39,431 nt of DNA from a virus: positions 1-39,431 of IMG/VR virus record IMGVR_UViG_3300025141_013063, one strand, 5' to 3'. A model generated the notes under the pieces. The model saw nothing but the letters and a program-made list of their open reading frames with translations. It did not search any database and was not told the origin of the DNA. Shown one piece after another: positions 1 through 39,431 of the stretch. How positions within the stretch are numbered: the first letter of the stretch is position 1; the number at the start of each line of letters is the position of its first letter. Made by a program: the position numbers and the translations under genes.

Positions 1-1
1 A

Positions 2-736
2 GCCGGACCATGTGTGATAGAATCAACAGACGTGTGTTTAGAAGTAGCAAAATATTGTAAATCTATTTGTGATGAGCATGGTTTTACATATGTCTTCAAA
101 GCTTCCTTCGATAAAGCAAACAGGACCTCAATAACCTCGTTTAGGGGGCCGGGCTTAGAACGATCAATAGACACATTCGTTGAAATAAGAAAGCATGTCG
201 ACTTTATAACCACCGATATACACGAACCTCATCAAGCAAAAGAGACAGCCCCATATGTTGATATACTACAGATACCCGCTTTTCTTTGCAGACAAACAGA
301 TTTGTTAGTTGCAGCAGGAGAAACAGATAAAATTGTTAACATTAAAAAAGCTCAGTTCTTATCTGTTGATAAAATGGAACATGCAGTTAAAAAAGTCTAC
401 AATACTGGTAATAAGAAAGTGATGTTGACAGAGCGAGGCTCTATGATGGGTATGGACGATTTAGTGGTAGATTTCAGAAATATACATAAGCTAAAACAAT
501 TTGGATGCCCAGTTGTTATGGATGTTACTCACGCATGTCAAACATACAAGCAAGCGAATGGTATAACTGGTGGAAATAGACTTTATGGCCCGCTCTTTGC
601 TCAGTGTGCTAAAATATTTGGCGCTGACGGTACCTTCGCAGAAGTTCACCCAAATCCAGAAGCAGCATTAAGTGATTCTGCAAATACTATGAACTTTAGT
701 ATGTTTGAGAACATGGTAAAATCACTAGCCACATAA
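2..736 (+). CDS. kdsA: 3-deoxy-D-manno-octulosonate 8-phosphate synthase (5'-partial), metal-dependent class
   Basis: The enzyme condenses phosphoenolpyruvate with arabinose 5-phosphate to give Kdo-8-phosphate, the precursor of the Kdo that links lipid A to the LPS core. The reading frame is open from base 2 and starts inside the conserved N-terminal motif AGPCVIES, so the true start lies upstream and only a short N-terminal strand is missing. An internal GTG at 14 is not the start. Family motifs follow in order: FKASFDKANR, RGPGLE, HEP, IPAFLCRQTDLL, DVTHAC and AEVHPNPE. The Cys of GPCVIES (visible residue 4), His177, Glu214 and Asp225 match the four metal ligands of the metallo-Kdo8P synthases (Aquifex type). 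The E. coli enzyme has Asn in place of that Cys. It is the first visible gene of the sugar cassette. In a phage it is an auxiliary metabolic gene that may support or alter host LPS. The closely related DAHP synthases are less likely because of the FKASFDKANR and RGPGLE motifs. Confidence 0.95.
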   Translation, partial: AGPCVIESTDVCLEVAKYCKSICDEHGFTYVFKASFDKANRTSITSFRGPGLERSIDTFVEIRKHVDFITTDIHEPHQAKETAPYVDILQIPAFLCRQTDLLVAAGETDKIVNIKKAQFLSVDKMEHAVKKVYNTGNKKVMLTERGSMMGMDDLVVDFRNIHKLKQFGCPVVMDVTHACQTYKQANGITGGNRLYGPLFAQCAKIFGADGTFAEVHPNPEAALSDSANTMNFSMFENMVKSLAT

Positions 737-754
737 TCCAAGAAGAGAGATAGC

Positions 755-1429
755 ATGATACAAATTCATAATGTGGGGTCACCCTACCAACTAGCCGAAA
801 AGATATTAGGTTTTTTTCAATCTTTGGAGATGAAAAATGGTTTCTTTCTAGAAGCCGGCTCAAGCAATGGCATATGGCAAAGTAATTCATATTATTTAGA
901 GAAGATTTTGGGCTGGACTGGGGCCCTTGTTGAGCCAAATAGGCAGATGTACGAGCATTGCACTGAAAATCGTAAAAATCCGAAGAATCATTTTTACAAT
1001 TGCGCTTTGGTGTCCAGTAGCTATGCGCTCGATTTCATAGAGGGATACTTTAATGAACAAGATTTTGAAAACATCATGATGGCTCAAATAGATGGCGTTA
1101 AACAATGCGCCGAAAGAAGCAAAAGATGGGACGGTAAACAGCCCGTGTCAGTTGCAGCTAAAACTCTTGGAAGTATCATGACCGCGGTTGGAAATAAAAT
1201 TGATTTTTTAAGTTTAGATGTTGAAGGGTATGAGCTTGAAGTATTAGATGGCTCCGATATACATATACATCGACCAAAGTATGTTTGTATAGAAGCATGG
1301 CCAGATGAAATAGTCGTAGGCCACGAGGAAAAAATCAAAGAATACTTCCTGCAAAGAGGATACAGGGTCAATCAATATCTCAGTGAAAGAGATATACTAT
1401 TTGAAGACTACGAAAAGGAAAAACAATGA
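755..1429 (+). CDS. FkbM family SAM-dependent methyltransferase
   Basis: This is a 224-residue protein of the FkbM methyltransferase family, which transfers methyl groups from S-adenosylmethionine, often to hydroxyls of sugars in polysaccharides. The SAM-binding motif I region is FLEAGSSNG (about residues 31-39), followed by a glycine/leucine-rich stretch ending in ALVEPN, the acidic end of strand 2. The family signature IDFLSLDVEGYELEVL lies near residues 149-164. The ATG at 755 is preceded by the purine-rich stretch AAGAAGAGAGAT. Its stop overlaps the next start by four bases (ATGA), which indicates translational coupling. Its place among sugar-nucleotide genes suggests that it caps or decorates a glycan, but its substrate cannot be read from the sequence. 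Confidence 0.88.
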   Translation: MIQIHNVGSPYQLAEKILGFFQSLEMKNGFFLEAGSSNGIWQSNSYYLEKILGWTGALVEPNRQMYEHCTENRKNPKNHFYNCALVSSSYALDFIEGYFNEQDFENIMMAQIDGVKQCAERSKRWDGKQPVSVAAKTLGSIMTAVGNKIDFLSLDVEGYELEVLDGSDIHIHRPKYVCIEAWPDEIVVGHEEKIKEYFLQRGYRVNQYLSERDILFEDYEKEKQ

Positions 1430-1728
1430 TTTACTATATCGACATAGATGAAACAATTTGCGATTATGAGGGCCCTAGAGAATATCCATTAGCGACCCCA
1501 ATTAAGAAGAATATTGAAAAAATCAACAAACTGTATGATGAGGGGCACACAATCATTTATTGGACCGCTCGTGGTACTGTTACGGGTCTTGATTGGTATG
1601 ACTTGACTGGCAGACAGCTAAAGGCCTGGGGCGCCAAACACCATTCATACAAGGTTGGCAAGCCCGCCTATGATGTTTTTATATGCGACAAGGCCATCAA
1701 TACGGAAGTTTTCTTTAAAGACGAATGA
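1426..1728 (+). CDS. small HAD-superfamily phosphatase, capsule-biosynthesis type
   Basis: This 100-residue protein carries the HAD nucleophile motif DIDET at residues 6-10 (Asp6 nucleophile, Asp8 acid/base). A motif II threonine sits in YWTARG, and a C-terminal lysine and aspartate region follows in VGKPAYDVFICDKA. There is no cap domain, so it resembles the short cap-less phosphatases found in capsule and LPS loci. It overlaps the methyltransferase before it and the fucose synthase after it by four bases each, so the three are probably translated together. It probably dephosphorylates a sugar phosphate. It is not clearly KdsC, whose motif I is normally DVDGVLTDG, so assigning it to Kdo-8-P would be a guess. 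Confidence 0.75.
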   Translation: MIYYIDIDETICDYEGPREYPLATPIKKNIEKINKLYDEGHTIIYWTARGTVTGLDWYDLTGRQLKAWGAKHHSYKVGKPAYDVFICDKAINTEVFFKDE

Positions 1729-2639
1729 CCAATAAGCTATTAGTAACCGGAGGATCGGGGATGGTAGGAGCCGCCCTTAGATCGATCAGACCCCAGGCAC
1801 AATATTTAACCAGGAAAGACTTTCATAGCAACTCCTATAATGCCCATGAAGGAAACATAATTCATCTTGCTGCGAAAGTTGGCGGCGTAAAAGCAAATAC
1901 TGACGAGATCGCTGAGTTTTACACAACAAATTCTATTATCAACCAAAAACTCCTCCATCAGGCATATCTTTCGCACGCAAACAAAGTTATATCTCTATTA
2001 TCTACTTGTGTATATCCCGACGCACCTTATGTCACATACCCTCTTACCGAAGACCAACTCCATCTTGGCCCCCCTCACGATTCCAATTTTGGGTACGCCT
2101 ATGCTAAGAGAATGGTAGATGTAATGTCGCGAGCCTATCGACAACAGTACGGGTGCAATTTTATAACGGCGATCCCAAATAATTTGTATGGCGAACACGA
2201 CAATTTTGATTTAGAAAATAGTCACGTGATTCCGGCTCTAATGCGTAAAATTTGGGAAGCCAAACTAGAATGCGCACCGTTTGTGGAATGTTGGGGAGAC
2301 GGAAGCGCCATACGGGAATTTACCTATTCGGAGGATATTGCAAGAATTCTGCTGTTCCTATTAGAGACATATGATGGTGCTGAGCCGATCAATATTGGAA
2401 ACACTGAAGAACATTCGATTAAAGAGGTGGCTGAAATACTGTGCGAACTGCTGGAGTATGAAGGCGAACTGATGTGGAATACACATATGCCAGGCGGCCA
2501 GCATAAAAAACCGAGCTCTAATGACAAACTTTTGAAACTGGGGTGGAGTGCCACAAACTATACTTCTTTAAAAGAAGGCTTAAGGAAAGTGTGTAAATGG
2601 TTTAAAATTAATTATCCAAATGTTAGAGGAATAAAATGA
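1725..2639 (+). CDS. fcl: GDP-L-fucose synthase (GDP-4-keto-6-deoxy-mannose epimerase/reductase)
   Basis: This 304-residue short-chain dehydrogenase/reductase epimerises and reduces GDP-4-keto-6-deoxymannose to GDP-L-fucose using NADPH. It shows the Rossmann motif VTGGSGMVG near residues 7-15, the family motif [16 protein letters not shown] around the catalytic serine and cysteine, and YAYAK with the catalytic tyrosine and lysine. [21 protein letters not shown] follows and contains the conserved histidine. GDP-mannose dehydratase, encoded just downstream with a four-base overlap, makes its substrate, so the pair forms a standard two-step GDP-fucose module. The length is close to the roughly 310-320 residues of bacterial homologues. 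The product would be a sugar donor for host surface glycans or for glycosylating phage proteins. Confidence 0.92.
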
Positions 2640-3610
2640 AAACAGCTTTGATTACTGGGATAACCGGACAAGATGGTTCTTACTTGGCTGAATTTTTATT
2701 GGCTAAGGGCTATAAAGTTATTGGTATTAAAAGGAGAACTTCTCTAATCAACACCAGCCGTGTTGATGAGTTTTACAATCATGTTAATTTTAAATTAGAA
2801 TATGGGAACCTTCATGATACTGGGCGCTTTTGGCAACTTTTGCACCACTATAGACCAGATGAAATTTATAATTTGGGCGCCCAGTCCCATGTCCGTGTGT
2901 CTTTTGATGTACCGGAGGAAACTGTAGACTCTATTGCAATGGGTACCCTGCGCCTAATGAACGCCTATAAACAGATGTGCCCTGAGGCCCGGTTCTATCA
3001 GGCGTCTTCGTCTGAAATGTACGGGGACAATCCTGTGGTACCATTTACCGAAGAATCCTTAATGACTCCGGCATCACCGTATGCTTGTGCCAAGTTATTT
3101 GCACACAATTTAATGAGAAATTATAGAGAGGCCTATAATTTGCATGCTTCTAGTGGTATCCTATTCAATCATGAATCGCCTCGGCGAGGAGAAACCTTTG
3201 TGACGCGAAAAATTACTATGGCTGCAGCTCGCATTCGGCTTGGTTTGCAAGATAAGCTATATCTTGGGAATTTAGATGCCCGAAGAGATTGGGGCTTCGC
3301 CGGCGACTATGTGGAAGCAATGTGGCTTATGCTCCAACAAGAGAGGCCTGATGATTATGTGATTGCTACAGGTCAGTCTCATACGGTTCGAGAGTTTCTG
3401 GATTGTGTCTTTCGTTATGCTGACCTTGGTAGTTATGAAGATTTTGTACATATTGATGCTCGATACCTGAGACCCCACGAGGTTCCGTTCTTGCTCGGCG
3501 ACGCGTCTAAAGCAAAAGAAAAATTGAATTGGACGCCCCGAGTGTCTTTTGAAGAGCTTGCTCACATGATGTATGATGCAGACTTAGTGGAGGCCAAAAA
3601 AGATGTCTAA
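2636..3610 (+). CDS. gmd: GDP-mannose 4,6-dehydratase
   Basis: This 324-residue NADP-dependent enzyme converts GDP-D-mannose to GDP-4-keto-6-deoxy-D-mannose. Diagnostic motifs are [13 protein letters not shown] at the N-terminus, [13 protein letters not shown], the catalytic SSSEMYG, and PYACAK with the catalytic Tyr and Lys (Cys replaces the usual Val). [18 protein letters not shown] and [20 protein letters not shown] follow; both are essentially invariant in this family. It is slightly shorter than the usual 340-370 residues and appears trimmed at the C-terminus. It overlaps the fucose synthase by four bases and the next epimerase by eight. GDP-mannose would have to come from the host or from genes outside this window. 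Confidence 0.95.
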
Positions 3611-4469
3611 ATGCTTGGTTACGGGCCACCTAGGCTATATTGGGTCCAAAGTGTATGCTCGCCTCCAAGAACTGGGGCACGAAGTATTGGGGATAGACTA
3701 CAAGGATGATCCAAGACAAGATGTTTCTCTTCTTTTAAAGGAAGATACAGACGGGTTGTTTCACCCTCTTTATTTGGGCTTTGCGCCGGAGTATATTTTT
3801 CATTTGGCATGCATCCCCCGCGTAGAGTATTCAGTCGAAAAGCCGGTCGCGACGATGGTGAATAATGTAATACAGACTTCACATTTGTTAAACTTTGCGA
3901 GAAAAGTTGGAGCAAAAAGAGTTATATACTCTGGATCTTCTTCTGTGATAGGGAATGGCGCGGGCCCCGAAAGCCCCTACGGACTTCAAAAGCTTATCTC
4001 GGAGATGGAATGTGAACTTTACGCAAAACTTTACGGAGTCGATACCGTGACGCTGAGATACTTTAATGTTTATTCTCCGTGTCAAAAGGCCGACGGCCCT
4101 TATACAACCGCGGTGGCAAACTGGATGCATTCTATTAGAGAAGGGGTTGATCCATTTATCACGGGCACCGGCGAGCAACGCCGAGACATGGCCCACCTTG
4201 AAGATGTTGTGGCAGCAAATATTTTTGCTATGGAGTATGAAACAAATTTCGAGGGCGAACACTATGATATTGGAACCGGTACCAATATTTCACTGAATCA
4301 GATTAAAGAAATCGTAGAAAAGCATCACCCAGGTGTTAAGTTTGAATACCGCAGCGAACGCACAGGCGATGTTCTAACAACCAAAGCAGATATATCCCCA
4401 CTAAAAATTCTTGGCTGGGAGCCGGCCATAGGAATTCAGGCGGGGATAGAAGAATGTTTTATATTTTAA
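3603..4469 (+). CDS. NAD-dependent sugar-nucleotide epimerase/dehydratase
   Basis: This 288-residue extended short-chain dehydrogenase has the nucleotide-binding motif TGHLGYIGS at residues 8-16, [11 protein letters not shown], a serine-rich strand ending in SGSSSVIG, and PYGLQK with the catalytic Tyr and Lys. RYFNVYSP and a C-terminal [11 protein letters not shown] segment match UDP-glucose 4-epimerase-like and related sugar epimerases. The substrate cannot be set from sequence; a UDP-hexose or an intermediate of the GDP-deoxymannose branch are both possible. The start overlaps the dehydratase stop by eight bases. It is the last gene of the glycan cassette, and a strong ribosome binding site for an unrelated small gene follows ten bases later. 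Confidence 0.85.
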
Positions 4470-4479
4470 AGGAGAGAAA

Positions 4480-4680
4480 ATGAAACTATCAAATCAAGCA
4501 GTCGGTGCGCTAATGATGGCGCTCCAAAAATCACTAATGGAACAGAGTGACATTGTTCCGGTTCTTAATGAGATGAATTTCCAGGTTGACCCAGAGGATT
4601 CATCTCATTCTAGTCTAGTGGTTACCAATCCACCCGTTGTGTCTTTCGAGGGTGTGGAATTTTCAGGAGAGGAGGAATAG
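4480..4680 (+). CDS. small conserved phage protein, unknown function
   Basis: This is a 66-residue acidic protein with an N-terminal amphipathic segment (MKLSNQAVGALMMALQKSL) and an acidic C-terminus ending in SGEEE. A TAAAGGAG Shine-Dalgarno at 4467-4474 fixes the start. From memory, very similar small proteins occur in marine T4-like phages, but no function is known and the similarity was not tested here. It stands first in the small-gene group leading to the late sigma factor, and the next gene starts immediately after its stop. Confidence 0.7.
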   Translation: MKLSNQAVGALMMALQKSLMEQSDIVPVLNEMNFQVDPEDSSHSSLVVTNPPVVSFEGVEFSGEEE

Positions 4681-4681
4681 A

Positions 4682-4858
4682 ATGTTTATTAAAGAGAGAA
4701 AATTTGCAAAAGGTAAGCCCTTAACTGAGGGAATGATAAGAGAATTAATTGATGAAGGCGTCCGAAAAGCAGTAGGCGAACAAGCAAGGGAGCTAGAAAC
4801 TCATCTTGCTGACCTACATCGTCGTTTAGTCTTTGTTGAAAAGACCACGCGCAGGTAA
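4682..4858 (+). CDS. small charged helical protein, unknown function
   Basis: This is a 58-residue, highly charged protein (starts MFIKERKFAKGKPLTEGM) predicted to be helical, with a probable coiled coil over the last 35 residues. The frame stays open upstream to 4637. The ATG at 4682 is chosen because GGAGAGGAGGAA lies just before it and because a 4637 start would overlap the preceding gene by 44 bases. No family is recognised. Its spacing of a single base after the previous stop places it in the same transcription unit. Confidence 0.6.
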   Translation: MFIKERKFAKGKPLTEGMIRELIDEGVRKAVGEQARELETHLADLHRRLVFVEKTTRR

Positions 4859-4866
4859 GCCCTGAG

Positions 4867-5115
4867 GTGCCCCGGTATGAATACATGTGCTTAGAGTGTA
4901 AAAGCACGCTTACTATTGCGCATGCATCAGACGATAAAATAGCAGAGTGTCCGAAATGTCACTCACCCAACAGCTTAAAGAGAGCGCTATCGAGAGTCGC
5001 ATCACACACCAGAAAAAATTCTAAAGTTTCTGTTGGGGATGTAACTGAGGATTTTATTCATGACTCAAGAGAAGAACTCAAGCAACAAAAAAAAGAACTA
5101 TTAAAAAAAACATAA
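4867..5115 (+). CDS. FmdB-like zinc-ribbon protein
   Basis: This 82-residue protein opens with PRYEYMCLEC, the typical start of FmdB-family zinc ribbons. Cysteines 8 and 11 pair with cysteines 28 and 31 (CPKC) to form a four-cysteine zinc site. The remaining C-terminal half is lysine-rich and unstructured-looking. The GTG at 4867 is taken as the start because it places Pro-x-Tyr-Glu-Tyr directly after the initiator, as in homologues. The first ATG in frame, at 4885, would remove the start of the ribbon. The ribbon suggests nucleic-acid or protein binding, possibly a transcription accessory role given the sigma factor two genes on, but this is inference. Confidence 0.72.
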   Translation: MPRYEYMCLECKSTLTIAHASDDKIAECPKCHSPNSLKRALSRVASHTRKNSKVSVGDVTEDFIHDSREELKQQKKELLKKT

Positions 5116-5119
5116 CAGA

Positions 5120-5470
5120 ATGATTTATATATTATTAACAATTTCGATATTCTTAAATATCTTTTTAGCATGGTACGTAGTAAAAATATTAAGGAAATTT
5201 GTATTTATATCTGAAAATCTATCTGACCTGTTTCTCGTGACAAAAGCATTTCAGGTGTTTGTAAAAAATCTATATAGCATGGACAGCTATCATGGAGAGC
5301 CCATGATACAAGAAATGGTTATGAGGATTACTGAAGTTGGCCTTGAAATAGAAAATTTTAGAAGCATCTTTGAGTCTACGTTAGATGCCGAAATGGAGGA
5401 AGAATTAAATGCCGCGGAGAAAGAGATCGAAAACCCGGAAGAAAAACCATTATTTTACGAAAGTCCATGA
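5120..5470 (+). CDS. membrane-anchored protein with acidic cytoplasmic tail
   Basis: This is a 116-residue protein with one hydrophobic segment at residues 2-22 (starting IYILLTISIFLN), followed by basic residues KILRK, so the bulk of the protein is predicted to be cytoplasmic. The remainder is helical and the last 30 residues are strongly acidic. Its final 62 bases overlap the start of the sigma factor gene in another frame. No family name can be given. Possible roles include superinfection interference or tethering of phage factors to the inner membrane, neither of them supported directly. Confidence 0.68.
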   Translation: MIYILLTISIFLNIFLAWYVVKILRKFVFISENLSDLFLVTKAFQVFVKNLYSMDSYHGEPMIQEMVMRITEVGLEIENFRSIFESTLDAEMEEELNAAEKEIENPEEKPLFYESP

Positions 5471-6107
5471 AGATGCAATAGTAAAGTACGCTAACACAGA
5501 CGATATCCAACTTCGAGGCGCCTTATATGTTGAATACATTCAGCCGGCCTTTGACCAAATGGTTGATAAAATTATATATACTTATCGTTTTACGACACTA
5601 CCAAATATTGATTATTTAAAAGCTGATTGTAAAGTTTGGCTTACAACCATACTAAACAAATATGATCCAAACAAGGGATCAAAAGCTTTCTCATATTTTT
5701 CTGTTGTAACCAAAAATTGGTTTATCCATAAAGTTAAACAAACGCAAAAACGCAATAGAACCGAAGTCTTCATGGAAGACATAATTAATGAGTTAGAAGA
5801 AAATCTCATTTCCCCCGAACCAACCTATCTTCAAAGAAGACAAGAATTTGAATTTTGGAGATCTTTAGGAAACGAGATGGATACGTGGGATTCTTTTATG
5901 CTTAAAGAAAATGAGAAAAAAGTTTTAATGGCAGTACGAATTCTGCTCGACTCTGCCGATACCATAGAAATTTTTAATAAAAAAGCTATTTACTTATACC
6001 TGAGGGAGATCACAGGTCTGAATACCAAACAAGTAGTTAATAATTTAAACAAATTACGAAAAAGATATAGGACCTTTAAAAACAAATGGCAAAGCGGCGA
6101 GATCTAA
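5409..6107 (+). CDS. late-transcription sigma factor, T4 gp55-like
   Basis: This is a 232-residue protein with the sigma-70 region 2-like core seen in T4-type gp55. The stretch IDYLKADCKVWLTTILNKYD is followed by SKAFSYFSVVTKNWFIHKVK, where FSYFSVVTKNWFI is the sigma region 2 helix that binds core polymerase and -10 DNA. A C-terminal helix-turn-helix-like segment follows (YLREITGLNTKQVVNNLNKL). In T4 the protein directs host RNA polymerase to late promoters together with gp33 and the gp45 clamp. The ATG at 5409 is preceded by GGAGGAAG. The start lies 62 bases inside the upstream gene and gives a strongly basic N-terminus (MPRRKRSKTRKK). It precedes the large virion operon that it would be expected to switch on. 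Confidence 0.85.
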   Translation: MPRRKRSKTRKKNHYFTKVHEDAIVKYANTDDIQLRGALYVEYIQPAFDQMVDKIIYTYRFTTLPNIDYLKADCKVWLTTILNKYDPNKGSKAFSYFSVVTKNWFIHKVKQTQKRNRTEVFMEDIINELEENLISPEPTYLQRRQEFEFWRSLGNEMDTWDSFMLKENEKKVLMAVRILLDSADTIEIFNKKAIYLYLREITGLNTKQVVNNLNKLRKRYRTFKNKWQSGEI

Positions 6108-6394
6108 AATTAGAAGAATATGTAGAGGAAACTACAAAGAACATTAGAGAAGACCGGGCCATGGCCAAGAGTCTGCTAATGGATGTTATGGCTGATATGA
6201 AGGCCTCCTCCGCCGAACGCAGAGAGATGGGCCCCATCGCCGCCAAGTTTGTAGAAAATCTTCAGAGGTCAAACGAGCAGATGGTGAAGTTGGCATCTAT
6301 TCTGCAAAGACAAAAGACTTCAAATGTAGGCTTATCATCTGACGACAAAGAGCAGCTGTTTGATCTTTTAAACGAAGGGTCTTCAGATGGGTAG
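6086..6394 (+). CDS. small helical protein following the sigma factor, unknown
   Basis: This is a 102-residue, highly charged and almost fully helical protein. Notable stretches are EDRAMAKSLLMDVMADMKAS and GPIAAKFVENLQRSNEQMVK, with an acidic C-terminal patch SSDDKEQLFDLLNEGSSDG. It overlaps the gp55-like gene by 22 bases and the hub gene by eight, so it is tightly coupled to both. Size and position would fit a gp33-type late co-activator, whose acidic hydrophobic C-terminus binds the sliding clamp, and the ending LFDLLNEG is at least reminiscent of that. A baseplate or terminase-related small protein is also possible. The function is not established. Confidence 0.6.
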   Translation: MAKRRDLKLEEYVEETTKNIREDRAMAKSLLMDVMADMKASSAERREMGPIAAKFVENLQRSNEQMVKLASILQRQKTSNVGLSSDDKEQLFDLLNEGSSDG

Positions 6395-7889
6395 GAAGAA
6401 GAAGGAAGAAAAGAAGCCATTAGGGATGGAAGCCGTTGCCTCCGACTACGGAGCCCTTAATGATTTACAAGTTTCACAAAATTCGCCCACTGCTGACCGT
6501 CGCACACTCACAACGACAAATGCAATTGCTACCGTAGTCGGAAACTACTATACTCCGGATGTTCTAAAAGATAAAGATGAATTCTTGGGGGTAGTTTTAG
6601 CAAGTTTGCCGTCGCAGGTTGCTCGGTTAAGTTCAAAAACTCAACAGATAGAAGCGAAGTCTGTTGAACTCAAGACCGGCCGCCGCGGCAACCCGCTATA
6701 CTATACATATAAAGTGTATATACCGGAGTTAGAATCTAGATGTTTAGACTTTAATGGAAAAACTACCAGCAGAGCACGCGGCGAACTAGGTCCTTTGTCG
6801 ATGGCCCAGCGCATTGCAACTATGCAGGACTTTTCATTAGATGTCTCTTTGTATAATGCTTCCGAAGGCCTCAGGGCCATCCAGCCTGGCACCCTTGTTA
6901 AAATTGTGTTTGAAGATTTAGCCACCATGCGCGGCCCAAAGATAGTTGAGATCTTCAAAAAAGTCTTTCAATTTCAAGCTACTGGAACTACGGAAAGTAA
7001 TGTGAACCGCTTTAACTCACAGCCTCCATCGATGCCCGGAAAGACCGACGGCGAAGGAAAGAATGAGTTTTTTTGGTCTGCCGGCAAGAGAGCCTATACT
7101 ACAACATATGTGGCCTCGAACGGGAAAGATCATATCGAGGTGACCAATGGTTATCTTGAGGATGTAACCGACTCCGATGGAAAGAGCATAATAGCAGCGG
7201 TTGAAGGTACCCCCAAATTGAAGCTGATTGTACAGGCTCACCAAGACTGGAAAAATCTTAAAGCGGCGTACTCTAAAAGGTTTCCCGATGCAAAGGAACT
7301 CGGAGTATCCGGTGGCTATAGGAACTATTCTGGTCAGGTCACACAACGACTCAAACGAATAAAATGCGGCCCTAGTAGCAGAACAGAGACAGCTCCAGTC
7401 GATCCTAAAACAAAAACAGCCCTTGCAGATCTCAAGACCCAGCGCGTAACGGCGGGAACCCGTATCCCTATAGGCGGAGTATGCCAAGAGGGTGGACCAG
7501 CCGGTATCCCCGGCACGAGCAGACATGGCTGGGGAATATCGATCGACCTCGACCGGTCCAGCTACTACAGACCCAGCGGCACCCCCGGCACCAGGTCGCG
7601 ACAAAATATTGCTTTTCGATGGCTTAATAAATATGCTATAAAGTATAATTGGATATTTGATGTGGGCTACCCGGAGACATGGCACCTATCATGGACTAAG
7701 GCTGCTGAGGCATTCAGTGGCAAAAACTCCCCCAGCAATCTTACGGCAGCCAATCGAAAGTATAAATTGGCCAACGACGGAATCACAGAAGACACCACAC
7801 ATGCATATTATATCGCTGAGCACGCACCAGAACCTGAGGTAGCAGAAGCACCACCAGATGAAACTCCCGACGAGCCAGCCGCGACCTAA
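6387..7889 (+). CDS. baseplate hub / tail-tip protein with M15 (VanY-like) peptidase domain
   Basis: This is a 500-residue protein. The N-terminal part (about residues 60-200) has beta-rich segments such as LYYTYKVYIPELESRCLDF and resembles the gp5 OB-fold region of T4-like hub proteins. From about residue 278 there is a zinc peptidase domain of the M15 / D-Ala-D-Ala carboxypeptidase type. It contains VSGGYRNYSGQ, SRHGWGISIDLD (His380 and Asp387 as zinc ligands) and ETWHLSW (Glu430 as base, His433 as third ligand). A proline- and acid-rich tail ends the protein. In T4 the same position in gp5 carries a lysozyme; here a peptidase would cleave peptidoglycan stem peptides during genome delivery. 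It is followed by a spike-like protein, which supports a hub role. The M15 call is firm, while the gp5 correspondence is inferred. Confidence 0.82.
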   Translation: MGRKKKEEKKPLGMEAVASDYGALNDLQVSQNSPTADRRTLTTTNAIATVVGNYYTPDVLKDKDEFLGVVLASLPSQVARLSSKTQQIEAKSVELKTGRRGNPLYYTYKVYIPELESRCLDFNGKTTSRARGELGPLSMAQRIATMQDFSLDVSLYNASEGLRAIQPGTLVKIVFEDLATMRGPKIVEIFKKVFQFQATGTTESNVNRFNSQPPSMPGKTDGEGKNEFFWSAGKRAYTTTYVASNGKDHIEVTNGYLEDVTDSDGKSIIAAVEGTPKLKLIVQAHQDWKNLKAAYSKRFPDAKELGVSGGYRNYSGQVTQRLKRIKCGPSSRTETAPVDPKTKTALADLKTQRVTAGTRIPIGGVCQEGGPAGIPGTSRHGWGISIDLDRSSYYRPSGTPGTRSRQNIAFRWLNKYAIKYNWIFDVGYPETWHLSWTKAAEAFSGKNSPSNLTAANRKYKLANDGITEDTTHAYYIAEHAPEPEVAEAPPDETPDEPAAT

Positions 7890-7916
7890 AATGATTGGTA
7901 TTAAGAGGTAAAGACA

Positions 7917-8921
7917 TTGAAAACAAAACATAAATTAGCAGATCCCGAAACAACAAATTCCGAAGCTGGCATTAATACGGCCGCCCTCCCTGAAGAAGAG
8001 CAGACTCTTTTAGAAGGCGCCACTGTGGACGAAGAAGCTTCTATTTTGGGCCAAGGCGGACAAGACACATCAGATTGGGACGCCCCGGCTTTAATATTAT
8101 CCCCTAGCGACAAGCTTATACGAAAAGGCAATGCGGGAATCAGAATCGGCAAAGACCGAGACGGCGCCCGTACTTCTGGAGAAGGAGGCGCCGGCACCTC
8201 AAGATGTGCAGCAATTGATATCGTCGCTGGTCACCTGGGTTGGTTAGCCAAAAAAAGAAACAAAAGAGGGAAGACACTGTTCGTAGATCCAGATTTCAGA
8301 GTAGATGCTGCAAGGATCTACATAAGCCAGAAATCAGATGTCGATGGATATTTTGACCTGGCGCCCGGAAAAGTAGGAAGCACAAGCATCGCGGATCTCC
8401 GTTCTACGGTCGCCATAAAGGCGGATACAGTTCGCATCATTGGTCGCGAGAATATTAAGTTAGTTACACGCACTGACCAGCATAATTCTCAAGGAGGCGC
8501 GACCGATAATAGATATACAAAAAAATATGGCATCGACTTGATTGCTATGAATGATGACAAGGACATGCAACCACTTGTTAAGGGAGATAATTTGAGAGAG
8601 TGTTTGGTGGGTATAGTGGGTATAATTCAGACTATAAACAATACTTTGGGAAACTTTTTTGAGTATGACGCCCAGTTCAAGGCGGCCGTTCGAAAGCATA
8701 ATCATATTTCTCCTTTTTTTGGCTACGAAGGCGCGCCAGACTTTAAAGAAGTAATGGCCAAAGGGATAGAAACATCGATAAAAACCTGTTTGAATGTTAA
8801 TGTGCCCCAAATGCTCGATCAACCAATGGAACTAGCAAGCATTGAGAGCGCGTTCCTCGCAGGCGAAGGAGGGATTGTAGGGGAGAAATATATTTTAAGC
8901 CGCTACAACTCTACCAACTAG
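7917..8921 (+). CDS. baseplate spike-like structural protein
   Basis: This is a 334-residue protein. The TTG at 7917 is the likely start because AAGAGGT precedes it and no ATG in frame is available; an ATG at 7891 opens only a six-codon dead-end frame. Residues 1-70 are acidic and disordered-looking. The middle has short beta strands (ADLRSTVAIKADTVRIIGRE, IKLVTRTD) of the kind found in gp5/VgrG-like spike beta-helices. The C-terminal third is helical (LVGIVGIIQTINNTLGNFF). It follows the peptidase-bearing hub protein, so the two may share the hub and spike role that T4 gp5 carries as one chain. Its function is inferred from position and composition only. Confidence 0.6.
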   Translation: MKTKHKLADPETTNSEAGINTAALPEEEQTLLEGATVDEEASILGQGGQDTSDWDAPALILSPSDKLIRKGNAGIRIGKDRDGARTSGEGGAGTSRCAAIDIVAGHLGWLAKKRNKRGKTLFVDPDFRVDAARIYISQKSDVDGYFDLAPGKVGSTSIADLRSTVAIKADTVRIIGRENIKLVTRTDQHNSQGGATDNRYTKKYGIDLIAMNDDKDMQPLVKGDNLRECLVGIVGIIQTINNTLGNFFEYDAQFKAAVRKHNHISPFFGYEGAPDFKEVMAKGIETSIKTCLNVNVPQMLDQPMELASIESAFLAGEGGIVGEKYILSRYNSTN

Positions 8922-8928
8922 GAATACT

Positions 8929-11900
8929 ATGTCACTAAGCCCACCAGGATTTGAAGCCCTAACCTTTCAAAATAAACTAAAGTCAGGCAACCCTAAAATA
9001 CCCTTTGCCGATCCTCCATATGGAATGTCCGCGGAAGGACAACAGACTTCTTATGCGGTCTTCTTTAAAACCAATCAGATAAAATCAGAGGCTGAAGCTG
9101 CTGCGAGCACCGAGTTCAAAACGCGAGCATCGCGCAAGTTTGTAATGCACTACTTCCCCGAGTATTATCCTTTTATGGTCGACCGCAACAAAGTCACAGA
9201 TGAAGACTGGGCAGAAGTAGAATCATACAAGCAAGATTATTTGGATTTGCTAAGTGATATTGAAGCCTCGATCGAGGTAAAATCGCTACATAAAAAACCA
9301 AACCCGGTAAAAAACAAAGTGGTATATACTACTGATGTGGATTTATATGGAAAAAGAAACGAAAAAGATGGGCTTGATGAAAATGGCAAACCCCTCCTCC
9401 CCGACCCAGAAATCTTTCTGAGCGTTTTAAATAACGAACTTGGAAGAGGTGCCACAGATTCAACGGTGTCAGTAAAGTTCCAAAACATTCCAACACAAAT
9501 GGATCAGCTGACGAATACTCTTTCTAATTTTGGGACCCTAATGAACCAGATGCAACAGCGAGAAGGCGATTCTAATATGAACTCCCTAAGCGCCGGAGCT
9601 AACAAAATCATCAGGAAGATTACCGATTCTGTTCACGACTCTATCGATTTCCGCTCCCAACGACAGGGATTCCACGACACAGATTATTTTACAGTCTCTT
9701 TTGATGACGAAACAAGAATTGTGGGCATAGAGTATTTTGTTGTTGCGGCGACTGCCGGAGAGAAACTTCAATCTACGGTTGGGTATATAACCAACGTTAA
9801 GTACAATCCTCTTTTCAACGATAAAGTACCACTACAGCTGTTGAAAAATTATCGATATATTTTAGATCAGGCTAACCAGGACCCAACCAACTTAAATCAA
9901 TTGGATCACCTAGCCTTCATAGAGAGACTGGGAATCCCCGGGGACTCGTCAGGGTGGGGAGAACCGATGCCATGGGGTCAGGAGCCCATAGAAGAAAATG
10001 ATTATGGGAACCTGCAGAAAGCGCTGGATGAAGCGAATTGCGAAAACCCTAAAGACCCAGAAAAAATATTAAAAATACAAGCAATGCTAGATGATCCAAT
10101 ATTTAAAGCAAAAATGCTGCAGGCCCAAAAGGCCAAAAAGATCAATACGGCCGTTCAAGTTTTGGACGTAATAGGCGATATTGCTGAAATGGATGTGTCT
10201 AATTTTATGAATGCCACGCCGGAAGGAAGAAAAGCAAATCAGGTATTAGAAGCCTTTGGTATTACAGATCTAGCAAAGGAGGCCATAATGTGTCTTACTC
10301 GGGGGATGATGGGCGAAGACTCCCCGATTGCCAGTATTACAGATACTGTTAAGGACGCGATTCTCAACAGTACGGTGTCCTTGAACGGACCCCCGACGCC
10401 CCCGTCACTTCAGCCTTCTTTTAAGCGCCCCTCATTCGCGGATTTCCTCCCGGATGTTTATTTTTCTATAACCGGGGATCCCCCTCTTTCCGAGCGCATT
10501 AAAGAAATGCTTCTGAGCACGATTACACAAGCCGGCTTTGAAATTATTAAAGGCATCGCCGAGATCTTTAAATATAACTGCGGCGACATCTTAAACGGAA
10601 ACCCTGGCGAAGTTGATTGTGGTGGTGAGCTGGAAAGACGCAACCGAATCGCCGCGATTAATATTCCGGATCTTGAAGATACAATTGCTCAAGCTGCAGG
10701 ATCTTATGGACTAACACCCCCGCGCGCATACGCCTATATGACAGATGTGTCAGAAATTCTGAATCCGATTGAAATATGTCAGTTGCTCAACTCACCCAGA
10801 CAACTTACAAACGATACCATTGACAATATATTGGACTTTAATTCTGAATACTACTCAGTAGAGGTGCAGACAAACTTAAACAGTGGAACCCGGGTCGTGA
10901 GCTTCTTTCGATCAATGAGTTCAAACATTGATACTGTAAGTTTTTGCAACGAGGTAATAGAAGACACTATATTGGCAAATGTTGAAAGTTGTAAGGTTTG
11001 CTTCGATGGGTTCCAGGCCTATCCGGCCATAGAAACCTTGGCGCAGATCGCTGAACACGGCTTTGAACCAGTAATTCCTCCCCCCGATTTTTTGTGTCAG
11101 GACTCAGAATCATACCTTTCCAATCCTATTGCAGAGGTTATAATACCAAGATTGTTCAATGATGTGATGGAAAATACCCAGATATACCTCGCAGGATCAC
11201 TGGAAAGCGCCCGCACGTCGCTGCTTGAACCTATCGTAACCGCGACAGTTAACCCACAGGTCTGCGGCGCCCTTGACTCCGTTGGCCTTTGCCCCGGCGC
11301 TGACCCACCGACGATAGATACAAAAGCCCTTGAGTTTATTTCCGGACTTTTTGATTTTATAGCGGACCTGGCCAATCAAATACCGCCTGCCCCCGGCTGC
11401 GCGGATATTGACGATGAAAAGTTCCAAGAGGTTTTTGATGTCATTGAAGTTGTAGCCGATGCTATCTCAACCCTCTTGGCTGAAATGCCAGATCTTATCA
11501 GTGGTGTCCAGGACAAAATCAACTCTACCAAAGCAAATCTCGACTCCGGATCCGCCGGCGGGATCCCTCACACTGAATATCAATTCCCTCAGCAGTTTTC
11601 CGACGATTTCGTTTCTGCCATTGCCGGCCCTATGATATCGATAGATGGGAACAACTTCGTTGGCCAGACCATCGGCCCTTCCTCTGGCTCCACCGGTCCC
11701 GCCCGGGCGAAGAGAAGCATCCTTACTTCAGGTGTTGACCTGCCCGGTGGAGCCTTCGGCTATTCTAAAACAAGCATCAATCTGATGTTTGGCGGCAACA
11801 ACTCAGCCAAAATTGTCTATTCGGCGTATGATGAACCTCACACTTTTAAAGGGGTGACAGTGCAATATTCTATTCCAAAAGTCCATATTCCGAATTCTGA

Positions 11901-13827
11901 AACTGATGATATGGCAGCTCCTTTATACCGAGGGCATCTTGGAACAGAATGGCAGCAGACTAGTTTAAATCCTTATATTTATAGGTTTGTGGGCCCTCTT
12001 CTCCCGCAGTTCGACCCGGCAGCGGCCCCAGATATCGACGGCGAAGAAGCTAATGAACTAATTGGCCGTCATCATGTATGGGCCTATAGTGATGTAATGA
12101 GATCCACTTTCGAATACATTATCGATAATGGAGCATTTAGTCAAGATATTATTAATAATCTTAAGTTGTTCAAAAATAACAAGAACTGCACTCCTGAAAA
12201 TATTGGAGATCTTTTTGATGCTGACGGTATCATAGACCAAATGAGAAAAGAATTTGCCGCTGCAGCATGCCACGATAGTGGCTCCAATCAAGATAAGGTC
12301 CGCGGCACCCTCTACTTTGGGCTGATTAATATGTTGATACAGGCAATTATTGATGAATTCCTTGTAAGCAATATAATAATTTTTAGTGCTCTAAACATGG
12401 AGGACATATTAGATCCCAGATACCCCTTCCGAGAAGTAATGATCAGCTATGTGGTTTCTTCTTTTAATAGAATTATATTAGACGGGAACTCCATTGTAGA
12501 ACGAGAGATATATAATTACTTCGCACGCGTCGCTGGGCGCCCAAGTGTTGAGTTTGCGGGTGGTTTTACACACTCTTACGCGCCTACGGAAGTGGTACTG
12601 GGGTTTGAGGGATCATCGTTTCCTTTGAACAACGAAGATTTAGTAAGGTTTATGGTGGAAGAAAGACTTGGCTATTCGTGGCATGACCAGGGGACTGAGA
12701 CTCATCGATCAACCTTGCAGGCAATTAAAAATGTTATAGATCCTGCCGGCAATAAAAAATTGTTTGATGATTTCTTTGTGGGGGATGTGGTACAAGTTTT
12801 AGACTCTCAAGCAGCTATTGACAGTTTTTGGGCCCTCCGGACCACCGGGCGAGCCGACCCAGACTCATCTGAGAAAGCTATCGTATTTTATGGCCACGAG
12901 ACGGACTACACGTCTTTGATGTATGCCGTCTCCCAGGCGGAGGCATATGAAATATTTAGAGTCGACCACGCGGCCAACCTTTCTCGCAATGGCCGAATTG
13001 GTGCTATTAAGCAATCCGTCGACTATAATTTATTCTTTAATCAGGCTATCAACAAGAATGCTTGTTTATCAGTGGCTGTATTATACAACTTTTATTTGGT
13101 TGGAAGGCATTTGTCCGATGTGGCATCTTCGTTTGATTCAACCAAGCGCGCAATAATTCATATGTTTAATATGACGGAGCGCTCAGAATCACAGCCAGCA
13201 CTAGAACCACGAAGTGATGAATTTGTAAACTCATTGGCCAAGGACGGCGGCCTGGATATGGAGGGGATGGCCAGGGATATTATCCTTAAGTTCCTTCGAG
13301 AAACGCCCATACAAATTCTTAAGGGCCTTGCGGAGCTCATTGATCCACATGTTGCGCTGTCGAAGATGATAAAGAACTTCACTGGTGCTGCCTTTAATGA
13401 ACTCTTCAAAGGATTTCAAGCCGGCTTGGACTCCGGCGCTCTGCCAGGATCTGCAGAGCTCAAAGATAAAGGGATTACAGCTGAAGATATATTTGCGGTT
13501 ATCTTCTGTTTATATAATATAGTTCAGAGCGCGGCCGGCCCGATCCAGCAACTCGCCGACAGCCCAGCGAACCAGGTCGGGGCGGATATCCTTGACAATG
13601 TTTTACTTGGGCCTAGGCTAACTTTAGATGGTGTTGATTTTAAAGGAAGTATTGCTGGAATGTTTATGCTCCCCCCCTCGCCGCTTGGCGTTATATATCT
13701 TCTTCTTGAGATGTTAATGCTCTCGATCCCTGACGGCCTAACAGAAGGAGACGATGCGGTGACAGACGCCACGGAGCCAGAGACGGTGGAATGTCCGGAG
13801 GGCACCACACCCATCGAATTGGTATAG
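8929..13827 (+). CDS. very large virion structural protein, unknown (baseplate region)
   Basis: This is a 1632-residue protein starting at an ATG preceded by AGGA (8920-8923). I recognise no family. The first 250 residues are mixed and contain SHAPED-like beta and helical segments such as TQMDQLTNTLSNFGTLMNQM. Residues 450-800 are helical with scattered cysteines (CGDILNGNPGEVDCGG and CKVCFDG). The centre (about 860-1010) is glycine, serine and proline rich. The C-terminus has hydrophobic stretches (MFMLPPSPLGVIYLLLEML) and an acidic end. The hub, gp25 and gp6 neighbours imply a baseplate or tail component. A tape-measure role is possible given its size, but proline and cysteine content and the distance from any sheath or tube gene argue against it. 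Confidence 0.6.
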   Translation: MSLSPPGFEALTFQNKLKSGNPKIPFADPPYGMSAEGQQTSYAVFFKTNQIKSEAEAAASTEFKTRASRKFVMHYFPEYYPFMVDRNKVTDEDWAEVESYKQDYLDLLSDIEASIEVKSLHKKPNPVKNKVVYTTDVDLYGKRNEKDGLDENGKPLLPDPEIFLSVLNNELGRGATDSTVSVKFQNIPTQMDQLTNTLSNFGTLMNQMQQREGDSNMNSLSAGANKIIRKITDSVHDSIDFRSQRQGFHDTDYFTVSFDDETRIVGIEYFVVAATAGEKLQSTVGYITNVKYNPLFNDKVPLQLLKNYRYILDQANQDPTNLNQLDHLAFIERLGIPGDSSGWGEPMPWGQEPIEENDYGNLQKALDEANCENPKDPEKILKIQAMLDDPIFKAKMLQAQKAKKINTAVQVLDVIGDIAEMDVSNFMNATPEGRKANQVLEAFGITDLAKEAIMCLTRGMMGEDSPIASITDTVKDAILNSTVSLNGPPTPPSLQPSFKRPSFADFLPDVYFSITGDPPLSERIKEMLLSTITQAGFEIIKGIAEIFKYNCGDILNGNPGEVDCGGELERRNRIAAINIPDLEDTIAQAAGSYGLTPPRAYAYMTDVSEILNPIEICQLLNSPRQLTNDTIDNILDFNSEYYSVEVQTNLNSGTRVVSFFRSMSSNIDTVSFCNEVIEDTILANVESCKVCFDGFQAYPAIETLAQIAEHGFEPVIPPPDFLCQDSESYLSNPIAEVIIPRLFNDVMENTQIYLAGSLESARTSLLEPIVTATVNPQVCGALDSVGLCPGADPPTIDTKALEFISGLFDFIADLANQIPPAPGCADIDDEKFQEVFDVIEVVADAISTLLAEMPDLISGVQDKINSTKANLDSGSAGGIPHTEYQFPQQFSDDFVSAIAGPMISIDGNNFVGQTIGPSSGSTGPARAKRSILTSGVDLPGGAFGYSKTSINLMFGGNNSAKIVYSAYDEPHTFKGVTVQYSIPKVHIPNSETDDMAAPLYRGHLGTEWQQTSLNPYIYRFVGPLLPQFDPAAAPDIDGEEANELIGRHHVWAYSDVMRSTFEYIIDNGAFSQDIINNLKLFKNNKNCTPENIGDLFDADGIIDQMRKEFAAAACHDSGSNQDKVRGTLYFGLINMLIQAIIDEFLVSNIIIFSALNMEDILDPRYPFREVMISYVVSSFNRIILDGNSIVEREIYNYFARVAGRPSVEFAGGFTHSYAPTEVVLGFEGSSFPLNNEDLVRFMVEERLGYSWHDQGTETHRSTLQAIKNVIDPAGNKKLFDDFFVGDVVQVLDSQAAIDSFWALRTTGRADPDSSEKAIVFYGHETDYTSLMYAVSQAEAYEIFRVDHAANLSRNGRIGAIKQSVDYNLFFNQAINKNACLSVAVLYNFYLVGRHLSDVASSFDSTKRAIIHMFNMTERSESQPALEPRSDEFVNSLAKDGGLDMEGMARDIILKFLRETPIQILKGLAELIDPHVALSKMIKNFTGAAFNELFKGFQAGLDSGALPGSAELKDKGITAEDIFAVIFCLYNIVQSAAGPIQQLADSPANQVGADILDNVLLGPRLTLDGVDFKGSIAGMFMLPPSPLGVIYLLLEMLMLSIPDGLTEGDDAVTDATEPETVECPEGTTPIELV

Positions 13828-13886
13828 ATAATCTTTAAGAGCTAAAAAACAATAGATAATTCTAATTATTGGGAGGTGATCTAAAA
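13828..13886 (+). promoter_or_regulatory. AT-rich spacer with inverted repeat and near-perfect Shine-Dalgarno before gp25
   Basis: This 59-base gap is the longest in the structural module. It is strongly AT-rich. It holds the inverted repeat ATAATTCTAATTAT (13856-13869) and GGAGGTGATC (13872-13881), which matches ten bases of the complement of the 16S rRNA 3' end, five bases before the ATG at 13887. The Shine-Dalgarno fixes the gp25 start and suggests strong initiation. The AT-rich stretch could hold a promoter, but no exact TATAAATA late element is present. Confidence 0.35.
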
Positions 13887-14288
13887 ATGTCTTCAGGAAT
13901 TGCAGCTAAACTTCCCCTTACAATAAGCAACACGTTTGGGGCCTATAATTTAATAACAGATTTTAAGACCTTAGCAACACAAAATTTAAAAATGCTCGTT
14001 TTAACAGCTCCTGGCGAAAAAATGATGGATATAAAATTTGGAGTTGGTTTGCGTCAATATTTATTTGAGCAAAATGATGCCACGGTATATTCTCGAATAG
14101 ATGAAAAAATTAGGCAACAGGTAGCAACTTACTTGCCTTATATACAAATTAAGAGTATAGAATTTGATGTACCCGAAGATATGCCTGATTTTTATCCTCA
14201 CACCATAAATGTAATATTGAGGTTTAGGATAGTGCCACTTCAGACAAATGCTGTTTTAAACCTTGAGGTTGATTCAAACACAAACTAA
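13887..14288 (+). CDS. baseplate wedge protein, gp25 family
   Basis: This is a 133-residue protein of the GPW/gp25 family, the small wedge component that in T4 ties the wedge to the sheath and hub. The characteristic block LKMLVLTAPGEKMMDIKFGVGLRQYLFE (residues 32-59) matches the gp25 lysozyme-like fold core, and IEFDVPEDMPDFYPHTINVI follows. The frame is open six codons further upstream, to a TTG at 13869, but the GGAGGTGATC ribosome binding site puts the start at 13887. It precedes the gp6 wedge gene, as gp25-gp6 modules usually do. The overall length is typical of the family. Confidence 0.92.
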   Translation: MSSGIAAKLPLTISNTFGAYNLITDFKTLATQNLKMLVLTAPGEKMMDIKFGVGLRQYLFEQNDATVYSRIDEKIRQQVATYLPYIQIKSIEFDVPEDMPDFYPHTINVILRFRIVPLQTNAVLNLEVDSNTN

Positions 14289-14307
14289 TTAAAACAGGAC
14301 CCCGCGC

Positions 14308-16095
14308 ATGAAAAACTTACCAATCAAATATACCAGTCGAGACTTTGAATCAATCAGAAGAGATTTAGAGAATTTTGCAAAACGCTATTATCCCGATAGC
14401 TATAAAGATTTTAATCGAGCCTCGTTTGGGTCTTTGATGTTGGACACGGTTTCCTATGTCGGCGATATTCTATCATTTTATCTTGATTATCAAGTAAACG
14501 AAAGCTTTTTGGAAACAGCTGTAGAATACAACAATGTTTGGAAGCTAGCCCGCCAACTAGGCTATCGGGTTCAAACCAGCCCAGCGTCTTATGGGATGTT
14601 AACATTTTATGTTGAAATTCCTGCCACCACTACAGGCTTGGGCCCTGACCCAGAACTCAGCCCGGTTTTGCTCGCTGGTTCAACCTTTTCCTCCAACGGC
14701 GGCGGTTTTTATACACTATTAGAAGATGTCGACTTTTCTAAACAAAATAACCAGGTTGTGGTGGGTACTGCCGAACCATCTACGGGAACCCCTCTTACTT
14801 ATGTAGTCCGCGCGCAAGGGAGAACCGTTTCAGGAAGAGGCACTACACAGCAATTCACAGTAGGTAACTTTGTGAGGTTCCGGCGCCTTAATTTGAATAT
14901 CTCAAATATTAGCGATGTTATAAGCGTTGTTGATGGAGAAGGAAACAAATATTTTGAAGTTGACAATCTTTCACAGAACATAATCTACAAGTCAATCACA
15001 AACACCACAGATTCTAGAGCTACTGTCCCAAATATTTTAAAGGCAGTTCCTGTTGCTCGTCGATATGTGGTGGAAACAATCAATGGCCAGACCTTCTTAC
15101 AGTTTGGATATGGTTCGGATTCAACAGAACTGTCGAACCCAGTCGTGGACCCTAAAAATGTTTTATTACAACTAAACGGCCGCGATTATATAACAGAAAT
15201 CGATTTTGATCCCACAAAACTTATAAGTACAGATAAATTTGGTATAGGTCCGTCAAACACAACCTTAACTGTCTCATATAGATTTAATACCACACGGGAT
15301 GTGAATGCAGCTGTTGATACAATAACCAAAGTTGAAAATCCACAACTTAAATTTGCAGCACAGGGGTCATTATCTCTTTCGGGCCGCCAAAATGTTCTCG
15401 CTTCTCTAGAAGTGACAAATGAAGAAGCTTTTGTCGGAAGCGTAAAACTTCCCTCCTCTGAAGAGATCAAACAGAGGGCATTTAGTTACTTTGCTACACA
15501 AAATCGTGCTGTGACAGCCACAGATTACCAGGCTCTGTGCTATGCGATGCCGGAAAGATTTGGCATGTTAAAAAGAGTGGCAGTCTCCAAAGACAGCGAT
15601 GAATTTAAAAAGAACGTAAACATATATGTTATTTCTGAGGACCAAACACAGAAACTCACCACAGCAAACAGCTCTCTTAAATTAAATTTAAAGAGATGGC
15701 TATCACAATATAAAATGATAAGTGATACCGTGGACATCTTAGATGCTGAAATCATAAATTTTGGTATTGAGTACGAGGTTATGATAGACAATACCGTAAA
15801 TCGATTTGATGTGGTAAGCCAGTGCAACGCCAGTCTTTCCGTGGCATTCGGTGAGCAGTTAGACATTGGAGAGCCAATCTCGGTTACTGATATTTATAAA
15901 CAGCTTCAAAAAGTTCCCGGAGTTATTGATGTAACATCAGTTGAGGTGTCTTTGAAATCCGGCGGCCTTTATTCTGAATCAAATTATAGTTTTGAGTCAG
16001 CACTATCTTCTGATGGTCGTAGGATATTGGGAGAAAAAAATACTATTTTTGAATTAAAATATCCCAATATCGACATCAAGGGATCTGTTAAATAA
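14308..16095 (+). CDS. baseplate wedge protein, gp6 family
   Basis: This is a 595-residue wedge protein of the gp6 type, which dimerises to form the iris-like ring that drives baseplate opening. The N-terminus is diagnostic of marine T4-like gp6: YTSRDFESIRRDLENFAKRY, DFNRASFGSLMLDTVSYVGD and FYLDYQVNESFLETA. The centre has the beta-rich ring domain, and the C-terminal half includes AVTATDYQALCYAMP, which is conserved with baseplate J-like proteins. The ATG at 14308 follows an AGGA motif about ten bases upstream. It is shorter than T4 gp6 (660 residues), as in marine relatives. Its stop overlaps the next start by one base (TAATG). Confidence 0.92.
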   Translation: MKNLPIKYTSRDFESIRRDLENFAKRYYPDSYKDFNRASFGSLMLDTVSYVGDILSFYLDYQVNESFLETAVEYNNVWKLARQLGYRVQTSPASYGMLTFYVEIPATTTGLGPDPELSPVLLAGSTFSSNGGGFYTLLEDVDFSKQNNQVVVGTAEPSTGTPLTYVVRAQGRTVSGRGTTQQFTVGNFVRFRRLNLNISNISDVISVVDGEGNKYFEVDNLSQNIIYKSITNTTDSRATVPNILKAVPVARRYVVETINGQTFLQFGYGSDSTELSNPVVDPKNVLLQLNGRDYITEIDFDPTKLISTDKFGIGPSNTTLTVSYRFNTTRDVNAAVDTITKVENPQLKFAAQGSLSLSGRQNVLASLEVTNEEAFVGSVKLPSSEEIKQRAFSYFATQNRAVTATDYQALCYAMPERFGMLKRVAVSKDSDEFKKNVNIYVISEDQTQKLTTANSSLKLNLKRWLSQYKMISDTVDILDAEIINFGIEYEVMIDNTVNRFDVVSQCNASLSVAFGEQLDIGEPISVTDIYKQLQKVPGVIDVTSVEVSLKSGGLYSESNYSFESALSSDGRRILGEKNTIFELKYPNIDIKGSVK

Positions 16096-17630
16096 TGGCA
16101 ATTTTAAGATATACAGCTAGTGCGGATACAACCATAACAGACGCTTTTGAAGCAGACCTGCGCCAACGAGGAAGTGGCTCAAACATGGGTTATGCCGACA
16201 GTTTAGAAGTGTTCTCTATCTACGGACAGAACTCATCCTCAGCCACCGGTCAATCTCAGGAACTTTCCCGAGCATTGATACAATTTCCGATTAGTACGAT
16301 ATCAGCAAATCGAACTGCTGGTACAATTCCTGCCGCTGGTAGTGTATCTTTTTATCTTCGTATGTTTAATGCCCGGACTCCATTTACGCTTCCGCAAGGA
16401 TTCAATTTGGTTATTGCACCGGTCTCTCGTTCGTGGGTTGAGGGCACCGGTCTCGATATGGATGACTATCAAGATCTGGGTGTTTCCAATTGGATTTCAT
16501 CAAGTACGGGCACACCATGGTCGTCCGTGGGGGGAGACTATCGAACCGGCTCCAACTATAATGTCAGTTTCCCTCAGGGCTATGAAGACACAAACCTTGA
16601 TATAACAAGTGTTGTTGAAAAGTGGATCTCCGGCACCGACCCGGCTTATGCCAACAATTATGGTTTCGGAATTCGACTCACAGCTAGCCAAGAAGGTTAT
16701 TATTCTAGTTCAACAGGGCTCAACAACGGAAGCCTGATACATAATCCACAAGGAGCCACACAGTCTTATTATACTAAGAAGTTCTTTGCTCGTTCAACTG
16801 AGTTCTTCTTTAAGAGGCCTATGATCGAAGCGCGCTGGAACTCTAGAATTTTAGATGATCGAGAAAACTTTTATTACTCTAGTTCACTTGCCCCCGCTGC
16901 CGATAATCTCAATACCTTTTATTTATACAATTATGTGCGCGGCCGTCTTGTTAATATCCCCGCAGTTGGGACAAATAACCTAGAGGTTTCCTTTTATTCT
17001 AGTTCTGCGACTGGCGCTCCTGCGGGCTCACCTCTTAATCTGGCAGCCGGAGGCGGCGTTGCGGCAGCCCTAGACATAAACGCCACAGCTAGCTATGTCA
17101 GTACGGGCATCTATTCATGCACAGTGGCCCTTACTGCCGCAACCACAAGGCTTTTAGCCATTAATGATGTATGGCATAGCGGCGGCGTTCAATACTATAC
17201 TGGATCATCTTATCCCGAGCTGATGCCAACATATGATAGTGCGCCGACATTTAATAGAGTTACTTCTTGTAAAAACCTCAGGAAGTCATATTCTAGAGCC
17301 GAGAGCGGCCGCTTTAGATTTTTTGTGAGAAGCAAAAACTGGAGCCCGAATGTTTATACGGTAGCGAAGGCGAACAACCCAACAGATATTATTGAAAGCG
17401 CTTCATATAACATTAGACGAGTAACGGACAACTATAATGCAATCCCCTATGGGACTGGGTCTGACTTGTGTACCTTAATGTCTTACGACAAAGAAGGTAA
17501 TTATTTTGATCTGGACATGTCTCTTCTTGAAAATGGGTATATGTACGAAATAAAGGTCGCATATTATAACGATAGTATTGGTACCTGGCAGGAGCAACCA
17601 CAGACGTTTAAGTTTAGAGTTGAAGAATAA
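16095..17630 (+). CDS. DNRLRE-like domain structural protein (tail/baseplate appendage)
   Basis: This is a 511-residue protein whose first ~240 residues follow the DNRLRE pattern, a beta-sandwich module common in secreted carbohydrate-associated proteins. It has ADTTITDAF, GYADSLEV, SRALIQFPIS, an SVSFYLRMFN strand, SRSWVEG, WSSVGGDY and DITSVVEKWISG, then NNYGFGIRL. The C-terminal part is beta-rich with several YSSS motifs and ends in the motif TFKFRVEE. It is translationally coupled to gp6. In a phage this module suggests an appendage that contacts host glycans or trimerises as a fibre anchor. The domain call is by pattern and not confirmed. The role is inferred from its place between gp6 and the LamG giant. 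Confidence 0.7.
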   Translation: MAILRYTASADTTITDAFEADLRQRGSGSNMGYADSLEVFSIYGQNSSSATGQSQELSRALIQFPISTISANRTAGTIPAAGSVSFYLRMFNARTPFTLPQGFNLVIAPVSRSWVEGTGLDMDDYQDLGVSNWISSSTGTPWSSVGGDYRTGSNYNVSFPQGYEDTNLDITSVVEKWISGTDPAYANNYGFGIRLTASQEGYYSSSTGLNNGSLIHNPQGATQSYYTKKFFARSTEFFFKRPMIEARWNSRILDDRENFYYSSSLAPAADNLNTFYLYNYVRGRLVNIPAVGTNNLEVSFYSSSATGAPAGSPLNLAAGGGVAAALDINATASYVSTGIYSCTVALTAATTRLLAINDVWHSGGVQYYTGSSYPELMPTYDSAPTFNRVTSCKNLRKSYSRAESGRFRFFVRSKNWSPNVYTVAKANNPTDIIESASYNIRRVTDNYNAIPYGTGSDLCTLMSYDKEGNYFDLDMSLLENGYMYEIKVAYYNDSIGTWQEQPQTFKFRVEE

Positions 17631-17637
17631 TTAGGTT

Positions 17638-20600
17638 ATGAGTTTTAAAACTTTATTCAATAAGGCTACGCAAGTTAGCTCACTAGCCAATAAATCGGCT
17701 GCCGATATAGGAAATGAAGTTGAGTCGGTTGAATATCACCAACAGGACATTATTCACGAGAAGAGGTTTATACCAAACATAGATCTCTCAGATCCTGCAA
17801 AATTTGCTAGATATGGTTCGGCTGAAGAATACTACAAACAGTCGGTTGAGAGAGTTTATGAAGCTTATCCTTATGACGGCTCATTAAAAGAAAAATTAGA
17901 GTGGGAGAATGATTCCACTTATATAGATTTACATATTTTTAATAATTTGTATCCTCGGACAAACGGATACGTCATCATTTCTGCTGATGGTTGGGGCGAC
18001 ATCGACGGCGCGCAATGGAGCGGATATGGTCTCCCAGAGGATTTGGAGTTTATATTCTTTAAGGGAGGCCCTCATCCCAACCCCGACGGAATGGCACCCA
18101 TCGCCGGACAATTTACTGGATCCAATTATTACAATGTTTCTAATAATAGAGAAAACAACCTTAAATATGATTTACAAAATAATGGCGTTACTGTTGAATT
18201 TTGGCTTAAGAAGGATTCGTTTGATACAACCAAAACTGAAAAAGAGATTATTTTTGATCTTTGGAACGGCGAACAAGAAGGCACTAGCGACTACGGGCGC
18301 CTGACAATTGAGCTTTCGGGAACTGTTACTGGTGCCGACCCCTTCTTGGTTACGGCGCAGTCAGGCTCATCTGCGGGGGTAATACGAGCTTCGGTTGCTT
18401 CTACTTCGTTTACTACATCCTCTATAGCGGACGGAAAATGGCATCACTACGCTGTATCGTTGCAATCTGCTTCGGCTGGCACCAAAAGTCGTTTTTATGT
18501 CGACGGAAATCTTAATAACACCATCACAACAGGCTCCTCCGGCCTTAATGAAGTGCTCGGCGGCCTCCGCGCCTATATCGGCGCCGCAATCACAACTCCG
18601 GCCGCCACTGCGGCCCCAGCGAAGTCTGGTAAATTATCAGGATCTTTAGACGAATTTAGATATTGGAAGACAAGACGATCGTCTAAGGATATTGGCAGAT
18701 ATTGGTTTGACCAAGTGGGCGGCGGCACAAACTCCGATCCAGAGCCGTTTACCGACACTCAAGAAACTGTAAATACCAATCTGGGTGTATACTTTAAGTT
18801 TAATGAGGGAATCACGGGAGTCACAGCAACCGACAGTACCGTGCTGGATTACTCTGGCCGTATTTCAAACGGTACCTGGACCGGCTATGGGGCCGGCTCC
18901 CGTGAGACTGGCTCTGCAATAGTTCTTTCTAACGCGGCAACAAAAGAATTTAAAGATCCTATTATTTATTCTACCCACCCGAAGGTTGTTTCACTACAAT
19001 CACAGCTCCAGTTCACTGGCTCTGAACATGACGCAACTAATAATGCTTCTATATATAACTCTATTCCCTCGTGGATTACTGAAGAAGACGCCGAACAGCA
19101 ATATAATGTCCGCTATCTGACTCAGATAATGGGAAGCTATTTTGATACATTGCACATGCAAATGGATGCAGTGAATGATCTTAAAGATATCCGATATGTG
19201 AGCGGCAGCGACAAGCCAATCCCGTTTTCTCATAAACTATTAAGCTCCTGCGGATTTGTTTCGCCTAATATATTTGTAGATGCCGACATACTTGAAAAAT
19301 TAGCAGACCGTAGTGAGGATTTGTTATACGAGAAGTCTCTAAATGATACTAAGAACATCATATATCAAAATATTTATAATAATTTAGCATATATCTATAA
19401 ATCAAAAGGGACAGAAAAAGCATTTAGAAACCTAATACGTTGCTTTGGCATAGATGATGAGTTAATAAAGCTCAACATGTACGCAAAAAACACAGCCTAT
19501 GAGTATCGTTTAAACAGAAGAAGTGTCTTGGTAAATGACAGGGTTGCCAATTTCAATACACCTCAAAACAAAAGTGCGGTTGTATTTTCATTTTCCTCAT
19601 CTCTCAATCCTAATTCAACTGGGTTCATCTCTTCCGACAGCGTTTTAAATAGGGGTTTTGCTTTCACTCTTGAAAGCGACATTATCTTACCCTCAAAGCC
19701 GGACGAAACTAGTACCACTTATTTTAATACAAATACAATTTCTTCGTCATTGTTTGGCCTCCACGGCGCTGGTCTCTCAGAGGCAGATACAAGCTGGCCT
19801 GCAAACGATGGGGTGAACTTTCAAGTCTATGCAGTAAGAGATGAGATAGATTCCCCAAATGTGAAATTTGTATTGACTGGTACAGCTGGAGGCTATGTCC
19901 CCCGGCTAGAGTCAACTCTTTATGAAGGAGCATATGACAAAACCAGATGGAATCTTTCTGTTCGAATAAAGCCAGAGAATTATCCCTTAGCTTATTTTTC
20001 CGATGACGCGGCAAACGGCAACTATACTGTGGTACTCGCCGGCCATCAGGTCGAAGGAGGAGAATTAGTAGATTCTTTCGAGGTGTCTGGTACGGTCAGC
20101 GCTGCGCCTTCGTCCTTTATAACCGGGAGCAGGAGAGTATATGTTGGCGCACATAGAACCAACGTTACTGGTGCAGTTCTACAAACCTCAGATGTTGAGG
20201 TTGATGCATGCAGGTTCTGGCTCGATTATGTCGATAACGAAGCCTTAAAACAGCATGTTCTGGATCCTAATAATTTCGGAGCGCTAGCTCCTGCTGCTTA
20301 TGCGTTCCCATTTGATGCGACTGCGTCCTACGGAGATGTTAAGAAGGCAGATACGTTAGCTCTAAATTGGGAGTTTAGCCAAAATACAGGATCTAATGCT
20401 TTGGGGCAATTTCTTGTGGCCGACGAGTCTTCTGGGTCGCTGAATAATGCGGCCACTAGATATGGTCCTCTCGGGCCCATTCTAAATATGCAGTATACGG
20501 GACAGGGATATGATTTCAAAGCATCATCCACTGCTGCCATTAAAAAAGAGTTTATTGTAGCTTCTAGATTAAATGATCTAGAATCAATTGCGCCTGCCGA

Positions 20601-23600
20601 AACAATCCAGGTCTTGGGCGCCGACGAACAACAAGTTTTTAAGATTGATTCGCGACCCGTTAATTATTTCTTTGCATTTGAAAAAAGCACCTCAAAGGTA
20701 ATATCTGAAGAAATGGTGAATATGTTCGGCACCCTTAGAGACTTCAACAATATGATTGGCTTACCGGTTAATCGATATCGGCAAGAGTACAAAACCCTTA
20801 ACTTTATGAGGCAAAAATTCTTTGAAAAAGTTGAAAACAACGAAATTGATTTTGATCGCTTCTATGAATTTTATAAGTGGTTTGATTCTAGTCTATCTTA
20901 TATGCTCGGGCAACTCGTTCCTGCGGCTGCAGACTTTGCTGAAAACATTCGGACCACCATAGAAAATACCACTCTGCAGAGAAGTAAATATAAAAATATA
21001 TTTCCATTTATAGATGCGTTAGATAATGTTTTTGAGACGTCTCTTTCGAGCAATGTTGATTATGGAGATGCAATCTCATCTCCCGATGATGACCCCCAAG
21101 GTACCGGCTTTTATCCTGTACACGCTCCTCGAATACGACAGGTCGGCCTGTCCGCCCGCGCCGTCACCAAAAGGTGGAAATATAATCATGCTCCCGAAGA
21201 TGGTGACGAAAAGAAGAAGTATTTGTGGTGGAAAAACAAGGCCGCTCGTGACAATCCAACAATTTCTGTCAATGAAGATGTAAACGCCAGTCGCAGCACA
21301 GTTCTAAAGACAATCAGAAGCCAAACAGAACGCGAAATGATGCGCCCATATCGATACTCCGCAGCCGGCGCTACAGTTTTGGGCGGTGTCGGCGCAAAGC
21401 AGAACAAAAATGTTAATTTTATGTTTGCTGCCACCAACCCATATGGGCCCCTGCTCGAGGCTTCAAACATCCCACAAAACATTATGCTTTCTTTTGATAG
21501 TGATGTTGAAAATCTTTTAGATACCACTGACGAGTTTTATCCGACATATAAGCAACGCCTAGGCTACGGGATAAACCCCAGGATCAATCATGATACAGAT
21601 ATTATTGACAAACGGGATGGAAATAATGTTACAACTTTTTCTCTCTATAAAATAGGCAGTCCTGTTAGTAAATATGAAGAAGATATCGCGGACCAGTATA
21701 AGCCCGGCGTCACGATCACAAACCTACATCACGACTATGTCGACTCAACTGATATACCGCTTCAGGGCCCCTTCACAGAGAAGTTTGTTGGCGGCCGCCA
21801 GTTCCGTCATACAGAGATCAACCCGGGCTCAGATAGCCGTACCACTCGTTTTGAAGGCTATCGTTTGGCTCTTGGCATGTATTCTACAGCGTCTCACAGT
21901 GGATCTCTTGGTATCGTTCCTCCCAATTATCCGTTTGCAGATAGTCCTGCAGGTTCTGCTCCCAATGGATTCTTGCCTGAGTTGGCTGTTCGCAGCAGAT
22001 TTAGAGACGAGACAGCCAAGCGCCCGGTTAATATAAAAAATATCCTAATGACAACAGAGCCTTTGGGAACTCGTTTGTCAGGAGTGCTGCATCATAACAG
22101 AATTGGAAATTATTCTCATAATTATGAGGTACTAAACACCGCCGGCCGCGTTAATAATGATCCATTTTTTAATGATCAATCATTTGACTTTGCCCCCTAT
22201 CCAGAAACTTTGGCCACTCGTGGCCGCTTTCCGCTATATCTTCCTTTGGTTTCAAGCTGGGAGCCTAAAACGATACACTTCGCCGAAGATGATGACTATG
22301 TGGATGCCGGGTCTCAATCCGCCTGGGATGCCTCGGACATGCTCGGCGCCGAGGATAGAGTTAGTATATCCTTCTGGTTTAGATTTACGAATGAAACGGT
22401 TGACGACCACGAAGTGATTTTCAGCCTAGGCAAGTATAGTGGCTCCGGCAATAAAGATTCCCTCACTATTCTACTTACGTCGCCCTCTTCTAAAGATAAT
22501 AGAGTGTGGGCGATATTCCAGGACAACGCCGGGTACCAAACTTCGGTGACGTCCCTCACAGCGATCGACAAGGACACCTGGTATCACGCAGTTATTGTCT
22601 TCCCGGAAGATTCCATGAATCAAGGACCAGGCAGCCACCCGAGTGATCCGTTCCCTAGGGTCTATATTAATGGCTCCGATGACTCCGGTACCGCAGACAA
22701 CCAAGCCTTATGGGGAGATGACTTCATTAGCGGTTGTCGCCTAGGTGAGAGTGTGGTCGCCGTCGCCGGCTTCGAGAATTACAGAGGATACCTCGCAGAT
22801 CTGGCAATTTGGGATTCTGAACTCAGCGACAGCAATGCTGTCACACTCTACAACGACGGCACCCGGGTCGATATTGAATCAACAGGCATTTCTGGATTGA
22901 AAAGCTGGTGGAAACTAGGATCTCATATAGACGATTCCGCCACCGGGACCTTGTACAACGAGATAGCCGGCGGCATCGACATTACTCCGGATGGCTTTGA
23001 CTCCACTGGTCTCCAAGAAGAATCCCCTCCAACCCCGCCATCCTGGTATCCCTTCTACGGGGATCCGCTCTATGAACCTACTGCAAACCCCGGCGGCAAC
23101 CTCAATTACGCCCTCCCATCAAGAACAGGCAGCAATTCCAACCACACTGTTTTTGTCAACCGTTACGCCGGCAGCGGCTATGAAGTTATGTCGCGGGGGT
23201 ATATGGACCCCGCACACGAAGAGCTTTCAGTATATAACGCATTGCCTTATCATAACCTGTCGATTCGTAATCATGGCTTGTCTGGGAATGTTGTAGCTGA
23301 CCCTATTGCAGCAAGAACCATTACTGTAATCGATCAGATAGGCAAGAACCGCGGCCTCGACCAACGCGCGAGCCTTCACTGCGGCCCATTTGGTTCCGAC
23401 GGAGCCTTTGGCAGTGTTCCAGAACTTACTTATGTAACAATTCCTTCCTGGCACAAAACCAATAGGAACGCAAAAGCACGAATTCTCAGCTCATCCACCG
23501 GCTATACACAAGGGGTCCTCTACGACAATCTATATGTCCAGCACGCTCTACCGCGCTCTGAGCAGCAGTATGCGTGGGTTACGGCCTCTCTGAAGGCCGG

Positions 23601-26600
23601 TGCCACCATCTTTGGCTTGGACGCACCTGCGTGCCTCACAGCGTCTTCTATGAGCCAGCTGATTGTGTCTGGTGCCACTGACGATGATATGTTTGTGCCC
23701 GTGAATATTCACCTCGCCGACCCGGTGAGTGCTTCTTCGCATACTCTAGGCTATCCTCTCGCTGCCAGTGCTCAAACCACTTACCCTAATCCTAGTTATT
23801 GGTTCGCCCCCGTCTTTGTTGATGCAGAGGATTACTTTAATGCTCTGATGTTAACTCGAAATGGTCCTTATCAGTATCCGACCTGGAAACAAATTCGCAC
23901 AGGGGAAGGAAAGGTGGCCTCGAAGCTCCGACGAACCAATACGATCGGAACAGTCATCAAGCCCGCGGCTATCCCCCAAAAGATTGGAGGCAGAACTGTA
24001 CAATTTGTGAACCCAAGACAGGCAAATCAATTTGTTGATTATATCGAGCAACCGATAAGCAGTCGATACTATCCCGTTACTGTTTGTTTGGAGGATAATA
24101 CAGATGATTCAAATACTGACAATAATATTTTATTGAACGTAACCTACGCCAACCTGTTTGATTACTTCTCAAACGAAGGGTTGAATAACTATCTTGGGAC
24201 GCCAGAGCCCGATCTGTATAATAACGCTCTCAATACTGTTTTTGAGTATGTAACCTCAAGCAACATGTCTGTGGTGATTGGATATTCCGAGAGAATATAC
24301 CCGGCTGAGATAAATGCTTATAAGAACATAGTGCGCCGGAGAACTGAGTTCACGATTGATGATATATGGAACCCGAATCGGACTCTGCGCAGTGAGCTAG
24401 ACCCAGCCGATGGCCCGGGCCGAGCGCGCCCAAATTCACAGGGCGCGTCTGTGCTTTCTGCAAGCATATGGCCTTTGGATGGCCGTAAAGATTTTGGCGG
24501 ACCATTAGTTTATGGACCGGCCAGCCCGGCCAGCCAATTCCCGCTCGAAAGCGGGTCTATTTCCTCACAGGGCGAGTTGATGAATATGTATTCTCGACTG
24601 TCTCAGTCGTATAATGTTGCTGCGCCCGCGGGCTCTCCGGCCCTCCCCGGCGCAACCTACGCGATGAGGGTTCCGGCTGGAAAGCTTAGTGACTACTCCC
24701 TGTGGACAGCCGTCGCCGGCGATGCAAAGTGGCAAGCGGCAGAACAGTCAGGCAAACAACCATATACAACATATGAGGATTATAGCGAGAAGATTGCAAG
24801 AGTTGGAAAAGATCATTCGATCGTCCCGGAATTTAGAATAAGTTCTTTGATTGAAGATTATGTTGAAACGAATCAAAGTAATTTCTTGGCCTCCCTGGAT
24901 AATATTCTAGAGTTGACCGGTGCATCGATTGCAAATAGTTCGCAAAGTCAATTCTTTAAGACATATACCAACTCTGATTTCCTAAAGTACTTTACAGTTG
25001 TTGACAAGGAGATTAATAACAAGAGGTCTGGAGACCTTAAGATTAAAAGGGATAAGGTTGCTCTTAAGTGCTCGGCGCTTCTTAAGTTCCTGCCATATAA
25101 AGGATTTTATCCGGCTGAAAGAACAGTTGAGTTGGCGACCCTATTTTCCCGGTCTTATGGAGACAGTTTCGACATAACAACCGATAATGTACAAAATCAG
25201 GGCCCCGCAATGCGGGCGATTTTAGAGCCCTTTTATGCCCCGGGTATTATGTTTAATACCATAAAATCCGGAATTGCGGTTAATAACTGGGTGATGGTGA
25301 ACAGTGATACCTCGTTCACCGAATCAGTACCCTATATTCACGGCAACTCAACAGAACTACCAGAGGGGGACATATGGTGGCCATATGTTTTGGGGCTCGG
25401 ATCTGGTTCGAGCGGGGACTCCAATAAATATGCAATACAGAAAATCCCATTTGAAGCAATTTATCAGCCAACAAAATATTTTAATACAAATTACATAACC
25501 AGTTCCTATATTTATGATACCGGCACCCCGGGCGCCCAATCCCTCGCAGCCGGCTCTCAAATTGAAGAAGATCCGTGTCCTCCTCGCATCCGTGCACATA
25601 TCAGAGGAAAGAAACTATATGAGCTTGCGGCTGATAATTTCCTGTGCGAAACGGTTGAGTTTTTTAAAGACGGCTTGAGTTCTTTTGTTTCGGATCGAGA
25701 AGACAAGTTCAATACAGTTCGAAAAGATCAAGAGTACAAGATGACAATGACGATGTACAGGACCACAGACTCTACAGGATCAGTGGACAGGAATGCCTTC
25801 GAGATGTACAGCAGGACATCGGCGTTTGGCGCGCCTGTTGTAAAAAATTATAATCCCTCTTATCGGTCTCTCGAACCTGATGCTGCCTCAGCTAGCTTCT
25901 CCCACGTGACTCCTCCTTATTTTGCTGCATCAGGTTCGGCAACATTTACATATAAGGCACAATATACCGGCGTCCCCACACTTGACGAAATTTTGGCAAA
26001 CACAACAATTTCATATACTCGTGCGGAGACAGTTAATCTTGATGTATCGGCCGATTGGCCCCACGGCCTGGATCCTAGAATTCAGCTAGATAGTTGTTTT
26101 AATTTAACTGATTATTATTCTGAGGTTCCGAGAGGCACAGTTGAACAAAAGAAGAGGTGGCTGATTCAATCCAAATTTGAAACCCCCATTCTAAACTTTG
26201 CTGGAGTAGATGTGGCAACACCCCGCACCACTTCAGCGTCGGCCGGAACATCCAGCGCCGACCAGATTCTCACGCGCGGAATGTGGCACCAATATGGATC
26301 AATTCCTGCGGGCAGTAACCTAGGCGTTTTCGCAGTTATGGAAGATTCTGTCGGAGGCCGCTCGCTGGCCGATGTGGTCAACATACAAACTGGCATTCCC
26401 GCCAGAATCGGTAGCGTTAAAACTGAAAATACTCTTGAAGAGGCCGTCATTGCAGTGCCATTTAAGACTATAAAAAATCGAAGAAAATTCTTTGAATTTG
26501 ATAAGAAGTCAAAGGAATCCGATACCTACAAAAACCTTAAGGGCCTTATGGATAAATATGTATTCCCTCCCAAGTTCGATTTCACGCGACACAAAACAGT

Positions 26601-27072
26601 AAAGGCAGTTCAAATGTATGCATTTGAGTTTTCGGCTGACGTAACCCAGCAAGATATTTCCGATATGTGGCAGAACTTGCCCCCCGATATTGCCGATAGA
26701 TTCGAGCAGAAAGAAGTTTTTGTTGAAGAAGAAGAATTAATCAAGTCCCTTGTAGAAAAAGCTGGAAATATTCAGTGGATGGTGTTTAAAGTGAAGAAGC
26801 GAGCCAAAAAGGATTACGAGAAGTATCGTCGAAGTCTGGTGACATCGAACACGGGCCCGTTTGTCAAAACTATTGGTGACTATTCTTATAACTGGCCTTA
26901 TGATTACTTCTCGTTGGTTGAACTAGTTAAAATTGATGAGACAGTTCAATATGTTTCAACTGATTTGACGGAAGCGCCTGATTCGACGATACAGGTTGTC
27001 GGAACGGTTAATGTGGATATAGCCAACCCGGTTCCGGTAGATATTGTTGCGCCAGAAGGATTTGATGGATAG
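17638..27072 (+). CDS. giant (3144 aa) tail/baseplate protein with LamG-like domains
   Basis: This is a 3144-residue protein that occupies almost a quarter of the window. An N-terminal block (KFARYGSAEEYYKQSVERVY) precedes a LamG / concanavalin-type domain at about residues 182-355 (VTVEFWLKK, DGKWHHYAVSL, SRFYVDG, GSLDEFRYW). At about 582-610 is a helical YIYKSKGTEKAFRNLIRCFG motif, of the type seen in baseplate tail-protein-I-like proteins. A second, diverged LamG-like segment covers about 641-885 and a third, clearer one about 1548-1765 (ISFWFRF, KDTWYHAVIVF, ADLAIWDSEL). The C-terminus is beta-rich with a VVGTVNVDIANPVPVDIV strand pair. In order and size it could replace the T4 gp7/gp10-type peripheral wedge proteins and carry receptor-binding lectins. 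Function is inferred. Confidence 0.75.
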   Translation: MSFKTLFNKATQVSSLANKSAADIGNEVESVEYHQQDIIHEKRFIPNIDLSDPAKFARYGSAEEYYKQSVERVYEAYPYDGSLKEKLEWENDSTYIDLHIFNNLYPRTNGYVIISADGWGDIDGAQWSGYGLPEDLEFIFFKGGPHPNPDGMAPIAGQFTGSNYYNVSNNRENNLKYDLQNNGVTVEFWLKKDSFDTTKTEKEIIFDLWNGEQEGTSDYGRLTIELSGTVTGADPFLVTAQSGSSAGVIRASVASTSFTTSSIADGKWHHYAVSLQSASAGTKSRFYVDGNLNNTITTGSSGLNEVLGGLRAYIGAAITTPAATAAPAKSGKLSGSLDEFRYWKTRRSSKDIGRYWFDQVGGGTNSDPEPFTDTQETVNTNLGVYFKFNEGITGVTATDSTVLDYSGRISNGTWTGYGAGSRETGSAIVLSNAATKEFKDPIIYSTHPKVVSLQSQLQFTGSEHDATNNASIYNSIPSWITEEDAEQQYNVRYLTQIMGSYFDTLHMQMDAVNDLKDIRYVSGSDKPIPFSHKLLSSCGFVSPNIFVDADILEKLADRSEDLLYEKSLNDTKNIIYQNIYNNLAYIYKSKGTEKAFRNLIRCFGIDDELIKLNMYAKNTAYEYRLNRRSVLVNDRVANFNTPQNKSAVVFSFSSSLNPNSTGFISSDSVLNRGFAFTLESDIILPSKPDETSTTYFNTNTISSSLFGLHGAGLSEADTSWPANDGVNFQVYAVRDEIDSPNVKFVLTGTAGGYVPRLESTLYEGAYDKTRWNLSVRIKPENYPLAYFSDDAANGNYTVVLAGHQVEGGELVDSFEVSGTVSAAPSSFITGSRRVYVGAHRTNVTGAVLQTSDVEVDACRFWLDYVDNEALKQHVLDPNNFGALAPAAYAFPFDATASYGDVKKADTLALNWEFSQNTGSNALGQFLVADESSGSLNNAATRYGPLGPILNMQYTGQGYDFKASSTAAIKKEFIVASRLNDLESIAPAETIQVLGADEQQVFKIDSRPVNYFFAFEKSTSKVISEEMVNMFGTLRDFNNMIGLPVNRYRQEYKTLNFMRQKFFEKVENNEIDFDRFYEFYKWFDSSLSYMLGQLVPAAADFAENIRTTIENTTLQRSKYKNIFPFIDALDNVFETSLSSNVDYGDAISSPDDDPQGTGFYPVHAPRIRQVGLSARAVTKRWKYNHAPEDGDEKKKYLWWKNKAARDNPTISVNEDVNASRSTVLKTIRSQTEREMMRPYRYSAAGATVLGGVGAKQNKNVNFMFAATNPYGPLLEASNIPQNIMLSFDSDVENLLDTTDEFYPTYKQRLGYGINPRINHDTDIIDKRDGNNVTTFSLYKIGSPVSKYEEDIADQYKPGVTITNLHHDYVDSTDIPLQGPFTEKFVGGRQFRHTEINPGSDSRTTRFEGYRLALGMYSTASHSGSLGIVPPNYPFADSPAGSAPNGFLPELAVRSRFRDETAKRPVNIKNILMTTEPLGTRLSGVLHHNRIGNYSHNYEVLNTAGRVNNDPFFNDQSFDFAPYPETLATRGRFPLYLPLVSSWEPKTIHFAEDDDYVDAGSQSAWDASDMLGAEDRVSISFWFRFTNETVDDHEVIFSLGKYSGSGNKDSLTILLTSPSSKDNRVWAIFQDNAGYQTSVTSLTAIDKDTWYHAVIVFPEDSMNQGPGSHPSDPFPRVYINGSDDSGTADNQALWGDDFISGCRLGESVVAVAGFENYRGYLADLAIWDSELSDSNAVTLYNDGTRVDIESTGISGLKSWWKLGSHIDDSATGTLYNEIAGGIDITPDGFDSTGLQEESPPTPPSWYPFYGDPLYEPTANPGGNLNYALPSRTGSNSNHTVFVNRYAGSGYEVMSRGYMDPAHEELSVYNALPYHNLSIRNHGLSGNVVADPIAARTITVIDQIGKNRGLDQRASLHCGPFGSDGAFGSVPELTYVTIPSWHKTNRNAKARILSSSTGYTQGVLYDNLYVQHALPRSEQQYAWVTASLKAGATIFGLDAPACLTASSMSQLIVSGATDDDMFVPVNIHLADPVSASSHTLGYPLAASAQTTYPNPSYWFAPVFVDAEDYFNALMLTRNGPYQYPTWKQIRTGEGKVASKLRRTNTIGTVIKPAAIPQKIGGRTVQFVNPRQANQFVDYIEQPISSRYYPVTVCLEDNTDDSNTDNNILLNVTYANLFDYFSNEGLNNYLGTPEPDLYNNALNTVFEYVTSSNMSVVIGYSERIYPAEINAYKNIVRRRTEFTIDDIWNPNRTLRSELDPADGPGRARPNSQGASVLSASIWPLDGRKDFGGPLVYGPASPASQFPLESGSISSQGELMNMYSRLSQSYNVAAPAGSPALPGATYAMRVPAGKLSDYSLWTAVAGDAKWQAAEQSGKQPYTTYEDYSEKIARVGKDHSIVPEFRISSLIEDYVETNQSNFLASLDNILELTGASIANSSQSQFFKTYTNSDFLKYFTVVDKEINNKRSGDLKIKRDKVALKCSALLKFLPYKGFYPAERTVELATLFSRSYGDSFDITTDNVQNQGPAMRAILEPFYAPGIMFNTIKSGIAVNNWVMVNSDTSFTESVPYIHGNSTELPEGDIWWPYVLGLGSGSSGDSNKYAIQKIPFEAIYQPTKYFNTNYITSSYIYDTGTPGAQSLAAGSQIEEDPCPPRIRAHIRGKKLYELAADNFLCETVEFFKDGLSSFVSDREDKFNTVRKDQEYKMTMTMYRTTDSTGSVDRNAFEMYSRTSAFGAPVVKNYNPSYRSLEPDAASASFSHVTPPYFAASGSATFTYKAQYTGVPTLDEILANTTISYTRAETVNLDVSADWPHGLDPRIQLDSCFNLTDYYSEVPRGTVEQKKRWLIQSKFETPILNFAGVDVATPRTTSASAGTSSADQILTRGMWHQYGSIPAGSNLGVFAVMEDSVGGRSLADVVNIQTGIPARIGSVKTENTLEEAVIAVPFKTIKNRRKFFEFDKKSKESDTYKNLKGLMDKYVFPPKFDFTRHKTVKAVQMYAFEFSADVTQQDISDMWQNLPPDIADRFEQKEVFVEEEELIKSLVEKAGNIQWMVFKVKKRAKKDYEKYRRSLVTSNTGPFVKTIGDYSYNWPYDYFSLVELVKIDETVQYVSTDLTEAPDSTIQVVGTVNVDIANPVPVDIVAPEGFDG

Positions 27073-27077
27073 AGATT

Positions 27078-28061
27078 ATGGTAGATTTTTTCGATAAAAA
27101 AGAAGATGTACTAGATTTTCAACTAACCGAATATGGTAAAAGATTGTTGCAACTAGGCAATCTTAAGCCGGAGTATTATGCGTTTTTTGACGAGGATATA
27201 TTATATGATACAGAAGCAGCTGGATTCTCAGAAGCACAGAATGACGCTGCTCGGAGAATTAAGTATGAAACTCCCGCATTAAAAGTGCAGCCCAACACGA
27301 CCGGCGTGGAGACTAGAGTTAATGAGTTTCTACACGAGGTGACTGGTGGCGCCAATGAAAATATCTTTACTACACCAATCTCTGAAAATTCTGTAAGTTT
27401 TGTTAATGCTTTTCAAAGCACCCCCCATTTTGCACAGAAATTCTTTTTAGGCTCCGACGCCATTGGAAACAGCGATCTTAAAACCGAGTATGCGCCGGCG
27501 TGGCACATCAACTGCATAGCGAACAATATAACATCTACTCAAACCTACTATACCGTTAACCTAACAGCCAGCAACACGGGCCTCGCCAACGGAATTGTTC
27601 GTAGTATTCCTCAACTAGATTTTGAAGTTGACTATAAAACATTTTTAGACTCTGCCGGTGCCTTCAATAACACAACATCCCCAGATATTGTTCAACTATC
27701 TAATGATTATTTTGAAGGAGATGTAGAACTATATGTGAAAGAAGATTACTTAGCCCTCCAAGTATTGGAAAAAAATACAGATTTTCTAAAAGAAAACTTT
27801 GATGTTCAGGTTTATGAGGTTCAAACGGACAACAACGGCACAGAGATGTTGACCCAGCTGCAGTTTTTAAAAGAGGATGAATTGCTCCAACCGACCACAG
27901 ACACAAATGTCGAACACTATATGAATATATTAACAGATGCGGAAATACCTGACAGCATTGCGGAGAAATTAGGAATAGACATTAAGTCCCTGAGAGGGAA
28001 TTCGGTCCGCTTGAGACTGAGCAGAGATCTATACCAGACAGACAATGAGGAGCCGTGCTAA
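27078..28061 (+). CDS. virion structural protein, paralogous N-terminus to the 35242 gene
   Basis: This is a 327-residue protein. The N-terminal 45 residues (DVLDFQLTEYGKRLLQLG, then YYAFFDEDILYD) share spacing and key residues with the N-terminus of the protein at 35242-36204 (DIIFDSVLTDTGRMRLAKG, then KFALGDDEIDY), which suggests a common small domain of phage structural proteins. The rest is mixed alpha/beta with an acidic C-terminal half. It starts five bases after the giant's stop with a weak AGAG ribosome binding site. The gene after it starts within its stop codon. A baseplate or appendage-adaptor role is inferred from context. Confidence 0.65.
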   Translation: MVDFFDKKEDVLDFQLTEYGKRLLQLGNLKPEYYAFFDEDILYDTEAAGFSEAQNDAARRIKYETPALKVQPNTTGVETRVNEFLHEVTGGANENIFTTPISENSVSFVNAFQSTPHFAQKFFLGSDAIGNSDLKTEYAPAWHINCIANNITSTQTYYTVNLTASNTGLANGIVRSIPQLDFEVDYKTFLDSAGAFNNTTSPDIVQLSNDYFEGDVELYVKEDYLALQVLEKNTDFLKENFDVQVYEVQTDNNGTEMLTQLQFLKEDELLQPTTDTNVEHYMNILTDAEIPDSIAEKLGIDIKSLRGNSVRLRLSRDLYQTDNEEPC

Positions 28062-30925
28062 TGTTAGATGTTTCCACAAGCCTGTTTGCAAGTGAGGGAT
28101 CTTTTGTTGTGCCCCTTATTAAAGAGGTAACAATTCTCTCATCTCTACAGGAGCAAGAGCAACTAAAGAGTATCGATATTGTAGTAAAAATATATTTAAT
28201 ACAAAACGACCCTGGCCCTCTCCCCCCGATAAATGTACATCTCTCGGCCATTAAAGATGAGGCCGTCGCTAAAGCATTGCATATAGGCGATCCTGAAAGC
28301 AATCTGCGAGCGCTTATTGTAAATCAGTTTGAAACAGAAAAACGACAGTATAAAAATCTTTCCACCCTAGACTATATGGGCAAGTCAAGTCCCGTTGTTT
28401 GTAACCGGGAGGAAGGCGGGCCCGTATACTATCGGTCGGTAGAAATTCCAATGACTGTTACCTATACAAATAATATAGACTATCTTTGTTTGGTGGCCCT
28501 CGTCAGCGAAACATTTGATACTAACAGCACATCAACTCAGTCGTTTAAACAATATTTTCAACAACGAGAATTTAAAATAAGCACTCCTTCGATAGAAACG
28601 GCACTTGTTAATGGAACGCCTCCCATGAGGTCAAATGTTTTTCTATTGCAAACTGATATTCCGGGATATGGAAAGGCCGGAGAGCTGTGGCCATCCACGG
28701 TGCATGAAAATGCCACAAATAATCTTATGGCTGGGCCACAACATATTTCAGATGTCCACCCGGGAGTCGTTGCCGCAAAGGTTGCAAATCTAAAAATAAA
28801 AGATTATAGAATGGAGCATTTCCATGATATTTTTGAGCCACCACCCGACCCCGACGCCATAGTCGGCCACGAATATATTTCCCCGCTTTATTTTAGTAGG
28901 TCTATTAATAACGCAGCAAAAATATTTTTCTCATTTGATTTTAAGAATTTTATGAAAGACAATAGCGATTTATCGTATGCATTCAAAGATAAATTTTCAT
29001 TAATGTCTACCGCCACTGTTACTGAAATAAAAGTGTATCGCGAAAGAGTTAACGCCACGGACCTCGGAAATCGACTTACGCCAGGCCACCCGGCCGAAGG
29101 TCTCTCTTGTTCAGACCGAAACTATAAAAAGTTAATTGCTCGGCTGAGTGACGGTACTGTGAAGTTTGTCAATGCGTCTCGATTTACAAGTAATGGAATC
29201 TATGAAATTATAGCTTTTGATACAGAAATGGCGAACAAGGGCGAAGGCAAATACAAATATAGTGTGGAAATACAAATTACCGACAATTCTGCTGGAGCCG
29301 TTAATAATATTATTGAACATTTAAGGTACCACATGTCGCAACTAGAGTCATATTTATTGAAATTTTTTAACTATGAAAAGAAAAACTATGATGTTGAGAG
29401 TTATATTAACGCCATGGCATCCTTTACTCAAGAGTCAGCTAGCTGGAAAGGCCTGATCGTTGCATACCTGAGTAGCTTAGTGTTCTTAACGGGCGCCCAG
29501 ATGGAAAATTTTTCAACAACAGTGGCCTTGCGAAATCTAATGGCCCTCGCTTCTCCTCAGGCAGCATCTCATGCCTCTCTCTTGAAGTTTAAAGAGCATA
29601 TAAATAATTTTATTCTATTGCTAGAAAAGTCTATTACAAAAACCGAAACGATCACCTCGCGCCCGTACTCAGACTCCACCCTATCGTTTCAGTCAAAGAT
29701 CCATGGCGCGAGCGCTTTGTCCAAAAGGATCAAATATGAGCCTCGGATAAACCAGTTATATCATAACGACTTGGCTGCGAATGTGGGAATTAATTATTTG
29801 GGAGATAAGTTGGTTAACGGAGGAGCCAACAGGCTTGATAGAATTGGTATAAATTACTACGGAGATCGCATTTCAGAAGAAATAAATAAGTATAATGTTG
29901 GCAACACTAGTGGTGTTAATAAGTATGGATTTCTTTCACCCCATACCATTAAAACGCCCGATAACGACATTGCTGTAGGGCTGCCGATGCCGCTAGCTTT
30001 ATCTTTAAGCCTGCTTGCGGCCAACTCTCTTCCGATAAACCAGGTGTTGAACTTTACTGGGAGCCCCTTAGTTGAAGGTGTTGAAAATGCTGATATTGAC
30101 AGTCTTTTGTCTCTAAGTGGGGTATCGTCTGAGGCAAAGGAATCCTGCGCAGACTTGGTAAGCCTTCGGGACTTTGTCTCCACCGGGTCGCCATTGGGAA
30201 CGATAGATTCGTCGTTTTATTTCTCATTACTCAGTCGCTTCATCCATGATGATACATCCGACAGCGAGGACAATACCTCGCGTGTTAATAGAATGACAAC
30301 TGCGTCAAGATCATTCGGGTCTAGTGTTGCCGTACGAAGTATTCTTGAAAATTTGCCAACGGGGTTTCAACAGCTAACTTCTGCAGATACGTCGACAATC
30401 CAGGGATCTTATGCTGCAGCCCTAATTTCTACCGCATTAGATGCATTTTTGAGTTTAAATATATTCGAGAAAAGTGTATTATTTAATTCTGTAGTAAGAG
30501 TAGAATATTTAGCAAACTATGAAAATGGAGTTAGAGATCCTGTTTGGCTTCTTCTAGATGAGACAGCTATTGACAACATACAGAAGAATAACAGGTCAGT
30601 ATTATGCAGGCTCGCAGGCCCAAACAAGGTTTTGAGCGCCGAAAATAAATTCAATCTCTCAATGTATAGCGGAGTATTTGTGCTGGGCTCCTCGAAGTTG
30701 CAAGAAGTCCCAGCCCCCTTTGGAGCCTCCAGCCCTATTGGAGTTCTGAGGCAACAGCTATACAATATTATGACAAGCGGCCTGCTTAATACAACTGTGG
30801 ACGGAAATTCTCCCTTAACACAATATACTTGTTCTGACATGATGATTTATAAGAATCTATATATTCCCGGCGCTAGTTCGGGCACCCCATCGTTTTCAAC
30901 GACATTCATGGGCGGTACGTACTAA
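28061..30925 (+). CDS. large virion structural protein, unknown
   Basis: This is a 954-residue protein. The ATG at 28061 is preferred over a GTG at 28055 because GAGGAG (28047-28052) sits eight bases before it, and it overlaps the previous stop (TAATG). The N-terminal ~300 residues are beta-rich, with hydrophobic strands such as SIDIVVKIYLIQND. A helical middle follows (NNIIEHLRYHMSQLESYLLK). Around residues 575-610 there are two related strands, GINYLGDKLVNGGANRLDRI and GINYYGDRISEEINKYNV. No family is recognised. The tight coupling on both sides shows it belongs to the same baseplate/appendage operon. Confidence 0.6.
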   Translation: MLDVSTSLFASEGSFVVPLIKEVTILSSLQEQEQLKSIDIVVKIYLIQNDPGPLPPINVHLSAIKDEAVAKALHIGDPESNLRALIVNQFETEKRQYKNLSTLDYMGKSSPVVCNREEGGPVYYRSVEIPMTVTYTNNIDYLCLVALVSETFDTNSTSTQSFKQYFQQREFKISTPSIETALVNGTPPMRSNVFLLQTDIPGYGKAGELWPSTVHENATNNLMAGPQHISDVHPGVVAAKVANLKIKDYRMEHFHDIFEPPPDPDAIVGHEYISPLYFSRSINNAAKIFFSFDFKNFMKDNSDLSYAFKDKFSLMSTATVTEIKVYRERVNATDLGNRLTPGHPAEGLSCSDRNYKKLIARLSDGTVKFVNASRFTSNGIYEIIAFDTEMANKGEGKYKYSVEIQITDNSAGAVNNIIEHLRYHMSQLESYLLKFFNYEKKNYDVESYINAMASFTQESASWKGLIVAYLSSLVFLTGAQMENFSTTVALRNLMALASPQAASHASLLKFKEHINNFILLLEKSITKTETITSRPYSDSTLSFQSKIHGASALSKRIKYEPRINQLYHNDLAANVGINYLGDKLVNGGANRLDRIGINYYGDRISEEINKYNVGNTSGVNKYGFLSPHTIKTPDNDIAVGLPMPLALSLSLLAANSLPINQVLNFTGSPLVEGVENADIDSLLSLSGVSSEAKESCADLVSLRDFVSTGSPLGTIDSSFYFSLLSRFIHDDTSDSEDNTSRVNRMTTASRSFGSSVAVRSILENLPTGFQQLTSADTSTIQGSYAAALISTALDAFLSLNIFEKSVLFNSVVRVEYLANYENGVRDPVWLLLDETAIDNIQKNNRSVLCRLAGPNKVLSAENKFNLSMYSGVFVLGSSKLQEVPAPFGASSPIGVLRQQLYNIMTSGLLNTTVDGNSPLTQYTCSDMMIYKNLYIPGASSGTPSFSTTFMGGTY

Positions 30926-33870
30926 TGTCAGGGCCGCCAGATTTAGTATACGGGGCAATTAACTCTGCTCTTTTTGGGTTAAATCCCGCATCGCGGGAGT
31001 CCAATTATCAAATTCATCCCATGATCCGTAATAATTGGCAGAGCAACGATCGGTTAAGAGATACTTTTGGGTATGTTCCAGTTATAGTTTCCGTCAACGA
31101 AGGCGCAACTAATGCAGTAGTAGAGAATAATAAATACGCCATTGGCCCATCCATTCTTACTCCCTTTGACCCGGGCGATCTCAATATGACTCTCTCCACT
31201 CCTTTGCTGGCGTCTGATCTGGCCGACGGCGACAGCGACAGCTTTTATAGCAAGTACGATTTAACAATTAAATTTAATCAGAATGATTGGAATATATATG
31301 CGGACAACGCGGACTTAGTAAGCACCGACCGCCGGCCAGCCATGACAAGCCTCTTGAACGCAGAAACAGTGGCGCTCCCGTACCAAGGAGTTCCTTATTT
31401 TGTTAGATATTTTGCGCCTTCTAACGAAGACCTGCGCAGCGGGCTGTTGACAACAGACCCTCGCATGGCGGGATCAGATGAAAATGTTGATCCTATTATG
31501 AGTGAGGATCAGCGCGTACGCGTGATGTCGGATCATAGTTTTGAGTATCATATGTATGACCCATCCTCACAAGACTCTGGATATGATATTGAAATTAACC
31601 CGGTTTATAATTACTTTTTAGACTCAGATCCTGATTACGAATCAGTGATTGCTCCTAATGTAATACCAGAGAGTTTAATTCCAAATTATTATATGATTGA
31701 AGTATGCAGGAATGAGACTCCCGAACCCGGCTTTAACTGGAGCGGCCCTTATTTGGCGGAGACATCATTTGACAACTCGTCGCAGGACTGGGTGAGTAAC
31801 TTTTTTCAAGGAATAATTCCATCGTCAATGCCAGAGACCCAGGCTATGTCCCGAGGCTATCTGCAATTTTATGCTTCTACTCTAGAAACAGAAATTCCTG
31901 ATCTCGCCGGAGGTGTCGCCGGAATGGCGGCCACTTATAACTCAAAATATAAAAATATTGCTGTGTTGACCCCCGAGATTCAGGATGGATTTTTGCAAGA
32001 TTTTAATCTTATAGAAATTGACGACAGAGGAACGAGTGATACAGCGGACGATCTGCTGGCCATAACAGCTTATCCCTATTATAACGAGATCATTATACCC
32101 CACGATAATCAACACGCCGGCCCTGCAAGCATGAGTGATTTTTATGACCAACTTCAAGTCGCTGGCCTTTCGAGTGACGATGCTCAAAAATTTCTCACCT
32201 TAGTGCAGCTCTATATTTCATACAAATATTTTAATCCATCCATCAGAAGTTTTACGACTTATGATAAAGGCTCTTCTTCCCCATACGATGTTGTACAAGA
32301 ATCCCAAGGATTGCGGGTACCCTTTAATTTAGTGAACTTTGTAGAACAGTTGAGTGATCTCAGTAGTGATATTACCACCGAGTGTAGACGCTTGGCGGAG
32401 TATTACGATCGTGGATCAGGCACTCGACAAAATTTTGGGGCCGTCGGTGTTGCCGAACCAGATTTCGTTCCTTTGCGAACTAAGTTTGCAACTAACTACT
32501 ATTTCACGATTCCAACTGTGGATACCAACGGCGACGGCATTCTGGATGCTGGGGCGACGGCTTCTGGGGCGGGCGCCTTTTTGAATGGTTCTACCCTCGG
32601 CGCGCTTTTGACGAATGTCGCGGCCGCCATAAAAAATATAACGCGCGAGACCGACGAGTTCTGGCAGGGAGTGCGCGGCCTCGGCGAGGGAGCCTATATG
32701 ACGTATGCCCCGTCAGAACCCCTCATGTATGTGGTGGAGAAGAGAGTAGTACCTGCAGGCCAATTGGTTGCCAGTCCGTCGTCATCACCGGTCCAGACTT
32801 TGTTCTTCGGGAAAGATTACGGGAACGCCAACAAAAAGGGAATCCGCTATCTAGACACCCAGATTAAATATGGAGTGAAGTATCAATATGATATTAAGCA
32901 GGTAAGAATGGTGTTTGGCAACAACTACAAGTATTCCGGTGTGCGCTCGGTTATAAATGTCCCAGCATTCGGGCGCGCCTTTGGGAATGCATTGGGCTTT
33001 TTTGCGCCCGAAGATACCTCCAGTCGCCTCCCATCCGCAGCCCCTGGCGGCCCCGCTGTTTCTACCACCTTCTTCCAGATCCGGGACAAGTCCGACGGCG
33101 TAGCCGACGAGGGCAACAAAAAGTATGCGCCAATCCCCCCCAACCCATCTGGCATCGTCGATCTCCCGGATCATCTGAGGCCAACAACCACCCCTTCTCA
33201 GTTCGAATGGCTTCCAGAAGACGGCGAACTGCTTCCCACGGCACCTAGTCGAGGTTTTTATGGATATTATATATACCTGTGGAACCAACCCTATGAGTAT
33301 TCATTGTATACAAACGGTGATGCTCATGCTAACGGCGTCCATTACGGAGCTACTGGAGACACGCCTCTCGAATCCGTGCTGGACCAATTTTTAAACTTAG
33401 ATCGAATTATGATAGAGCTTAAGTCCGGCCCGGGCTTTGCTGGGAATCTCGATGGGGGCGCCATTCCGGGTGATACTCCGGATGACGGGCGCATCGACCT
33501 TGAGCCCACGGAGTCGCCCGGCCTCGGTGAAAAGTACGGGTCAGAATTCTCCGATATCGAAGAAGTCTTGCAGTCCGGCGACCTGGCCCTAGTCGAGTCC
33601 CTTAACAGAATAGCAGAAACTCTCGGAGCGCAGTGGACAGACCAAACCCAAGAATGGGTCCAGAACGGCGGGCCGATAGCCGATCTTAACGCCATCATCG
33701 CCGAAATCCTCGCGACGCGGACCCACGGAGACACAGGTATGGACGACCCCGGCCAGAGCCTGAGAAGTATGGGGGTAATGGAGGGCGCTTTGATGGCACT
33801 AGGCGTCGACCCCCCGGCCAATTATCAAAGCCGCGGCGTTGATGTCACTCAAAACTACGGGGGCAACTAA
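30925..33870 (+). CDS. large virion structural protein with EF-hand-like loop and fibronectin-like segment
   Basis: This is a 981-residue protein starting at an ATG that overlaps the previous stop. It is rich in Asp, Pro, Tyr and Ser. Residues 533-541 read DTNGDGILD, an EF-hand/dockerin-type calcium loop with Asp533, Asn535, Asp537 and Asp541 in the coordinating spacing, but the usual twelfth-position acid is missing (Ala). Around residues 600-680 a beta segment (RYLDTQIKYGVKYQYDIKQV) looks like part of a fibronectin type III-like fold. The C-terminal 130 residues are acidic and probably disordered or helical. Codon use becomes noticeably GC-richer from about 32500 to 33850. It is probably an appendage component; the exact role is unknown. 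Confidence 0.62.
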   Translation: MSGPPDLVYGAINSALFGLNPASRESNYQIHPMIRNNWQSNDRLRDTFGYVPVIVSVNEGATNAVVENNKYAIGPSILTPFDPGDLNMTLSTPLLASDLADGDSDSFYSKYDLTIKFNQNDWNIYADNADLVSTDRRPAMTSLLNAETVALPYQGVPYFVRYFAPSNEDLRSGLLTTDPRMAGSDENVDPIMSEDQRVRVMSDHSFEYHMYDPSSQDSGYDIEINPVYNYFLDSDPDYESVIAPNVIPESLIPNYYMIEVCRNETPEPGFNWSGPYLAETSFDNSSQDWVSNFFQGIIPSSMPETQAMSRGYLQFYASTLETEIPDLAGGVAGMAATYNSKYKNIAVLTPEIQDGFLQDFNLIEIDDRGTSDTADDLLAITAYPYYNEIIIPHDNQHAGPASMSDFYDQLQVAGLSSDDAQKFLTLVQLYISYKYFNPSIRSFTTYDKGSSSPYDVVQESQGLRVPFNLVNFVEQLSDLSSDITTECRRLAEYYDRGSGTRQNFGAVGVAEPDFVPLRTKFATNYYFTIPTVDTNGDGILDAGATASGAGAFLNGSTLGALLTNVAAAIKNITRETDEFWQGVRGLGEGAYMTYAPSEPLMYVVEKRVVPAGQLVASPSSSPVQTLFFGKDYGNANKKGIRYLDTQIKYGVKYQYDIKQVRMVFGNNYKYSGVRSVINVPAFGRAFGNALGFFAPEDTSSRLPSAAPGGPAVSTTFFQIRDKSDGVADEGNKKYAPIPPNPSGIVDLPDHLRPTTTPSQFEWLPEDGELLPTAPSRGFYGYYIYLWNQPYEYSLYTNGDAHANGVHYGATGDTPLESVLDQFLNLDRIMIELKSGPGFAGNLDGGAIPGDTPDDGRIDLEPTESPGLGEKYGSEFSDIEEVLQSGDLALVESLNRIAETLGAQWTDQTQEWVQNGGPIADLNAIIAEILATRTHGDTGMDDPGQSLRSMGVMEGALMALGVDPPANYQSRGVDVTQNYGGN

Positions 33871-35195
33871 TGCCTACACCTATCCTGTGGTATATAGACA
33901 TTAAAGAAAAGTGGAGAACTGCGTCCGGCGAAACTCGATATCATAATTTTTCTATATACTTAGCGAACTTAAGTGAAGACCAAGGTGTACAGATGTCACT
34001 CTATGATTTCATCGCCAAGATCAATTCTCATTTTGAGTCCGCCGCCAACCCGGCGCTCTGGACCTCTCCCGAACCATCTCCAGAAAACTCAGAAACATGG
34101 GTTCAGTATTTACTCACTGCTACCGGCCGGCTCCCGCAAGCGCCGAACGCGAACTCTTTTGCTATAGAATATAATTTAAAACAGCATCCCCAAGTTCCTT
34201 ATATAGCCCCCCCTTCCTGGGGATACCTCGAGGAATTCACTCTACAGCTTAGAGACGGCCTACATGGGTATGGCTCTAACTGGGGTGGCTCGATGAACTC
34301 CAACGTTCCATATGGAGAACTTGCGATTGAGAACTACCCCAACACAGAAGGGGTTGTTTTAGACTATTCTTCACATTTGGCGACAGTTTTAGATAGGCCC
34401 CCAGTCCCACCAAATATAAAAATCGTTCCATTTGTTGGTGTAAGTAATAAAGTTTTGTTGCTCTTAAATTCTAATACAGGAGAATATCTCGCTCGCCCAG
34501 TTGTAATCTTAGATTCTGATGCTGATGCCATCGCGAACCAATATGTGTCGCTAACTGGCACACCGATTAACCCAGCTGACGTTAGAGAGGAAATACATAA
34601 TCCTGCAAGTGCATTAAAGTTACAGTATAAAACCGACGATCCAATTTCAAAATATGAAGTCTTTCGATTAACCACAAAGCCAACATCTTATGAGGACTTT
34701 AATACGACATTGAATCCTTATGATATTGTTAGTGGCGAAGTGACAATGAGGAAAAAATCGTCTGCAGCGTTCTTAATAGATGATATTGAGCCAAATACCA
34801 AATATTATTATTGTGCTCGCGCCGTCGATGTACATAATAATTTTTCAAACCCAACCCATGTTTTTGAGGTCGAAATGGCCGACAATGATGGTCAGGTCTA
34901 TTTAATACTAAAAACAATATTGTTTGACGCCCCCGACGCAGATACAATAAAAACAGGTAAGAAGTTTATTTATATTGAACCCTCGGCAAGAAACATGGAT
35001 ATTCCGTCGATGCCGGTTTCGGGCTCTTCGGTTGATGATATACCGAACACAGCGCCAGCGCCACTCTTCGGTGCACTGGATGGCGGGAACGCATGTTGGG
35101 GCAAAACATTTAAAGTGAGACTTACGAGCAAGAAGAGCAATAAAAAGATAGACTTAAATATTTTGTTTAAAAACACAGGAGTTCTTAATCCATAG
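33870..35195 (+). CDS. structural protein with fibronectin type III-like domain
   Basis: This is a 441-residue protein coupled to the previous gene (TAATG). The N-terminal half is mixed, with aromatic-rich strands. From about residue 178 to 340 the pattern matches a fibronectin III-like module: PPVPPNIKIVP opens it, SKYEVFRLTTKPTSYEDF gives central strands, and DDIEPNTKYYYCARAVDVHN gives the typical Y-x-Y-x-x-x-A-x-D strand before the G strand VFEVEM. The lysine-rich C-terminus (LTSKKSNKKIDLNILFKNTG) is a likely strand for oligomer contact. It looks like an adhesin or fibre-linking protein, as seen in many phage tail loci. Evidence for the fold is by eye only. Confidence 0.65.
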   Translation: MPTPILWYIDIKEKWRTASGETRYHNFSIYLANLSEDQGVQMSLYDFIAKINSHFESAANPALWTSPEPSPENSETWVQYLLTATGRLPQAPNANSFAIEYNLKQHPQVPYIAPPSWGYLEEFTLQLRDGLHGYGSNWGGSMNSNVPYGELAIENYPNTEGVVLDYSSHLATVLDRPPVPPNIKIVPFVGVSNKVLLLLNSNTGEYLARPVVILDSDADAIANQYVSLTGTPINPADVREEIHNPASALKLQYKTDDPISKYEVFRLTTKPTSYEDFNTTLNPYDIVSGEVTMRKKSSAAFLIDDIEPNTKYYYCARAVDVHNNFSNPTHVFEVEMADNDGQVYLILKTILFDAPDADTIKTGKKFIYIEPSARNMDIPSMPVSGSSVDDIPNTAPAPLFGALDGGNACWGKTFKVRLTSKKSNKKIDLNILFKNTGVLNP

Positions 35196-35241
35196 GAATA
35201 ATATTATTTATTCAACTATTTATGTAGAGAGGTAAAATATA

Positions 35242-36204
35242 ATGGGCATTTTAGATAACAGCGGCGACATAATTTTTGATAGCGTCCTCACGGATACTGG
35301 AAGAATGAGACTGGCGAAAGGAGATGGTTCTTTCCGCATTGCAAAGTTCGCTCTTGGGGATGATGAAATAGACTACGGTCTCTATGATAAAACCAATCCG
35401 AGTGGTTCTGCATACTACGATGTAACAATTCTTCAAACCCCGGTTTTGGAGGCATTTACAAACAACACTTCGATGTTGAAATCAAAACTGATAAGCATTA
35501 ACAACAATAGCCTATTACGATTGCCTGTTATTAAGCTCTTCACTTTTGAGGACTCCGGAGCGCAGATGAACTCTTCTGGCGTGTTTGTGGTCCCGGTTGA
35601 TCAAACAACTGTTAATAATCTCTCCATCCTGGGCCCAGGAGTGCTTAATGGCTACGAACCAAACTCTAGCGTTAGTCATATCCGAGTTGATCAGGGCCTC
35701 GATACAAACCAAATTAGTGCTCAAGAATCTCTGGCAACCGACCTAGTAGAGACTCAATATATCGTGGAAATGGATAACAGGCTTGGTAGAATATTCCCGG
35801 GCCCCGACGCACCGGTTTCGACCAACACAACTGTGTCAACAAATTCATCAATTCCGCAAGCGACGCCATCCTTTATAGACGATGACAATATTGCTTCTTA
35901 TTATTTTACGCTTAGCAATAATAATGGATATGTTGCTAATGTGGGAGGAACTGTCGATTCTTCAATCCAGGGCCCCCGCGGCACAAAGCTAGCGTGGCGC
36001 CTGGGATCAAGTTTGGGACTACGCACGAGCGACTATTTGTTTACACAGATTGGATCACTGGCCTCTTCTGAATTTACCAACGACCCGCCCGGAAATAATT
36101 TGTCTGCGGGCACATGGCGGTTTATCGATTCTACTGTAAGAGTAACCGGCGTTAACACGGGATATCGAGTTGATATTCCAATAAGATTTATTAAATCAGT
36201 ATAG
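35242..36204 (+). CDS. virion structural protein with phage-tail N-terminal domain
   Basis: This is a 320-residue protein. The ATG at 35242 has AGAGAGGT (35226-35233) upstream and is separated from the previous gene by a 46-base AT-rich gap. The N-terminus (VLTDTGRMRLAKGDGSF, then ALGDDEIDYGLYDK) resembles a domain recurrent in marine phage structural proteins and parallels the N-terminus of the 27078 gene. The rest is beta-rich with Thr/Ser/Asn-rich loops and ends in YRVDIPIRFIKSV. The three genes from here to 38607 form a set of similar-sized tail proteins. A baseplate-peripheral or fibre role is likely but not shown. Confidence 0.65.
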   Translation: MGILDNSGDIIFDSVLTDTGRMRLAKGDGSFRIAKFALGDDEIDYGLYDKTNPSGSAYYDVTILQTPVLEAFTNNTSMLKSKLISINNNSLLRLPVIKLFTFEDSGAQMNSSGVFVVPVDQTTVNNLSILGPGVLNGYEPNSSVSHIRVDQGLDTNQISAQESLATDLVETQYIVEMDNRLGRIFPGPDAPVSTNTTVSTNSSIPQATPSFIDDDNIASYYFTLSNNNGYVANVGGTVDSSIQGPRGTKLAWRLGSSLGLRTSDYLFTQIGSLASSEFTNDPPGNNLSAGTWRFIDSTVRVTGVNTGYRVDIPIRFIKSV

Positions 36205-36219
36205 GATAAGGATAGTATT

Positions 36220-37299
36220 ATGGCGACCACATTTAAAACACTAACACCAGCAGATGTTGTTTCGACGAGAAATATGCTTCATGAAGCGATTCCTCTCACT
36301 GGGGCTATTGTCTCCGGCACCTACGCAGGAGAAAATATTAAAAACTTTTCACACGGAATCTTTCAGTCAGTTTATGATTATCCGTTTTTAAGCTCCTCGG
36401 CAAATCATATTTTTGATCTGTCAGCCGGGTATACTACCGTTTCTGGACTGTCCGGCGCTGCTAGCATCCAGAATGCTAAAAAGCTTAATTTTTATAATGA
36501 GATGGCACAGCTTCTAGTGGGGTTTGATGAAAATAATGTCATTCGTAGGTTTGATGACGACGGTGATTTTGTTGGGACAGCCACAAAAATTAATGAAGCA
36601 TACTTTGTTAGCTTCGCGCGCCTTCTAACTAAAGACGAGATCAAAAAAGGAAGCTTCAGCATTGATCTAGGAACAACCGTTTCCCATGCCACTCCATTCG
36701 GCGGCGGATCTGTTGACACCGGTGGGATCATAAGGCTTACAGATAAAAGCGGCAGCAGCGGATACAAAGTCAACTCTCCAGCTGGCGAGTATGGCATATT
36801 GTATGCTACTGGTTCAGACCTTGGAGGTGCCGTCGTCGACGGCGAGGGTTATGCAAAGGCCGGCCTGATTTACTATCAGGCCGGAATTGCGGTTTTATCC
36901 GCTTCTGTATTTGGTAGCCTTTTAGACGCGAATGTTGCAATGGACGGCGCTGGGCAGAATATTGTACAGAGTCTTACAGCGTCTTCCATAACGGGCGCCT
37001 GTGACAACTTCCGCCGGCGACTGTACAACCTATCTTTTAATAACACTACTGAGTTAAATTCAACAATTTATTTCTGCCGAGTTAATCATAATGAGTTTAA
37101 CTACTCTTCTAACCCAACATATATAAGCTCTAGCAATATTGTTGTAAAGACTAATCCTAGTGATATCCCTGTTACATATATCACGACGGTTGGTTTGTAT
37201 TCGCCAGATAACGAGCTGCTCGCGGTGGCGAAACTCTCAGAACCACTTAAGAAGGATCCTACAACCGAGCTGGCACTTAGGGTTAGATTAGACTATTAA
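36220..37299 (+). CDS. tail/appendage structural protein, paralogue of the next gene
   Basis: This is a 359-residue protein with AGGATAAGGAT before the ATG. From about residue 140 it is related to the protein at 37318: IKKGSFSIDLG matches IKKGSVNLEFY, LIYYQAGIAVLSAS matches LVLYNEGFIILTSS, NPTYISSSN matches NPTYLSASN, and VGLYSPDNELLAVAKLSEPL matches VGVFDKNKNLIGVAKVATPV. Both end in a short LD-Y or LD-I strand. The conserved parts are beta-rich and typical of structural proteins. The first 130 residues are not shared. It was probably formed by tandem duplication. It may be a fibre or baseplate-plug protein that differs from its paralogue in the binding region. Confidence 0.65.
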   Translation: MATTFKTLTPADVVSTRNMLHEAIPLTGAIVSGTYAGENIKNFSHGIFQSVYDYPFLSSSANHIFDLSAGYTTVSGLSGAASIQNAKKLNFYNEMAQLLVGFDENNVIRRFDDDGDFVGTATKINEAYFVSFARLLTKDEIKKGSFSIDLGTTVSHATPFGGGSVDTGGIIRLTDKSGSSGYKVNSPAGEYGILYATGSDLGGAVVDGEGYAKAGLIYYQAGIAVLSASVFGSLLDANVAMDGAGQNIVQSLTASSITGACDNFRRRLYNLSFNNTTELNSTIYFCRVNHNEFNYSSNPTYISSSNIVVKTNPSDIPVTYITTVGLYSPDNELLAVAKLSEPLKKDPTTELALRVRLDY

Positions 37300-37317
37300 T
37301 GTTGATATGGTTACCCT

Positions 37318-38607
37318 ATGCCTTACTACAAGTTTGATACAAATGATGTATTCGTCAATACACTAAAGTTATATCCTGAAGTCAAGTTTGTAATTTATAA
37401 CGGCTCCGCCTACTATAACAGCACCCCAGATATATCGGGAGCCTTTACCGGGTCCATTCGTTGCACTGACCCCGGATCTGTATCTTTGTTTGAAATGAAT
37501 ATTGACCGCGGCCGCGGCACCGGGGGAGGGCCCAACATCGGGCTTGATGAAATTCCCAACACTGGCCTAATTTATCCATGGATAAAAAAGGATGGCTCCA
37601 GGATGAACTTTAGGACGAATACTCAAGCTAGTTTTATTGGTTCTGATATTGGAGCAACCATCACCGGTGCCCCCTATCCCTATACGGCATCCATCAGCAA
37701 AGATTATTATACGGCTGCAACTCCGCGTTACACGCCCCCAGTTATTTTCGACAACAGCCCTAGCGGCGACGATCCTCTGGTTACTGACGCTGGCTCCGTA
37801 TCAATCATTCGAATGCTTAAAAATACTATTAATTATTATAGGTATTTGTCACCTCAATTTGAGTACTCATCATCGGCAAACTCGATAACCAACGGGGTTC
37901 ATTCGAGAGATTTTGACAGTTGCGATCTAGGCCTTGTTTCAATCCCCAGTATATTTTATGGCAACCAAATTAAGAAGGGAAGCGTGAACCTAGAGTTCTA
38001 TTATACCGGATCACTTATTGCCCGGGCTCAAGACACAAAAAGAAATGGAGAACTCATCCAAACCTTTGGAACGGCCTCAAACAATAATGGCGTCATTGGT
38101 CTTGTGCTCTATAATGAGGGATTTATAATCCTAACCAGTTCCGCGGCTCTTGCAACAGCTGCATCCAACGATGATTATACGGGTGTCCTCGATCAACCTA
38201 GGTGGACCTACTTTGCGCAATCCATATCGGGCTCAATCACGGCTCCTAAATCTACATTTATAATGCAGATGAGCGGGACTAGTGATACACAAGTTGTTAC
38301 GATGTTTGCCACGGCGCCTAAGGGCGATCTTAACCACTCCAATAATCCAACATATTTGTCGGCAAGCAATTTGTCGTTTGTGTCGACAGGATCGTCCGGC
38401 TATATAGAAAACGAGAAAAGGACGATCAAAAATGTTGTTAGTTCGGCGTATGCTGACCCTGCAGGATCTTTTGAAAAAACGACATATATATCAAAGGTTG
38501 GAGTTTTTGATAAGAACAAAAACTTAATAGGAGTGGCAAAGGTGGCCACGCCAGTGAAGAAAACAGTCAACCGAGACTTTACATTTAAGATCCAGCTCGA
38601 TATTTGA
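37318..38607 (+). CDS. tail/appendage structural protein, paralogue of the preceding gene
   Basis: This is a 429-residue protein. The ATG at 37318 has only a weak ribosome binding site (GATATGGT), so translation may depend on coupling with the gene 18 bases upstream. The last ~220 residues, starting at IKKGSVNLEFY, align with residues ~140-359 of the 36220 protein, including NPTYLSASN and the C-terminal strand FTFKIQLDI. The N-terminal 200 residues are unique, Tyr/Ser/Pro rich, with glycine-rich turns. It is the last structural gene of the module. A shared scaffold with a variable N-terminal part suggests two related adhesin or collar-type subunits. Confidence 0.65.
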   Translation: MPYYKFDTNDVFVNTLKLYPEVKFVIYNGSAYYNSTPDISGAFTGSIRCTDPGSVSLFEMNIDRGRGTGGGPNIGLDEIPNTGLIYPWIKKDGSRMNFRTNTQASFIGSDIGATITGAPYPYTASISKDYYTAATPRYTPPVIFDNSPSGDDPLVTDAGSVSIIRMLKNTINYYRYLSPQFEYSSSANSITNGVHSRDFDSCDLGLVSIPSIFYGNQIKKGSVNLEFYYTGSLIARAQDTKRNGELIQTFGTASNNNGVIGLVLYNEGFIILTSSAALATAASNDDYTGVLDQPRWTYFAQSISGSITAPKSTFIMQMSGTSDTQVVTMFATAPKGDLNHSNNPTYLSASNLSFVSTGSSGYIENEKRTIKNVVSSAYADPAGSFEKTTYISKVGVFDKNKNLIGVAKVATPVKKTVNRDFTFKIQLDI

Positions 38608-38619
38608 TATTATGGTCGC

Positions 38620-39153
38620 ATGATCCTAGGACTTGACATATCAACCAGCATAACTGGCTATACAATATTGGACCACGGAGGCAAGATCCTCGCATGCGAC
38701 CACATTGACTTACGAAAAGAAAAGAACTTCTTCAAGAAAATACAAATCGTATGTGATCGTCTGGAATCGTTGGACGATACATATAGTATAGAACAGGTAT
38801 ATGTTGAACAATCTCTCCAATCCTTTCGCTCTGGCTTCTCATCAGCACAAACCTTATCGCTTTTGTCAAAAATAAATGGCATTGTTTCGTGGTTGTGTTA
38901 TAATATGTTTTACGGCGAACCCAAGTATCTCGCCGCCACCTCTGCCCGCAAGTTATGCGGCATCAAAGTTCCCAAGGGCCAGAAAGCAAAAAAGGTTTCG
39001 TTGCAGTTTGTTGTTGACAACGTGCCTGGGTTTGAGGTAGAATACACTAGACATGGAAATCCTAAGGCTGGTTATGCTGACCGGTCCGATAGCTATGTGA
39101 TCGCAAAGGCAGGCTGGATCCGTGAAAGAGAAGAAGCTAAAGATACTGACTAA
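38620..39153 (+). CDS. RuvC-like Holliday junction resolvase
   Basis: This is a 177-residue nuclease of the RNase H-like RuvC superfamily that would cleave four-way DNA junctions during recombination and before packaging. The active-site acids are Asp6 in GLDISTSITG, Glu63 in VEQS and an Asp154/Asp157 pair in YADRSDSYVIAKAG. This order and spacing match RuvC-type resolvases. T4 itself uses the unrelated endonuclease VII (gp49) for this step. The start at 38620 has a weak ribosome binding site, and the gene ends inside the primase gene, overlapping it by 32 bases. It marks the change from virion genes to replication genes. Confidence 0.85.
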   Translation: MILGLDISTSITGYTILDHGGKILACDHIDLRKEKNFFKKIQIVCDRLESLDDTYSIEQVYVEQSLQSFRSGFSSAQTLSLLSKINGIVSWLCYNMFYGEPKYLAATSARKLCGIKVPKGQKAKKVSLQFVVDNVPGFEVEYTRHGNPKAGYADRSDSYVIAKAGWIREREEAKDTD

Positions 39154-39431
39154 TGTGTTGGGGCCCGGCTACCGGACCAACAATGAGTATCTTTTTAAGT
39201 GCCCCTACTGCGAACATCACAAGCGCAAGTTCTCTGTAAATTTAGATAAAGGCTACTATAAGTGCTGGGTGTGCGACACCCGAGGCAAGAATATTTATCG
39301 TGTCGTTCGCCGTTTTGGCACGAACCACGACAAGTCGCAATGGCGAGATTTCACTTCTGAGATTGATTTTGATCAACTCGAAGATTTATTCGGCGAGAAA
39401 ATAGAAGAAAAACAGATACTTGAGATGCCCG
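39122..39431 (+). CDS. DNA primase (3'-partial), T4 gp61-like zinc ribbon
   Basis: The frame runs from a GTG at 39122 to the end of the window without a stop, so only the first ~103 residues are seen. Cys27 and Cys30 (KCPYC) pair with Cys48 and Cys51 (CWVC) to form a zinc ribbon. The surrounding residues YLFKCPYC, KFSVNLDKGYYKCWVC and RVVRRFG fit the N-terminal primer-recognition ribbon of phage primases, such as T4 gp61 types in marine phages. The catalytic TOPRIM part would lie downstream. The start is uncertain: a GTG at 39155 would avoid the 32-base overlap with the resolvase, but 39122 keeps more of the N-terminal helix. Confidence 0.72.
   Translation, partial: MKEKKLKILTNVLGPGYRTNNEYLFKCPYCEHHKRKFSVNLDKGYYKCWVCDTRGKNIYRVVRRFGTNHDKSQWRDFTSEIDFDQLEDLFGEKIEEKQILEMP

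Follow-up and report, generated by a model that had tools for sequence, protein, structure and literature searches.

In phage T4 a cleavage separates the lysozyme of the gp5 protein from its spike, which is shed before the lysozyme does its work (PMC3004832). The hub protein gp15 of the cyanophage A-1(L) carries a peptidase domain, and the purified domain was reported to be active on host cells (PMC10966104). Among the Rak2-like phages, CBB_240 joins an N-terminal OB domain of the gp5 type to a lysozyme and possibly to an M23 peptidase (PMC5259590). The specialized ("evolved") VgrG proteins of type VI secretion carry variable C-terminal enzymes, and both homotrimers and heterotrimers with different effectors have been discussed (PMC10433429). 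The wall hydrolases of the tail tip are usually described phage by phage, whereas the lineage analyzed here keeps the structural part of the hub and exchanges the enzyme, in places among phages with spikes that are about 90% identical.

We analyzed a viral locus in which one ORF joins a putative OB domain to an M15 peptidase domain and is followed by a separate spike-like gene. The window, i.e., the whole stretch of DNA that was analyzed, is a 39.4-kb fragment. Our main reading, to which we give a probability of about 0.75, is that the product of this ORF is the central hub, similar to gp5, of a T4-like phage with a contractile tail; the spike is split off as a separate protein, and the hub carries an enzyme module that can be exchanged and is an M15 peptidase in the window.

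Gene order of the locus and its relatives

The hub ORF occupies a slot between a gp33-like gene of ~100 aa and the spike gene. The features of the locus, all on the + strand, are the following:

5409..6107, +, gp55-like late sigma factor gene, which anchors the slot on its upstream side (match to phrog_234, late sigma transcription factor, E 0.001)
6086..6394, +, ~100-aa gene directly 5′ of the slot, gp33-like by position only
6387..7889, +, putative hub protein with an N-terminal OB domain, a linker and an M15 peptidase domain
6558..6971, +, predicted OB-fold domain, residues 58-195 (AlphaFold2, VIA-align, Foldseek)
7221..7706, +, M15 (VanY-type) peptidase domain, residues 279-440 (Pfam VanY and the slot M15 HMM)
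7524..7526, +, His380, predicted zinc ligand (kept in 22/22)
7545..7547, +, Asp387, predicted zinc ligand (kept in 22/22)
7674..7676, +, Glu430, predicted catalytic base (E in 16 and D in 6 of 22)
7683..7685, +, His433, predicted zinc ligand (21/22, one gap)
7903..7908, +, AAGAGG, Shine-Dalgarno-like, 8 bases 5′ of the TTG start of the spike gene (sequence reading)
7917..8921, +, spike-like protein, a separate gene, with a helical N-terminus, a beta-rich middle and long C-terminal helices
8697..8705, +, HNH, an HxH motif, spike residues 261-263 (both His kept in 75/75)
8929..13827, +, 1632-aa protein between the spike and gp25 (same position in relatives)
13869..14288, +, gp25 baseplate wedge (PF04965, E 2.6e-11)
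14308..16095, +, gp6 baseplate wedge (phrog_219, E 8.8e-25)

Because gp25 and gp6 lie downstream, the hub ORF is placed among baseplate genes. The gp6 of the window is ~31-32% identical to the gp6 of Microcystis phage Mel-JY01 and of Flavobacterium phage immuto. In the relatives the position of the gp55-like late sigma gene is unchanged, and the position and length of the gp33-like gene, for which Pfam and PHROG searches gave no informative family, are kept as well.

The relatives were reached only through the neighboring gp6 and spike genes. Searches with these two genes gave first 15 and then at least 476 candidate IMG/VR stretches, the latter encoding the spike; 80 loci were retrieved from the second search. 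A scan of viral contigs with the hub protein alone found no relatives, and tblastn of the hub, the spike and two relatives' proteins against 50,697 GenBank phage records gave no match. One to three ORFs occupy the slot in the relatives examined, where the hub gene lies directly 5′ of the spike gene. With near-duplicates included, one slot ORF of at least 200 aa was counted in 57 loci, two in 12 and three in 5; the slot ORFs range from 278 to 1564 aa in length. A scan of genome contigs gave L121 (JAUVQD010000088.1), a 6.3-kb contig from an actinomycete MAG bin with the same order of sigma, gp33-like, hub and spike genes. It is probably a phage contig, and a single short match of this kind neither identifies the host nor proves by binning a link to an actinomycete.

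The 1632-aa protein encoded at 8929-13827 had no match in Pfam, PHROG or NCBIfam; its counterparts in complete relatives are 1801 to 3205 aa long, and the protein is a possible partner of the hub or the tail tip. A LysM-like stretch was seen by eye in the L018 counterpart, and a weak SH3_3 match was found in that of L015. Other genes of the window were recorded in passing. The 3144-aa protein at 17638-27072 contains two Laminin_G_3 (concanavalin A-like lectin) stretches and is a candidate receptor- or glycan-binding baseplate protein. The region 14-4469, 5′ of the baseplate cluster, holds what by eye are sugar-nucleotide or surface-polysaccharide-like genes (a KdsA-like fragment, a GDP-mannose dehydratase-like gene and epimerases), and other genes of the surface-polysaccharide type occupy the equivalent place in L005. 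After the tail genes, 38620-39153 encodes a RuvC-like resolvase (PF02075, E 0.0024, below the cut-off).

The M15 domain of the hub ORF

The original prediction described ORF 6387-7889 as a hub protein in which the active-site residues of an M15 peptidase are intact. The ORF (+ strand) starts at ATG and encodes 500 aa, and H380, D387, E430 and H433 were all found at the positions that had been named. The M15 (VanY-type) pattern SxHxxGxxxD ... E/DxxH is present, and the spacing in SRHGWGISID...ETWH is typical of M15. VanY (PF02557) matches residues 374-435 with an E of 3.5e-5 and 24.1 bits, just below the gathering cut-off of 25, which is passed by relatives' proteins from the same slot. The slot M15 HMM matches residues 279-440 with an E of 6e-30, a value favored by the seeding of this HMM partly on the window itself, and a profile of 8 slot M15 domains matches solved D,D-carboxypeptidases (5hnm, E 5e-8). 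In the 22 slot M15 domains, which were gathered with the partly window-seeded HMM so that conservation is somewhat favored by the search, H380 and D387 are invariant, position 430 is E in 16 and D in 6, and 21 domains have H433, the remaining one showing a gap there. Despite this bias we judge from the alignment that the conservation of these residues is more than chance, and the M15 enzyme of the window hub looks intact.

No lysozyme was matched in the Pfam search of the window protein, which has VanY instead, as had been predicted. The formula of an M15 domain in place of the lysozyme holds for the window and proved too narrow for the lineage, some members of which carry a lysozyme or a muramidase. 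With the whole hub, phmmer gave no match to PDB sequences, and in the AlphaFold2 model of the whole hub the M15 part is poor and only the OB region is usable. A tape-measure family, phrog_16823, matches the hub with an E of 1.3e-6 at residues 253-442 only, i.e., in the peptidase half; this match was taken as a shared peptidase domain, and a tape-measure identity of the hub was set aside.

The predicted N-terminal OB domain

The N-terminal OB-fold that the original prediction expected is supported by structure prediction, in which residues 58-195 model as an OB domain with modest confidence (Z 6.8-7.6). The AlphaFold2 model was built from a 13-row alignment and had overall a mean pLDDT of 46.9 and a pTM of 0.31; its better-scored part contains five strands within residues 66-192, with pLDDT blocks of ~55-80 in the strands. 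The best Foldseek matches were all uS12 ribosomal proteins with E values of 0.026 and above, none of which passes 0.001; uS12 is a textbook OB-fold protein. With VIA-align, residues 58-195 matched the cyanophage A-1(L) baseplate chain 8kea_D (Z 7.6), Mu 9ki1_V (Z 7.2), VgrS (Z 7.0) and P2 gpV (3qr8, Z 6.8). Since all these Z values are below 8 and the OB-fold is a common fold, the comparison supports the fold and does not prove the family alone: in the model, residues 58-195 appear to resemble the OB domains of contractile-tail spikes.

Profile comparisons were also made. The family phrog_430, "baseplate hub subunit and tail lysozyme", matches with its profile positions 36-101 the OB region of one relative, G002 (E 0.015, or 1.3e-4 per genome), and gave no match with the window's own hub. 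When T4 gp5 was compared with the OB profile, hhalign gave a probability of 1%, so that homology was not established, and a profile of the hub N-termini returned only chance matches from the PDB sequences.

The separate spike-like gene

The window hub has no C-terminal spike in the same chain. The spike is encoded by its own gene (7917-8921), which has a TTG start codon and the sequence AAGAGG eight bases in front of it, and its product is 31-43% identical to 13 spikes of relatives in the alignment. The monomer model is beta-rich at residues 66-210, with low confidence; Foldseek with this model gave no meaningful match, and the spike profile had no match among PDB sequences. On reading the sequences, no OB part was seen in the spikes. 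Two distant relatives, L024 and L025, carry an OB-like N-terminus and spike homology in one protein, although hhalign of the OB profile against these N-termini gave a probability of 33% (E 5e-4), with which homology is not established. Because both parts occur together in these proteins, the gene that follows the hub gene may hold the part that is fused to gp5 elsewhere, in line with the original prediction.

The spikes share in addition an HxH motif, with H261 and H263 kept in 75/75 aligned sequences. HxH motifs bind iron in the spikes of P2 gpV, phi92 and R2 pyocin (PMC6116203). In the low-confidence model of the window spike the motif sits between predicted helices and not at the tip of a beta-helix, so that by analogy a role in a metal-binding spike tip is a lead.

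Exchange of the enzyme module

Nearly all slot ORFs have the same N-terminus, the OB part of ~200 aa, and they differ in their C-terminal enzymes; the few that lack it include the second ORF of L013, the second of L052 and L021. About ten unrelated kinds of envelope-cutting enzyme were found at this one gene position in related uncultured phages: M15, M23, amidase, DUF2272, CHAP, muramidase, lysozyme, transglycosylase, GH19 and SGNH esterase. In 79 of the slot proteins Pfam detected VanY (17), Amidase_2 (11), GDSL_2 (7), Muramidase (6), Peptidase_M15_4 (6), DUF2272 (5), M23 (3), SLT (3), Phage_lysozyme (3), Phage_lysozyme2 (2), CHAP (1) and GH19 (1). The hubs L018:7991-9769 and L019:8123-9814 share a C-terminal part with no Pfam match, whose sequence suggests a large glycosidase-like domain. 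The shortest OB-hub found, L023:8823-9761 (312 aa), has no recognized enzyme and may be a cargo-free hub.

The exchange is observed between close relatives. L055, L056 and L057 have spikes that are 88-94% identical and OB domains that are 76-91% identical, and no BLAST similarity was found among their C-terminal parts, which are an Amidase_2 in L056, a DUF2272 in L057 and, in L055, a domain that by eye resembles a transglycosylase. The supported group of three to which the window belongs combines M15 (window), an SLT-like (L041) and a lysozyme-like enzyme (L083). On a tree of 61 spikes, the 50 labeled tips, with 19 cargo labels, required 27 changes, compared with a mean of 33.0 (31-34) for shuffled labels, where L055 and L061 were labeled by eye and the count of states is inflated by combined labels. 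By this measure the cargo follows descent only weakly. With its many unrelated kinds of enzyme, the slot looks like a swap site for the tools that phages use to break into cells. Sequence comparison can then ask how often phages change the bond that they cut at entry, and whether such changes track the wall chemistry of their hosts. The set of slot proteins is also a source of many hydrolase domains, presumably virion-associated, with a common natural fusion point.

Tandem hub genes

Two OB-hub genes are present in L063, L068, L075, L078 and L084, and three, with different cargoes, in L090, L093 and L095; no locus of the sample has more than three. An OB HMM built from single-ORF loci finds the tandem ORFs that were left out of its building, with E values of 1e-12 to 4e-50. 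Within a tandem locus the OB parts of these paralogues are 46-71% identical and the cargoes are unrelated, as in L093 (Amidase_2, DUF2272 and M15), L068 (M23 and Amidase_2) and L078 (a GDSL esterase and a muramidase-like domain).

Contractile tails have a trimeric central hub, and hence a mixed hub trimer is possible. We tentatively suggest, as an idea that may well turn out otherwise, that the hub of L090, L093 and L095 would be a heterotrimer with a different hydrolase on each subunit round one spike, that the single-gene members would have homotrimers, and that the cargo would be swapped by recombination. If this were true, a single virion would attack several wall bonds at once. Instead of forming a mixed trimer, the subunits could be used in different virions or be placed peripherally. 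The tandem hubs raise the structural question of whether a threefold puncturing device can be made from different subunits.

Proposed role and alternative readings

In the reading that we prefer, the hub would be part of the virion and would form a trimer, the three N-terminal OB domains of which would lie beneath the tail tube and grip the spike trimer made from the other gene (7917-8921), in a way similar to that in which T4 gp5* holds the cleaved gp5C, while the C-terminal M15 metallopeptidase would hang on a linker beside the spike. Upon tail contraction the spike would pierce the outer membrane, and we infer that the M15 domains would then act as endopeptidases that cut stem or cross-link peptides of the peptidoglycan, so that the tube could pass. 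In the lineage, unrelated envelope hydrolases take the place of the enzyme module while the OB domain stays, and duplication of the hub gene can give one phage two or three OB hubs, each with its own kind of enzyme.

The cutting of peptide bonds in a way that opens the wall is the weakest step of this mechanism, because a carboxypeptidase would not open it. Many VanY-type M15 enzymes are carboxypeptidases and would be unable to open the sacculus on their own, and hence the endopeptidase activity of the window M15 is an assumption. The domain could mainly bind or trim peptidoglycan as a carboxypeptidase and open no passage, with entry left to another enzyme or to physical force. That the closest solved relatives are D,D-carboxypeptidases speaks for such a role, as does the presence of SGNH-esterase cargo in the slot, which shows that opening the sacculus is not required of each cargo. 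However, the slot often carries true wall-bond cutters (amidase, muramidase, M23, lysozyme), so that its selected function is probably wall breaching, and we consider a mere trimming role unlikely. A further point against our main reading is that another muralytic enzyme of the virion may lie elsewhere in the genome, outside the fragment.

The place of the protein in the particle could also be a different one. If the ORF encoded an OB-fold adaptor at the baseplate periphery or tail tip, the central spike would be formed by the 7917 protein alone or together with the giant 8929 protein. OB folds are generic, no gp27-like partner was identified, and up to three OB paralogues per phage would be easy to fit on a periphery. 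This arrangement seems to us rather improbable nonetheless, since in the relatives examined the spike gene comes immediately after the hub gene, the spikes of the lineage show no OB part of their own, unlike those of P2, Mu and A-1(L), and in L024 and L025 an OB-like N-terminus is followed by the spike within one fused protein. M15 domains are frequent in phage endolysins, and the ORF might on this ground be a soluble endolysin or other non-virion lysin that lies in the baseplate cluster by chance. We give this very little credence, given that nearly all slot ORFs have a conserved OB N-terminus of ~200 aa that is unrelated to known endolysins, that the slot is fixed between the late-transcription genes and the spike, and that the N-terminus persists when one enzyme class is swapped for another. 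A gp5-like hub that is split from its spike and carries an exchangeable enzyme remains our preferred reading.

Comparison with known systems

The gene order of Mel-JY01 and immuto is as in the window up to gp25 and gp6, whereas their hub position is taken by a single gene (503 and 378 aa, respectively) that by eye apparently has OB-like and spike parts and in which no enzyme was found by Pfam; in Mel-JY01 the gene after it is annotated as a putative chitinase. The OB profile gave an hhalign probability of 0.1% against Mel-JY01, immuto and LR756508, and homology was not established. CBB_240 is much longer than T4 gp5 and comes from jumbo enterobacterial phages in which several enzymes are joined in a single protein, and for the Rak2-like phages, unlike the window lineage, no exchange slot or tandem OB-hub genes have been reported. 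A-1(L) distributes the parts in another way: its enzymes are inserted in a barrel-containing hub and the OB-fold belongs to its spike (A-1(L) gp25), whereas in the window the enzyme is fused to the OB domain and the spike is separate. A baseplate chain of A-1(L), 8kea_D, is among the best structural matches of the window OB domain. In VgrG the gp27-like part, the OB domain and the spike form one chain with the effector after the spike, whereas the window encodes the spike separately and has the enzyme directly behind the OB domain. Peptidases on phage hubs are thus already known, whereas in the open-access literature we found no description of a gp5 that is split in this way and has an exchange slot, nor of OB hubs encoded in tandem in phages.

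T4 gp5 offers a close parallel in layout, since it has, as is predicted for the window, an OB domain followed by a wall hydrolase beside the spike, in a baseplate gene neighborhood (PMC3004832). It differs in that a T4-type lysozyme and the spike are encoded in one gene, whereas the window has an M15 peptidase and a separate spike without a clear VXGXXXXX repeat array, and no sequence similarity between T4 gp5 and the window hub is detectable. As gp5C is cut off after translation, the mature parts of T4 correspond to the two chains of the window, and by analogy the split genes would supply at once the separate parts that T4 obtains by cleavage.
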